Below are positions 1-64,000 of a stretch of 64,000 bases of DNA, piece after piece. Position 1 is the stretch's first letter, and every line of letters starts with the position of its first letter. The position numbers and the translations under genes are program-made. Under the pieces are notes generated by a model, which worked only from the letters and a program-made list of their open reading frames with translations, was not told where the DNA came from and did not search any database. Location: contig CACIQI010000004.1 in NCBI GenBank assembly GCA_902588745.1, forward strand, positions 1-64,000, read 5' to 3'. The stretch comes from an uncultured Alphaproteobacteria bacterium. GTDB taxonomy: Bacteria > Pseudomonadota > Alphaproteobacteria > HIMB59 > GCA-002718135.

Positions 1-856
1 TATCAAAGCTGATGGTTTAGCAGCAGGAAAAGGAGTTATTATTTGTCAAAAAAAGGATGATGCAAAGGATGCACTGATTAAATGTTTTAAAGATAATTCT
101 TTTGGTGATGCTGGTTCAGTTGTTGTTATTGAAGAATTTTTAGTTGGTGAAGAGGTAAGTTTATTTTCACTTGTTGATAAAAATGGATTTGTGTTGCCAC
201 TTACAACAGCACAAGATCATAAAAAAATCTTGGAAGGAGAAAAAGGCTTAAACACTGGTGGTATGGGAGCCTACACGCCTGTTCCTTCTATTTCATCAAA
301 TAAAATGAATGAATTATCCAAAACATTTGTTGAGCCTATTGTTCAACATCTTGCTGAACAAGGCATCAAGTATCAAGGAATGTTTTATGCAGGATTAATT
401 CTAACAGATAAGGGTCCAAATTTACTCGAAATTAATGTTCGTTTTGGTGATCCGGAAACACAAGCAATTATTCCACTATTAGAAACAGATTTATTAGAAC
501 TCCTTCATGCATCAGCGATAGGCACCTTAAATCAAATAAAAAAAATTAAGTGGAAAAATGATTATGCCATGACAGTAGTAATGGCTGCTTATGGATATCC
601 TGAGAATTATAAAAAATTGACACCAATTAATAATTTGGAAAATCTTACTTTAACAACGGATGACTATCTATTTCATGCAGGAACAATGCTTAAAGAAAAC
701 AAATGGCTCTCTAATGGTGGGCGTGTTTTAAATATCTCTAATACGGGTAAGGATTTAAAAACTATTAGAGAAAATATTCACAATATAATCAATCAAATTA
801 ATTGGGATGAGGGATATTATCGAAAAGATATTGGTTGGAGATATATTAATGAGTAA
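1..856 (+). CDS. purD: Phosphoribosylamine-glycine ligase (5' truncated by window)
   Basis: Frame 2 open from window start (IKADGLAAGKGV ATP-grasp), EGEKGLNTGGMGAYTPVP, NVRFGDPETQ motifs; the listed ORF at 191 is internal. Confidence 0.95.
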   Translation, partial: IKADGLAAGKGVIICQKKDDAKDALIKCFKDNSFGDAGSVVVIEEFLVGEEVSLFSLVDKNGFVLPLTTAQDHKKILEGEKGLNTGGMGAYTPVPSISSNKMNELSKTFVEPIVQHLAEQGIKYQGMFYAGLILTDKGPNLLEINVRFGDPETQAIIPLLETDLLELLHASAIGTLNQIKKIKWKNDYAMTVVMAAYGYPENYKKLTPINNLENLTLTTDDYLFHAGTMLKENKWLSNGGRVLNISNTGKDLKTIRENIHNIINQINWDEGYYRKDIGWRYINE

Positions 857-1751
857 TTCTTTTTTAGTTGAAGGAAAAACAAAAATTATTGAGAAAACAA
901 ATGATCAAAATATCATTCGAATTATAACAAAAGATTTTTTAACAGGTGGGGATGCAGCGAAGAAAGAGGAAATTAAAGATATTGGAATACAAAAGACAAA
1001 ACAAACAAGTAATGTGTTTAGTATGCTAATCAAGGCAGGTATTGCAACATCATATATTGAACAAGATTCGCCAAATAGTCTTTTAAGTCATAACTGTAAT
1101 ATGCTTCCTTTGGAATTTGTAGTAAGACGCTATGCGTGGGGAAGTTATTTAAGTAGAAACACTCAATTTTCAAAAGATAAAAGTAATCCTCATCAATTTG
1201 AAAACTTAGTTTGGGAAATATTTCATAAACAAGCCGTTGTTCTCCCTCCGCATGTTTCAGAACCTATTCAAATGGATGAGAGTGAAGCGAGAAGACAATT
1301 TTTGAAAGATGGAAAATGGGAAGAGGGTGTATTTACAGATCCATTTGTAAAAATTGGAGAAGAATGGGAGTTATTTTCAGCCAAACAACCTGTTACAAGC
1401 AAAAGCTTAATGAAAACCAAAAAATTATTGTCTGATCAAGAATTAGAAATAGCTATTAATGGAATTATTCTTCCAAGTTTCGAGCTTATAGAAGACAAAT
1501 GGAAAACTATTGAGACAATTGATGGTCCTATTCATTTGGTAGATATTAAGTTTGAACTTGGTTTTAAAGTATCGGATAACTCGTTAGTTCTATCTGATGT
1601 TGTTGATAATGATAGTTGGCGAATATGGCCTGGCGGAGATCCAACTAAACAATTAGATAAACAATCTTTTCGTGAAGGAGAAGATTTAGTAAATGTTGCT
1701 AATAAATATCAACTGGTAACACAACTAACTGATCAATTTAATTTAAGTTAA
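849..1751 (+). CDS. purC: Phosphoribosylaminoimidazole-succinocarboxamide synthase
   Basis: LVEGKTKII start, VVRRYAWGS, LVDIKFELG, SDVVDNDSWRIWPGG; ATG at 849 overlaps the purD stop. Confidence 0.95.
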   Translation: MSNSFLVEGKTKIIEKTNDQNIIRIITKDFLTGGDAAKKEEIKDIGIQKTKQTSNVFSMLIKAGIATSYIEQDSPNSLLSHNCNMLPLEFVVRRYAWGSYLSRNTQFSKDKSNPHQFENLVWEIFHKQAVVLPPHVSEPIQMDESEARRQFLKDGKWEEGVFTDPFVKIGEEWELFSAKQPVTSKSLMKTKKLLSDQELEIAINGIILPSFELIEDKWKTIETIDGPIHLVDIKFELGFKVSDNSLVLSDVVDNDSWRIWPGGDPTKQLDKQSFREGEDLVNVANKYQLVTQLTDQFNLS

Positions 1752-1755
1752 TAAT

Positions 1756-2799
1756 TTATTTATCAATAATCGTTATATGACCCATTTTTCTTTTATGTTT
1801 AATTTCTTTTTTTAAATAGTCATAAAAAAATTCATTATCCTTAAAAGTTTTATTTCGATACGGTGTAATATCATCACCAATTAAATTAATCATTTTGGCA
1901 TTATACAATTTTTTTGTCTCAATTTTTTCTAAGCCACATACTGCTCGTACATGATTTTCAAATTGACTAATATTATGAGAGTTCATTGTTAGATGTCCAG
2001 AATTATGAACACGAGGAGCAATTTCGTTAGCATATAAATTATCATCAGTATCAATAAAAAATTCTACACATAACGTTCCAATATAATCTAGTTTTTCTAC
2101 AACTTGTTTTGCCCACTCAATTGATTTTATTCGTATGTCATCAGAGATATCACTTGGTATTGTTGAATATTTTAAAATTTGTTCTTCATGAACATTCTCA
2201 ATAGGATCATAGATCTCATAACTATTTTGATCATAACGAGTAATGACAACTGAAATTTCTTTTTTAAGATGAATGAGTTTTTCTAAAATATATTCTTTTG
2301 TAAAATCAATTTCTTTCGTAATATCATCTACAGTGTTTAATTTATACTGACCTTTACCATCGTATCCTAAAGTTGTGGTTTTTAACAAACCAGGAAGCAA
2401 GTCTACATTTTCACTCAAATCCTTTTCATTTTTTACAGTTACATATTTTGTTGTTGTTATACTATTATCATTTAGAAATTTTTTTTCTGTTTCTCGGTGC
2501 TGAATGAGTTGATTAATTTCAGGTTTTGGTAAAACTTTTTTGTTTTCATTAATTTTTTTTAATATTGTGAAGGGAATATTTTCAAATTCATATGTAACTA
2601 GATCAACTGCATTAATAAAATTATTTATCGTTGTATCATCATCATACTGACCAAAAATAAATTTAGTCGCAAAGTGTTGTCCGGGCGCATCAGGATCATC
2701 ACTTAATATGACGGTTTGTATATCTATTTTTTTTGCAGCATCTGCTAAAAGACTTCCTAATTGTCCACCACCGATAATGCCAAGTGTGGGTGTATTCAT
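1756..2799 (-). CDS. purK: 5-(carboxyamino)imidazole ribonucleotide synthase
   Basis: LGIIGGGQLGSLLADAAKKI, VTYEFENIP, EIAPRVHNSGHLT; adjacent to purE. Confidence 0.95.
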   Translation of the reverse strand: MNTPTLGIIGGGQLGSLLADAAKKIDIQTVILSDDPDAPGQHFATKFIFGQYDDDTTINNFINAVDLVTYEFENIPFTILKKINENKKVLPKPEINQLIQHRETEKKFLNDNSITTTKYVTVKNEKDLSENVDLLPGLLKTTTLGYDGKGQYKLNTVDDITKEIDFTKEYILEKLIHLKKEISVVITRYDQNSYEIYDPIENVHEEQILKYSTIPSDISDDIRIKSIEWAKQVVEKLDYIGTLCVEFFIDTDDNLYANEIAPRVHNSGHLTMNSHNISQFENHVRAVCGLEKIETKKLYNAKMINLIGDDITPYRNKTFKDNEFFYDYLKKEIKHKRKMGHITIIDK

Positions 2800-2802
2800 G
2801 AC

Positions 2803-3294
2803 TTATGGTTTTTGTTTAACAGCTTTTGATTGTTTACTTCGATAATTTTTTAGATTTTTCTTAATTTCTTTATTCGTAATAGCAATAATGGAAGCTGCAT
2901 ATAAACCGGCATTCATTGCGCCGTCCTCACCGATTGCTACACTGCCAACAGGGATACCTTTTGGCATTTGTACTATTGATAATAAACTATCCAATCCTTT
3001 TAATTTACGACTTTCTACTGGTACACCGATTACAGGTATAGTTGTTAATGATGCAATCATTCCTGGTAAATGTGCAGAACCTCCAGCACCAGCAATAATG
3101 ACAGAAATATTATTATCTTCCGCTGATTTGGCAAATTTAAACATTCTCTCTGGTGTGCGGTGTGCAGAAACAATTTTGGTTTCGAACTTAACTTTCAGTA
3201 ATCTTAAAATTTTTTCACAATTTTTCATGGTAGCATAATCAGATTTACTTCCCATCACAATTGCTACTTTATGTTTTGTTGATGCTGAGGTCAT
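2803..3294 (-). CDS. purE: 5-(carboxyamino)imidazole ribonucleotide mutase
   Basis: [39 protein letters not shown]. Confidence 0.96.
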
Positions 3295-3336
3295 TTTTGA
3301 TTTATTGTATCAATTCAATGATGATTCGATACATTA

Positions 3337-4443
3337 TTACATAATGACATCGTGGACATTACTTTCGCGGGCTCCTGCTTTAGAAATAAAGACAAATTTA
3401 CAATTGCCTTGCATTTTCTTAATCGTTTTATGACCAGTGTATCCCATCGAAGATTTTAAGCCACCAACAAGTTGATATGCTACATCTTCTATTTTACCTT
3501 TGTATGGAACCATCCCTTCCACACCTTCTGCTACTAATTTTTTTGCATTCTTTGTTTCTTCTTGGGAGTATCGATCAAAAGACCCTTTTTGCATTGCTCC
3601 TACCGAACCCATACCTCTATAGGATTTAAATTTTTTACCTTTAATCGTTAATAATTTTCCTGGTGACTCTTCAGTGCCAGCAAATAAAGAGCCTATCATG
3701 CAAGCACTTGCGCCACCTGCTATAGCTTTTGCAATATCACCTGATGTTTTTATTCCTCCATCTGCAATTACTGGAATTTTAAATTTTTTGGCAACTTGAA
3801 ATGTATCCATCACAGCGGAGAGTTGAGGAATACCAACACCAGTTACAACTCTTGTAGTACAAATTGATCCTGGTCCAATACCTACTTTAATAGCATCTAC
3901 ACCAGCACTAATTAAATCTGATGCAGCTTTTTTTGTAGCAATGTTTCCAACTATAAGAGGTGTTTTCTTTAAAACTTTTTTTGCTTTTTCAATAAACTGT
4001 AAAGTCGTTTTCGTGTGTGCATGAGCAACATCAATAAAGATTATATCAACACCAACATTTAATAATTCTAATAGTCGTAAGTACGCATTATTTTCAACAC
4101 CAATAGCAGCCCCTACAGCAATCTGTTTATTAGAATTAATTACAGCCTTTTGAAATTTTTTTAAATTAACTTTAAAGCCATGAACTTTCTTTACTTCACT
4201 TGCTTGTTTATCAATTGGCATATTACGGTGAATAACACCTAGACCACCATTTAGTGCCAAATTAATAGCCATCTTGTTTTCTGTCACTGTGTCCATGGCA
4301 GCAGAGAGTATTGGAATATGTAATTTTACTTTCCCAATCGTTATAGAAGTATCTACGTCTTTTGGTTTGATCTCTGAATACGCTGGTGAGAGCAGAACAT
4401 CATCAAAAGTAACGGAATAATTAGTATTTATCTGGTAGGCCAT
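3337..4443 (-). CDS. guaB: IMP dehydrogenase lacking the CBS (Bateman) module
   Basis: [31 protein letters not shown] catalytic loop, flap [26 protein letters not shown]; no CBS pair between VIHRNMPI and VGAAIGVE. Confidence 0.9.
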
Positions 4444-4561
4444 TTCCAACAATATTTAATTTATATCGATTTGTTAAGTAAATAGTTCATATTTTAGAAT
4501 TAAAAGGGAATTTTTTTGAAACTTAGTTGAGTTAATAAAAAATTTAATATTTAATTAGATT

Positions 4562-5449
4562 ATGAAATATATTTTTATAATTACCCTAGTTTTAATCTTT
4601 AATTCAGGAAATGCTTCAGATCTTAAAGATGGTAGATTTTTTGAAGACCAACCAGATACAAATGATGATTACCAAATCCATTTTATTTATATGCTTGATA
4701 TAAATGGAAAAGACAATGAGTTAGACATTAATGGTGAATTGGAAAAAATAATTGAAGAAATGAATCAGAAAATGTTTGAGCTAACCAGCAGTAAACAGAA
4801 ATATAAATTAGATTATAGGCAAGATGGTAAATTAGATATTTCTTTTGTAAGACTTGATAAGAAAGGCACAAAAAAAGGATGGAATAATAATTATCCAGAT
4901 TATTTTATTCAAAATCTTGGTTTTAATAATCCAAAAAAATTATATTACTCATTTGTTGATAGCTTTACACATAGGGATGGTGGTCAAATGGGTGTCCACT
5001 CAGGTTATACATTTATGAAGAGAGCTGGCTCCAGAGAAGATATTATAAAAATTACAATTCACGAATTACTTCACGGTAATGGTTTTTCATGGAAATGTAC
5101 GAAAGGAAATCGAAACGGCCATGTTAGCGGCCCTAGTGTTCTCAGTAATGAAAACAATCAGTATATACTTGGGAAAATGATTTATGAACATGGTGATGAA
5201 AGTTGCCCTGATTTGAAAGACTCAGTTTATATGACGCCAACGTCTGATGATCCATATGATCCATTGCCTATGGTCTGTCATTTAGCAGAAAGATCAGGTA
5301 GGGCTCATGGAGGATCTTATGGTTTTGAAGATGATTGGCCAGAAAGATATAATCATAAAAAGTTTAACAAAATAAAAAAAAATTCTTATTGGTGTACATA
5401 TAAGTTATCTGAATACGCAGAAACTAATTGGTTTCGTGAATGGAAATAA
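4562..5449 (+). CDS. Secreted putative zinc metallopeptidase-like protein
   Basis: N-terminal signal peptide MKYIFIITLVLIFNSGNAS; HExxH motif in ITIHELLHGNGF. Confidence 0.55.
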   Translation: MKYIFIITLVLIFNSGNASDLKDGRFFEDQPDTNDDYQIHFIYMLDINGKDNELDINGELEKIIEEMNQKMFELTSSKQKYKLDYRQDGKLDISFVRLDKKGTKKGWNNNYPDYFIQNLGFNNPKKLYYSFVDSFTHRDGGQMGVHSGYTFMKRAGSREDIIKITIHELLHGNGFSWKCTKGNRNGHVSGPSVLSNENNQYILGKMIYEHGDESCPDLKDSVYMTPTSDDPYDPLPMVCHLAERSGRAHGGSYGFEDDWPERYNHKKFNKIKKNSYWCTYKLSEYAETNWFREWK

Positions 5450-5501
5450 ATATATGAAAAATATATGTATTTTATTAAAAAAATTTTAGTTATAAGAAGT
5501 T

Positions 5502-6386
5502 GTGTTTAAAATAATATTTATAATAATATTTTTTATCCCCTTTAGTGTATTTGCAGGCGATGAAGATCAATTAAAAAAAGGAATTGTTGAAAAAATAACT
5601 GCTGGCGGCTCTAATTTTATTAGGAATACTATAAGTGGTGATGGTGATACAGAAGTTCAAATTACTGCTGGTGAAGATTATAAGCCTGAGTTTTCAATAA
5701 TGAGCGTCAGATCAATATCTCATCATCCAGGAGTAGATGCAATTTTCGTACAATTACAATTAAATGATACAAAAATACGAGGTGATAATAGATTATCAAT
5801 TAATACAGGGATAGGATATAGAAAATTATCTGATAGTAAATCATCATTTGTTGGTGGAAATGTATTCATTGATTATGATGAAGAAGGAAACTCAAGAGGA
5901 AGTATTGGTATTGAATTACGTGCCTCATCCTTTGAAGCTCTAGCAAATTATTATCAAGCCATATCTGGTGGCCAAAAAGTTGGCAATTTTACTGAAAGAG
6001 CACTAGATGGTGCCGACATTAGTCTCATTGGTCAAATACCCTACTTACCATGGGCAAACATTATTGCTAATACCTATGAATGGAAAGCAAATAAAAATTC
6101 TAAAAATTCTAAAGGTGATAAAATAAGTATAGAAATGCAACTAACTCCTAATCTAGTTATAGACGTTGGATATGATGATAATAATATTGATGGTTCTAAT
6201 AATTTTGCTAAAATAATGTTTGTCTATCCTTCACGAAAAAAACCATCAGCAACCTCTGAGTTTATAAGTTCAACTCCTTTTGTTAATATTGATATGAGTA
6301 GCGAATTACTAACCAAAGTGCGAAGAACAAACAAAATTATAGTTGAATCAGAAAATACTGGTTTTGTTATGGCAAGAGGAAACTAA
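5502..6386 (+). CDS. Inverse autotransporter beta-domain (intimin/invasin-type barrel) protein, no passenger
   Basis: GTG start, signal peptide; NTGIGYRKLSD..GGNVFIDYDEEGNSRGSIGIELRA...ERALDGADISLIGQIPYLPW...LLTKVRRTNKIIVE resembles the intimin barrel and its C-terminal edge. Confidence 0.7.
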   Translation: MFKIIFIIIFFIPFSVFAGDEDQLKKGIVEKITAGGSNFIRNTISGDGDTEVQITAGEDYKPEFSIMSVRSISHHPGVDAIFVQLQLNDTKIRGDNRLSINTGIGYRKLSDSKSSFVGGNVFIDYDEEGNSRGSIGIELRASSFEALANYYQAISGGQKVGNFTERALDGADISLIGQIPYLPWANIIANTYEWKANKNSKNSKGDKISIEMQLTPNLVIDVGYDDNNIDGSNNFAKIMFVYPSRKKPSATSEFISSTPFVNIDMSSELLTKVRRTNKIIVESENTGFVMARGN

Positions 6387-7276
6387 TGTTAAAAATTTTA
6401 TATTTTTTATTTTCTGTTTTATTTTCTTTTTCAGTTTATGCAGACTTTACTAATTGTGAATACGAAGGCAACGTAACACAGTATTCAGTAACAATGACAT
6501 CTGCAAGGATTTGTGCAGACTATAGTTTAACAACAGGAGCTTGCACAGGCTCCAATGATTTTCTAGTAGGTACAGAAAGTAAAACATGTGATATTGCATC
6601 TGTTGCAGCAAATAATGATGTTTGCACTTATGGATCTTTATCTGGAATGCCCATTGGTGAAACTTATAACTATGTCAGAGTTTCAATTAGTCGAGATATG
6701 ACATTAAAAGCAACAATTACCCCTACAGCTTCTGATGCAGATGTAAATGGTAATACAAATGCTGCTTGTACTGGTTTTACAATTAGAACTGAGTCAGATA
6801 ATACTAATGCTAAAAACAAACCACCTGAAGGAGTTACAGAAGCAAACGCTAGTGCAAATCCAGCAGAGGCTCAGGTTGTTACATTTGTTAATGCACAAGG
6901 TAATGATACAACAGGATGTACGACTGCTTGTATTCCCACTGTTAAAGATCAAAGAGTAACAAATTGCGATGCAACAACTCACAATGCAGATTCAGATAGT
7001 AATTATACATATTCCACTAGATACTGCACACCTTCTACTGCGTTGTGGATGGGTGAATTAACAAATTCAAAAAATGATTTAGTTTTAATTTACAAGCTTT
7101 CTTCACCATATACTGTAGGCATCACCACTCCAAAACTTCAAATGAAATTTGATACGCAAGGCACATATAATGCATACTATGATGGTGCTCATGCTCCAAA
7201 TTCCCACGGTGGGGCATCCGGTTTCTCTATGATATTTCCTGGTGAACCTAAAGTCAGTTTTACTTTAATAGAATAA
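6386..7276 (+). CDS. Secreted cysteine-rich protein of unknown function
   Basis: Signal peptide MLKILYFLFSVLFSFSVYA; many Cys; overlaps the stop of the preceding barrel gene. Confidence 0.5.
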   Translation: MLKILYFLFSVLFSFSVYADFTNCEYEGNVTQYSVTMTSARICADYSLTTGACTGSNDFLVGTESKTCDIASVAANNDVCTYGSLSGMPIGETYNYVRVSISRDMTLKATITPTASDADVNGNTNAACTGFTIRTESDNTNAKNKPPEGVTEANASANPAEAQVVTFVNAQGNDTTGCTTACIPTVKDQRVTNCDATTHNADSDSNYTYSTRYCTPSTALWMGELTNSKNDLVLIYKLSSPYTVGITTPKLQMKFDTQGTYNAYYDGAHAPNSHGGASGFSMIFPGEPKVSFTLIE

Positions 7277-7278
7277 TT

Positions 7279-7758
7279 CTAGATTTTATATTCAAAGTTT
7301 TGAGTAGTAGGGTTAATTTTAATCAATCTTGCTCCATTTCGAATATGATAATGGGTAGCAACGGGAGTCAAAGGTGAAATAGTAATAATACTTTCAAACT
7401 GCTTTTTTGATTTAATATATTTTTGCAGTTCTTTCATAATTTTTTTTCCTGCTCCTTTTTTAAAAGACCATAACGTATAGGCAATTGGAATGGTTGCTTG
7501 ATCTTCCTCAACACTCATTAAATCCATTTCTTTAATGGTTGCTGGAATTTCATTTGTAAAGGCAAAGCAGGCAATTCCTTCAATGTCATCTTTATATTTG
7601 AGGCCAAAAATTTTTCTCCCTTTTGATGTACGAAAGTCATTATCCAGTTCTGGGCGCACCGGATCATCAGATGGATTAACACCATCTAGTTCTACTAGCT
7701 CCGTTTTTTTGATCCAACTAAAGAAATCAAACTCGTATTTGTATCTGCCAATTTTCAT
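7279..7758 (-). CDS. Hypothetical GNAT-like acetyltransferase
   Basis: Length and KKGAGKKIMKELQKYIKS acetyl-CoA-loop-like segment; weak. Confidence 0.35.
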   Translation of the reverse strand: MKIGRYKYEFDFFSWIKKTELVELDGVNPSDDPVRPELDNDFRTSKGRKIFGLKYKDDIEGIACFAFTNEIPATIKEMDLMSVEEDQATIPIAYTLWSFKKGAGKKIMKELQKYIKSKKQFESIITISPLTPVATHYHIRNGARLIKINPTTQNFEYKI

Positions 7759-7878
7759 TTAAAGTATGTAAAGCTTTATAAGATTTGATAAATAAAGATA
7801 GTGAATATTTTGATAAGATAGTTACCACTAATTACTTATTATCAAATTTTACTAATATAAATTCTTGCTACATTAAAA

Positions 7879-9195
7879 ATGTCATCGAAATCATCTATTC
7901 AAAATATTTTTAAATTATCTATACCTATTTTCTTTGCAAATTTAGTTATTCCTTTTGTAGCTATTGTTGATACGGGCTTAATGGGCAATCTTGATAATGC
8001 TAGTTATTTGGTTGCAACCAGCATTGCAGCAAGTGTCTTTTCCATTCTTTTTGGGAGTTTTGGTTTTTTACGATCGGGTACGGTTGGAATGATCGCACAG
8101 GCAGATGGATCAAAAGATTATGAAGAAATCATAAATATTTTTTCACGTAATATTGCTTTTGTCATTATTATTTCCCTATTGTTAGTTATTCTTCAAACAT
8201 ACATCTATAATATTTCTTTATCTATTTTTGAGTTATCGAAGGAAACAAAACTTTATTTTAAAGATTATTTTACTTTTCGTATTTACTCTTCTTTTGGTGA
8301 GCTAACGATTTTTGTGATCACAGGATTGTTTATTGGTTTACAAAAAACAAAAACATCTAGTCTTATTGTCGGGTTTTATTCTGTTGCAAATATAATTTTA
8401 AGTCTAGTCTTTGTTTTATATTTTAATTTAAATGTTTTGGGTGTTGCCTTAGGCACACTCATAGCTTCAACGCTGACAACAATTATCTTTTTAGTCTTTA
8501 CATTCTATGACTTAAGCAAAATGACTAAATTAGAATTTAATTTAAAAAAAATTTTTAATATCAGTAAAGTAAAAAATATTTTTAATATTAATCTCAATAT
8601 ATTTATCCGATCTCTTCTTCTTGCCTTTGCCTTTTTATATTTTACTTATCTTGGTAATTCTATCAGTGAAGAAACAGTAGCGGCAAATACCATTTTGCTA
8701 AATTTTATAATGTTATCAGCTTATGTTCTTGATGCTTATGCTTTCTCTACAGAGGGTATCGTTGGGTATTCTATTGGATCAAAAAATAAACAATTATTAC
8801 GAGATGTCATAAAAAATTCCTTTATCTTAAGTACAGCAACTGGCCTTGTAATATGTGTAATCTTTTTCTTTAGTAAAAATTATTTCATTATTACGATGAC
8901 AGATTTACCTGACATTCGAGAGATTAGTTTTTCATTCTCCTACTGGGTAATCATTATTCCTTTTGCCGCTTCTTTTTGTTTTCAGTTTGATGGCATCTTT
9001 GTTGGCGCTTCGCAAACAACAGAACTGCGTAATGCCATGATCGTCTCTGTTGTCATCTATATCGTTGTCTCCTTCTTTTTAATAGCAAGTTTTGGGAATA
9101 CAGGATTATGGCTATCTCTCTGCCTTTTCTTTATTGCAAGAGCATTCACTTTATTTGTCTACATGCCTAGAATCTATGGCCGCATCCAAGAATAA
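7879..9195 (+). CDS. MATE family efflux transporter (DinF-like)
   Basis: LSIPIFFANLVIPFVAIVDTGLMGNL and about 12 hydrophobic segments. Confidence 0.88.
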   Translation: MSSKSSIQNIFKLSIPIFFANLVIPFVAIVDTGLMGNLDNASYLVATSIAASVFSILFGSFGFLRSGTVGMIAQADGSKDYEEIINIFSRNIAFVIIISLLLVILQTYIYNISLSIFELSKETKLYFKDYFTFRIYSSFGELTIFVITGLFIGLQKTKTSSLIVGFYSVANIILSLVFVLYFNLNVLGVALGTLIASTLTTIIFLVFTFYDLSKMTKLEFNLKKIFNISKVKNIFNINLNIFIRSLLLAFAFLYFTYLGNSISEETVAANTILLNFIMLSAYVLDAYAFSTEGIVGYSIGSKNKQLLRDVIKNSFILSTATGLVICVIFFFSKNYFIITMTDLPDIREISFSFSYWVIIIPFAASFCFQFDGIFVGASQTTELRNAMIVSVVIYIVVSFFLIASFGNTGLWLSLCLFFIARAFTLFVYMPRIYGRIQE

Positions 9196-9302
9196 TTCTA
9201 TTAAATTTTTGAAAAATACTTAAAAGACAAAGAGTTTTTCAAATAGGTCGGCCACTAGCCCTATTTTAAAATAAAAAAGGCCAAACGTTATTAAAAGATT
9301 TT

Positions 9303-11756
9303 ATGTTTGTAAGCTTGGTCAAAATAAAAAAATATTTAATTTACCTTTTTCTATTTTTATTATTCAATTGTTTTTTTACTCTTCCTATTAAAGCAGGAGG
9401 TACATCATTTGAAGTAGAGTACAAAGTTAATACCATAAATAATCGTAATTTTGTTAGGGGTATAGCATTCAATACTGATGGTAGCAAAATGTTTGTAGGT
9501 ACAGTTGTGACCGATCGTATAGAACAATTTACCTTATCAGTTCCTTTTGATTTATCATCAACTATTACGCGAGGAGACGTGCTTTTAAAGTCTACCGATG
9601 GAAATAGCCATATTGATAATCCTCATTATTTACGATTTAATAGTGATGGTAGCAAAATGTTTTTTCTTCCTGCTACTTCTACAAAAACTATAAGAGAAGT
9701 TGTTCTAAGTACACCCTATGACACTTCAACTGCAAGTAACGCAACTAGCAGTTCAACTAATGATGGTACATTAAATAATAGTTCTAGTGGTTTTGCATTC
9801 AATGGAGATGGTACGAAATTGTTTACCGTCTTCGGATCAGGCAAGAAGATTGATGAATACAGTTTAACAACTGGGTTTGATGTGAGCACGATCAGTTATG
9901 TTACAACTCTTGACATTTCTGATAACTCTTCAGCACCAAGATCATTGGCATTTAGTTCTGATGGAACAACCATGTTCATTTTGGATATAGATGGTACTGA
10001 TGAACAAATTGATGAATATGTCTTAACAACAGGTTATGATGTTACGACTGCTAAGCATGTTGATACTTTTAGTATTCCAGATACAACTGCACCTTATGAC
10101 ATCACATTTAATGCTAATGGAGATAAATTGTTTATTGCTGAAAACCATCAAGGGGGGATTAATGAGTTTTCGCTAGGTGCAGCATATAATTTAACAACAC
10201 CAACTCTAAGTTCTTCAGTACCAGCAGATAATGCTACCGGTGTTTCAATAGATGCTAATATAGTTTTAAACTTTAGTGAACCGATGGATGTAGAAAGTGG
10301 CAATATAAAAATTTATAAAACATCTGATAATTCTCTTGTTGAAACAATAGATGTCACCAGTAGTCAAGTAACTGGTACTGGAACAACCGCGATAACAATT
10401 AATCCCAGTTCAGATTTTGAATATAATGTTGAATATTATGTTTTAATTGATGCCACAGCTTTTGATGACGGAAGTGATGCTTCTTATGCTGGTATAACAT
10501 CAACAACGGCTTTAAGTTTTACTGTTAGCGATGATAGGTTGGATCCAACAACAATTAAAGATGTTGTAGGCTCCATAGATGCGCAAAGTGAATTAGCAAA
10601 AAACTATATTAGTCAGTCTATTGATACTGTCTCAAATCGTTTACGATTTTTAAGACAAAATAGATTAAGTGATTCTTTGTCGAGCCAAGGTTTACAATTA
10701 GATATTGATAATAACATTCTTGCCTCATTAGCAAATGATAATATAGAAAAAAATGCCAATTCCATTATGCCAGGTAATTGGTCTGCATGGACATCTGGAT
10801 CAACTTATGTATCAAAAATTGGTGATAGTATAAATTCATCAAAACAAGAAACTGAAGGTCAAGCAGTAGCATTAGGATTTGATAAAAAATTAAGTGATAG
10901 TGATTTTCTTGGTTTTGCTATTCAGTATGGTGAAAGTGAAACGGATATTGGAACAAATGGAACAAATGTTGATAGTGAAAATATAAATTTCTCTATTTAC
11001 CGAGCAAGGCCACTTGATAATAATAATTTTATCGAAACATTATTAGGCATAGGGTTAATAGAAAGTGATTTGAAAAGAGTCCATAATTCTAATGTATTAA
11101 CTGGGACGCGGGATGGAAGACAAATATTTGGCTCTATCAATTACGGTAAAACAATTGATAAAGGTGATTTTAATATAACACCAATTGGACGTCTTGATTT
11201 AGGTTATACTAAACTTGATGACTACAAGGAGACTGGATTAAATGCGTTGTATTATGCAAGTCAGAGAATTGAGAGTGGATTAGCCTCATTTGGTTTTGAA
11301 GTTAGTGATAATATTCAGTTTAATGAAAATAAATTTCAACCATTTGGATCGCTTAAATTTATTACTGATTTTAGTAACAAATCTGATGCCAAGATCAATT
11401 ATGTAACAGACACTTCAACAATTTATACTTATACGCAAGAAGCTAATTCAGATCATTTAATCAGCTCTATGATTGGGTTAACAATTATTGCTGGAGATTA
11501 TTTAAATATTAACTCTAGTTATAGTAGGGTTCAAGGTAACAGGAGTGAACGTAGAGATACTATAGATTTTGCTATTAACTTTATATCAAATCGTGAGACA
11601 CAATACAGTCTGTCATTAGCTGGTGATGAAAACACAGAGGCTAAACTTGGTATATCAAAAAATATATATGGTTTTGATTTAGGGTTTAATGCTAATCAGT
11701 CTATTAGTAATAATTCTAATCAAGAAGCAGAATTAATGCTCACGTACAATTTTTAA
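9303..11756 (+). CDS. Autotransporter: beta-propeller-like repeats, SbsA-type Ig domain, C-terminal autotransporter barrel
   Basis: Repeated FxxDGxKMFV/TTGYDV units, SSSVPADNATGVSIDANIVLNFSEPMD (Big_5-like), barrel ending in AELMLTYNF. Confidence 0.8.
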   Translation: MFVSLVKIKKYLIYLFLFLLFNCFFTLPIKAGGTSFEVEYKVNTINNRNFVRGIAFNTDGSKMFVGTVVTDRIEQFTLSVPFDLSSTITRGDVLLKSTDGNSHIDNPHYLRFNSDGSKMFFLPATSTKTIREVVLSTPYDTSTASNATSSSTNDGTLNNSSSGFAFNGDGTKLFTVFGSGKKIDEYSLTTGFDVSTISYVTTLDISDNSSAPRSLAFSSDGTTMFILDIDGTDEQIDEYVLTTGYDVTTAKHVDTFSIPDTTAPYDITFNANGDKLFIAENHQGGINEFSLGAAYNLTTPTLSSSVPADNATGVSIDANIVLNFSEPMDVESGNIKIYKTSDNSLVETIDVTSSQVTGTGTTAITINPSSDFEYNVEYYVLIDATAFDDGSDASYAGITSTTALSFTVSDDRLDPTTIKDVVGSIDAQSELAKNYISQSIDTVSNRLRFLRQNRLSDSLSSQGLQLDIDNNILASLANDNIEKNANSIMPGNWSAWTSGSTYVSKIGDSINSSKQETEGQAVALGFDKKLSDSDFLGFAIQYGESETDIGTNGTNVDSENINFSIYRARPLDNNNFIETLLGIGLIESDLKRVHNSNVLTGTRDGRQIFGSINYGKTIDKGDFNITPIGRLDLGYTKLDDYKETGLNALYYASQRIESGLASFGFEVSDNIQFNENKFQPFGSLKFITDFSNKSDAKINYVTDTSTIYTYTQEANSDHLISSMIGLTIIAGDYLNINSSYSRVQGNRSERRDTIDFAINFISNRETQYSLSLAGDENTEAKLGISKNIYGFDLGFNANQSISNNSNQEAELMLTYNF

Positions 11757-11761
11757 AAATA

Positions 11762-12832
11762 CTAATTTAGTTTATCTTTACGGTAATTAGATCGTATTTC
11801 ATCTAGTAGGATTGATTTAGACTTGTTCTTTACATGCCAAAAATCCCATCCATTACAACTTGGTAGTCCTTGTATCTTTGCTCCCATTTGATGAATAGAA
11901 CCTGATAAATCTTTTATTTTAAGTGTACCATCAATACTAACCGTTGCTCTAAAGCGTTCTTTTTTATCTGTTAATACGGCGCCGGGTGGGATAATTCCTT
12001 GCTCGACTAATTCACCAAAAGGAACTTTTGGTAATTCTTTTCTACTTTTGGCAATAGTCACAACTTCTTCTTTTAACACTTTTGTATTCTTTAATCGTTC
12101 TTTTGAAAGTTTAACGTAGTCTTTATCTTTTTCTATGCCAATAAAGTTTCGTTGTAATTTTTTGGCAACAACAGCTGTTGTTCCACTTCCAGAAAAAGGA
12201 TCAAGAACAAGATCACCCTTATTTGTTGATGCTAGTAGAATTCGGTAGAGTAGAGCTTCTGGTTTTTGTGTTGGGTGTGATCGTTGATTGTTATCTTTAC
12301 GCAATCTTTCTCTGCCTGAACAAATAGGAATATACCAGTCACTGCGCATTTGTTTTCCTTCATTTAATTCTTTAAGGTTTTGATAGTTGAATGTGTACTT
12401 TGCTTCTCTTGATGTTGTGCACCATAACAGTGTTTCATGAGCATTTGTAAAACGTGTACCACGAAAGTTAGGCATAGGATTTGTTTTATGCCAAATGATA
12501 TCATTTAAAATCCATAGACCTTCATCTTGAATTGTGGAACCTACACGTAAAATATTATGATAACTTCCTATAACCCAAAGAGCGCCACCTTTTTTTAAAA
12601 CACGTTTACATTCACTAAGCCATGCATTGGTAAATTGGTCATATTCTTTATACGTACTAAATTTATCCCAATCTTGTGTTACGGCTTCGACCGTTGTTTG
12701 ATCAGGTCTGTATAATGTATCTTTTAATTGAAGATTATAGGGTGGATCAGCAAAAATAAGATCTACTGAATGATCTTTTAATTTTTTCATTTCCTTAATA
12801 GAATCACCTAAGATAATTTGATTTTTCTTCAT
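11762..12832 (-). CDS. ccrM: Adenine-specific DNA methyltransferase, CcrM type (predicted GANTC)
   Basis: [39 protein letters not shown]-terminal RAMA-like [23 protein letters not shown]. Confidence 0.92.
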
Positions 12833-12936
12833 AATTGATAAAAAGAATCTTTAAGCAGATATGGAATCAGGTCAATTGACTTATCAACAGGGGGAATCTT
12901 TAGGTAGGGATAACCTTAAAATTTGGCTAAAAACAT

Positions 12937-12960
12937 AAAAAAAGGGGTCCGAAGACCCCT
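12937..12960 (-). terminator. Rho-independent terminator, UUCG tetraloop
   Basis: Minus strand reads AGGGGTC-TTCG-GACCCCT followed by a T run; 7 bp perfect stem. Confidence 0.85.
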
Positions 12961-13084
12961 GGAATAGTTCATCAAATGGGAGGAATGATGAAACATAGTT
13001 TCTATTTAGTGTTTGTCGCATCTTTTTGAAGCATAATAAAATAATATTTGGTATGCATTATTTGCATGGATAAATTTGGGTAAT

Positions 13085-13699
13085 TTATTTTTTTAATAAC
13101 GATTTAATTGGTTCAAATGATTTTCGGTGAAACTCAGTTACACCGTGCTTGTGTATTGCATCAATATGTTTTTTAGTTCCATAACCTGCATTTTTTTTCC
13201 AATCATAAAATGTAAACTTACTATCAAGTATACTCATCAGTCGATCACGGTGAACTTTTGCAATAATAGATGCACTTGCAATCGATAAAGATTTTTTATC
13301 GCCGCTTATAATAGATTTTTCATTTTGATAATTTAATGAAAAGTTTCCATCAATAATAAGATGTGGATTTTCAAAATTAAATTTTTCAACTACTCTTTTC
13401 ATTGATAATTTTGTTGCTTCTAAAATGTTAATTCTATCTATTTCTTCTACACTTGCATACCCTAAGTAATATTGAAGTTTTTTTTCTTTTTGTAATTTTT
13501 TAAAAAATAAAAATAATTTTTCTCTTTGTTTTGCTGTATGTTTCTTTGAATCGGTTATAGGTATTTCTGATTCTAAATCATCATAATTAGAAAAATAACA
13601 TCCACAACTCACCACTGGGCCTGCTAATGGACCTCTGCCAACTTCATCTAAACCAATTACAGGTCCATTAATTGATTTCTCTATAGAAAAATCAGTCAC
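13085..13699 (-). CDS. rnhB: Ribonuclease HII
   Basis: VIGLDEVGRGPLAGPVVSC, ASIIAKVHRDRLM, YGTKKHIDAIHKHG. Confidence 0.95.
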   Translation of the reverse strand: MTDFSIEKSINGPVIGLDEVGRGPLAGPVVSCGCYFSNYDDLESEIPITDSKKHTAKQREKLFLFFKKLQKEKKLQYYLGYASVEEIDRINILEATKLSMKRVVEKFNFENPHLIIDGNFSLNYQNEKSIISGDKKSLSIASASIIAKVHRDRLMSILDSKFTFYDWKKNAGYGTKKHIDAIHKHGVTEFHRKSFEPIKSLLKK

Positions 13700-14226
13700 T
13701 ATTTTTCATTTAATCTTGGCATGATTTCAACAAAATTACAGGGCTTGTGTCTAATGTCTAATTGATATTGTAAAATTTCATCCCAGCCATCTTTGCATGC
13801 ACCGGTTGATCCGGGTAAACAAAAAACATACGTACTATTTATTAAGGCTGCAACTGCTCGTGATTGAATTGCTGATGTGCCAATTTTTTCAAAACTAACT
13901 TGGCGAAATAATTCCCCAAATCCATCGATATGTTTACTAGCAATAGCATTTACAGCCTCTGGTGTTGTATCTCTTCCTGTGAGTCCAGTCCCACCAGTTG
14001 TAATAATGCAATCAATGTTTTCTTCTTTTGACATTGTATCTAAGGTATTTTTTATTTGAGAAACATCATCTGGGATAATTGTACGTTTAATCATAGTATG
14101 ACCAGCATCAGTAATGCGTTTTTCTAATGTATTGCCAGATGAATCATTTTCTTTTGTTCTTGAATCTGAAATTGTAATAACCGCAATATTTATAGGAACA
14201 AAATCTAGAGAAGTATCAATTGGCAT
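13699..14226 (-). CDS. moaB: Molybdenum cofactor biosynthesis protein B
   Basis: ISDSRTKENDSSGNTL, TTGGTGLTGRDTTPEA, CLPGSTGACKDGWDEIL. Confidence 0.92.
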   Translation of the reverse strand: MPIDTSLDFVPINIAVITISDSRTKENDSSGNTLEKRITDAGHTMIKRTIIPDDVSQIKNTLDTMSKEENIDCIITTGGTGLTGRDTTPEAVNAIASKHIDGFGELFRQVSFEKIGTSAIQSRAVAALINSTYVFCLPGSTGACKDGWDEILQYQLDIRHKPCNFVEIMPRLNEK

Positions 14227-14232
14227 AATCTA

Positions 14233-15978
14233 TTAATAAAGCGGATCATTTCCATTTGCTAGCATTTTTAAGGAACGCATTTCTTTATTATTTTTATTTT
14301 GGTAAATCCAATATTTTGTTAAAATCTTTTCAATGAACCACCGTGTTTCTCTTGATGGAATACTTTCCATAAAAAAGAGTGAGTCTTCCATATAATTTGT
14401 TTCATTTTTCCATTTTTGTAAATTTCCAGGACCACCATTGTAAGCTGCTGCAAGAAATATAAGATTTCTTGAAACTTGCTCTAGATCTAGAAGATACGTT
14501 AAATATTCTTGTCCAACCTCTAGATTTATTTCTGGATTTTTAAGAATATTACTATTGCTTCTTTTTACGTCTTTACTTTTGGTGATAAATTTTGCCGTTG
14601 AAGGTAATACTTGCATTAACCCAATGGCACCATCTTTACTTTTTGCTTTTATGTTGAACATAGATTCTTGATGCATAAAGGCGTGAAGTAATTCTTTTTC
14701 TAATTTGAAACCATCTCTTGGCATCCAAACACTTGTTGGGTAGTAAAGGTAAGTAGGAACATCCATACCAAAATTTTCAAGTTTATTGACAATTTTAAGT
14801 TGAGTATAAGCAAGATCAAAATTTTCAGCAATTTGAATAGATTCTTTTGCTATTTCTCTATTTAAAATGGAATTAATATGGACAATTTCTTTTTCTAACT
14901 CATCTGCAAATCCAACTTGTATCAGTGTCTGTATTCTTTTTCCTGCTGGTATATTTAAAATTGTACTATTATTTTTATTCAGATCAGCATGTTCTACCCA
15001 TTCTATTTTTTCATCTATACCTAATATTTCTAATGCCAGCATTCCATAAAAACTATTCGGATTATTTGATGCTCTTTTTAACCAAAAATTAATATCATCA
15101 TAACGACCAAGTTTTGCATATGATCTAGCTGTCCAAAAACTTCCTGACGTTTGATGCCATGCATCATCTTTTAAACTAATCGAAAAGAGAGAAAAATATT
15201 TTGCTGCATCTTCATATTTTTCTAGCCTCCAATAAGATAAACCAGCAGTCCAAGCTGCATAAGGAACATATTTTGCAGAATTTACAAGAGCTTCAGAAGC
15301 GTATTGGATTGCCAAGTCATTTTTATTTGCTAAGAAATATCCTTTCGCAATTAATTCTTTTTGCTGATCTATCTCAACTTGATCTAATAATAGATCTACA
15401 TCTCTTTGGTTTAATAATTGTACTGCACCTGTCGGCCATCCTTTATTAACTCTTGATTTAATTCCGTTAATTAATTTTCTTTTTTCAGCTCTTTGATTGT
15501 TAGAGAGTTTTTTAGAACTTTTATATTTACTAGTCTTTTTACTGGTTACCTGTTCTGACTCTATTCCAATTGGAATGCTTGGTTTGGTTGGGCTTTTATA
15601 GCCCTCTGGCATTCTTCGAATAGCCAATTTATAAATTTGTTTAGCTTGTGGGTGGTCATTATATTTTTTAAGCCAATAATATAGTTCTAAATACTTTGAT
15701 CGATAACAATTTGGATGCAAAAACTTTTGTGCATAAATGTGTCCTAGTAAAGATTTATTTTTAATTTTTAAAATAAAATTGTTTGCACTTTTCCATTTGC
15801 ATATTTCTTGAAACTTGTATGCTTGTTGATAGTTATAAACATCTTCTTCACTAAGCACCTTTGATGAGAATATATTATCGTATTTGGTGACTATATCTTG
15901 CTGGTAAGCATAGATTTGTTTTGAAAAAATTACAAAGAATATAAAAAAACAAAAAATTAAAAATTTTTTATGATACAT
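14233..15978 (-). CDS. slt: Soluble lytic murein transglycosylase
   Basis: Signal peptide; HQESMFNIKAKSKDGAIGLMQVLPSTAK, AAYNGGPGN SLT motifs. Confidence 0.88.
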   Translation of the reverse strand: MYHKKFLIFCFFIFFVIFSKQIYAYQQDIVTKYDNIFSSKVLSEEDVYNYQQAYKFQEICKWKSANNFILKIKNKSLLGHIYAQKFLHPNCYRSKYLELYYWLKKYNDHPQAKQIYKLAIRRMPEGYKSPTKPSIPIGIESEQVTSKKTSKYKSSKKLSNNQRAEKRKLINGIKSRVNKGWPTGAVQLLNQRDVDLLLDQVEIDQQKELIAKGYFLANKNDLAIQYASEALVNSAKYVPYAAWTAGLSYWRLEKYEDAAKYFSLFSISLKDDAWHQTSGSFWTARSYAKLGRYDDINFWLKRASNNPNSFYGMLALEILGIDEKIEWVEHADLNKNNSTILNIPAGKRIQTLIQVGFADELEKEIVHINSILNREIAKESIQIAENFDLAYTQLKIVNKLENFGMDVPTYLYYPTSVWMPRDGFKLEKELLHAFMHQESMFNIKAKSKDGAIGLMQVLPSTAKFITKSKDVKRSNSNILKNPEINLEVGQEYLTYLLDLEQVSRNLIFLAAAYNGGPGNLQKWKNETNYMEDSLFFMESIPSRETRWFIEKILTKYWIYQNKNNKEMRSLKMLANGNDPLY

Positions 15979-16678
15979 TTTTCAATTTTTCTTGTAGCAT
16001 TTGTAAATCTTCCCAAGAGTGCTTTTTATACTGAGGAGATCGAAGTAAAAAAGCAGGATGATAGGAAGCTATTGTAGGAATTGATCCGTCTAAATGCAGT
16101 GATTTGTATTCATGCCATTTACCTCTCAGTTTTCCAAGGGCTAGAGGTGTTGATAAAATTGCTTTTGCTGCAACACCTCCTAATAGGAAGATAAATTTCG
16201 GCTTAACAATATCAATTTGTCTTTGTAAAAATGGCAAAAATTCTAAAATTTCTTCATCATTAGGAGTTCTATTATCAGGCGGACGCCAATTAACAACATT
16301 AGTAATATAGACGTCTTCTCTTTGTAAATTAATTGCTAAAAGCATCTTATTTAATAGTTGCCCAGCTCTGCCAACAAATGGAATACCTTGCTGATCCTCA
16401 TCTCTTCCTGGAGCCTCACCAATTAACATAACTTTTGCATTTAAATTTCCATCGTAGACTACTAAATTTTTTGCAGTTTTTTGAAGATTGGATTTGTGAT
16501 CTTTAAGGTCTTTAATCACATCATCAATTTTATCTTTTTTATCCCCAGCATTGATATTGGGATCAGGTAATTTAGATTTTTTCTCATTTTCAAACCAGTT
16601 TCTTGGAGAATCTTGAAGAAAATAGTTTACTCCAGAATTAACTATGAATTCTAAATTTATTTTATTTGATTGATTCAT
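15968..16678 (-). CDS. Uracil-DNA glycosylase, family 4 type
   Basis: MLIGEAPGRDEDQQGIPFVGRAGQLL, NVVNWRPPDNRTP, SYHPAFLLR. Confidence 0.92.
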   Translation of the reverse strand: MNQSNKINLEFIVNSGVNYFLQDSPRNWFENEKKSKLPDPNINAGDKKDKIDDVIKDLKDHKSNLQKTAKNLVVYDGNLNAKVMLIGEAPGRDEDQQGIPFVGRAGQLLNKMLLAINLQREDVYITNVVNWRPPDNRTPNDEEILEFLPFLQRQIDIVKPKFIFLLGGVAAKAILSTPLALGKLRGKWHEYKSLHLDGSIPTIASYHPAFLLRSPQYKKHSWEDLQMLQEKLKNVS

Positions 16679-16725
16679 GCAAAATTACAATTATCTATTC
16701 ATAGTGCAACTCTTGTATATTTAAA

Positions 16726-18033
16726 ATGATTAATTTGATTAAAAAATGGTTTTTTATTTGTCTTTTTATCTCCTTCAATACTAGTGTTTTTGCAACAAGT
16801 AGTTCTAACTTTTTAATCTCACAACTAGCCTTTAAAAATTATGATTATCCTGCAACATTATTGAATTTTAATGCCGATAAAATAAAACTATCACAAGACC
16901 AACTACTTGATAAAGCAATAGCGGCGATTATTACCGAAGATATTAATTTAGCCAAAGATATTGCTAATAAAATTTTGGAAAAAAACAAAAATAATCAAGA
17001 AGCATATATAATTAAAATTTCATCCTTATTTTTAGATAAAAAATTTAATCAGATAAAAGAATTACGAGATAATTTAGACCAACCAAATGAATTACTAGAT
17101 TTTATTTTCTTCACAAATAATAGACTTAAGGATGGTGCTACCATTAGTCGTTCACTTGTTGAAATTGTGGCATCATCTTTTTCAAACAATGAGCAAAGAC
17201 GTTTAAATTATAATTTTTTATTATTTTACACTTCACTTGCCAAATTAATTGATCCAAAAAATGAAAGAGCAATAATTATTAAGGCTGAACTATTTGATCA
17301 AGTTGGTCAATTCGAAGTGGCAAGAAATACTTTTGAGAAGATAGGGAAGGAAAGTCCATATTATTTAGATGCACAAAGTAGTTTAGCAATAAATTATTTA
17401 TATAATAGTTCATATGAAGATGCTGAAAATAAAATTTTGTCTATTCTACAAAATAACCATAACAATTATTCTCTTAAAAAAATTCTTGGTGATTTTTATC
17501 GGTACAATAAAAAATATGATTTAGCTTTATCAATTTATAACCAGATGATTGAAGAAAACCGCGGTGACATTTGGAATATATATTATATGAGAGGTATATG
17601 TTTTGAACAATTAGGTGATTGGGATTTAGCAGAAAAAGATTTTTTAAAATCACTTGAAATAAAACCTGATAGTCCAAATGTATTAAATTATCTTGCTTAT
17701 GGTTGGGTTGAAAGAGAAATGAAATTAGATCGTTCTTTACAAATGTTAGAAGAAGCGTATGAAGCTAACCCTGAAAGTTTCTATATTATTGACAGTCTTG
17801 CTTGGGCACATTTTAAAAAAAATAATCTTTCAGAAGCTGCTCGTTTAATGGAAATGGTAATAGATATTGCACCAGGTGAAGCAATATCTCTAGACCACCT
17901 AGGAGATATTTATTATGCTATGAATAGAAAAAGAGAAGCTATTCATTTCTGGCAACAAGCACTAGAATTAGCTGAACCTGAAGATGAAATTGAAGAAAAT
18001 GTTAAAATTAAATTAGAAAAATTTAATGGATAA
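16726..18033 (+). CDS. TPR repeat protein, exported
   Basis: Signal peptide; GDWDLAEKDFLKSLEIKPDSPNVLNYLAYGWVE and further TPR units. Confidence 0.85.
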   Translation: MINLIKKWFFICLFISFNTSVFATSSSNFLISQLAFKNYDYPATLLNFNADKIKLSQDQLLDKAIAAIITEDINLAKDIANKILEKNKNNQEAYIIKISSLFLDKKFNQIKELRDNLDQPNELLDFIFFTNNRLKDGATISRSLVEIVASSFSNNEQRRLNYNFLLFYTSLAKLIDPKNERAIIIKAELFDQVGQFEVARNTFEKIGKESPYYLDAQSSLAINYLYNSSYEDAENKILSILQNNHNNYSLKKILGDFYRYNKKYDLALSIYNQMIEENRGDIWNIYYMRGICFEQLGDWDLAEKDFLKSLEIKPDSPNVLNYLAYGWVEREMKLDRSLQMLEEAYEANPESFYIIDSLAWAHFKKNNLSEAARLMEMVIDIAPGEAISLDHLGDIYYAMNRKREAIHFWQQALELAEPEDEIEENVKIKLEKFNG

Positions 18034-18859
18034 TAGTATTACTGAGAAGTCACCTGCAAAAATAAATTTATTTCTTAAAATTTTAAATCGAAGAGAAGAT
18101 AATTATCATAATATTAGAACAGGAATAACCAGTATTAATTTATGTGATGAAATAGAGGTAAAGCCAAGCAATCAATTCAATGTTGAATACAGGGGTGCAT
18201 TTGCTCCAGAAAATAATATATTTGATGATTGTATTATAAAAAAAATATTTAGTTTTTTGAATATTTCACCTCCCAACATTTCGTTTTCAATTACAAAAAA
18301 CTTTCCCTATCAAGCTGGATTGGGCTCGGCATCTTCAAATGCAGCAACAGTAATAAAGATTCTAGAAAATCTAGAAATTATTAATAAAAAAAATATTTTT
18401 GACTATACAGATTTAGGTTCTGATATTCCTTTCTTTCTTAATCAGCACGATAGTTTGGTAAGAGGAAGGGGAGACTTAATTTCAAATATTGTCTTCCCAA
18501 AATATTTTTTTTTAATAACAAAACCTAATTTTAATTGCTCCACAAAAAAAATGTACGACACATTCATTCCTTCTGATTTTGATTATAATGTCGAGGAAGA
18601 TATTGAAGAAATTAATGATAATGATAACGGGAATGATTTTGAAAAAGTAATTAAAAAACTCGAGCCTGATTTTAATTCTATTTATAATAAGATGGATAAT
18701 TTAGAAGATACTATTTTTACAAGACTAACAGGTAGTGGATCATGTATTTTTTCAGTTTTTGAAAATAAACTTAAAGCTGAAAATGCAAAAAATTCTTTTC
18801 TTAAAACTTATCCAAATTTATGGGTAGCAGTTGCTGAAAATAATAATATAAAATTATAA
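18026..18859 (+). CDS. ispE: 4-diphosphocytidyl-2-C-methyl-D-erythritol kinase
   Basis: SPAKINLFLKILNRREDNYHNI, GLGSASSNAATVI, LTGSGSCIFSVF GHMP motifs. Confidence 0.93.
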   Translation: MDNSITEKSPAKINLFLKILNRREDNYHNIRTGITSINLCDEIEVKPSNQFNVEYRGAFAPENNIFDDCIIKKIFSFLNISPPNISFSITKNFPYQAGLGSASSNAATVIKILENLEIINKKNIFDYTDLGSDIPFFLNQHDSLVRGRGDLISNIVFPKYFFLITKPNFNCSTKKMYDTFIPSDFDYNVEEDIEEINDNDNGNDFEKVIKKLEPDFNSIYNKMDNLEDTIFTRLTGSGSCIFSVFENKLKAENAKNSFLKTYPNLWVAVAENNNIKL

Positions 18860-19510
18860 AATTTTATGTTTCTCAAATACGGCAGTTAAACTATCACCTT
18901 TTTTTAGTTCATCTCTAACAGTATTTTCACTACTTACTTTTTCTAGAGCTTTTCTTATTACTTCATCAATAACTTTAGATGGTACAATAACAACACCATC
19001 ATTATCGCCAAATACCAAATCTCCACTTTCAACATAGACATTTGCTATTTCGCCTGGCACATCTGCCATCATCATTTTACCTCTAAATTTTGTATCAACA
19101 GGATTAGTGCCTTTTGCAAAAACTGGAAAACCAATTTCATTAATCATTTTTGTATCACGAACGCAACCATCTGTTAAACAACCTGCTGATTTTAGATAAG
19201 TTGCTCGAGTTGATAATAATTCTCCCCATGGAGCTATCTTTTCATTTCCATGACAACATAAAACAGCAATTTCATTTTCTTTTAAACTATCAATCAATGC
19301 TATTTCATGTTCGTAAACATTTGTATTTTCATCATCATGATAAATAGGCATATACAAACCAACTCTCGCAAGCCCACATATAATTACATCTGGTTTTATT
19401 GATTTGATACCAGGCGTTAATGTTTGTTTATGATAACCCAAACTATCTAATGTATCAGCTAATACAGCTGAATAAAGTTTCGTTTTATATTCTTCAAAAT
19501 TAAGAGCCAT
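18854..19510 (-). CDS. RraA-like / demethylmenaquinone methyltransferase-like family protein
   Basis: CLTDGCVRDTKMI, GDLVFGDNDGVVIVP. Confidence 0.85.
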   Translation of the reverse strand: MALNFEEYKTKLYSAVLADTLDSLGYHKQTLTPGIKSIKPDVIICGLARVGLYMPIYHDDENTNVYEHEIALIDSLKENEIAVLCCHGNEKIAPWGELLSTRATYLKSAGCLTDGCVRDTKMINEIGFPVFAKGTNPVDTKFRGKMMMADVPGEIANVYVESGDLVFGDNDGVVIVPSKVIDEVIRKALEKVSSENTVRDELKKGDSLTAVFEKHKIL

Positions 19511-19597
19511 TTTTTTTGAATTTATTTATATTATCAATTTACTTATTCATATAACATCATACTATTATAAAGTGGTCAAGTTAGTTTTATATAAATA

Positions 19598-20602
19598 ATG
19601 ATTTATAATATTTTAATAATTGGAGCAGGTGGAATTGGTAAAAGACATATTAAAGGTTATTTGGGAACTAGCAGAGCTAAAATTTCTATTGTTGAACCAG
19701 ATGTTAATAAACAAAAAAACTTAAATAGTGAATTTGAAATTCAACATACATTTAATTCTCTTGATGACGTTAATCAAAAATTTGATCTAGCAATAATATG
19801 TTCACCAGCTAATTGGCATATGGAACATATGCAGTTTTGTATAAAAAATAATCTATCATTTATGGTAGAAAAACCTCTTTCTACAAAAATTGATGGTCTG
19901 GAAAACATTATAAAAGAGGTCAGAGAAAAAAAATTATTTGTTCGTGTAGGATATACAAGAAGAAATAGCTTAGTCTCCAGAGCCTTAAAAGATCAAATTA
20001 TGAATAATAAAATTGGGGACGTTAAATTAGCTTATATTAATTCTTCTCAAGAGTTTCCTAAATATAGGCCAGATTATCAAACTATTTATTATGCAAAAGA
20101 AGAAACCGGAGGCGGAGCCATTCTTGATGCTTCTACTCATATGATTGATCAATTAATTTGGATATTGGGTATTCCTGAAGAGGTAGGATGTATGTACGAC
20201 AGATTAGTATTAGAGGGAACAGAAACTGAGGATACTTGTCTTATTAATATAAAATTTTCTAATGGATGTTTAGCCAATATAACTGTTAATCAATTTCAGA
20301 AACCAAATATTAATACATATGAGTTTGTTGGCACTAAAGGTAATATAAAACTTGATCATTCTACTTTAATGTTTGCTGATGATGATAGTGGTGTTTGGAA
20401 AGATCAAAAAGATTATATGAAAGGTCAAGATCCAATGGAAGTACATCAAAATAATTTTCTTTTACAGGCAAACAGATTTTTAGATGGTTATGAAGGTAAG
20501 GATTGTGACTTAGCAACTTTAGAAGAAGCTTATTTAAATTTAAAAGTTGTATTGGCTGCTAAATCGTCTTGGAAAAATAAAAAAATAATTAAAATCAGTT
20601 AA
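19598..20602 (+). CDS. Gfo/Idh/MocA family oxidoreductase
   Basis: NILIIGAGGIGKRHIKGY, VEKPLSTKI, GGAILDASTHMIDQLIWI. Confidence 0.88.
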   Translation: MIYNILIIGAGGIGKRHIKGYLGTSRAKISIVEPDVNKQKNLNSEFEIQHTFNSLDDVNQKFDLAIICSPANWHMEHMQFCIKNNLSFMVEKPLSTKIDGLENIIKEVREKKLFVRVGYTRRNSLVSRALKDQIMNNKIGDVKLAYINSSQEFPKYRPDYQTIYYAKEETGGGAILDASTHMIDQLIWILGIPEEVGCMYDRLVLEGTETEDTCLINIKFSNGCLANITVNQFQKPNINTYEFVGTKGNIKLDHSTLMFADDDSGVWKDQKDYMKGQDPMEVHQNNFLLQANRFLDGYEGKDCDLATLEEAYLNLKVVLAAKSSWKNKKIIKIS

Positions 20603-20603
20603 T

Positions 20604-21383
20604 ATGATTAGTTTGAAAAATAAAAATATTTTTATTGCTGGAGGTAGTGGATATCTTGGTTCAGTTTTATGTGAAGAAATATTGAAACTAGACGGAAATT
20701 TATTTTTAGCTGACCAAGACATCAAAAGATCTGAATTAGTAATAAAAAAATTACAAAAAAAATATCCCAAGAGTAAAATTATATTTTCTCACTTAGATAT
20801 GATTGATCCTAAATCTATTTCTAAAAATATTAAATTAGCTTATCAAAAATTTAAATACATAGATGGATTAGTTAATGCAACATTTGGATCAACTTCAGAT
20901 AAACTATCAGAATTAACTGCAGAAAAATTTAATAAAGCTAATCAAATTAATTTAACAGGTTCTTTTTTACTTATGAGAGGTGTTGCAAATAAAATGAAAA
21001 AAGGTGGAAGTATCGTAATGTTTGCTTCAATGTATGGATTAGTATCGCCAAAAATGGAAATGTATCCAAAAAATATTAATCCTAATCCTGTAGAATATGG
21101 TGCTGGAAAAGCTGGTCTAAACCAAATGGTAAAATATTTTTCCTCGTATTATGGTAAAAATAATATTCGTATTAATGCAATTGTACCTGGGCCTTTTCCA
21201 AACATAACTAAGGCTGCAAATAATAATAAAAAATTTTTGAGTAATTTAAAAAATTCTACAATGTTAAAACGTTTCGGTAAACCTATCGAAACCGCAAAAC
21301 CAACAATTTTTCTTTTATCTGATGCATCAAGTTATATGACGGGTCATTCACTTATAGTTGATGGTGGTTGGACAGCGTGGTAA
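20604..21383 (+). CDS. SDR family oxidoreductase
   Basis: IFIAGGSGYLGSVLCEEI, YGAGKAGLNQMVKYF, GHSLIVDGGWTAW. Confidence 0.88.
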   Translation: MISLKNKNIFIAGGSGYLGSVLCEEILKLDGNLFLADQDIKRSELVIKKLQKKYPKSKIIFSHLDMIDPKSISKNIKLAYQKFKYIDGLVNATFGSTSDKLSELTAEKFNKANQINLTGSFLLMRGVANKMKKGGSIVMFASMYGLVSPKMEMYPKNINPNPVEYGAGKAGLNQMVKYFSSYYGKNNIRINAIVPGPFPNITKAANNNKKFLSNLKNSTMLKRFGKPIETAKPTIFLLSDASSYMTGHSLIVDGGWTAW

Positions 21384-21396
21384 GTGATATTAATTA

Positions 21397-22356
21397 ATGA
21401 CTCAGTTTCCCATAGAAAATAAAAAAATCAAATTAGCAATGCTAGGAATGACGGAAGGAAATGGACATCCTTACTCATGGAGCATAATTATTAACGGTCG
21501 ATATAACGCTGAAGCATTAGCACAATGTCCTTATGCAGCAATTATTGATTATATTTCAAAGCAACCAAAAAATACCCTAGGTATAAAAGATGTAGAAGTT
21601 TCACATGTATGGACAGATAATCCTGAGGATGCAAAACTTGTCGCTAAAGTTGCAGAAATTGAAAATATTGTTGAAGATCCAAAAGATGTGATTGGACAAG
21701 TCGATGCAGTTTTAGTTGCAACTGATATTGGTTCAGAGCATGTTGAGAGGTGTAAATCATTCGTTGAGGCAAATGTACCAATCTTTGTTGATAAACCATT
21801 ATGCGATAATTTTACTGATCTAAAAATTTTTCAACAGTGGATTGATGAAGGAAAGCCGATAATTAGTTCTTCTGCAATGCGATATTGTAAAGAGTACGAG
21901 CCATACCATCAATCAACTTACGAACTAGGTGATTTAAGATACATTAATGTCACTATGGCAAAAAGTTGGGAAAAATATGGGATACACGCTTTAGAAACAT
22001 TATATCCAATTGTTGGTCCAGGCTTTACCTCAATACAAAATCTAGGAGATAAAGATAGAAATATTGTTCATTTACATCATTCAAAAGGTATTGATATCAA
22101 TATTGCTAATGTCTTTGATATGATTGGAGGTTTTGGTCTTGTTTCTTTAGTTGGAACTAAAAGTGGAATACAAATAAAATCAAATGATACTTTTTATGCA
22201 TTTAAAAAACAATTAGAGTCATATGTTCATTATTTACGAACAGGTGTAAAACCAGTTGCATGGGAGGAAACCAAAGAATTAATGCAACTTGTTGCTGCTG
22301 GTATAAAGAGTAGAGAAGAGGGTGGAATTAAAATTAATTTAAGTGAGGTTAGTTAG
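21397..22356 (+). CDS. Gfo/Idh/MocA-like oxidoreductase
   Basis: VDAVLVATDIGSEHVERCKSFVEANVPIFVDKPL. Confidence 0.8.
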   Translation: MTQFPIENKKIKLAMLGMTEGNGHPYSWSIIINGRYNAEALAQCPYAAIIDYISKQPKNTLGIKDVEVSHVWTDNPEDAKLVAKVAEIENIVEDPKDVIGQVDAVLVATDIGSEHVERCKSFVEANVPIFVDKPLCDNFTDLKIFQQWIDEGKPIISSSAMRYCKEYEPYHQSTYELGDLRYINVTMAKSWEKYGIHALETLYPIVGPGFTSIQNLGDKDRNIVHLHHSKGIDINIANVFDMIGGFGLVSLVGTKSGIQIKSNDTFYAFKKQLESYVHYLRTGVKPVAWEETKELMQLVAAGIKSREEGGIKINLSEVS

Positions 22357-23148
22357 ATGAATGTTTTAGAAAGTTTTTCTTTAAAAGGTAAAGTTGCACT
22401 TGTTACTGGAGGTGCTGGACTTTACGGGAGACAAATAGTGGAAGCATTAGCTGAAGCTGGAGCAGATACATATATAGCTTCACGAAATTTTGAAAGTTTA
22501 CAACAAGTAGCAGAAGAAGAAACAAAACGAGGCTATAAAGTTACTGCATTACAATTAGATTTATCTCAGGATGACTCAATCGAAAAATTATACAATGACA
22601 TTATTGAGAAAAGTGGAAAATGTGATGTCTTGATAAATAATGCAGTTTCCAGAGAGCATGGCAGTCTAGGTTGGGACAATAGTCTAGATGACTTTGATAA
22701 AAGTTTAAGAATAAATGCATCAGCATTATTTAAAATTACAAATATGTTTGCTGAAGGAATGAAAAAAAATAAATCTGGATCTATTATAAATATTGGATCA
22801 ATGATGGGTACTGTTGGTGTAGAAAATGGTAATTATGAAGGTACAGACTTCACACCTGCTACTTCTCCATTATATTTTTATGAAAAGGGAGGCATGCACA
22901 ATTTTACAAGATGGGCAGCAAGTATGTTAGGTCCTTTTAATATTCGAGTAAATTGTTTAGCTCCAGGAGGATTTAAAGTTCCTTCTCATCCAGACAGATT
23001 TGTTGAAAATTATAGTAAAAGAACCCAGCTAGGACGAATGGCTAATAGTACTGATTTAAAAGGCCCAATAATTTTTTTAGCATCAGACTCATCAGCTTAT
23101 TTGACTGGAACAATTATTGCTGTTGATGGTGGATATACTGCAAAATAA
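22357..23148 (+). CDS. SDR family oxidoreductase
   Basis: KVALVTGGAGLYGRQIVEALAEAGA, NNAVSREHGS, GTIIAVDGGYTAK. Confidence 0.9.
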   Translation: MNVLESFSLKGKVALVTGGAGLYGRQIVEALAEAGADTYIASRNFESLQQVAEEETKRGYKVTALQLDLSQDDSIEKLYNDIIEKSGKCDVLINNAVSREHGSLGWDNSLDDFDKSLRINASALFKITNMFAEGMKKNKSGSIINIGSMMGTVGVENGNYEGTDFTPATSPLYFYEKGGMHNFTRWAASMLGPFNIRVNCLAPGGFKVPSHPDRFVENYSKRTQLGRMANSTDLKGPIIFLASDSSAYLTGTIIAVDGGYTAK

Positions 23149-23163
23149 CAAAGGATAAAGAAT

Positions 23164-23988
23164 ATGACTAAATATGATGAAACAACAACAAATAATGGAA
23201 AAAAACCATTTAACACCTTTCGAAAGAGCAGAGTAAAAAGAACGACTAGTGCAGGGAAAGTTGCAACAATATTAAAATGCAACACAGTTGATATTAAAGT
23301 AGCAGAAATTTTTGCCTTAGCACAACCAGATGCCATCTGGCTTTGTATGGAACATGGATCACTTGATTACAATCAAGCTGAAAATCAGAGTAATGCTGCT
23401 AAGATATATGATGTTGACTCTCTTCTTCGTGTTAATAGAGGTAGCTACAGTAATTATATTAGAGGTTTAGAAGTTGATTGTACGGGATTAATCATACCTC
23501 AAATAAAAAGTTTAGCAGATGCGAAAGAGATTGAGGAGTTTACAAAATTTCCTCCTATTGGCAAAAGAGGAGTTGATGGTGGTAACAATGATGGAAAATA
23601 TACAAAGCTTGATATGGCAGAGTATATTAAACAAGCTAATCAAGAAAGATTAGTAATCTATCAGATTGAAACACCTGAAGTAATTAATGATGTCGAAGCC
23701 ATTGCTGAAATGGAAGGTGTAGATGCACTATTTTTTGGGCCTGGAGATTATTCTCTTTCACTAGGTGTTCCAGGTCAAATGGATCATCCTGATGTTGTAA
23801 GTGCAAGAAAAAGAGTTGCAGAAGTAGCAAGAAAAAATAATAAAATTGCAGCTACTCCAGGTGGACCCGGAGTTGCAAAAAATTATATTGATATGGGATA
23901 CAATCTTCTAAATATTGGTGCTGATGTAATTGCATTATCTGATTATGCAGAGAATTTAGTTAGTCAGTTTGAAGAAATTAATTCTTAA
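23164..23988 (+). CDS. HpcH/HpaI family aldolase
   Basis: AIWLCMEHGSLDY, VIYQIETPEVINDVEAIAEMEGVDALFFGPGDYSLSLG. Confidence 0.9.
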   Translation: MTKYDETTTNNGKKPFNTFRKSRVKRTTSAGKVATILKCNTVDIKVAEIFALAQPDAIWLCMEHGSLDYNQAENQSNAAKIYDVDSLLRVNRGSYSNYIRGLEVDCTGLIIPQIKSLADAKEIEEFTKFPPIGKRGVDGGNNDGKYTKLDMAEYIKQANQERLVIYQIETPEVINDVEAIAEMEGVDALFFGPGDYSLSLGVPGQMDHPDVVSARKRVAEVARKNNKIAATPGGPGVAKNYIDMGYNLLNIGADVIALSDYAENLVSQFEEINS

Positions 23989-25268
23989 TGGATTTAAGTG
24001 AAATTCAAAATACTATTTTAGATAGGCGAACCAAAGGTATTCCAGGTTCAAGTGAACCATTTCCACTAAAAGAATTAAAAAATAAAAAATGGAATATTTT
24101 GAAGGAAGATATGCCTATGCCATTAATGGTATTAAAACAAAAAAATTATCTTCATAATTTAAAAACTTTTTCTAATTATTTAGAAAAACACAATCTAGAT
24201 ATTGCTCCTCATGGTAAAACTACCATGGCCCCTCAGATTTTTTCTGAGCAGATAAAACATGGAGCATGGGGCATTACAGCTGGTGCTATTAATCAAATTC
24301 AAGTTATGTTTGATTTTGGTATAAAAAAAGTTTTACTTGCTAATCAACTTTTAGGTAAATCACATTTAGAAACAATAGCATCATATATTAATCAAAATAA
24401 AAATTTTTCTTTCTATTGTTTTGTTGATTCAATTGAGCAGTTCTCAAATATAAAAAAAAATCTTGGTGATCAAAATTTAACCAATCCAATAAATTTATTG
24501 CCCGAAGTAGGTGCTGAAAATGGACGGACAGGTATACGCAAAAAAGAAGATTTTTTAAAACTTGTTAATATAATTGGAGAGGATTCATCAAAGAATTTTA
24601 CTTTCGCAGGTATTTCTTCATACGAGGGTATAGCAGCTGTAGCAATGAAAGGATCAGATGCTGTGCATGATTTTTGTTCAAAGATTGAAGATATTATTAA
24701 TGATATTCCTTCAAATTATTACTCTCATCTAAATGAATTATTAATTACTGCTGGTGGATCAACTCATTTTGATATTGTGGGGGAAAGATTTTCAAAAATT
24801 AAACTCAGTGTTCCAATCAAAGTACTATTACGAAGCGGATGTTATATTACACATGATCACGGACCTTATTTGGATGCACTTGAGACAGCGAAAAGTGATT
24901 CCAATAGACAATGGGATCAATCTCTGCAACCAGCTCTTGAAATTTGGTCCTATGTACAATCCATTCCTGAAAATAATCTTGCTTTTCTAACTATGGGAAA
25001 ACGAGATGCTCCATATGATTCAGGTTTACCAAAACCAATAAAAAGATTTAGACCTGGTGAAGGTTTCTTAGATATTGGTGAAGCAGAAATATTTAGCACC
25101 AATGATCAGCATGCCTTTGTTAAACTTGCTGATAATCATCAATGGCAGGTAGGGGATATGATTTGTTCTGGTATTTCCCATCCATGCACAGCATTTGATA
25201 AATGGAAGTTTATTCCAGTTGTTGATGATGACTATAATGTTCTTGATGGAATATTAACTTATTTTTAA
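23988..25268 (+). CDS. D-threonine aldolase / D-serine dehydratase-like PLP enzyme (fold type III)
   Basis: LDIAPHGKTTMAPQIF PLP-lysine motif, C-terminal SHPCTAFDKWKFIPVVD. Confidence 0.85.
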   Translation: MDLSEIQNTILDRRTKGIPGSSEPFPLKELKNKKWNILKEDMPMPLMVLKQKNYLHNLKTFSNYLEKHNLDIAPHGKTTMAPQIFSEQIKHGAWGITAGAINQIQVMFDFGIKKVLLANQLLGKSHLETIASYINQNKNFSFYCFVDSIEQFSNIKKNLGDQNLTNPINLLPEVGAENGRTGIRKKEDFLKLVNIIGEDSSKNFTFAGISSYEGIAAVAMKGSDAVHDFCSKIEDIINDIPSNYYSHLNELLITAGGSTHFDIVGERFSKIKLSVPIKVLLRSGCYITHDHGPYLDALETAKSDSNRQWDQSLQPALEIWSYVQSIPENNLAFLTMGKRDAPYDSGLPKPIKRFRPGEGFLDIGEAEIFSTNDQHAFVKLADNHQWQVGDMICSGISHPCTAFDKWKFIPVVDDDYNVLDGILTYF

Positions 25269-25658
25269 TTATCCTTCTTGTCTAGTATTTGGTGCATAAG
25301 CAACACAATCAAGCTCAAACTTTAAGAAAGTAGGCAATACTTTTACAATTGTACTTCTTGTTGGTAGTGGATCTGTAAAATATTCAGGATAAATTTTATT
25401 ATATTCTTTTAAATCTTTTTGATCAGCTACATAGCCCTTAACATTAATAACATGATCCAAGGTCAGACCTGCTTCTTTTAAAATCACTTCTAAATTTTCA
25501 ATTGAACGTCTCATTTCTTCTTCAAATGTACCTTCAATGACTGACCCATTTTCTCGATCAACGGAAGCTTGCCCTGAAACATATACAAAATCACCTGCTT
25601 TAATTGCGGGGCTAAAAGGTAAAACTGATTTTGCACCAGTGGTTATTATTTTAATCAT
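25269..25658 (-). CDS. RidA family protein
   Basis: PFSPAIKAGDFVYVSGQ, NLEVILKEAGLTLDHVINVKGYV. Confidence 0.9.
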   Translation of the reverse strand: MIKIITTGAKSVLPFSPAIKAGDFVYVSGQASVDRENGSVIEGTFEEEMRRSIENLEVILKEAGLTLDHVINVKGYVADQKDLKEYNKIYPEYFTDPLPTRSTIVKVLPTFLKFELDCVAYAPNTRQEG

Positions 25659-25681
25659 ATTCTCTCCTTTTTTAAATTTTT

Positions 25682-26446
25682 TTATAAAAGTGACTCATCC
25701 CAATTTAGTTGATTAGCTAAAATTCCACCATCGACGTATAACATTTGTCCTGTAATATATTTTGCTTCTTCAGATGCTAAAAATACAGCTGCTCCACCGA
25801 TATCTGATGGCTCCCCAATTCTGCCAAGTGGAATTTGTGAACTGATTACTTTTTTATTATTTCCTTTATTTAGGCCTGCACTAGTCAGTGGTGTTTCGAG
25901 TATACCTGGACCAATACCATTAACACGTATGTTCTTTGATGCTAAACTTACAGCCATTGATTTAATCATCATTAGTACAGCTCCTTTGGAAGTATCATAC
26001 ATGACGCTGTTTTTTTCAGCTGCTAAGGAGTTAGAGGAACCAATACAAATAATACTACTATTATTTTGATCGTTTGAAATTTGTTTTACAAATTCTTGAG
26101 ATGTAAACATATAACCTCTAACGTTCAGATTAAATGTTTTATCAAATTTTTCTTTATTAATATTTTCAAAATCAGTATCTTGAAAAGTACCAGCATTATT
26201 TATTAGAGTATCTATTTTTCCAAGTTTAACTTTTGCTTCTTGAATTAGTTTTTTATTTCCATCAATTGTTGATAGATCTGATTGTACAAAATAACACTCA
26301 GTCAATTTTTTGAGTTTATCTAAAGCGCCATTATCCTTTTCATGAGAATTAATGACAATTTTTGCTCCTTTTTTAGCAAATGCCTTTGCAATTCCAAATC
26401 CTATACCATGTGTAGATCCAGTAATACATACACATTGGTCTTTCAT
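25682..26446 (-). CDS. SDR family oxidoreductase
   Basis: CITGSTHGIGFGIAKAFAKKGA, YDTSKGAVLMMIKSMA, GQMLYVDGGI. Confidence 0.9.
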   Translation of the reverse strand: MKDQCVCITGSTHGIGFGIAKAFAKKGAKIVINSHEKDNGALDKLKKLTECYFVQSDLSTIDGNKKLIQEAKVKLGKIDTLINNAGTFQDTDFENINKEKFDKTFNLNVRGYMFTSQEFVKQISNDQNNSSIICIGSSNSLAAEKNSVMYDTSKGAVLMMIKSMAVSLASKNIRVNGIGPGILETPLTSAGLNKGNNKKVISSQIPLGRIGEPSDIGGAAVFLASEEAKYITGQMLYVDGGILANQLNWDESLL

Positions 26447-26516
26447 CTTATTTCCCCTAGTTCTTGTTTTTTCACTATAGTTGTTTTAGGTTTTACCTTA
26501 ATATTAAATTAAATAT

Positions 26517-27695
26517 ATGCAACACAAACAAAGATTTACAAATGTTACTTTGGTAACTCCATATGGAGAAGAAGATAAAGATCTTCTAATTGATGGCGAT
26601 AAAATTGTTGATATTTTAAATCCGAATGAAAATATTTCTGATGAATGGAAAATAATTGATGGTCAGAATAACTTTATCTTTCCTGGAATGATTGATGTTC
26701 TTCAACATGGTTTTTTAAATTATTTGTATGGTCATGCTGAAGAAAATTGTACTGTTGATAATTCTAAAATACTACCATCAGTCGGAGTGACAGGTTTTTT
26801 ACCGTCAACACCATGCCTACCACCTGAAAAAACTAAAACTTTATTAAATGCACTATCAAATGACATTGATAAAGCTAAAGAGGGAGCCCGTGTTTTAGGA
26901 ATTCATTCAGAAGGACCTTGTTTTGCATTACCTGGGGCTCATGATCCTAAAAATCTTCGAAATCCTTCTGTATCTTTAGCAGAAGAATTATTAGATGCAT
27001 GCCAGGGTAAATTAAAAGCTCTGACATTAGCGCCAGAAATGAATGGTTCAGAAGAATTTATAAAGAGACTTAAAAAAGAAAATATTTCAATTCATTTGGG
27101 TCACAGTGGAGCCAATCCAATTGATGTTCCTAAATTTGCAGATTGGGGGGTTGATGCTGTAACACATATGTATGATGCACTTCCAACTTATCCACCAGAT
27201 GACACAGGTGTTCATGTATTATCTCTAACTGATGCTTTAATTGCTGAAACACGAATTGCTCTTGGAGTTATTTGTGACGGTATTCATGTTCACCCTCAAT
27301 TAGTTGAACTACTATCTCACTTACCAACTGATAGAGTATTCTTAGAAACGGACTCTGTTAAGGGAGCCGGCTCTCCAGTTCCTGTTAAGTTTGAATTTTT
27401 TCCTGGAAGATGGTGTACAGTAGAAAAAGGGAAAGCTTCTACTTATAATGGTTTATTAGCTGGGTCATCATTAACTTCTATTGAAGCATTGCAAAATTAT
27501 TATAAGTTTTCAAAAAAAACTTTATCCCAAGTTGCTATTGCTGCAAGTTTAGTACCAGCAAGAGTAATAGGTTTAGAAAATATTATGGGAAGTATTGAAA
27601 AAAATAAATTAGCTGATTTTATTCTTTTACAAAAAGATAATTTGGAGATTAGTGAAACCTATATTGCTGGAAAATCTGTATATAAAAGTGAATAA
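26517..27695 (+). CDS. nagA: N-acetylglucosamine-6-phosphate deacetylase
   Basis: FPGMIDVLQHG, GIHSEGPCFALPGAHDP, HLGHSGA, VICDGIHVHP. Confidence 0.85.
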   Translation: MQHKQRFTNVTLVTPYGEEDKDLLIDGDKIVDILNPNENISDEWKIIDGQNNFIFPGMIDVLQHGFLNYLYGHAEENCTVDNSKILPSVGVTGFLPSTPCLPPEKTKTLLNALSNDIDKAKEGARVLGIHSEGPCFALPGAHDPKNLRNPSVSLAEELLDACQGKLKALTLAPEMNGSEEFIKRLKKENISIHLGHSGANPIDVPKFADWGVDAVTHMYDALPTYPPDDTGVHVLSLTDALIAETRIALGVICDGIHVHPQLVELLSHLPTDRVFLETDSVKGAGSPVPVKFEFFPGRWCTVEKGKASTYNGLLAGSSLTSIEALQNYYKFSKKTLSQVAIAASLVPARVIGLENIMGSIEKNKLADFILLQKDNLEISETYIAGKSVYKSE

Positions 27696-28152
27696 AAATA
27701 ATTTAGATCAAAAACTTCGTTACAACGATGGTGGCAATGTCCACATGGATTTTCACGGTGCTACAAATACAACTATTGAGTTTATAATTAATAAATATGG
27801 TATCGATACCATGAACGATATCTTCAAAAAAGTTGGTAATGATGTTTATAAAGATATCAAAGATCATATTAAAAAAGGGAATATCAAAATGTTAGCTAAA
27901 CATTGGCAGCATTTTTTTGATCGGGAAAATGCTGATTATAATATTTCTATTAATGATGAAGAAATTATTTTAACGGTTAATCGTTGTACAGCATATGAAC
28001 ATGTAAGAAAGTTGGTTGGAAATGTTTCACCTAACTTTTGTGATCAAACTATTAAAACAAATGAAGCACTGGCTGAAGATACTCCATACGAAATTAAAAC
28101 TGAAATTTTAGGAGAAGCAGCATGCAGACAAACTATAAGGAAAAGAGCATGA
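27688..28152 (+). CDS. Hypothetical; possible L-2-amino-thiazoline-4-carboxylic acid hydrolase-like protein
   Basis: GTG start overlapping nagA stop; conserved-looking Cys (NRCTA, NFCDQT, AACRQ); tentative family. Confidence 0.45.
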   Translation: MNKNNLDQKLRYNDGGNVHMDFHGATNTTIEFIINKYGIDTMNDIFKKVGNDVYKDIKDHIKKGNIKMLAKHWQHFFDRENADYNISINDEEIILTVNRCTAYEHVRKLVGNVSPNFCDQTIKTNEALAEDTPYEIKTEILGEAACRQTIRKRA

Positions 28153-28634
28153 TACCTAGTGATCATTTTACCCGTTTCTATAACGAAGTTTTTAAGTTTC
28201 TCGAAGATCAAGGAGAAGAGCATCTAGAGGCTTACTGGTTGGAAATCAGTAAAAACCAAGAAAAACATACTTTAGAATTATTCAAAGAAAAAGGTTTGAA
28301 GGGGATGTATGAATACTGGGATCATATTAGAATTGAAGAAAACTGTGATATGGATTTAAAATTAGATGACGAAAAATTAGAATTAAGAATGAATGTTTGT
28401 CCAAGTCTTAGTAAAGTTTTGGATAATGATGCAGAGCCTATGAAAAGATACTGCGATCATTGTGCTGGTTGGATAGGCCCACTTATTGATAAAGTAGATC
28501 ACCATCTAGTTTATGATGTAATTGATCGTAATAAACCTCAATGCGTAGTGAAAATTTTTAAAGATAAAGAAAAGGCTATTGAAGAAGAAAAAAATGCCAA
28601 ACTTTTAATGGGATGGCCTAAGAAAAAAAAATAA
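28149..28634 (+). CDS. Hypothetical, apparent diverged paralogue of the preceding protein
   Basis: ATGA overlap with preceding gene; WDHIRIEENCDMDLKLDDEKLELRMNVCPS aligns with WQHFFDRENADYNISINDEEIILTVNRCTA. Confidence 0.5.
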   Translation: MIPSDHFTRFYNEVFKFLEDQGEEHLEAYWLEISKNQEKHTLELFKEKGLKGMYEYWDHIRIEENCDMDLKLDDEKLELRMNVCPSLSKVLDNDAEPMKRYCDHCAGWIGPLIDKVDHHLVYDVIDRNKPQCVVKIFKDKEKAIEEEKNAKLLMGWPKKKK

Positions 28635-28645
28635 AATTTTATTAA

Positions 28646-29764
28646 ATGAAAATAGATTCTTCAGGCATCTTATGTTCTGCAAAAATTGATTCAAATAAAG
28701 CATGCTATACTTTTTCATCATTTGTTTCTCTTAGTAATGGATCTATTCTTGCCACTGCAAGAGGTGGAAATAATAAAGATTCTGAATTAGAGGGAATAGA
28801 GTTTTTTCGATCAGATGATGAAGGTGAGAAATGGTCAGAACCTTGGGAGCCTTTTAAAAATGTTAAAATAGATAATCTTAAAGGCAGTCTAAAACTTTGC
28901 TATTTAACTGAAATTTCTGATTCTCATATTATTGCATCATTATTGTGGATCGATCGAACTTCTATTCCAGGAAAAGAATTATTTAATGCTGATACTGAAG
29001 GCTGTCTTCCAATGAAAATTCTAATTGCAGATTCTTATGATAATGGGAATACGTGGTCAAAACTTAGAAAAGTTCAGCTACCTAAAGACATTGGTCCACC
29101 AAGTCTTACCAATCCTATTATGAAACTACCAAATGGAAAATTAATTATGAGTATTGAAAATAATAAAGATTATTATGATGAATCAAAATGGTATCAAAAA
29201 AATATTTTCATATGTTCTTCTGATAATGGAAAAACATGGTCTAAACCTTATTTAGCAGCAGGTGATGAAACTGGAAGAATTTTTAATTGGGATTTAAGAT
29301 GTGGTGTAAATAAAAATGGAACTATTACTTCTTTTGCATGGACATATGATTCGGCAAAAAAAACTTTCCTTAATATTCATCAAAGAATAAGTAATGATGA
29401 AGGTAAAACATGGTCTCAGCCAAAAGATTTAAATATTTCTGATCAACCTTCTCATCCTGCATTATTAAAGGATGGTAAGGTAGTGTTAGCATGGGTTGAT
29501 AGATTTAAAAATCAAAGCATAAAAGTAAGAGTATCAGATAATCTCAATGCTCATTTTGATGAAATTTCTGAGGTAACAATTTTTAATCAAAAAAAAATTA
29601 AACAAAATAGTAAAGAGCTAGGAGGGTTATTAGCTGACATGAATATATGGAGTTTTGGATTGCCCTATGCTGATGTTTTACAGAGTGGGAAAGTTTTAGT
29701 TTTTTATTATGCGGGTAATGATAAAAAAATGGATCTACATTGGATACGTTTAAAATTTGAATAA
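28646..29764 (+). CDS. Sialidase-like Asp-box (BNR) protein, no signal peptide
   Basis: Asp boxes RSDDEGEKW, ADSYDNGNTW, CSSDNGKTW, ISNDEGKTW. Confidence 0.82.
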   Translation: MKIDSSGILCSAKIDSNKACYTFSSFVSLSNGSILATARGGNNKDSELEGIEFFRSDDEGEKWSEPWEPFKNVKIDNLKGSLKLCYLTEISDSHIIASLLWIDRTSIPGKELFNADTEGCLPMKILIADSYDNGNTWSKLRKVQLPKDIGPPSLTNPIMKLPNGKLIMSIENNKDYYDESKWYQKNIFICSSDNGKTWSKPYLAAGDETGRIFNWDLRCGVNKNGTITSFAWTYDSAKKTFLNIHQRISNDEGKTWSQPKDLNISDQPSHPALLKDGKVVLAWVDRFKNQSIKVRVSDNLNAHFDEISEVTIFNQKKIKQNSKELGGLLADMNIWSFGLPYADVLQSGKVLVFYYAGNDKKMDLHWIRLKFE

Positions 29765-29768
29765 TATT

Positions 29769-31094
29769 TTATGGTAATTGCTTTCTGTAAAAAATTAATT
29801 GTCTCAAAAAAGTCCTAACTCCCATAGCTCCTTCTTCTCTTATAAGAATAAAAGCATTCATAGATATTGCTATAATAAAAGCACAAATAACAAATAAAAC
29901 TTCATAGCTGCCAAGTAATTTGTCAAAAACAATAATCTCATTATTATCTAACCAAACAACTAAATAACCAGCTAGCACTGTTGTTACTCCTGCTGTTATT
30001 CCATCTAAGCTGTAAGCAAGTGACATAAAAGATTCTTTATTATTACTTGGTACATAGTTTAGCATAAAAATATAACCTATTGATGCACTTCCCCACATTA
30101 AGAAACCAAAGAGAAAGAAAATTATTCCAATTACGTAGCTTAAGTAAGGAGTATCAGAATTTATAAATGGTAAAGTAAGTAATAGTACTATTTGTAGACT
30201 TTGGAATATTACTCTTATACCCCTACAACCATAACTATCTGTTACTCTTCCAACTACTAAACCACTACACGTCCCACCAATTAGAATTAAAGTTGAAGAA
30301 AAAATTAATTCCCCACTTGGAATATTCATTCTAATTTTAAAATAGAGAGTTAAGAAAATAGCTAGTATGGTAATGACTAAATATTGTGTTCCTGATGAAA
30401 CTAAAAATAAGTTAAAATTTTTATCTTTAGTTGCTTTAAGTAAATTTTTTAAATAACCTTGATCATCATCTCGTCCTTTAATCTTTTTTCCCCCTTTTAA
30501 TTTTAAAAGTAAAAGAGCTGATATTAGTCCAAGAATTATTGCTATAAAAAAAACTGGGTAAAATCTCTCTAAACCCTCTCTACTATCCAACCAGATTTTT
30601 ATTCCATATGATGCAACTAAGGCAAAGGGTGTACAGATAATTCCATTAATACCAATAACTCTACCCCTAACATCTCTTGGAATAAATTCTTGCATCCAAG
30701 GCACAAATGCAGCTTCAGATAATGAACGTAAAATAGAAAACATGAGCATTGCAAAAAATAACAAGTAGAAAACAAGTGTTAAATTATCTTGATAAAACGG
30801 AACAATTAAAAAAATTAAAAGAAAAATGTACCTGCTAAATAAAGTCCAAATAGATAAAATTTTACTACCAAAATAAAGAGTTAAAGGGATACTAATTAAA
30901 GCTAAAACTTGGCAAAAAGCCATAAGACTACCTAAAATACCAATTCTATCTGGATCTAATCCTAATTCTACAGAATATAATGTTAAAGGGGCTGCAACTG
31001 TTCCTATAACAGCACACATTTGTAGTGCAGTTGAAAAATGATAATAATTAATTACTTTCATTTTTTCTTTTTCTTTAGATATTAGATTGAACAT
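29769..31094 (-). CDS. MFS transporter
   Basis: About 12 hydrophobic helices; EFIPRDVRGRVIGINGI loop. Confidence 0.8.
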   Translation of the reverse strand: MFNLISKEKEKMKVINYYHFSTALQMCAVIGTVAAPLTLYSVELGLDPDRIGILGSLMAFCQVLALISIPLTLYFGSKILSIWTLFSRYIFLLIFLIVPFYQDNLTLVFYLLFFAMLMFSILRSLSEAAFVPWMQEFIPRDVRGRVIGINGIICTPFALVASYGIKIWLDSREGLERFYPVFFIAIILGLISALLLLKLKGGKKIKGRDDDQGYLKNLLKATKDKNFNLFLVSSGTQYLVITILAIFLTLYFKIRMNIPSGELIFSSTLILIGGTCSGLVVGRVTDSYGCRGIRVIFQSLQIVLLLTLPFINSDTPYLSYVIGIIFFLFGFLMWGSASIGYIFMLNYVPSNNKESFMSLAYSLDGITAGVTTVLAGYLVVWLDNNEIIVFDKLLGSYEVLFVICAFIIAISMNAFILIREEGAMGVRTFLRQLIFYRKQLP

Positions 31095-31102
31095 ATTGAT
31101 GA

Positions 31103-32182
31103 CTAAATATTTACGATATACGTTTTAATAATATGTTGGTTATCATGAATGCACCAAAAACAAATTAGTAATTCATTGTTATTTAAAAGAAGAATTGATG
31201 GTTGACCAAACTTAAGCGAGCCAAACTGTTTACTTATATTAGTATCATCACTTGATAAACCATCTTTAGAAAACAAATTGATTTCATCTAAAATTGAAAA
31301 CTTATTATCTCTTACATCAACTTTTCTTAGAATTAATCCCGTTGGGTTTTCTCTGTGACAATGAATGGTAAAAATTATATCATCTTTATAAAACATTACA
31401 TTAGACGCTTGTCCTCTGATTTTAGTATCAATTACAGTATTAAATGTTTTTCCAGCATCATCGGAAATTACAACATGGTTGCTAAGATTTTTTTTATTTT
31501 TATTGTCATAAGCCCAAAAAATAACAATAATTTTGCTGTTCGTTTCACATAATCGACATTCCCAAGTTGAAATATGTCCTTCCTTGGATTTATAAAATTC
31601 AGATAGTTTACTCCAATTTTCTCCTTCATCATCACTATAAATTATCCATCCTGAATGATCTGACTCTTTTAAATGGAAAGGTGGCGCTGCTCCTAATATT
31701 CTACCTGATTTTAACTGAATACACGGCCCTGATATTTCAAGTGGTGTTTCATTGACGTTAAAATTTTCTGGCATAGACCAACTTTCACCATTATCGTTAG
31801 AAATACTTATTTTATTATTGAGCGGCAGTATTTCAAATGTATTAGGATTAACAATTGGTGTTAAACTATCTGGTCTTACAAAAGCATAACCTATTGCCAG
31901 TAATTTATTATTTTGTAATAATAGTGGTTTAAGAGATTCTGATTCTTCCTTATTTTTATATTTATGATTATGTAAAGGTTTTGGTTTAGACCAACTTCTT
32001 CCATCATCAAAACTTTTTGAAACAAATGTTCTTTGATCAGCAGAATCAAAAGCTTGCCCAATAGTAAATAATGCAAGTAAGGAATTATCCTGTAATTTTA
32101 CTATACCCGGGAAAATACCTTGTTTACTAACGAGTAAAGGATCAGGGTTTTCGTATAGAATTATTTCATCAATTATTTTCAT
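31103..32182 (-). CDS. Sialidase-like Asp-box (BNR) protein, no signal peptide
   Basis: VSKSFDDGRSW, ISNDNGESW, IYSDDEGENW, VISDDAGKTF. Confidence 0.82.
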   Translation of the reverse strand: MKIIDEIILYENPDPLLVSKQGIFPGIVKLQDNSLLALFTIGQAFDSADQRTFVSKSFDDGRSWSKPKPLHNHKYKNKEESESLKPLLLQNNKLLAIGYAFVRPDSLTPIVNPNTFEILPLNNKISISNDNGESWSMPENFNVNETPLEISGPCIQLKSGRILGAAPPFHLKESDHSGWIIYSDDEGENWSKLSEFYKSKEGHISTWECRLCETNSKIIVIFWAYDNKNKKNLSNHVVISDDAGKTFNTVIDTKIRGQASNVMFYKDDIIFTIHCHRENPTGLILRKVDVRDNKFSILDEINLFSKDGLSSDDTNISKQFGSLKFGQPSILLLNNNELLICFWCIHDNQHIIKTYIVNI

Positions 32183-32212
32183 TTATTTTATACTAGTTAA
32201 AATTTTATTTCT

Positions 32213-33025
32213 TCACCACTCACTTTCAAATTCATGATGAAATTGAAAGCCCTTAACAGGAGTTGCTTCACCTCTCGGCATAGGAGCAATAGGATTTAAA
32301 GAGTGATTTGTTTCACCTCTAGCTATTTGAACAGAAAAAAAAGGCCACTCTGATAAATCTGCTTTAACATTTGAAGGAGAATATCTTAAAGTAATTCCAC
32401 ATCTAGGATTATTTGAATGGTTTGCATCAGAACCATGTAAAAGAGCATCTGAATGAAGAGAAATTTCACCAGCTTTTAAATTCATATATACTATTTTTTC
32501 TTTATCAATTTGATCATTAGATACTTCTTGGTTTAAATCATAATTTTTATCGTCATTAATTTTATGTAAAAATTTTTTTGTTTTATGGCTTTCTGATACT
32601 ATTTTCATTGCTGAATTAGATTTATCTGTATCATATACAGCTAACCAAACTGTAACAGAGTTTGATGGATTTAAAGGCCAATATTGAGAATCTTGATGCC
32701 AAGGAACAACACCTTTACTCTTAGCTGCTTTGTAAAAAAATTGTCCACCCCAAAGGAAAAAATTTGGCCCTAAAAGATCCTCCACATAATCAAGAATAGC
32801 CGGCGTATGTGCTAAATCATAAAACTTTTTACTCGCTTTATGCCACATATTAGTTTTGTTTATGTTAACGCCTGCGGGCAGTCTATTACTTAAATCTAAA
32901 AAAAGTTTTTGAAGATCTTTAACACCGCCTTGAGAAAATACAGGCAGACCTTTTATATAACCCTTATCTTCATACTGCGCTATTTCATTATCATTTAATC
33001 TTCTAACTAATTTACTAATTTCCAT
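32213..33025 (-). CDS. Phytanoyl-CoA dioxygenase (PhyH) family protein
   Basis: VPWHQDSQYWPL HxD, SLHSDALLHGSDANHSNNPRCGITLRY. Confidence 0.88.
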   Translation of the reverse strand: MEISKLVRRLNDNEIAQYEDKGYIKGLPVFSQGGVKDLQKLFLDLSNRLPAGVNINKTNMWHKASKKFYDLAHTPAILDYVEDLLGPNFFLWGGQFFYKAAKSKGVVPWHQDSQYWPLNPSNSVTVWLAVYDTDKSNSAMKIVSESHKTKKFLHKINDDKNYDLNQEVSNDQIDKEKIVYMNLKAGEISLHSDALLHGSDANHSNNPRCGITLRYSPSNVKADLSEWPFFSVQIARGETNHSLNPIAPMPRGEATPVKGFQFHHEFESEW

Positions 33026-33871
33026 TTAGATTTTTTTTATTAATTTTTTAAATTTTTCTAGTTCTTTTTTTTCGGCAAAAACAACATTATTTTTTGATGG
33101 AAATTTCTTATTTACTACATCCTTCTGATATTCCTTAAAAGCATCTATCCTATCCTTTTGTAACTTTTCGTATGTCTTATTAAAATCTTTATATTTTTTT
33201 GCATGTCTGGGTGTTTTAATTGAATTGAAGTGATATCCCAAAATATCTTCACCGAACAAAAATTGAATATCGGCATATCTGCCTGATCCTATTGAAATAG
33301 TCAAAGCTTTGGTACCTTTTGTTATTTCTTTTAAAACATCCTCTGGTACACATTCGACTTCTACAGCCCAAGCACCAATTTTTTCTAATTCTTTTATATC
33401 ATGATAAACTTTAATAGCCTCAGCAGAACTTTTCCCAACTGGTTTTACACCCCCTGTCCACGTTGATTTCATTGGAACAAAACCTACATGTCCTTGAAAA
33501 GGGATATTAAACTCACTTAAATATTTAATAAAATTTATATTCCATGAATTGGTGTGTATCGAGTCTACACCGACTTCAAGTAATTCAAATACTTTTTTCA
33601 TCATACTTTCTTTGGAAGCATACTCAGTATATTTTATCCCACAAGTTAAAAATGTATTGGGCGCAGCTTCGCGTATTTCTTTTAACTGATCTACCCCACA
33701 AATGATCATATCTATACCAGCAGCTTCTGCAGCTGCAGCTTCTTCAGCAGATATAACATTTATTTGTGTTAATTTTTTCTTACCTTTTAAATTTATTAAA
33801 TCTTTAATCGTATAGTTTCTATAACCAGCTTGATGTGCAAGAGAGTAAACTTTTTTAAATTTATTTTTCAT
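33026..33871 (-). CDS. PanB-like (ketopantoate hydroxymethyltransferase superfamily) protein
   Basis: GHVGFVPMKSTWTGGVKPVGK, VEVECVPEDVLKEITKG, ISIGSGRYADIQFLFGEDILG. Confidence 0.75.
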   Translation of the reverse strand: MKNKFKKVYSLAHQAGYRNYTIKDLINLKGKKKLTQINVISAEEAAAAEAAGIDMIICGVDQLKEIREAAPNTFLTCGIKYTEYASKESMMKKVFELLEVGVDSIHTNSWNINFIKYLSEFNIPFQGHVGFVPMKSTWTGGVKPVGKSSAEAIKVYHDIKELEKIGAWAVEVECVPEDVLKEITKGTKALTISIGSGRYADIQFLFGEDILGYHFNSIKTPRHAKKYKDFNKTYEKLQKDRIDAFKEYQKDVVNKKFPSKNNVVFAEKKELEKFKKLIKKI

Positions 33872-33873
33872 AA

Positions 33874-34716
33874 TTAATGTTGTTCCAGAAACTTTCTAAA
33901 TTTATTTAATTCTATTTTTTTAATTGAAATAGTATGTTTTTTTGTTGGAAATTTATTTTTTTGAACTTCTATTTTATACTTTTTGAAAGCATCAATTCTT
34001 TCTTTTTGAATATCACGTAATATTTTATCAAAATTTTTATATTTTTTTGCATGTCTTGGAAAACTTATTTTACTCTGTCCTAATATATCTTCAGCAAATA
34101 AAAATTGAGCATCTGCAGCTATTCCCGAACCAATTGAAATAGTAACAAGTGATGTGTGCTTTGTAATAACTTCTAAAATATTTTCTGGAACGAGTTCTAC
34201 TTCTATTCCCCATGCACCAGTTTTCTCAATATCCTTTATATCTCTAAATAATTCTGCAGCTTCATTTGCTGTCTTTCCAAAAGATCTAATGCCACCTATC
34301 CATGTCGTTCTTCTTGGAATAAAACCAACATGACTTTGAAAGGGAATTCTAAATTTACTTAAATGTGCCATCCATTCAAGATTCCAATTTTGACACATTA
34401 GTGAATCAGCACCAGCCTCAATTATTTCGAATGCTTTTTTTGTTGCTTCTCTTTTTGACGGGTTCTCAATAAAAGGTACACCAACAGTCATAAAAGTTTT
34501 TGAAGCAGCTTTTCTAATATTTGGAAAATCTTTTCCTGGTCCAGTTAATAATAAATCAATTCCTGCTTCTTCAGCAGCCGCAGCTTCTTCAACTGTGGTA
34601 ACTCTCACTTGTGTTAGTTTTTTCTTACCTTTTAAATTTATTAAATCTCTGACAGTATAATTTCTATATCCTAGATCATTGTTTATAGAAAAAACTCTTT
34701 TATATTTTTTTTGCAT
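33874..34716 (-). CDS. PanB-like protein, tandem paralogue
   Basis: SHVGFIPRRTTWIGGIRSFGK, VELVPENILEVITKH, ISIGSGIAADAQFLFAEDILG. Confidence 0.75.
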   Translation of the reverse strand: MQKKYKRVFSINNDLGYRNYTVRDLINLKGKKKLTQVRVTTVEEAAAAEEAGIDLLLTGPGKDFPNIRKAASKTFMTVGVPFIENPSKREATKKAFEIIEAGADSLMCQNWNLEWMAHLSKFRIPFQSHVGFIPRRTTWIGGIRSFGKTANEAAELFRDIKDIEKTGAWGIEVELVPENILEVITKHTSLVTISIGSGIAADAQFLFAEDILGQSKISFPRHAKKYKNFDKILRDIQKERIDAFKKYKIEVQKNKFPTKKHTISIKKIELNKFRKFLEQH

Positions 34717-34812
34717 TCTCTTATGATTTATAATTTAATTAAGAAAATATGGTAAATAATTAATTTTTACTAGCTATCTTTTTAATTTCAGTTACCATAA
34801 TTTTATTAAATT

Positions 34813-35577
34813 ATGACAACTTTTAATAATCAAGATCTTCAATCTAAATTTGATGACAACGGCTATATTGCAATAAACCCATTATTTTCAATTGATAAAA
34901 TAGAAGAGATTAAGATTGAATTATCTAGATACATTAAAGAAGTTACGCCTAATGTACCTGATCATCATATATTTTATGAAAATAAAGATGATAAAACTTC
35001 TATAAAGCAACTTCAGCAAATGTTTACTTATGATGATTACTTTAAAGAATTAATTGAAAAATCTCCTATTAGAGAAGTTGCAGAAATAGTTTTACGAGAA
35101 AAAGCTGAGCCCAAAAATTTACAATTTTTTAATAAACCACCAGGAATTGGAAAGCCAACACCACCACATCAGGATGGTTATTACTTTATGTTAAAAAAAC
35201 ATAATGCCGTTACTTGTTGGTTAGCTCTAGAAAAAGTAGATGAAGAGAATGGATGTATTCATTATGTAAAAGGTTCTCATAAATCTGAATACAGGCCACA
35301 CGGTAGATCCAATGTATTAGGTTTTTCTCAAGGTATTACTGATTTTGGAAATGAGGAAGATAAAAAGAACACAGTCTCTTTTCCTGGAGAGCCAGGAACT
35401 TTTTTAATTCACAATGCTAAAACAATACATTGGGCTGAAGGAAATAAATCTCAAACAAGAACTAGAAAAGCACTGGGATTTATTTATTATGGAGAAAGTG
35501 CAGAAATAAATCAAGAAGCACATGATGCTTATCAAGAAAAACTTCGAAAAGAAATGAAGGAGAAAAATCTAATATGA
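34813..35577 (+). CDS. Phytanoyl-CoA dioxygenase (PhyH) family protein
   Basis: PPHQDGYYFML HxD motif, LIHNAKTIHWAEGNKSQTRTRKALGF. Confidence 0.88.
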   Translation: MTTFNNQDLQSKFDDNGYIAINPLFSIDKIEEIKIELSRYIKEVTPNVPDHHIFYENKDDKTSIKQLQQMFTYDDYFKELIEKSPIREVAEIVLREKAEPKNLQFFNKPPGIGKPTPPHQDGYYFMLKKHNAVTCWLALEKVDEENGCIHYVKGSHKSEYRPHGRSNVLGFSQGITDFGNEEDKKNTVSFPGEPGTFLIHNAKTIHWAEGNKSQTRTRKALGFIYYGESAEINQEAHDAYQEKLRKEMKEKNLI

Positions 35578-36353
35578 ATTTTAATACCAACACCCCTGAA
35601 TTAAGTGATCTAAAAAAAATTTATGATGAAAATGGTTATAATCATATTCCTGAACTTTTTTCGAAGTCTGATATGGAGCTTATAAATAATGAGTTTGATA
35701 GATATATTAAAGACTGTGTCCCTAAAATGAAAGAAGGGGAAGTTTATTATGTTGATAAAGAAAACAAAGATACTTTAATGCAAATGCAAAAGTTAGAAGA
35801 ATACGATGCTTTCTTTCATGATCTATTTCACAATAGTAAAATAAAAGAATTAGCTGCGAACGCTTTAGGTGAGGATGTTATACCTAGAGCAATGGAATAC
35901 TTTAATAAACCTCCGGGTAAAAGCAATCCTACTCCACCTCATCAAGATGGTTATTATTTTAATTTAGATAATGATAAAGCTGTTACTGGTTGGCTTGCCC
36001 TTGAAGATGTTGATGATGAAAATGGATGTATCCATTATGTTAAAGGTTCACATAAATATGAAGGATACAGACCACATGGCAAATCAGAAATTTTAGGTTT
36101 TTCAAAAGGGGTAACTGATTTTGGAACTGAAGAGGATAAAAAAAATACTGTAAAGTTTGAAGGTAAAGCTGGAATGTTTTTAATGCACCATGCTAAAATT
36201 ATTCATTTTGCTGATCCCAATAAATCTAAAACTCGATCACGAAGAGCTTTTGGTTTTGTTTATCATGGTGTTTCTGCAAAACACGACAAGCAGAAAGAGA
36301 AAATGGAACAAGAACAATTAAAAGCAGAATTAAAATCAAAAAACAAATTATAA
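35574..36353 (+). CDS. Phytanoyl-CoA dioxygenase (PhyH) family protein, tandem paralogue
   Basis: PPHQDGYYFNL, MHHAKIIHFADPNKSKTRSRRAFGF; 4-nt overlap with preceding gene. Confidence 0.88.
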   Translation: MNFNTNTPELSDLKKIYDENGYNHIPELFSKSDMELINNEFDRYIKDCVPKMKEGEVYYVDKENKDTLMQMQKLEEYDAFFHDLFHNSKIKELAANALGEDVIPRAMEYFNKPPGKSNPTPPHQDGYYFNLDNDKAVTGWLALEDVDDENGCIHYVKGSHKYEGYRPHGKSEILGFSKGVTDFGTEEDKKNTVKFEGKAGMFLMHHAKIIHFADPNKSKTRSRRAFGFVYHGVSAKHDKQKEKMEQEQLKAELKSKNKL

Positions 36354-36354
36354 A

Positions 36355-37275
36355 ATGAGCAATAGAAAAGTTTATATTTCTGGTGAGATTGTACCAGAAG
36401 TAGATGCTAAAATTTCAATATTTGATAGTGCTGTACTTTTAGGTGATACAGTTACTGAATCTACTAGAACATTTAATTTCAAACCATTCAAATTAGATGA
36501 ACATTTAGAAAGATTATATAAATCATTTAAATTAACACGTATTGACCCTCAAATGAAAATAGAGGAAATGAAAAAGGTTAGTCTTGAATTATTAGAAATT
36601 AATAAAGATAATTACAAGACTAATGAGGATTGTTGGCTTGTGCATAATATTTCTCGAGGACATTCAATCACTGGAGGTAATCCAGCTTTGCAAGTCTCTA
36701 AGCCAACTGTTATGATTTATACTCAACCTATGAATCTTGTTTTGTGGGCTCCTTTTTATACTAAAGGTTGTCATGCAGTAACTCCTCCCACTAGAATGGT
36801 ACCATCACAATCTTTAGATGCTAGAATTAAAAATAGAAGTCGCCTTTTTTATACCTTAGCAGAAATTGAAGCAAAACTAGTTGATCCTGATGCGCAAAGT
36901 GTCATTCTTGATATTCATGGAAATGTTGCAGAAAATAAAGGCGGTAATATATTTATGATCAAAGATGGAAAGTTAATTACGCCAACCACTGCTAATTGTT
37001 TGGAAGGGCTTACAAGAAATTCAACAATGGAAATAGCCCGATCTTTAGACATTGAAGTGATTGAAGCTGTTATTCAATCTTATGACTTAGCAACTTCTGA
37101 CGAAATGTTTATTACTAGTACGCCATACTCAATAATGCCTGCAACAAAGTTTAATGGAATGCCAATTGCTGATGGAAATGTTGGTCCAGTAACTAAGAAA
37201 TTGATTCAAGGATGGAGCGATAGAGTGGGTGTAGATATTATTAAGCAAGCACAAGATCAATTACATAAACATTAA
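36355..37275 (+). CDS. Aminotransferase class IV (branched-chain/D-amino acid aminotransferase-like)
   Basis: DSAVLLGDTVTESTRTF, ENKGGNIFMIKDGKLITPTTANCLEGLTR. Confidence 0.88.
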   Translation: MSNRKVYISGEIVPEVDAKISIFDSAVLLGDTVTESTRTFNFKPFKLDEHLERLYKSFKLTRIDPQMKIEEMKKVSLELLEINKDNYKTNEDCWLVHNISRGHSITGGNPALQVSKPTVMIYTQPMNLVLWAPFYTKGCHAVTPPTRMVPSQSLDARIKNRSRLFYTLAEIEAKLVDPDAQSVILDIHGNVAENKGGNIFMIKDGKLITPTTANCLEGLTRNSTMEIARSLDIEVIEAVIQSYDLATSDEMFITSTPYSIMPATKFNGMPIADGNVGPVTKKLIQGWSDRVGVDIIKQAQDQLHKH

Positions 37276-37276
37276 A

Positions 37277-38194
37277 ATGAAACAACGAGAGAAACCAAAT
37301 GGAATTTGGGGAACTATTCTTTTACCAATTAATAATAATCAAATTGACTGGGTTGCATTTGAAGAACAGATTCATATTTTATGTGACTCCAAAGTTTCTG
37401 GTATCTATACTAATGGTACCGCTGCAGAATGTCATAATCAAACAGAACAAGAATTTGATAAATTATCGGAAATAGTTTCAACAATTGCATTAAAAAAGAA
37501 TAAAAAATTTCAACTTGGTTTAAGTCATACTAATCCAAGAGTTTGTCAAGAAAGAGCAAAGCGAATGGTAAGTTTAAAACCAAATGGATTTCAAATTACC
37601 TTACCAGATTGGTGGCCTCCAACTTTTAATGAGTCAAAAAATTTTATTTTAGGTATGCAAGAGGTGGTTGAGGATATTTATATGATTTTATACAATCCTC
37701 CTCATGCAAAAGTTCTGCTTTCTCTTGAAGAGATTAGTTTATTAAAACAATCAGTTCAAAATCTTGTAGGAATTAAATGTGCAGGGGGTGACGAGCAATG
37801 GTACTCACAAAGAAGAGAATTATTAGACGATTTCTCGGTATTTGTGCCTGGACATACAGTTGTATATGGAAAACCTTTAGGAGCAAATGGATCTTATTCC
37901 AATGTTGCATGTTTAAGCCCAAATGGCGCTGTTAAAATTTGGGATTTAATTGAGAAAGATTATGAAAAAGCACAAGAACTAGAAGCAAAAGTCCTAAACT
38001 TTATGAAACAATATATTTTACCTTTTGCTGATAAACTATCAAATACTGGTTTAGATAAATTACTTGCTTCTGTAGGTGGATGGGGACCAGTATCTGAAAA
38101 AGTTCTCTGGCCTTATGATGGAGCAACTGCAGAAGATGTAAAAAAAATAAAAATACATGCAAATAATGAATTAGAAGAAATACTAAATGTCTAA
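37277..38194 (+). CDS. DapA family (dihydrodipicolinate synthase-like) lyase
   Basis: GIWGTILLPI, GIYTNGTAAECHNQTEQEF, YMILYNPPHAK, VGIKCAGGD. Confidence 0.82.
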   Translation: MKQREKPNGIWGTILLPINNNQIDWVAFEEQIHILCDSKVSGIYTNGTAAECHNQTEQEFDKLSEIVSTIALKKNKKFQLGLSHTNPRVCQERAKRMVSLKPNGFQITLPDWWPPTFNESKNFILGMQEVVEDIYMILYNPPHAKVLLSLEEISLLKQSVQNLVGIKCAGGDEQWYSQRRELLDDFSVFVPGHTVVYGKPLGANGSYSNVACLSPNGAVKIWDLIEKDYEKAQELEAKVLNFMKQYILPFADKLSNTGLDKLLASVGGWGPVSEKVLWPYDGATAEDVKKIKIHANNELEEILNV

Positions 38195-39674
38195 AAATAT
38201 TTTTCTCTCAGGTATATATCATGAAACCCATACATTTTTAGGTGAACCAACTACTTTAAAAGATTTTATTATTTTTCATGATGAAGAAATAATTAATGAA
38301 AACACTGGTAACGGATCTCCAACAGATGGTTTTATAGAATATGCTTCTGGTCAAAATTGGAATATAATTCCAGGAATTCAAATGTCAGCCAGACCTTCAG
38401 GTACTGTTGATGAAGAAACAGAAAACTATTTTAAAAAAAATTTCTTTGAAAAATTAAAAGTTTCTTGTCACAACATAGATGCTATTTTCTTAGTTTTACA
38501 TGGAGCTATGGTAAGCACTAACCATGATGATTTTGAGGGAGATTTTCTTAGAGATATTCAAAGTTTTTTATCAAAAGAAAATATGTCTATTCCTATTGTT
38601 GCAGTTTTAGATTTACACGCCAATGTTTCAGAAAATATGATTAAGTATAGTACATGTGTTTATGCATATAGAAAAAACCCTCACAGTGACTCTAGAGAAA
38701 CAGCAGTAAAAGCTGCATCAATTTTAAATGACCTTTTTCTAGATCCTAATGTAAAACAAGTACATCTGGATACAAAATATATTTTACCTCCAACAGGTGT
38801 TGGTACAGCAAATGATCCAATGAAAACAATTTTAGAGGAAGCATTAAAAATAGAGAAGAAAGATCCAGAGATCTTATGTATTAATGTTATGGCAGGATAT
38901 TCATACGCGGATATTCCAGATTGTGGTTTTAGTATAAATTGTTGTACCAGAGGAAAAATTAGTGATGCAAAAAACTACCTAGATAAATTGGTCAATATAC
39001 TAGAAGCAAAAATTAAAGATGGTTATCCAAAAGAAAATTCTCTGGATGAAGCTCTAAATGTGATTGATAATATTATAGAAATTAAAAAACCTATTTTACT
39101 AATTGAACCAGCTGATAATATTGGTGGAGGAACACCAGGAGATGCTACTGATTTATTAGATCGATTATTACAAACTAATCATACCGGGATCGTTGCTATC
39201 ATTAATGATCCTGAAGCTGCAGATGCTTGTCATAAAGCTCATATTAATAATGAAGTTCAGCTTCATATAGGTGCAAAATTTGATGCATTTCATGGCAAAC
39301 CTATCTTTATTAAAGCAAATTTAGAAAGAATTTCTGATGGAAGATTTGAACTTGAAAATAAACAATCTCACTTAGCTTCAATGATGGGAACAAAAATTAA
39401 TATGGGCCCTTCAGCTGTATTAAAAAATGATCAATTAACCTTATTGTTAACATCAATTAAAACACCACCAATGGATTTAGGTCAACTAACTTCACAAGGT
39501 ATTAATCCTAGAGATGCAAAATTAATAATAATTAAAGCAGCTGTGTCTCATAAAGATGCTTATGATCCAATTGCATCTCAGAGTTTTTATATTGATAGCC
39601 AAGGTCTTTGCACAAGTAATTTAAAAAGATTGCCTTTTAAAAAAATTGGAAATAAAATTATATCTTTAGATTAG
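38187..39674 (+). CDS. M81 family metallopeptidase (MlrC-like)
   Basis: GIYHETHTF, LHGAMVSTNHDDFEGDFL, VLDLHANVS, PADNIGGGTPGDATDLL. Confidence 0.9.
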   Translation: MSKNIFLSGIYHETHTFLGEPTTLKDFIIFHDEEIINENTGNGSPTDGFIEYASGQNWNIIPGIQMSARPSGTVDEETENYFKKNFFEKLKVSCHNIDAIFLVLHGAMVSTNHDDFEGDFLRDIQSFLSKENMSIPIVAVLDLHANVSENMIKYSTCVYAYRKNPHSDSRETAVKAASILNDLFLDPNVKQVHLDTKYILPPTGVGTANDPMKTILEEALKIEKKDPEILCINVMAGYSYADIPDCGFSINCCTRGKISDAKNYLDKLVNILEAKIKDGYPKENSLDEALNVIDNIIEIKKPILLIEPADNIGGGTPGDATDLLDRLLQTNHTGIVAIINDPEAADACHKAHINNEVQLHIGAKFDAFHGKPIFIKANLERISDGRFELENKQSHLASMMGTKINMGPSAVLKNDQLTLLLTSIKTPPMDLGQLTSQGINPRDAKLIIIKAAVSHKDAYDPIASQSFYIDSQGLCTSNLKRLPFKKIGNKIISLD

Positions 39675-40990
39675 TTTAATCGTTTAAAACCATTATGTGC
39701 AATAGGGCCTTCTAATAAATCCATAATATTTCTTCCATCCTCACACTCTTTTATCGTTTGAAAAATAGGACGTATATTTTCAATGTAACCATCAATGATG
39801 TTTTTTGTGTGTGCAGTACAAACATAGACTGCAGTTGCAGCAAGATAACCTTTTTTAAGCATTTCTTGAGTTATAAATGTTTTATAGGCCAATGCATTTT
39901 CACTTTTAAACGAAAATGTTGTCAGTGCCGCTAATCCACTAATAGTAATTGGAAGATCAAATTCTTTAGATAACTTCATCCACTCACTATTTACGTATTC
40001 ACCAATTCTTGTAATTTTTTCCCATGATTTTTCTTTATCCATAACTTTTAGTGTCGCAAGACCAGCACTAGATCCAATTCGTTCAGTCCAAAAGGTGCTA
40101 CTTATAAAAGATTTTTCTGCTGCTTGCATTACCTCTCTTTTACCAAGGACTGCAGTTACAGCATATCCATTTCCAAGAGCTTTTCCAAACATTGCGACGT
40201 CAGGCTCAACATCATAAAGCATATGTAAACCACCATAATTTTTTCTAAATCCTGATGTACATTCATCAAAAACTAAAACAATATTATTATCATTTGCTAA
40301 TTTTCTTACTCGTTGCAAAAAATTATTTTCTGGTTCTTTGTTCCGGTAAACTTCCATTTTGATAACGCCAATATTTTTAGTTTTGACCAAGTTTTCTAGT
40401 TTATCAAAATTATTATACTCAAACGGATATACACTTCCTTTGAGATTTTGTGGTACACCATGAGGATCTAAACCTGGTAGCAGGTGACCATCTAACCCTT
40501 TTGAGTCAGATAAATTTGAAGCTAAGTACCAATCATGCCAGCCATGATATCCGCAAAATGCTACATTATCTCTTCCAGATGCAGCTCTTGAAAGACGAAT
40601 AGCGACTGAATTAGCTTCACCTCCTGATCTTGCAAATCTAGCCATATCAGCCCAAGGATGTAGCTCAACTAATCTTTCCGTGAGTTCAACTTCTTCCGGA
40701 GCATTAAGGGAGGACATATTACCATTTCCGACTGTTTCTTTGACAGCTTCATCGACTTCTGGATGACTATAGCCAAGTGAATTAGTTCCTGGCATCATTA
40801 AGGTATCTATATATTTATTTCCATCGAGATCCCATACTTCACAACCTCTTGTTTTAGTAAAATAAGCAGGCCAATGTTCAGGTAAAAACATTTCAGGCCT
40901 TTTTGATAAAAGCATATTACCACCAGCAACAATTTGCTTTGCTTTTGAATATAATTTTTGTCCTTTTCCCATTTTAATTAACCTATGCAA
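39671..40990 (-). CDS. Class III aminotransferase (glutamate-1-semialdehyde 2,1-aminomutase-like)
   Basis: RFARSGGEANSVAIRLSRAASGR, LVFDECTSGFR, MFGKALGNGYAVTAVLG. Confidence 0.88.
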   Translation of the reverse strand: MHRLIKMGKGQKLYSKAKQIVAGGNMLLSKRPEMFLPEHWPAYFTKTRGCEVWDLDGNKYIDTLMMPGTNSLGYSHPEVDEAVKETVGNGNMSSLNAPEEVELTERLVELHPWADMARFARSGGEANSVAIRLSRAASGRDNVAFCGYHGWHDWYLASNLSDSKGLDGHLLPGLDPHGVPQNLKGSVYPFEYNNFDKLENLVKTKNIGVIKMEVYRNKEPENNFLQRVRKLANDNNIVLVFDECTSGFRKNYGGLHMLYDVEPDVAMFGKALGNGYAVTAVLGKREVMQAAEKSFISSTFWTERIGSSAGLATLKVMDKEKSWEKITRIGEYVNSEWMKLSKEFDLPITISGLAALTTFSFKSENALAYKTFITQEMLKKGYLAATAVYVCTAHTKNIIDGYIENIRPIFQTIKECEDGRNIMDLLEGPIAHNGFKRLN

Positions 40991-41022
40991 TTTTCATTAA
41001 AAGCACAATCAGTTTCTTGTGT

Positions 41023-41904
41023 TCATAGCAAAACACCCATTTTTGCTGCTTTTACTCCAAGAGATGATTTAACCACTTTTACGTGAAACAATTTAGGTTC
41101 TTTTTTCAAATTTTTTTTAACGAGCTCTACATAACCTTGTGCCATTCCAATACTTCCACCAAGAATAACTATATCTATATCAAATATAGCTTTCAAATTT
41201 GCACACAGTTCTGAAACAGATTTGGCAGATAGATCGATTATTTCTTTTGCCCATTTTTTATTTTGTAAACTAAGCTTAAAAATTTCTTTAGCACTAATAT
41301 TTTTATGACCTTTTTGTTTAGCAATTTTACTCATTGCTTTACCAGAAGCGATACTTTCAAATGTTCCAATTCTACCACTCCCACATTTCGTTTTTGCTAA
41401 AGTTGAAGTTGTAAATCCTAAATGTCCTGCTAATCCATTTTCTGAGAGAAGAGGTTTATTGTTTAAAATTACACCAACTCCTATACCACTTGAAATTGTA
41501 ATATATCCCAAACGTTTGTATTTATAACCTTTTCCATAATTTGCTTCTCCTAAAGCTGCAGCCGTTGCATCATTTATTACTGTAGAAGCTGTATTAAATT
41601 TTTTTTCTATAAGTTTTTTAAGGGGTATTTTGAAAGTTCCTAAATTTTCTTTATTTACTGGGTACCAATTTCCGTATTGGTCAACCCTACCTGTAATAGC
41701 AATGCCTATTTTTTTAGATTTAGACATATTTAAGTTTTTAATATTTTTTTCAATTTGCTGAATGTAATTATTTGCTATTTTATTTATTGAAGTTGGCTCA
41801 GTAATAGTTTTTTTAAACTTTCCTTTAATTATTTGAGATACCGATATCTTAGTTGCTCCAAAATCAATTGCGATACCTGATTTATTAAAAATTTTTTTAT
41901 TCAT
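41023..41904 (-). CDS. nanK: ROK family kinase, N-acetylmannosamine kinase-like
   Basis: IAIDFGATKISVSQI, ISSGIGVGVILNNKPLL, IVILGGSIGMAQGYVELV; located in nan-like operon. Confidence 0.8.
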   Translation of the reverse strand: MNKKIFNKSGIAIDFGATKISVSQIIKGKFKKTITEPTSINKIANNYIQQIEKNIKNLNMSKSKKIGIAITGRVDQYGNWYPVNKENLGTFKIPLKKLIEKKFNTASTVINDATAAALGEANYGKGYKYKRLGYITISSGIGVGVILNNKPLLSENGLAGHLGFTTSTLAKTKCGSGRIGTFESIASGKAMSKIAKQKGHKNISAKEIFKLSLQNKKWAKEIIDLSAKSVSELCANLKAIFDIDIVILGGSIGMAQGYVELVKKNLKKEPKLFHVKVVKSSLGVKAAKMGVLL

Positions 41905-41905
41905 T

Positions 41906-42580
41906 TTAATTTTTAATTTTTTTTACAAACCAACTCGTAATATTATCAATACGCGTAATAGCACTTCCAATTGTAACTGCATCTGCTCCTGCTTGTATAG
42001 CTTGCTTTGCAAGCTCTGGAGTGTTGTAACGCCCTTCAGCCATTACAAAGCAATTAAGTTTTTTAAATTCTTTAACTAATTTTATATTTGGTTTATCCGT
42101 ATCTTTCACTTGTTTACCAACATAGCCGGCAAGTGTTGTTCCAATAATATCCGCACCCTCTAAAATAGCATTTTTAGCATCATCTAGATTAGAGCAATCT
42201 GCCATAGCTAAACGATTTGCTTTTTTAATTTTTAAAATAATTTCTTTTGTTGGAAAAGGCCTTTTCCTATTTGTGGCATCATACGCTATTATCTCTGCAC
42301 CACTATTAATAATCTTATCGACATCCTTTAAGAGAGGCGTAATTCTAACTTTATAGTTATCTAAGTCATTTTTTATTATGCCAATTATTGGTAAAGAAAT
42401 ATTTTTTTTAACTGCTCGTATATTTTTTTCTCCTTCAATTCGCACACCACCACAACCTCCTATAATTGCTGCCTCTGCCATTGAAACAACAATAGACGTC
42501 TTGTCTTGAGGCCCACCCTCATTAGGCTGACATGATACAATGATTTTATTTTTTAATTTTTTTAAAATATTTTTTTTCAC
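41906..42580 (-). CDS. nanE: N-acylmannosamine-6-phosphate 2-epimerase
   Basis: IIVSCQPNEGGPQDKTSIVVSMAEAA, GGVRIEGEKNIRAVK, IAYDATNRKRP, MAEGRYNTPELAKQAIQAGADAVTIGSAITR. Confidence 0.92.
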   Translation of the reverse strand: MKKNILKKLKNKIIVSCQPNEGGPQDKTSIVVSMAEAAIIGGCGGVRIEGEKNIRAVKKNISLPIIGIIKNDLDNYKVRITPLLKDVDKIINSGAEIIAYDATNRKRPFPTKEIILKIKKANRLAMADCSNLDDAKNAILEGADIIGTTLAGYVGKQVKDTDKPNIKLVKEFKKLNCFVMAEGRYNTPELAKQAIQAGADAVTIGSAITRIDNITSWFVKKIKN

Positions 42581-42588
42581 AAAGTTAA

Positions 42589-43518
42589 TTATAATGCTTT
42601 TAAAAATTTTATTTCTGAAAGATCATTTTCCGACATTAATTTTTTTAAATCATCTTTTATTCCTTTTTCTATCTCTGTATTGACAATACTTGAAAAAGGT
42701 TTTCTTACATACCCTGAATCAATTCCCATCCAACTTAATCCCATTTTAATAAATGGATAACCTGATTTTTTTAAAGCATACAAAATGATCATATTGACTT
42801 TGTCTTGTAATTTTTTTGCTTCAACAACATTACCATTTTTCATATTTTGAAAAATTCCTACAAACATTTCTGGCATTAAATTATAAAACGATCCAATCAT
42901 ACCATCAGCACCTGATATCAGACCAGAGATAGCCATTTCATCCATACCAGAATAAATTTTAAAATATGCTCCAATCTCCTTTTTTATTTTCTCAAAATTA
43001 AAATGAGTTGCTGCCGTATATTTAACTCCTTTAATATTATCTATAGCGGCCAATCTTTTTAACATATCAATGTCCATCAAATTTGCGTGACTAATATTAT
43101 ATATAATAATTGGCAAATGTGAGGATAGAGCTATGTCACTATAATAATTATAAATCTCTTCATTAGAAAAATTGTAATAAAAAGGTGGCAATGCTGATAA
43201 TGCGTCGACTCCAGCATGAGTGGCATATTTTGCTAGATCAGTTGTAATTTTAGTTCCAATAGATCCAACATGCGCAATGACAGGAACTCTGCCATTTACT
43301 TCTTCAACAATAATATCAAGCACTTCCTTTTTTTCTTCTGGTGACATTAAAAAAGTTTCACCTGTACTACCAGTTACGTATAAGCCATTAACATTTTCAG
43401 CTATTAAATGATTGATTATTTTTCTTAAACCTTCCTTGTTTATAGTTTCATCTTTATTAATCGATGTGATCATAGCAGGCATAACACCATTTAGATCTTT
43501 TGGATCATATTTAGACAT
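42589..43518 (-). CDS. nanA: N-acetylneuraminate lyase-like DapA family protein
   Basis: GLYVTGSTGETFLMS, PIIIYNISHANLM, GVKYTAATHFNFEKIKKE, YSGMDEMAISGLISGADGMIGSFYNLMPE. Confidence 0.82.
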   Translation of the reverse strand: MSKYDPKDLNGVMPAMITSINKDETINKEGLRKIINHLIAENVNGLYVTGSTGETFLMSPEEKKEVLDIIVEEVNGRVPVIAHVGSIGTKITTDLAKYATHAGVDALSALPPFYYNFSNEEIYNYYSDIALSSHLPIIIYNISHANLMDIDMLKRLAAIDNIKGVKYTAATHFNFEKIKKEIGAYFKIYSGMDEMAISGLISGADGMIGSFYNLMPEMFVGIFQNMKNGNVVEAKKLQDKVNMIILYALKKSGYPFIKMGLSWMGIDSGYVRKPFSSIVNTEIEKGIKDDLKKLMSENDLSEIKFLKAL

Positions 43519-44526
43519 TTAGCTAATTTCGGGTAAATCAATTAAGTGGCAAGATGCATAGTGTTCATTACCATTTGTTGAATATTTTTTTAATGTTGGT
43601 ACCTCAGTTTTACAAATGTCAGTTGCTTTAGGACACCGAGGATGAAAAGGACAGCCTTTAGGTGGATTAACTGGACTTGGTACATCTCCTTCCAAAACAA
43701 TTCTTTTCGTTTGTTTGTCAAGATCTGCAACTGGGATAGCTGAAATCAAAGCTTCAGAGTAGGGGTGAAGAGTATTATTATATAGATCTTCAGAATCACA
43801 AAGTTCAACAATTCTCCCAAGATACATAACAGCAATTCGATCACATAGATATTCTGTAACACTCAAGTCATGAGTAATAAAAAGGTAGGTTAGATTTTTT
43901 TCTTTCTTAAGTTGCATTAATAATTTTAGTACTTGTGCCTGAATTGATACATCAAGAGCACTAACCGCTTCATCACAAACTATAAGTTCTGGCTCAAGAC
44001 ATAAAGCTCTGACAATACCAATTCTTTGTCTTTGTCCTCCTGAAAATTCGTGAGGATATCTATCCATGTATTCTCTACGCATATTTACTGCTTCTAGGAG
44101 ATCACCAATAATTTTTCTTCTTTCCTCTTTTGATTTTATACCAAATTTTTTCAATGGATCTTGAAGAGAGCCAAAAATTGTAAATGAAGGATTAAGAGAA
44201 GAGTGTGGATCCTGAAAGACTATTTGTAACTTCTTTCGAAATGGATCCATATCTTTTTTTTCTAAAGATGTTAATTCTGTCTCATTATCATCCTGTGAAA
44301 TATATTTTACTTCTCCATCCGTAGGTTCTACCAATCTTAGGATGGCTTTACCAAGAGTTGTCTTTCCACAACCACTTTCTCCGGCTAGACCTAAAACTTC
44401 ACCTCTAAAAATATCTAAATCTACACCGTCAACAGCTAAAACATGTCCTACAATACGATTAAATACACCTGCTTGTACTGGAAAATGTACTTTTACACCG
44501 CGTAATTTAAGAATCTCTTTTTTCAT
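43519..44526 (-). CDS. Oligopeptide/dipeptide-type ABC transporter ATPase (OppF/DppF-like)
   Basis: GESGCGKTTLGKAILRL, HEFSGGQRQRIGIVRAL, C-terminal oligo_HPY CPFHPRCPKATDIC. Confidence 0.94.
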   Translation of the reverse strand: MKKEILKLRGVKVHFPVQAGVFNRIVGHVLAVDGVDLDIFRGEVLGLAGESGCGKTTLGKAILRLVEPTDGEVKYISQDDNETELTSLEKKDMDPFRKKLQIVFQDPHSSLNPSFTIFGSLQDPLKKFGIKSKEERRKIIGDLLEAVNMRREYMDRYPHEFSGGQRQRIGIVRALCLEPELIVCDEAVSALDVSIQAQVLKLLMQLKKEKNLTYLFITHDLSVTEYLCDRIAVMYLGRIVELCDSEDLYNNTLHPYSEALISAIPVADLDKQTKRIVLEGDVPSPVNPPKGCPFHPRCPKATDICKTEVPTLKKYSTNGNEHYASCHLIDLPEIS

Positions 44527-45536
44527 TTATATTTCTCAAAAAATTGTTCGTACTTGTGACATCTTACTTGGTGAGTTTCATTTATTTGAGTGATTTCTGG
44601 CATCACATCACAGCTTTCCGTTTGCCAATTACACCTTGGAGCAAATTGACAACCAATAGGTCTATTATAGGGATCAGGCGTTGATCCTTTAATAGGATTA
44701 ATATCTTGATTTTTTCCTCTTCCAAGTACAGGTACTGATTCTAAAAGAGCTTTAGTATATGGATGTGTTGGTCGTCTTAAAACGTCGTCTGCTGTTCCAG
44801 CTTCAACAATATTTCCCATATACATGACTGCAACATTATCAGCTAACTCCGCTACAACTCCCATATCATGCGTTATAAGAATAATAGCTGTATCATTTTC
44901 TTTTTTTAATTTATCCATTAGCTCAAATATTTGCGCTTGAATTGTCACATCTAGAGCTGTTGTTGGCTCATCCGCAATTAATATTTTTGGATTACAAGCC
45001 ATGGCCATTGCTATCATTGCTCTTTGTCTCATCCCACCAGAATAACTGTGAGGATATTCATCAATTCTTTTTTCTGGAAGTGGTATACCCATGTCATTGA
45101 GAAGAGAAATACACTTTTCCCTTATTTCTTTTTTATTGAGATTGGTATGATACTTAAGATTTTCACTTATTTGGAATCCGACTGTGTACACAGGATTAAG
45201 TGCTGTCATAGGATCTTGGAAAATCATTGCAATATCTGACCCTCTAATCTCCCTCATTTCTTTTCCATTTTTTTCTAATTTTTCAATATTGATAATTTTA
45301 TCATCTTTTTGAAATTTAATTTCACCCTCTTCAATGCGAGAGAGTGTTGGAAGTAATTGCATAATTGTTGCCGCAGTTACACTTTTACCACAACCACTTT
45401 CACCAACGATACAAAGTGTTTTACCTTTTTCAACATCAAAGGAAACTCCATTAACTGCTTTGTTGCATCGATTATTCGTATAAAAAAAAGTTTTAAGATC
45501 TCTAACTGATAGTGCTATATTATTTTTATCTTCCAT
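44523..45536 (-). CDS. Oligopeptide/dipeptide-type ABC transporter ATPase (OppD/DppD-like)
   Basis: VGESGCGKSVTAATIMQLLP, YSGGMRQRAMIAMAMACNP, CQFAPRCNWQTESC. Confidence 0.94.
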   Translation of the reverse strand: MEDKNNIALSVRDLKTFFYTNNRCNKAVNGVSFDVEKGKTLCIVGESGCGKSVTAATIMQLLPTLSRIEEGEIKFQKDDKIINIEKLEKNGKEMREIRGSDIAMIFQDPMTALNPVYTVGFQISENLKYHTNLNKKEIREKCISLLNDMGIPLPEKRIDEYPHSYSGGMRQRAMIAMAMACNPKILIADEPTTALDVTIQAQIFELMDKLKKENDTAIILITHDMGVVAELADNVAVMYMGNIVEAGTADDVLRRPTHPYTKALLESVPVLGRGKNQDINPIKGSTPDPYNRPIGCQFAPRCNWQTESCDVMPEITQINETHQVRCHKYEQFFEKYK

Positions 45537-45538
45537 TA

Positions 45539-46453
45539 CTAACCTTGCTGTGATGGATCTGTTGAATCTCTTAGACCATCTCCTATAAAATTAACACACA
45601 GAACAAAAACTGAAATAACAATTCCTACAGGTCCCCACATCCACCAATAGTTTTGTAAAATTAAAATATCTTGTGCAACATTTAAAATATTTCCCCATGT
45701 AGGAATATTTAATGGAACTCCTAAACCGAGAAAACTTAATCCAGCTTCTGTTAAAATAAACATTGCCGTTGATAGAGTAATGTTTACCATTATGGGACTT
45801 AATGCATTTGGCAACATATGTTTGTAGCATATTGTAAATGTAGATAAGCCAAAACTTCTTAATGCTTGAACATATTCTTCCTCTCTCAAAGATAACATTC
45901 TAGCTCGAGCAAGCCTGTACATACCTCCCCAACCTGTAAGGATAAATATGGCCATTAAATTAAATAAACTTTGACCTGTGATGGATACGAGTAATAAAAC
46001 TAAAATAATTTGAGGGAAAGACATAAATATTTCAGAAATTCTAAGTGCGATTACATCAATCCAACCACCTTTATATCCAGCGTAACAACCAACTGCTATT
46101 CCCACAACAGCGGAAAGAATAGCACTTCCTAAACCAATAAATATTGAAACTCTTCCTCCAAATAAGACTCTTGTAAACACATCCCTTCCTGTACTATCTG
46201 TTCCAAACCAATGATCAAATGATGGCGGTTGTCTCATGGAACGTAAATCTACACGCATCGGATCATATGGCGAGAGAAGAGGAGCAAAAATAGAAGCTAA
46301 AATAATTATTGTAAAAATGATTAAACCTAAAACTGCTAAACGGTTATTTAAAAATTTATTAACTATTCTGCTTCTTTTTTTTGTAGAAAAAGTTTTTTCT
46401 TCTTCACGTTTTCTTATTTGATCAAATTTCTTATCTAGTGAAGACTTTGCCAT
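45539..46453 (-). CDS. ABC transporter permease (DppC-like)
   Basis: HWFGTDSTGRDVFTRVLFGGRVSIFIG, EAGLSFLGLGVPLNIPTWGNIL, C-terminal NFIGDGLRD. Confidence 0.94.
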   Translation of the reverse strand: MAKSSLDKKFDQIRKREEEKTFSTKKRSRIVNKFLNNRLAVLGLIIFTIIILASIFAPLLSPYDPMRVDLRSMRQPPSFDHWFGTDSTGRDVFTRVLFGGRVSIFIGLGSAILSAVVGIAVGCYAGYKGGWIDVIALRISEIFMSFPQIILVLLLVSITGQSLFNLMAIFILTGWGGMYRLARARMLSLREEEYVQALRSFGLSTFTICYKHMLPNALSPIMVNITLSTAMFILTEAGLSFLGLGVPLNIPTWGNILNVAQDILILQNYWWMWGPVGIVISVFVLCVNFIGDGLRDSTDPSQQG

Positions 46454-47418
46454 TATTCTTTTCCTAACCTAACTCTTGGGTCAATTAACGCTGTTAAAAC
46501 ATCTATTATTAAACTTGCTGTAAGAACAACAAAAACATACATTAGTGAAATTGTCATAACTAAAGGATAATCAGAAGCACGCACAGAGCGAATAAACATA
46601 CTCCCAATTCCTGGCCATTGGTAAACTTGTTCGATAATAGTTGATCCCCCTATAAGTAAAGGTAGACGAAAACCAATTAGTACAACAACTGGTGTTAGGG
46701 CTACTCTAAATCCGTGTAATATATTTACTCTCCACTCAGGCATTCCTTTTGATCGAGCAGTAGTAATAAATTCTCGTGCTAAAACATCTAACATTGATGA
46801 ACGTGCATAACGCATAGCTCCTGCAGTCATCATTAATGCCAATACTAATGAGGGGAGAACAATATTTGGTATACGATCCCAAAGTGTTTCATAATGAGGT
46901 AGTAATCTACCTCCAACGGGAAGCCACTTTAATTCGATTGCAAATAAAAGAATAGCTACAAGTCCAAAAAAAAATTCAGGTATAGAAACTCCAGCCATTC
47001 CAGCAACCGTAAGAGAATTATCAGTACCGGAACCTCTTTTAAGAGCACTAATAACTCCTAAAGAACATCCTAAAATTGTTGAGAAAAATAATGCTACCAT
47101 AGATAGCTCTAAAGTTGCAGGAACTGTTTTTACCATTATTTCAGAAATAGCAACACCACCTGCCATGGAATAACCCATGTCTCCTTGAACCATGCTAGTT
47201 AACCAAATCCAGTATCGTGTAAGGAAACTTTGATTTAGCCCATACGCTTCACGCATTGCATCAAGTTGTTCCGCAGTAATTGTTGATGCGAGTTCAGGAC
47301 TGATCATATGTGAAACAGCATCGCCCGGTGATAATTCTAATCCTGAATAAACAAGAAAACTTATGACAAGCAACATCGGAAAGAAAATAAATAAACGTTG
47401 AATAATATAAGTGGTCAC
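46453..47418 (-). CDS. ABC transporter permease (DppB-like)
   Basis: YIIQRLFIFFPMLLVISFLVY, ARSSMLDVLAREFITTARSKG, DPRVRLGKE. Confidence 0.94.
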   Translation of the reverse strand: MTTYIIQRLFIFFPMLLVISFLVYSGLELSPGDAVSHMISPELASTITAEQLDAMREAYGLNQSFLTRYWIWLTSMVQGDMGYSMAGGVAISEIMVKTVPATLELSMVALFFSTILGCSLGVISALKRGSGTDNSLTVAGMAGVSIPEFFFGLVAILLFAIELKWLPVGGRLLPHYETLWDRIPNIVLPSLVLALMMTAGAMRYARSSMLDVLAREFITTARSKGMPEWRVNILHGFRVALTPVVVLIGFRLPLLIGGSTIIEQVYQWPGIGSMFIRSVRASDYPLVMTISLMYVFVVLTASLIIDVLTALIDPRVRLGKE

Positions 47419-47446
47419 TTTTACTTTCCGTTATTATTAAAAAAAG

Positions 47447-47472
47447 AAAGCTGAGGCGTATGCCTCAGCTTT
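47447..47472 (-). terminator. Intra-operon hairpin between solute-binding protein and permease genes
   Basis: AAAGCTGAGGC-loop-GCCTCAGCTTT, 11 bp perfect stem, followed on minus strand by a T-rich tract. Confidence 0.7.
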
Positions 47473-47486
47473 AATGATTAAATTAA

Positions 47487-49094
47487 CTATGGTTTTGGAT
47501 ACTGCATAATCCACATCATACGAGTATAAGGGATATCAACAGCTTTAGTTCCCATGTTGTCCATAGCATCTAGTGCAGCAACATCGGCTACGTTTTTAGT
47601 AAATCCGTAGTCCATTTTTCCTGCAGCAGCATTCTTAATTAAGTTACCATCACCATCATAACTTGGGTAAGCAATGATATCAAAACCAGCTTTACCGCCA
47701 TGATAGCCGTCAAAAGGTTCGAACTTCGCAAAGTCGTTCATTTTAACTTCAGTAATTTTGAATGCTCCAGATCCTATTGGCATTTGCCAGAAATCACTTT
47801 GTTGGAATTTCAAAGGATCAACATCACCTAATAAGTGCTTAGGTAAAATAGCAAATTGAGTGAACGTAGTTAAGATGTTAGGATCAATTTTTGTTAATTC
47901 TAACGTAATAACTCTGTCTGCAATATTGTATTTAATACCAGAAACATCATCAGTTGAGCCGTCTTTAAATGCATCAGCACCTTTGATTGATCCAACTGTG
48001 TTTCCAATTAGAGCGTGCATTTGAGGTGCTTTCATAGCAGTACGAATACTCCATGCTACATCCTCAACAGTTACATCGTTTCCATCATGGAAAGTAAGAC
48101 CATCTTTTAGTTTAAATGTTAGACTTAAACCATCAGCAGCTAACTCATAACTTTCACAAGCTGAACATCCAACTGGTTGTAACGCACCATCAGCAACTAA
48201 TAGTCTATCGAATACAACTTTGTTGTGTATCCATAAACCAAGGTTGTACCAAGGTTGTTCAAAGAACTCAACAGGACCAGTGTTAGTTTGTAATGTACCA
48301 CCACTTACGTTCCAATCAGTAATTCCCCAGTTATAGTTGTACTGAGCGTTACCATATGCTCCACCATTTCTGTCAACTTTATTACTCTCATAGATGAATA
48401 ATTTTTGATAGTATAATGGACAAATGTTAACTTGCTGCATTTGATATTCTTGTATTTCAAAGAAAGCAGGTTTTAGAACTTCTGGATCTGCACTTGAATT
48501 GATCTTTTCAATTAGCGCATCCATTTTTGGATCACCAGGAGTTTGTGGATTTAGACCTGTTTTAAAAGTATTGTAATACTCTTGCATTGCAATTGCTGCA
48601 CGAGCACCATAACCTAAGTCATAGTCAACAGCAGCTGGTCCGTTCACACCATCATCAGGAACTGAGTTAAGTTGTGCACCAACATCACCTTGTAATAGAC
48701 GGTAAGTCATTTTTACCCCAACATCAGCAAAGTATGCTTGAATTGCTGCCATGAAGTCAGCTGTTAGCTGATCTCCATAATAGAAAACCATATCAAGTTC
48801 TCTATTAGAGTCCCAATTTGCTTCTGCTAACAGTTGACGAGCCTTTTCAGGATTGTAACTGTAATCAGGTAGATTTGGAGACTTCATTGGACCGTTTGGT
48901 AATAAACTATCCGCCATTATGATTTGATCTTCAAATAATGTTTCACCGATTGTTTTCATGTCAATAGCCATACACAAAGCTTGTCTAACACGAGGATCGG
49001 ATAATTGGTTACTGTTTGTAGGTTGAGCTGAAGCTGATGAAATAAACATCAGATGAGCCAACACTGCAACTATAACCACATATAGTTTTTTCAT
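47487..49094 (-). CDS. SBP_bac_5-type extracellular solute-binding protein with apparent circular permutation
   Basis: ATG at 49094 with AGGAGG upstream; signal peptide MKKLYVVIVAVLAHLMFISSASA then SDPRVRQALCMAID (normally mid/C-terminal), later GLSLTFKLKDGLTFHDGNDVTVEDVAWSI (normally N-terminal). Confidence 0.88.
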   Translation of the reverse strand: MKKLYVVIVAVLAHLMFISSASAQPTNSNQLSDPRVRQALCMAIDMKTIGETLFEDQIIMADSLLPNGPMKSPNLPDYSYNPEKARQLLAEANWDSNRELDMVFYYGDQLTADFMAAIQAYFADVGVKMTYRLLQGDVGAQLNSVPDDGVNGPAAVDYDLGYGARAAIAMQEYYNTFKTGLNPQTPGDPKMDALIEKINSSADPEVLKPAFFEIQEYQMQQVNICPLYYQKLFIYESNKVDRNGGAYGNAQYNYNWGITDWNVSGGTLQTNTGPVEFFEQPWYNLGLWIHNKVVFDRLLVADGALQPVGCSACESYELAADGLSLTFKLKDGLTFHDGNDVTVEDVAWSIRTAMKAPQMHALIGNTVGSIKGADAFKDGSTDDVSGIKYNIADRVITLELTKIDPNILTTFTQFAILPKHLLGDVDPLKFQQSDFWQMPIGSGAFKITEVKMNDFAKFEPFDGYHGGKAGFDIIAYPSYDGDGNLIKNAAAGKMDYGFTKNVADVAALDAMDNMGTKAVDIPYTRMMWIMQYPKP

Positions 49095-49226
49095 ATTTCC
49101 TCCTATTGAGTAAAATACGCTACTAGCTAGCATATAATTTTCATATAAACATAATGTTAAACTTTAAACAAGCTATAAAATGCTACAGATTAAACCTCTT
49201 TAAATTATTGAAATTGTTAAGAAAAA

Positions 49227-50213
49227 TTAGTTTTTAATACTAACTCTTTTAAGCATTTTTTCATGCATTTCTTTGGATCCATCATGATAGGTGCCAAACC
49301 ATTGATCAAAAGGAATCATAAGATTTCCGTAATTTACTTCAAAATATTTATGATGAAGATAATGATTGTAATTACTGAGATCTATTGCTCTCTTATCATT
49401 GATCATCATTTGCTTAAAACCTATATGACCATTTGCTGATCCAAGACCAGCATGAAATAAATGATAAGTCGCGTGTAATGGATGAGAGAGAATAACCCAA
49501 TGAATGATCACACCTGAAAAATATAATAAGTGTTCAATAGGGTGCATAGACAAACTTGACCATGGCCCAGGATTAACATTTCGATGATGAACAGAATGAG
49601 CAATTTTGTACATAAATTTAAAGTGTAAGAAACGATGAATTAAATAAAAGTGAGCATCTCTAAATGCTGGAATTAGTAAAAGAATAATAAAGAAATAAAT
49701 CGGAGCTTCACTGAATTGAACAAAAGGTACCAAACCAGAAGCATAAAACCAAAAAGATAAAACCTCATAAGCTGTCCAAATTGGAACACCCCAAAACAAA
49801 CTCCAAAATAAATTATCAAATATTTGTTTATTAAATGTAAAAATCTTTTGAATTTTTTCTGGCCAGTTTGGATTAAATTTAAATTTAATTCCCTGAGATT
49901 TTTTTACATAAAGAGGTATATGTATTAAACTAAAAAAGATTGTCCCTATTACATAGTTCCGAATTAAAATTTCAGAAATCCAACCTGGGGAAAGATTTTT
50001 CATTTCAGAAAGTGCAGGTGTAAAAAAATAGTAAGCAATAAAAGCAACAGCCAAGTAAACAAGATTCCAAGAAAAAATATACGAAAAGATAAACCAATCT
50101 AAAATTTTTTTTAAATTAAAGGGAAGTATCCAAATAGGATTTTTATCAGCTGCCTCTTTAGGAACGAAGTGACCTCTTTTATCTCTATATCCAAAATTTT
50201 CTTCTTTAATCAT
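49227..50213 (-). CDS. Sterol desaturase / fatty acid hydroxylase family protein
   Basis: His clusters HFYLIHRFLH, HSVHHRN, HYLHHKYFEVNYGNLMIPFDQWFGT. Confidence 0.9.
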   Translation of the reverse strand: MIKEENFGYRDKRGHFVPKEAADKNPIWILPFNLKKILDWFIFSYIFSWNLVYLAVAFIAYYFFTPALSEMKNLSPGWISEILIRNYVIGTIFFSLIHIPLYVKKSQGIKFKFNPNWPEKIQKIFTFNKQIFDNLFWSLFWGVPIWTAYEVLSFWFYASGLVPFVQFSEAPIYFFIILLLIPAFRDAHFYLIHRFLHFKFMYKIAHSVHHRNVNPGPWSSLSMHPIEHLLYFSGVIIHWVILSHPLHATYHLFHAGLGSANGHIGFKQMMINDKRAIDLSNYNHYLHHKYFEVNYGNLMIPFDQWFGTYHDGSKEMHEKMLKRVSIKN

Positions 50214-50270
50214 CTTATTTAATTTTTTTACTATATTTAAATTTTAATGCAATATTTTGATAATACCATT

Positions 50271-51839
50271 TTAACTCAGCTTAAATTCTTTTTTAAATTC
50301 ACTAATTGTCAATACTTCATTGACTGGTTTGTCCCAGCGAATACGGTGTATTCTTGGGAATCTCATAGCTACACCTGACTTATGTCTAGTACTTGGAAAT
50401 ACATCATCGAATGCTACTTCTAGTATAATCTCTTTTTTTACTTCTCTCACAGGACCAAATTTATTGATAGTATTATTCCTAATAAATTTATCTAACACTA
50501 ATAGCTCTTTGTCAGTGTAACCGGAATACGCTTTTCCTATTGGAACTAATTCACTCTCTTTCCAAACACCAAAAGTAAAATCTGAATAATATGATGATCT
50601 TTTGCCATGTCCTCGTTGAGCATACATTAAAATAGCATCGACTAGTTTTGGATTTTTTTTCCATTTGTACCAATACCCCTTTTTTCTCCCTGGTAAATAT
50701 TCACTATTTTTGAGTTTGATCATGACTCCTTCATTCAAATCATCATGAAAATTATTTTTATATTTTGTTAGTTCTTTCCAGGTTGAAAAATTAATGATTG
50801 AAGATAAGTCAATTTGATTGCTTTTATTTTCTTTTTGAAATTTTTCTAAATATTTTCTTCTTTCAAGAAGAGAAAATTTTCGAAGATCTTTTCCTTTATA
50901 AAAAAGGATATCATAAGCTCGTATGAAAACAGGAAACTTGTTTTGAAGATCTTTTGATGCTTTTTTTCTATTTAACCTTTGTTGTAGATCATTGAAACCT
51001 GACGGTTTAAAATTTCTCCCTACAAGTAATTCTCCATCAATAACCGCATCACCTTTAGTAGCTTCAATTATTTCGGGGAATGCAGATGATATATTATCAC
51101 CTGTTCTTGAATATAGTGAAACACTTTTTGATGAAACCATAAGCTGAACCCTAATGCCATCCCATTTATATTCTGCTTGAAATTCATTTGCGTCTAATCT
51201 TTTAAAATCTTTTCCCTCATCAATGGGGTTAGCAAGCATCATTGGATGAAATAATTTTTTAAAATCTATTTTTGGTTTTGATGTTTCATTTTTTAACCAT
51301 TGAAATAAATTTTCATATGGAAATTCTAGACCATGCCAAATTTCTTCAATCTCATTTACAGATTTGTTATACAGATCAGCTAAGGCCGTTTTGACTAATC
51401 TTTCTGAGACTCCAATTCGCAATCCACCTGTGCAAATTTTAATTAAAGTCCACCTTTCGTTATTAGATAGTTCACTCAAAATTTTACTAAACTCAGTATT
51501 AATTTCAGACTTTTTAATTTTTTTTATATTTTCTATTAAGGTAGATAAATTTTGTGATTTACCTTCTTTTTTTGTCGGCCAAATTAATGATATTGTCTCT
51601 GCTAAATCACCAACATAGTCATATGAGTAATCAAATAAATGTTGATCCACCTGTTCATAGACAAGCTCTCTAAGTTTAGATGCTTTAATAAATTGAAATG
51701 AAAGTTGGTCAGATAAAATTGCAAGTGCATATGCACGGTTGATATCAAGTATATTAAAATAATCTTGAAGTAATTTAATTTTGGTATTTCGACTTGGTGT
51801 TAAAATTAAATTGTGAAGTAAGGAAGAAAATTTTTTCAT
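50271..51839 (-). CDS. ATP-dependent DNA ligase (ligase-associated repair set)
   Basis: Motif I AEYKWDGIRVQLM, DGELLVG, EGVMIKLKNSEYLPGRKKGYWYKWK. Confidence 0.93.
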   Translation of the reverse strand: MKKFSSLLHNLILTPSRNTKIKLLQDYFNILDINRAYALAILSDQLSFQFIKASKLRELVYEQVDQHLFDYSYDYVGDLAETISLIWPTKKEGKSQNLSTLIENIKKIKKSEINTEFSKILSELSNNERWTLIKICTGGLRIGVSERLVKTALADLYNKSVNEIEEIWHGLEFPYENLFQWLKNETSKPKIDFKKLFHPMMLANPIDEGKDFKRLDANEFQAEYKWDGIRVQLMVSSKSVSLYSRTGDNISSAFPEIIEATKGDAVIDGELLVGRNFKPSGFNDLQQRLNRKKASKDLQNKFPVFIRAYDILFYKGKDLRKFSLLERRKYLEKFQKENKSNQIDLSSIINFSTWKELTKYKNNFHDDLNEGVMIKLKNSEYLPGRKKGYWYKWKKNPKLVDAILMYAQRGHGKRSSYYSDFTFGVWKESELVPIGKAYSGYTDKELLVLDKFIRNNTINKFGPVREVKKEIILEVAFDDVFPSTRHKSGVAMRFPRIHRIRWDKPVNEVLTISEFKKEFKLS

Positions 51840-52825
51840 TCTATTTCCTCATCACTTCTTCCTTGGATGGAAAGGGGCTTTGAAACAAGATTTTGTTTCT
51901 TACAATAATAAACTAAAGCATCTTCCTGACCGTGTGTAATAAGAATATTTTTCGCTTTTGATTTTTTAATTGTATCTAATAATTCATTCCAATCGCTATG
52001 ATCACTAATAACTAACGGTAATTCAATACCTTGTTGTTTTGCTCTTTGCTTAACAGTCATCCATCCACTTGCCATGCAAATAATAGGATTAGGAAATCGT
52101 CTTGACCAACGATCCTTTAAAGCTGAAGGAGGGGCAATAATTATTTTACCCTCATAAAAGTTTTTATCTTTTGAAGAGACTTTTTCAAATTTTCCAATAT
52201 TAATTTTTTCTTTTGAATAATATTGGCATAACTTTTCTAGAGAGCCATGAATATAAATTGTCTCATTATATTTCTGCTGGCGTAAAAGATTCATTACTCT
52301 TTGTGCTTTGCCAAGAGCATACGCACCAACAATATGACAATTATTTTTATTTATCTTTACAGATCGTATGAGTTTTTGAATTTCATCTTTGGGATCTGGA
52401 TGTTGAAATATGGGTAATCCAAATGTTGCTTCGGTAATTAAAGTATCACATTTAACCAGTTTGAAATTTTTACATGTTTCATCTTTTCCTACTTTATAAT
52501 CACCTGTGATGACTAAACGATTATTATTTTTTTCAATTAAAACTTGAGCACTCCCTAAAATATGTCCTGCAGGGTACAATGTAAAATCATAGTTTTTAAT
52601 TGAGTATTTTTGTCCGTATCTAAGAGGAGTAAATTTCTTCGCACATTTATCTCCGTAGCGAATTTTCATTATGTCTATTGTTTGCCTAGTAGCAATAACA
52701 TGATCATGTCCAAATCGGGCGTGATCTGCGTGACCATGTGTAATAATTGCTGTTTTTTTCGGCAATATTGGATCTATATGTACATTTATATCTTTGATAA
52801 ATAGCTGATGGTTAATGAAATCCAT
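51836..52825 (-). CDS. Ligase-associated DNA exonuclease (MBL-fold)
   Basis: ITHGHADHARFGHDHVIAT, LYPAGHILGSAQVLIE, VISDHSDWNELL. Confidence 0.9.
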   Translation of the reverse strand: MDFINHQLFIKDINVHIDPILPKKTAIITHGHADHARFGHDHVIATRQTIDIMKIRYGDKCAKKFTPLRYGQKYSIKNYDFTLYPAGHILGSAQVLIEKNNNRLVITGDYKVGKDETCKNFKLVKCDTLITEATFGLPIFQHPDPKDEIQKLIRSVKINKNNCHIVGAYALGKAQRVMNLLRQQKYNETIYIHGSLEKLCQYYSKEKINIGKFEKVSSKDKNFYEGKIIIAPPSALKDRWSRRFPNPIICMASGWMTVKQRAKQQGIELPLVISDHSDWNELLDTIKKSKAKNILITHGQEDALVYYCKKQNLVSKPLSIQGRSDEEIE

Positions 52826-55258
52826 ATGAATATAAATAAATCGAATCCCTTATTATTACACCCCTTAAACAAGTGGATGAAGAAAAAAAAATGGTCCTGG
52901 TTTCCTCATCAAATTGAAACCTTTCATTATGTTCGAACTGGATCTGATGTTGTTGTATTTGCTCCAACTGGTGCTGGCAAAACATTAACAGGTTTTATTA
53001 ATCCAATAGATGATTTAATAAAATTAAAAAAATTTAAAGGTCTTCATACTCTCTATATTTCTCCATTAAAATCTCTTGCCAACGATATTGTGAGAAATTT
53101 AGAGAAACCTATTAAAGAGCTTGATTTAAATATTTCATTTCAAGTAAGAACAGGAGACACAACACCATATAAAAAACAAAAACAAAAACAAAAACCTCCT
53201 AATATCCTTATTACAACTCCAGAGTCACTTGCATTGTTAAATTCGTATGAGAATGCAAAAGAATTTTTTCACAATCTAAAATATATAATTATTGATGAGA
53301 TACACACTTTTTTGGATAATAAAAGAGCTGATCTTCTAAGTTTAAATATTGAAAGACTACAAACTTTCTCTACAAATTTACAACGAATAGGTTTGTCTGC
53401 AACTCTCAAGAATAAACAAGACGCCAAAAAATGGCTTTGCCGCAAAAAACCAAAAATAGTTTCTTATGAAAATTCAGTTTTACCTAAGATTAAAATTCTA
53501 GAATCAAAAGAACGTATTCCTTGGTCTGGTCATATGGCTACGTATTCTATTAATGAAATCTATAAAGAAATAATGAAATCAAAATTAACTATTATTTTTG
53601 TTAATACGAGGGCGCAAGCCGAATATATGTTTAAAAACTTATGGCTAATTAATAAGAAAAAATTAAAAATTGCTGTTCACCATGGTTCATTAGAAAAAAA
53701 CCTGCGTTTAAAAGTAGAAAATAATCTTAGCAAAGGATTAGTTGATTGTGTTGTTGCTACCTCTTCTTTAGAGCTTGGATTAGATTATGGAGATGTCGAA
53801 AAAATTATTCAAGTTGGAGCACCTAAAGGAATTAATAGATTATTACAGCGTGTAGGAAGATCAAATCATAATTTAAATATACCTTCAAAAGCAATTTTAG
53901 TACCTACTAATCGTTTTGAATTTATCGAAGCAAAAGCTGCTATTGAAGAAATAAAAAAAAATAAATTAGATAAAATAGATTTAAAAGAAGGAAGTTTTGA
54001 TGTTGTAGCTCAACATATTTTTGCAACGGCTTGTGCGGGGCAATTTAATATCAATGATCTCTACAAAGAAATTATCAAAGCATATCCATACAAAAAATTA
54101 AAACTTAATGATTTTAAACAATTGATTAATCTCATACAAGATGGCGGATATGTTTTAAAAAATTATGATCAATTTAAGAGAATCTTCCAACTGAGAGAAA
54201 ATAAAAATATTTATAAGTTAGTAAATAAAAGAGAAACACGAAAATACCGCATGAATGTTGGAACAATAATTGAAAATCCGATGTTAAAAATAAAACTTGG
54301 GACAAAAACGTTAGGGAATATAGAAGAAGTTTTTATTCAAAATCTTTCTCAAGGTGATTCATTTATATTTGCTGGTCAAGTACTAGAATTTCAATCAATG
54401 AAAAATAATTTGGTACAAGTTAAAAGAAGTAAATCTTTAATTTCAAAAATTCCATCATACTCTGGAGGCAGAATGCCATTATCAACAAATTTGGCTAACT
54501 CAGTTAGGGCTTTGTTGGCAAAAAGTAATATGTGGGATTTATATCCAGAGCAAATTACTCAATGGTTAAAAAGACAAAAAAATATATCTAAAATTCCTAA
54601 AAAAGATGAATATCTAGTGGAACAATTCCCTCGAAAAAAAAATTTTTATACTGTTATCTATACTTTTGCAGGATGGCATGCCAATCAAACACTAGGATTT
54701 TTATTGCTGAGAGGCTTTAAAGAATTTAACTATAAACCTCTAGGTTTTGTCGCTAATGATTATGCTATTGTTTTATGGTCTTTAAGAGAAGCAAAAGAAA
54801 TTAAAACAATTCTAAATTTAGGATTGTTAGATAAACATTTAGACAATTATCTTGAAGAAACTTCAATAGTCAAAAGATTGTTTAGAGATAATGCAATTAT
54901 ATCTTGTTTAATAGAAAGAAGGTTGCCAGGGATGGAAAAAACTGGAAAGCAAGTTTTATTTAGTTCTGATCTAATTTATACAGTTCTCAAAAAAAATGAA
55001 CCAGATCACATTCTTCTAAAATCATCATATGAAGACGCAAAAAAGAATATGATTGATTATGATAGACTTAGAGAAATCTTAAAAAAAATTGATAAAAAAA
55101 TTATATTAAAAAAACTCACAAGTATCTCACCATTGGCTGTTCCAATTATTCTTGAAATTAATAGAGAAAATTTATCAAAAAAGGAAACTGATGAATATAT
55201 TTTAGAGGATTTAGAAAATGAAATATTAAAAGAGGCTAATGTTTTATCAATTAATTAA
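52826..55258 (+). CDS. Ligase-associated DEXH-box helicase (Lhr-like)
   Basis: APTGAGKTLTGF, IIDEIHTFLDNKRADLL, LLQRVGRSNH. Confidence 0.93.
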   Translation: MNINKSNPLLLHPLNKWMKKKKWSWFPHQIETFHYVRTGSDVVVFAPTGAGKTLTGFINPIDDLIKLKKFKGLHTLYISPLKSLANDIVRNLEKPIKELDLNISFQVRTGDTTPYKKQKQKQKPPNILITTPESLALLNSYENAKEFFHNLKYIIIDEIHTFLDNKRADLLSLNIERLQTFSTNLQRIGLSATLKNKQDAKKWLCRKKPKIVSYENSVLPKIKILESKERIPWSGHMATYSINEIYKEIMKSKLTIIFVNTRAQAEYMFKNLWLINKKKLKIAVHHGSLEKNLRLKVENNLSKGLVDCVVATSSLELGLDYGDVEKIIQVGAPKGINRLLQRVGRSNHNLNIPSKAILVPTNRFEFIEAKAAIEEIKKNKLDKIDLKEGSFDVVAQHIFATACAGQFNINDLYKEIIKAYPYKKLKLNDFKQLINLIQDGGYVLKNYDQFKRIFQLRENKNIYKLVNKRETRKYRMNVGTIIENPMLKIKLGTKTLGNIEEVFIQNLSQGDSFIFAGQVLEFQSMKNNLVQVKRSKSLISKIPSYSGGRMPLSTNLANSVRALLAKSNMWDLYPEQITQWLKRQKNISKIPKKDEYLVEQFPRKKNFYTVIYTFAGWHANQTLGFLLLRGFKEFNYKPLGFVANDYAIVLWSLREAKEIKTILNLGLLDKHLDNYLEETSIVKRLFRDNAIISCLIERRLPGMEKTGKQVLFSSDLIYTVLKKNEPDHILLKSSYEDAKKNMIDYDRLREILKKIDKKIILKKLTSISPLAVPIILEINRENLSKKETDEYILEDLENEILKEANVLSIN

Positions 55259-55892
55259 TTTTGGTAATGAAGAATTTCATGCTTACCCAGATAAATCTCT
55301 TTATTGGAAAAGACTAAATACCCTTATAGTATCAGATTTACATATAGGAAAATCTATTAGTTATGCAAAAAATAAGCAATTCTTACCTCCGTATGATACA
55401 AAAGAAATATTAAACAAAATTTTTGTTAGTTTAGATAAGATTAAACCAAGTAATTTAATTATAGTTGGTGATTTATTACACGATGTTTTTTCAACTTTGA
55501 GTTTAAAAGATCAAGATCATAAAAATCTTAGTCAATATATGAAAAATACTGATTTCATATGGATTAAGGGTAATCATGATGAAAATATACAAATTGAGGG
55601 TTTTAAAAACTTAACAAATTACAAAATTGATAAATTTTTATTTACACACATACCTATCAAAACATCTTTATTTCAAATTTGTGGTCATTATCATCCAAAG
55701 GTAAAAATTTCACACAGAGGTAAAACTATTTTTAAAACATGTTTTGTACATAATGAAAAAATATTCATTTTACCAAGTTTTGGAATTTTAACGGGTGGAT
55801 TGGATATCCATTCTAAACAAATAAGTGATGTTTTAGGTAAGAATAATATGAGTATTTATCCTGTGGGACAGGATAAGGTTTATAAATTATAA
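55239..55892 (+). CDS. pdeM: Ligase-associated calcineurin-like phosphoesterase (PdeM-like)
   Basis: LIVSDLHIGKSI, IIVGDLLHDVF, WIKGNHDENI, ICGHYHPKV; overlaps helicase stop. Confidence 0.9.
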   Translation: MFYQLINFGNEEFHAYPDKSLYWKRLNTLIVSDLHIGKSISYAKNKQFLPPYDTKEILNKIFVSLDKIKPSNLIIVGDLLHDVFSTLSLKDQDHKNLSQYMKNTDFIWIKGNHDENIQIEGFKNLTNYKIDKFLFTHIPIKTSLFQICGHYHPKVKISHRGKTIFKTCFVHNEKIFILPSFGILTGGLDIHSKQISDVLGKNNMSIYPVGQDKVYKL

Positions 55893-56308
55893 TTAAAGTA
55901 ATTGATAATTACGATGCTAACTAAAATAATAAAATTCAATAAAAATAATAAAACAGAAAGCAAATGCATATATTTAAAATTAGATGATGCTTTTTCATCA
56001 CCTTCTAATTCTTTATCTCTAAAATTATTAATTTTGGGTGTTAAATAATTTCTATTAATAATAAAACTTACAGCCACTATTACTAATAAAATAGAATTTA
56101 AAATATTACCTGAAATATAACTAAGAATTAAAGATAAAAAAGTTATTATAAACCCAAATAAAAACATTCGAGGAAAAATTGTTCTTAAAAATTTACTGCT
56201 GGCGTTAGTACTTAATGTGGCAAAGACTGAAGGTGAGACAACAGCCATAAAAAAAATCATAGACCCTATTAGGATTGTTACTAAAAAAATAAGAGTATAA
56301 ATTATCAT
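55880..56308 (-). CDS. Small integral membrane protein, DUF4149-like
   Basis: About four hydrophobic helices; SMIFFMAVVSPSVFATL N-terminal segment. Confidence 0.55.
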   Translation of the reverse strand: MIIYTLIFLVTILIGSMIFFMAVVSPSVFATLSTNASSKFLRTIFPRMFLFGFIITFLSLILSYISGNILNSILLVIVAVSFIINRNYLTPKINNFRDKELEGDEKASSNFKYMHLLSVLLFLLNFIILVSIVIINYFNYNL

Positions 56309-56315
56309 CAGTTAA

Positions 56316-56340
56316 AATTGCTCTTATATAAAGAGCAATT
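56316..56340. other. Intergenic perfect hairpin
   Basis: AATTGCTCTT-ATATA-AAGAGCAATT, 10 bp stem between 56308 and 56348; weak T tract. Confidence 0.6.
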
Positions 56341-56347
56341 GTTATAT

Positions 56348-56821
56348 TTATGAATTATCAATTGCTGTTTTTAATTTTCTATATTCCATAGAATTAGTTC
56401 CAGCTATTGTTTCTAATTTTAATAACATTTCATTAGCTTTATTCATATTACCAAGGGTGATGTAAAGTTCTCCAAGATATTCATGTGCTCCTAAATGTTC
56501 TGGATTTGCTTCTAAAGCAATTCTATATGCTTCAAAGGCCTTATCTAGATTTGGCTCACTATGCTTTCTGTAACTAAAACCAAGTAGGTTATATACATCA
56601 GCTTTTTTTTCACCTAGGTCTTTACGCTTAGCTATTTTTTCAAGTAGTTTAATAGATTTATCAAATTTCTTGTAATAGACTAATTCGTAAGCTTTATCGT
56701 ATAATTTTGTGACTTGTTCACTAGCTGAAATGCTAGTTTCACTATCATCTGAACTAGTACTAGCTGCAAATGATGTGGAACTTATAAATAATAATGTAAG
56801 TAATATTCTAATCATCATCAT
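56348..56821 (-). CDS. Exported TPR repeat protein
   Basis: Signal peptide; ADVYNLLGFSYRK, AFEAYRIALEANPEHLGAHEYLGELYITLG. Confidence 0.8.
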   Translation of the reverse strand: MMMIRILLTLLFISSTSFAASTSSDDSETSISASEQVTKLYDKAYELVYYKKFDKSIKLLEKIAKRKDLGEKKADVYNLLGFSYRKHSEPNLDKAFEAYRIALEANPEHLGAHEYLGELYITLGNMNKANEMLLKLETIAGTNSMEYRKLKTAIDNS

Positions 56822-56872
56822 GAAATATGTTGGTTTAAAACAAATTCAATATTCGTTTGTGAATTAATTTAA

Positions 56873-57331
56873 TTAATGGCAGGCAATATTATATTTTTTT
56901 AATCTGTAATAATTATATGGCCAAGGCGTTAGAAAGCCTGCAAGAAGCATAATAGGAATTACCCACCATACAAGTTTAGCGCCACCCATAATGATCCAGT
57001 CAACTGCATTCATGGCTATTTCCATAGACACCATTGATATTAAACTCATTCCTATAGCTGTTTTAAAAGCTTTGCTGATAATCATTTGTCTTGATAAAAC
57101 GACAGTCTCTAAAATGATGCTAGTAATAATACCATTAATTATTGCTAGGATCATAATATAAAGAGTAGGCCAAGGAATGCCAGTTAATTGAAAATAGAGT
57201 ATGGTTCCAAAGTCGCCAATACTACATCCTAGCAGACACCAAGCAGTATTTTTAGCACTTCTTCTCCATGTATGTTTACATTTCCAATGAAATCGTGGGG
57301 CTGGTTTTTTTAATGTTTCAGCAACAGACAT
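56873..57331 (-). CDS. DUF4396-like membrane protein
   Basis: NTAWCLLGCSIGDFGTILYFQ, hydrophobic helices, LTPWPYNYYRLKKYN. Confidence 0.6.
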   Translation of the reverse strand: MSVAETLKKPAPRFHWKCKHTWRRSAKNTAWCLLGCSIGDFGTILYFQLTGIPWPTLYIMILAIINGIITSIILETVVLSRQMIISKAFKTAIGMSLISMVSMEIAMNAVDWIIMGGAKLVWWVIPIMLLAGFLTPWPYNYYRLKKYNIACH

Positions 57332-57335
57332 TAAA

Positions 57336-58751
57336 TTATATTCCTTGTTTAAATTCCAATGTAATATTTATATCATTAATTTCATAACTTTCAATTGTAC
57401 CATTCGTCCATTTGATTGTTATATTTTTAACGATTTCACCTTCACGTAAACCGTAATGTGCTACTGGTTCCATTTGACATAAATATCCTGAGCCTGCATC
57501 AATAGTCTTTGCATGATTTCTTAAATTTGTATGTAATGTGACTGTTGCACCTCTTGCTGGAGCACCAAAGGTGTTGAGAGGTTTGATTCTAACATAATTG
57601 GTATTTAATACATTTGCTTTAAATAAACTTAGTGGCTGAGCACCAGATTCACCATGAGAAATAAGTAATTCTAAAATTCCATCTCCATCAATATCAGCAA
57701 CAGCAGCGCCAGTTCCTAGACCTTGTGCTTCAAGTGCTGCACCTAATTTAATTTCTTCTAAGTTTCCTTCATCAACAATACGAAAGAGTTTATTTGGTTG
57801 ACCTATATTATTTAAAAAAATTTCATCATAACCATCATTATCAAAATCAGCCGATATAACTGTTCGTATTCTACTTGGTGATCTAAAATCTAATGAAGAC
57901 ATATCGAGAAAAGATTCTTTTTGTTTTACAAAAATACGATGATAACCCTCCCAATTACTTGTTATAATATCAAGTTCGCCTCTGTACAAAAAATCTGTTA
58001 AAGCAGTTCCTCGACCGTTTTGAAAAGTATCTTGGACATTTTTTTCAGTTGCAATATCTTTAAAATTTCCATTTAAATTTTTATATAAAAAATTTGGACC
58101 TCTCTCATTAGCTGCAAATATATCCATATTATTAGAAACTATATGTCCTGAAATTACCGCTCTTCCTCCAGTTATTTGATCAATTCCAAGTATTGGCGCT
58201 AAGTCTTTAACTTCATTTTCTTCAATTTCATAAAATCTAGTAGGTCCACCATAATTAGCAACATATATACCGTATTTCCCTGATCCATTTCTGTCTACAC
58301 AAACAACTGATCTACCTGCAGTTAGATTCAAATTTTCTAAGTTTCTTTCTAACTCAAAATAATCGAAAATATTATTATTGTTATCTAATAATCTATCAGA
58401 GTATTTTTTTTCTCCACTATACGTATCAGTATTTAAGAAATAAATTTCTTCAAAACCATCTTGATCTATATCACATGCTGATACACCAATAGTATTCCTA
58501 TCTTCATCATTGAATAATGGATCTTGAATTGTATTTATTAGTTTTCCATTTTTATAACTAAGAGCTAGATTAGAGTAACCAAAACCTGCAACAATAAATT
58601 CAAAAGTTCCATCTTGATTAAAATCAGTTACTGAAACTCCATAACTTAATCGCTCATTATTATTTTCAATTATATCAGAAATATTAGAAAAAAATTCTGC
58701 CTTAGCCATATTAGATATAAATATAATAAAAATAAAAATTAACTTACGCAT
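57336..58751 (-). CDS. CRTAC1-like FG-GAP/VCBS repeat protein with ASPIC/UnbV C-terminus, exported
   Basis: DFNQDGTFEFIVAG, DIDQDGFEEIYFL, DFDNDGYDEIFLNN repeats; RGATVTLHTNLRNHAKTIDAGSGYLCQMEPVAHYGL; M22 of listed ORF chosen as start. Confidence 0.82.
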   Translation of the reverse strand: MRKLIFIFIIFISNMAKAEFFSNISDIIENNNERLSYGVSVTDFNQDGTFEFIVAGFGYSNLALSYKNGKLINTIQDPLFNDEDRNTIGVSACDIDQDGFEEIYFLNTDTYSGEKKYSDRLLDNNNNIFDYFELERNLENLNLTAGRSVVCVDRNGSGKYGIYVANYGGPTRFYEIEENEVKDLAPILGIDQITGGRAVISGHIVSNNMDIFAANERGPNFLYKNLNGNFKDIATEKNVQDTFQNGRGTALTDFLYRGELDIITSNWEGYHRIFVKQKESFLDMSSLDFRSPSRIRTVISADFDNDGYDEIFLNNIGQPNKLFRIVDEGNLEEIKLGAALEAQGLGTGAAVADIDGDGILELLISHGESGAQPLSLFKANVLNTNYVRIKPLNTFGAPARGATVTLHTNLRNHAKTIDAGSGYLCQMEPVAHYGLREGEIVKNITIKWTNGTIESYEINDINITLEFKQGI

Positions 58752-58761
58752 TTCAAGTATT

Positions 58762-59451
58762 TTAATTTGCCAATCTGATAAAAATATCGCCCATTCCAAA
58801 ATTAAGTTCTTCAAGAGGCATACTATTTCTAGCTTCGCACATGGGTCCAGTTATTTGGTCATTTTTTATATAATCTAAATCGTAAGCATCACATTTTTTT
58901 GCATTATGCAATATTCCAATAACAAGTTTGTTATCTACTGAGTATGTATATTCTTTATTTAATTCATTACCTTCACAAAAATAATCTCTATTAACAAGTT
59001 CGGGAAAATCATTTTTGCTACATGGATTATCAATAACGATTGTATAGATATCTTTTGATTGATCTTTAAAATCAATGTTAATTTTTTTTGTTTCTGAATA
59101 TTTCATTACATCGCATAAGCAAGGCCAACAACATTTATAATATTGACCACAAATTCTTTCATCATTTTCTAAATTAGTAAGAAAAATTTCATCTGGCTGT
59201 GCATCAGGAGGAATTAGAGAACCTGAAACTGCACAGTATAACTTGTTAAATTGCATAAACTCTTCATATTCTAAGTTTTGATCTAAAATATATTTGAAAA
59301 ATCTTGGTCCTGCTGCATTTCTATTTCCATCAGGGAAAATAGTTGACCAATCATTAACAAGTCTTTCGTACAATTTTTCTGTATTAGCATTAGCCTTAGT
59401 AATGGGTATTAAAATTAACACCAAGGAGATGAAATAAATTAATTTTCGCAT
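58762..59451 (-). CDS. Secreted cysteine-containing protein of unknown function
   Basis: Signal peptide MRKLIYFISLVLILIPITKANA; YYKCCWPCLCDVMKYS. Confidence 0.5.
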   Translation of the reverse strand: MRKLIYFISLVLILIPITKANANTEKLYERLVNDWSTIFPDGNRNAAGPRFFKYILDQNLEYEEFMQFNKLYCAVSGSLIPPDAQPDEIFLTNLENDERICGQYYKCCWPCLCDVMKYSETKKINIDFKDQSKDIYTIVIDNPCSKNDFPELVNRDYFCEGNELNKEYTYSVDNKLVIGILHNAKKCDAYDLDYIKNDQITGPMCEARNSMPLEELNFGMGDIFIRLAN

Positions 59452-59613
59452 GAAAATTAAATAGGTTTAGCTTTAAAAATGTAAATCCCCTGTTTTGAAA
59501 CTATCTTAAATTAGCTCAAATCACTTTTTATGGGTTTTATCTTTATTTATGGTATTGTCGCACTTGAAGAATTTGACTTATTTTATGCTAAATACTAGAG
59601 AGTAATCTTAATT

Positions 59614-59688
59614 TGGGGCGTCGCCAAGCGGTAAGGCACCGGTTTTTGGAGTCGGCATTCGTAGGTTCGAATCCTACCGCCCCAGCCA
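59614..59688 (+). tRNA. tRNA-Gln (anticodon TTG), CCA encoded
   Basis: TGGGGCG/CGCCCCA acceptor, D-arm CGCCAAGCGGTAAGGC, loop TTTTGGA, GGTTCGAATCC T-arm. Confidence 0.95.
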
Positions 59689-59691
59689 AAT

Positions 59692-60255
59692 TTAAATTCC
59701 CTTTTTAATTTTGTTTAGATAGTTAACACTCTTCCAATATAAATCTTCAAATTTTTGGATAAAGCTTATATTAATTATTTCTTTTTCTTTAATACCCCAA
59801 ATATTTTTTTTATCTATCCAACCTCTGTAATTTCCAAATGACACTAAGCACCAATCAATCTTACATTTTTCTAAATAAACAATATTTCCCCTTCCTATCT
59901 CTCCAATAACATTACCGTTTAAAGTGTTTAATAATTTTATAGTTTTATTTTCATTTGATAAAATAATACCTGTTCTTGTACCGGAAATTAAACTCTTATG
60001 GATCCATCCAAAATTTTTCTGAAAATCTTCTACTTTTCTCCAATCTTCATACTCTTCTAATACTTTTAAGGGGTAATTTTTTTTTATAAATTTAATTTCA
60101 ATAGGATAATTCTTACTTGGACCAACACGAATATTTGCATCATTAGATTTTAAAGATACATACCTTGGAATTTCTAGACCAGTTTCTTTACCAATATCTG
60201 CATTACTTACTTGGCTAAAAATTATAATTGAAATGAATGCTATTACGATTTGCAT
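59692..60255 (-). CDS. Exported bacterial SH3-like domain protein
   Basis: LKSNDANIRVGPSKNYPIEIKFIKKNYPLKVLEEYEDWRKVEDFQKNFGWIHKSLI. Confidence 0.8.
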   Translation of the reverse strand: MQIVIAFISIIIFSQVSNADIGKETGLEIPRYVSLKSNDANIRVGPSKNYPIEIKFIKKNYPLKVLEEYEDWRKVEDFQKNFGWIHKSLISGTRTGIILSNENKTIKLLNTLNGNVIGEIGRGNIVYLEKCKIDWCLVSFGNYRGWIDKKNIWGIKEKEIINISFIQKFEDLYWKSVNYLNKIKKGI

Positions 60256-60309
60256 ACTATTTTTTCTATAAAGTAGCATACGATTTATATAAAGTGTATA
60301 ATATTATAG

Positions 60310-60386
60310 GCGCCTGTAGCTCAATTGGATAGAGCGTATGACTACGGATCATAAGGTTAGGAGTTCGACTCTTCTCAGGCGCGCCA
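60310..60386 (+). tRNA. tRNA-Arg (anticodon ACG), CCA encoded
   Basis: GCGCCTG/CAGGCGC acceptor, anticodon loop CTACGGA, T-arm AGGAGTTCGACTCTTCT. Confidence 0.94.
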
Positions 60387-60442
60387 AAAATTAAATGTTA
60401 TTATATAAATTTTGACAAATCTGTATTAGTTAAGTTAATTAA

Positions 60443-61465
60443 ATGATAGTTGATATTAAATCTACCAAAATAAAAAGCGATAATCGTTTATCAAATTTAT
60501 TTTTTAACGCAAATTTCAGTAATTTATCGATTAATTGTAATATACTTAAAAGTAATTTTTTTTCTGATTCATTTTACTATTTTCCAATTACAGAAAATAA
60601 TGAAACATTTTCATCTTTATTTACAAGAGATCTTAACAATATCTCTCATTTTTATTCACAAAAATTTTTTGATAATTTTAAAAATAATAAGAATTCTTTA
60701 AAAAAGTTTAAAGAATTGTATGTGCTTGGATCAAATGCGGGTAATAATTATTATTCAAATTTACTACAATTTCTTCCAAGGATTTTCTTTAATAAAAAAA
60801 CAAATCTAAAACTAGCAATTCATAGGAACTCATCAAACAAATATAGAAACTTTATTGGAAGTATCTTAAAATCTCTAAACATTGAATTTACATTTGTGTT
60901 TCTAGACGACGATTTTTATCATTTTATAGATTCTGAATTTCCACAGTTTTTGAGCATGAATGATTCAATTGAAATATTAAAAAAATTTATAAATCCAAAA
61001 ACTAATGTAGAAATTAGTAAAAAAATATATGTAACTAGAGAAGATTCTAATTATAGAAAAATTTTAAATGAAGGTGATGTTGTTACTATTTTGAGAGAAA
61101 GGGGGTATAAGGTTATTAATCCTCAATTATATGAAATAGATGAGCAAATTGAAATCTTCTCAAATGCTGAAAAAATTATTGCACCACATGGCTCTAATTT
61201 AGCAAATATAATTTTTTGCAAACCTGGAACTGAAATTTTTGAGATTACACCTTCTTTTAACGATAACGAAAAAATTCTTGAAGACAGATATCTAAATTTA
61301 TGTTTAATTAATAATCTTAAGCATAATAAAATAGTATCCGACACAGTTGATGTTGAAAATCATTCTGCTTTGGCAAAAAAATATATTCACAAAAATGTAC
61401 TATCACAAAGCAATTACTATAAAAATCTAATTGTTAAAATTCACGAACTAAGTAAAAAAATTTAA
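60443..61465 (+). CDS. Glycosyltransferase family 61 (DUF563)-like protein
   Basis: KIYVTREDSNYRKILNEGDVVTILRERGYKVINPQ, IIAPHGSNLANIIFCKPGTEIFEI. Confidence 0.8.
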   Translation: MIVDIKSTKIKSDNRLSNLFFNANFSNLSINCNILKSNFFSDSFYYFPITENNETFSSLFTRDLNNISHFYSQKFFDNFKNNKNSLKKFKELYVLGSNAGNNYYSNLLQFLPRIFFNKKTNLKLAIHRNSSNKYRNFIGSILKSLNIEFTFVFLDDDFYHFIDSEFPQFLSMNDSIEILKKFINPKTNVEISKKIYVTREDSNYRKILNEGDVVTILRERGYKVINPQLYEIDEQIEIFSNAEKIIAPHGSNLANIIFCKPGTEIFEITPSFNDNEKILEDRYLNLCLINNLKHNKIVSDTVDVENHSALAKKYIHKNVLSQSNYYKNLIVKIHELSKKI

Positions 61466-61466
61466 T

Positions 61467-62489
61467 TTAACATTCTTTTAAATAAACTGGAATTACGACA
61501 TTAATATTAATTTTTAAATTTCTGCAAATATTTTCAAGAGAATATTTATTATCAGTTTGATTTTCATACTTAACTAATAGATTTGTTAATATTGAATTGC
61601 TAACTTTATTTTCATAAATTTTGTAATCGTCAAATTTATTTTCTTTAGCAATTAATTTGATAAGTGTTTCGTAATTCAAAATATCATCAATCAAAAAATT
61701 ATTTTTTGCCTGATTACTACTATAGATTAAAGCTCCAATATCATTTTTTAAATTTGAAATTTCAATTTTACGATTTTTTGAAACTTTTGTTATAAAATCA
61801 TTATAAACATCATCAACGATTTTTTGTAAGTGTTTGATTTCATCACTTCTAGGTCGTCTAAATGGATTAAACAAATCTTTGCCTTCTCCAGCATTCTGGT
61901 TAAAAACTTCTATTCCCTCTTTAGTCTCAATTGTTTGGCCAAAGATTCCTGAAGATAGACTTGTCGGTATATTATAGTAGAACCAACTTGGCCCACTTAC
62001 TCCTATACTACCTATAATAGATCCATATGAAGCAAATATTCTATCAGCTGTGGTTGCAACCCAGTATCCTCCAGATGCTAAAATCTCTTTTGTAAAAAAA
62101 TATACTTTAGTGTTGGTGTGTTCTTTAAATTCATAAATGATTTGTTCTAATTCAGCAGTAGCACTTACTGATCCACCTGGAGAATTAATGTTTATAATTA
62201 GAGCCTTGATTTCTAGTTCTTTTAACTCTTCTAAATAAGATTTTACCTGCGAGGGATTAATGTAATCGTAAAGATTATTTCCTAAAACATTACTGTTATT
62301 ATTAAATATTGGCCCATTTAAATTAATATTAGCTATAATATTACTTGAAGTAGGTAAACCTTCAGTCATTACAAACTGTTTTTTTTCTAGTTTATTAGAA
62401 AAATTAAGTACCAAATTAATAATTATTATAAAAATTAATAATGCACTCAAAAAACCAAGAGTTCTTAAAAAAACACTGAAAAATATCAT
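61467..62489 (-). CDS. S49 family signal peptide peptidase (SppA-like)
   Basis: ALIININSPGGSVSATAELEQII, ASGGYWVATTADRIFASYGSIIGSIGVSG. Confidence 0.85.
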   Translation of the reverse strand: MIFFSVFLRTLGFLSALLIFIIIINLVLNFSNKLEKKQFVMTEGLPTSSNIIANINLNGPIFNNNSNVLGNNLYDYINPSQVKSYLEELKELEIKALIININSPGGSVSATAELEQIIYEFKEHTNTKVYFFTKEILASGGYWVATTADRIFASYGSIIGSIGVSGPSWFYYNIPTSLSSGIFGQTIETKEGIEVFNQNAGEGKDLFNPFRRPRSDEIKHLQKIVDDVYNDFITKVSKNRKIEISNLKNDIGALIYSSNQAKNNFLIDDILNYETLIKLIAKENKFDDYKIYENKVSNSILTNLLVKYENQTDNKYSLENICRNLKININVVIPVYLKEC

Positions 62490-62572
62490 TTTTTCTCAAA
62501 ATAGCATAACTTTACCTAATTCGAATTTTTTTTTGTTTTCTTCTTGAATAGACTTTAATAATGCTTAAATAA

Positions 62573-62599
62573 CTAGCACTCTCATAATGAGAGTGCTAA
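62573..62599. promoter_or_regulatory. CIRCE element (HrcA operator) upstream of groESL
   Basis: CTAGCACTC-N9-GAGTGCTAA, consensus TTAGCACTC-N9-GAGTGCTAA with one mismatch. Confidence 0.95.
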
Positions 62600-62641
62600 T
62601 AAAAAATTATTTAATTTCAATTAGTTAACAAAAGAGGAAAT

Positions 62642-62947
62642 ATGAAATTTAGACCTTTACATGATAGAGTCTTAGTAAAAAGAGTAGATTCTGATCAAAA
62701 AACAGCAGGGGGAATAATTATCCCTGATACTGCCCAAGAAAAGCCAATGGAAGGTGAAGTATTAGAAATTGGTTCTGGAGCAAGAGATGAAACAGGAAAA
62801 CTAGTACCTTTGGATGTCAAAAAAGGAGATAAAATACTTTTTGGAAAATGGTCTGGTACTGAAGTAAAAATGAATGGTGACGACTTTTTGATAATGAAAG
62901 AGTCTGACATCATGGGAATTATAACTTCAGGTAAAAAAAAGAAATAG
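62642..62947 (+). CDS. groES: Co-chaperonin GroES
   Basis: [35 protein letters not shown]. Confidence 0.98.
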
Positions 62948-62950
62948 TAA

Positions 62951-64000
<1,050 letters not shown>

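Follow-up and report, generated by a model that had tools for sequence, protein, structure and literature searches.

Binding proteins that have been permuted in nature are a great rarity in the searchable literature, in which a single case, from cluster B, is on record. This case is TpMglB-2 (Tp0684) of Treponema pallidum, a natural circularly permuted glucose-binding protein classified as "Type Ic / Cluster Bc", which binds glucose and changes conformation upon binding (PMC4990184). In this lipoprotein the first three strands alone have been moved, a fourth hinge crossing has been gained and the moved part is poor in sequence similarity. As to cluster C (SBP_bac_5), no natural circular permutant was found in the literature searched, outside which most subscription papers lie; the preliminary description likewise knew of no described permutation in this family, and the novelty that it implied is somewhat lowered by the existence of TpMglB-2 in cluster B. 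Sialic acid is the ligand of a known family 5 protein, SatA of Haemophilus ducreyi (PDB 5z99, 5yyb, 5za4), which belongs to the SatABCD importer (PMC11364026) and in which the order of the chain is canonical.

The protein dealt with here is encoded on the minus strand, at positions 47,487–49,094, of a stretch of 64,000 nucleotides (hereafter "the window") from the genome of an uncultured marine alphaproteobacterium, and has arisen by natural circular permutation from a solute-binding protein of cluster C (SBP_bac_5, PF00496). It resembles the DppA/OppA-type proteins (PF00496) in the homology of both halves along their length, in its size class and in its position at the head of a BCDF-type operon, but differs from them in that its halves are exchanged, its new termini lie before the RVRQA helix and the old termini are fused. 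Like TpMglB-2 it is an ABC receptor that has undergone circular permutation in nature, yet PF00496 is the only family matched, the cut lies elsewhere and about half of the chain, all of it recognisable, has been moved; furthermore, TpMglB-2 is a lipoprotein, whereas in cluster C lipidation is confined to the un-permuted orthologue and is lacking in the permuted form. Like SatA it belongs to family 5 and to an ABC importer, but the sequence similarity between the two is weak, too low for a safe alignment of the ligand residues, and it is the gene context that points to sialic acid as a ligand of the window protein. The overall explanation, held with high confidence, is that of a natural circular permutant; the protein should adopt the normal flytrap fold, would probably act as the ABC receptor for a sialic-acid-like sugar and most likely goes back to a single duplication event.

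The gene and its product

The open reading frame (47,487–49,133, minus strand; 548 open codons) contains an in-frame upstream ATG at 49,133, but translation most likely begins with the ATG at 49,094 (MKKLYVV...), yielding a protein of 535 amino acids; this start is preferred because a perfect AGGAGG is found closely upstream and because several orthologues (L007, L036–L038) align only from about this point. The N terminus, as read from the sequence, is a signal peptide, MKKLYVVIVAVLAHLMFISSASA (49,026–49,094), which lacks a lipobox cysteine, is kept in the orthologues and would be cleaved after ASA.

The protein matches PF00496 with a score of 168.3 bits, the gathering score being 32.4, and the match is split into two stretches. 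The canonical C-terminal half, PTNSNQLSDPRVRQ...NWGITDWNV (48,306–49,022, residues 25–263, approximately 274–511 of the rotated profile), is placed first and contains RVRQA...YNPEKARQLL, whereas the canonical N-terminal half (47,490–48,305, residues 264–535), which contains HDG...PIGSG, is placed second and ends within the cut loop, ...YTRMMWIMQYPKP. The old C terminus (NYNWGITDWNV) is joined to the old mature N terminus (SGGTLQTNTGP) within 48,276–48,314, the halves meeting at ~48,305/48,306, and the cut loop is shared out between both ends of the protein. The canonical N-to-C order of the SBP_bac_5 profile is therefore absent, the two halves being swapped. These data bear out what the preliminary description had proposed, namely that the new termini fall in the loop just before RVRQA and that the old ones are joined around 48,270–48,306.

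Evidence for circular permutation

The exchange was further substantiated with two profiles, one (A2) representing the permuted proteins and the other (A3) representing the same kind of proteins after rotation. The unrotated profile matches the permuted members in one stretch and the canonical proteins in swapped stretches, whereas the rotated profile matches the canonical proteins colinearly and the permuted members in two swapped pieces; since the two profiles give opposite and symmetric results, chance is excluded. Against the PDB, the rotated profile runs colinearly through the cut (33–511 to 36–496 with 8efz; 36–469 with 1dpe), whereas the unrotated one aligns in pieces only, and the permuted order occurs in none of the PDB chains listed by the profile comparison. 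Even with the single window sequence, rotation lifts the score against DppA (1dpe) from 52.7 to 61.0 bits.

The same picture is obtained with Pfam, whose match is split into two stretches in every permuted relative tested but is undivided in the canonical proteins; a colinear full-length match to PF00496, the outcome that had been named beforehand as speaking against an exchange, is displayed by the canonical proteins and by none of the permuted members tested. Swapping the halves in silico, a check proposed at the same time, restores the full-length colinear alignment with the canonical, un-permuted relatives. Across all permuted members both the cut site and the join agree to within a few residues.

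An un-permuted orthologue

In a sample of 192 genomes of the phylum to which an Erysipelotrichaceae record belongs, one strong match in canonical order was found (genome G1387, region L118 on G1387:C1), the genome belonging to the Bacillota. The rotated profile covers this protein in one stretch (positions 5–510, 680 bits), whereas other canonical proteins reach at most 185 bits in the same type of profile run, and, once rotated, the window protein is 46% identical to it along the whole chain, the rotated protein of another permuted locus, L089, being 50% identical. When L118 is aligned with L089 the cut loop is traversed without a gap, NKFNKKDGSVSPLAD of the former facing the tail NQYPKQ followed by the head PTNSNPLSD of the latter. 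Furthermore, L118 terminates with ...NYNWEIQNWELAE and has NEEKVLYSNGG within its mature part, and the counterparts of both ends are kept and fused in the permuted members (in L089 as NYDWGINNWTV-KPDAEGKK-TLYTNTGP), so that the earlier contention that nothing has been lost from the protein is fully borne out. The L118 binding protein carries a lipobox (LVAC), i.e., a lipoprotein signal. The BCDF genes of its operon are 58–68% identical to those of the window, and the operon also comprises genes for NagB, NanE, a ROK kinase and a NanA-like lyase that narrowly misses its curated cut-off. Judging from these sequence comparisons, L118 is the un-permuted orthologue of the window protein, located in an orthologous operon.

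Distribution, conservation and selection

Within the genus of the window the exchanged order is present in 26 of 102 genomes, two of these copies being fragments, and the full or nearly full-length copies are 79–100% identical to the window protein; in a sample of 162 genomes the protein was absent from the other genera of the same order. One of the near-identical copies (99%) is encoded by the single-cell genome AG-337-I02 (L056), whose genus name has been given to AEGEAN-169 (PMC8692485), which places the window in the AEGEAN-169/HIMB59 group. When 85,462 species genomes were scanned, permuted relatives of full length turned up in numerous single-cell genomes (AG-...) and in MAGs, including a Bauldia MAG (51% identity), and in three Devosia genomes (48–49%), two of which are isolates, so that the search for homologues sharing the exchanged order, called for in the preliminary description, had a positive outcome. 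The rearrangement is thereby shared by soil relatives of the marine bacterium. Four further full-length permuted genes and one fragment were found in a sample of 397 genomes of the Devosia order, while the viral contigs and plasmids searched contained no permuted member.

This distribution bears directly on the suspicion that assembly or amplification put the two parts of an ordinary gene together the wrong way round. The draft genome of the window consists of 40 contigs, single-cell amplification is known to create chimeras and one contig end of Devosia insulae (L083) looks chimeric; yet the break points recur unchanged, in the same operon context, in numerous single-cell genomes, in MAGs and in isolates, even where identity has fallen to 48%, and the order is kept despite high synonymous divergence. 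With independent single-cell genomes, MAGs and Devosia isolates sharing the order, an assembly artefact is rejected with near certainty. As to the contig end of L083 itself (G545 contig C66), in which a fragment of the permuted gene is joined to an unrelated transporter-like gene, it is probably a chimeric contig end in the public assembly.

Both junctions are kept across independent genomes. The pairwise dN/dS ratio is 0.05–0.12 for the whole gene and 0.02–0.15 for each half, and in the most distant pair the synonymous divergence is high while the order of the halves is kept; both halves are under strong purifying selection. An arrangement as unusual as this might be taken as that of a pseudogene or of an unselected recombination product, but such a reading, to which we attach hardly any credence, is contradicted by the open frame, the signal peptide and the AGGAGG, by the low dN/dS of each half and by the fact that this is the sole binding-protein gene, placed at the head of its ABC operon; no frameshifts or signs of relaxed selection were seen in the orthologues. 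These data agree with the earlier suggestion, made from the signal peptide, the Shine-Dalgarno sequence and the unbroken frame, that the gene is real and functional.

Origin of the permutation

In the trees all permuted proteins and L118 group together with 100/100 support, and when L118 is left out the permuted proteins form one clade. With L118 added, both the binding protein and the concatenated transporter genes tend to place it beside Devosia, inside the permuted group; the branches of the outgroup are very long and made this placement unstable, and the AU test does not reject a monophyletic origin of the permuted proteins (p 0.079 and 0.074). The permutation most likely arose once, the position of the root being uncertain.

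The proposed route, suggested by the general model of circular permutation and by the complete retention of the chain, would start with an in-frame tandem duplication of the binding-protein gene; the inner stop and the inner signal peptide would then have been lost and, finally, the first N-terminal half and the last C-terminal half would have been trimmed away to leave the C–N order. The exchange could instead have come about by independent fission and fusion of half-genes, or on more than one occasion, and the weak nesting of L118 within the permuted group could be quoted in favor of this; on the other hand, neither the cut site nor the join varies by more than a few residues among the members, split half-genes were not seen and a single origin is not rejected (p-AU 0.07–0.08), which makes this alternative improbable compared with a single duplication followed by fusion and trimming.

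One member of the Devosia order (G597, loci L090/L101) has a permuted operon that includes a NanA-like gene as well as the aminotransferase gene (66% identical). In the trees it falls with the marine clade, and its lineage is a possible donor.

Fold

With an alignment of 17 rows, including half-length rows of canonical proteins, AlphaFold2 yielded a model with a pLDDT of 80.2 and a pTM of 0.79, the pLDDT being 52 with an alignment of seven rows. When the model was submitted to Foldseek, which keeps the chain order, family 5 structures came out on top, with 208–270 aligned columns of 511 residues and TM values of 0.31–0.39; since Foldseek cannot rotate chains, a partial alignment of this kind is what is expected for a permutant. 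In other oligopeptide-binding proteins the N and C termini are near each other (PMC10924461), so that fusion of the old termini should be geometrically easy. The window protein should fold as a normal two-lobed flytrap in which, if the lobes are assigned to the halves of the chain by homology, the chain would complete lobe 2 before forming lobe 1 without interruption, whereas in the canonical proteins lobe 1 is interrupted by lobe 2.

The operon and the likely ligand

Downstream of the binding-protein gene, on the same strand, lie the genes for two ABC permeases of the Opp/Dpp B (46,453–47,418; 58–72% identical to the orthologues in L069, L070, L101, L102 and L118) and C type (45,539–46,453) and two ABC ATPases of the D (44,523–45,536) and F type (43,519–44,526), whose best models are the OppBCDF/DppBCDF families, with scores below the equivalog cut-offs. 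They are followed by an N-acetylneuraminate lyase-like gene (NanA; 42,589–43,518; NF003164, 288.1 bits, cut-off 281), an N-acetylmannosamine-6-phosphate 2-epimerase gene (NanE; 41,906–42,580; PF04131; NF002231, 284.5 bits, cut-off 189), a ROK-family kinase gene (41,023–41,904; PF00480) and, at the end of the cluster, a class III aminotransferase gene (39,671–40,972; PF00202); all along this series, from the binding-protein gene to the aminotransferase gene, the gaps are at most 68 nt. The kinase is only weakly assigned as NanK-like, since it scores below the NanK curated cut-offs (NF003461, 214.9 bits vs 283), and the assignment of the aminotransferase is likewise weak.

The presence of NanA, NanE and a NanK-like kinase downstream in the same operon makes sialic acid or a related nonulosonic acid the probable ligand. 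The secreted binding protein would trap the small sugar acid and pass it to the BCDF importer encoded downstream, after which NanA, NanE and the ROK kinase would degrade the imported sugar. A different substrate, either a peptide or another sugar acid, with the nan genes being neighbors by chance, is appreciably less likely, though far from negligible: the nearest NCBIfam transporter models are of the peptide or nickel type, and the neighbors vary, UxuA being found in Bauldia, an SDR in Devosia and a Gfo/Idh/MocA oxidoreductase both in Devosia and in L100. Set against this are the relatives of NanA that adjoin the transporter, in two alphaproteobacterial orders, at every permuted locus where the gene is of full length and the flank sufficient, the co-occurrence of a NanA relative with nagB and nanE at the Bacillota locus and the location of NanM near the transporter in L102, all of which argue for a sialic-acid-like ligand. 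This ligand may nevertheless vary within the clade; in L064, L067 and L073 a diverged NanA (71–73% identical) is directly followed by the class III aminotransferase, NanE and NanK being absent between them, and these subclades may use a different acid.

A BNR/Asp-box repeat protein with sialidase-like repeats (PF13088), in which no obvious signal peptide is seen, is encoded at 31,103–32,182, ~7.5 kb from the aminotransferase of the cluster.

Implications

A permuted sub-class of cluster C, which by analogy with Cluster Bc could be called "Cluster Cc", might exist and the change might be functionally useful, a proposal that we put forward as speculative and consider rather doubtful. Were it correct, each lobe would consist of one nearly continuous segment, a property that may alter co-translational folding, the opening of the lobes or the docking onto the permeases relative to the un-permuted orthologue of the same pathway. 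Since both a permuted clade and its un-permuted counterpart from the same operon are available, the effect of chain order on folding, closure around the ligand and docking can be compared directly. Tethering as a general reason for permutation is argued against by the finding that the lipid-anchored protein is here the un-permuted one. From the ecological point of view, the operon points to the use of sialic-acid-like sugars by AEGEAN-169 bacterioplankton, a capacity that goes unmentioned in the main text of the AEGEAN-169 genome survey (PMC10308909). Finally, proteins of this kind appear as two partial matches in colinear homology tools.

Other genes of the window

Two further groups of genes were noticed in the window. 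The region 32,213–38,194 contains two adjacent ketopantoate hydroxymethyltransferase-like genes (33,026–33,871 and 33,874–34,716), two PhyH dioxygenase genes (32,213–33,025 and 34,813–35,577), a class IV aminotransferase gene and a second gene of the DHDPS family (37,277–38,194), the latter being 37–40% identical to a gene that accompanies other, canonical binding proteins in their operon (L098, L099). The region 50,271–55,258 looks like a bacterial DNA repair cluster, in which the gene for an ATP-dependent DNA ligase overlaps that of an RMMBL metallo-hydrolase and is adjoined by a large helicase-like gene (52,808–55,258).
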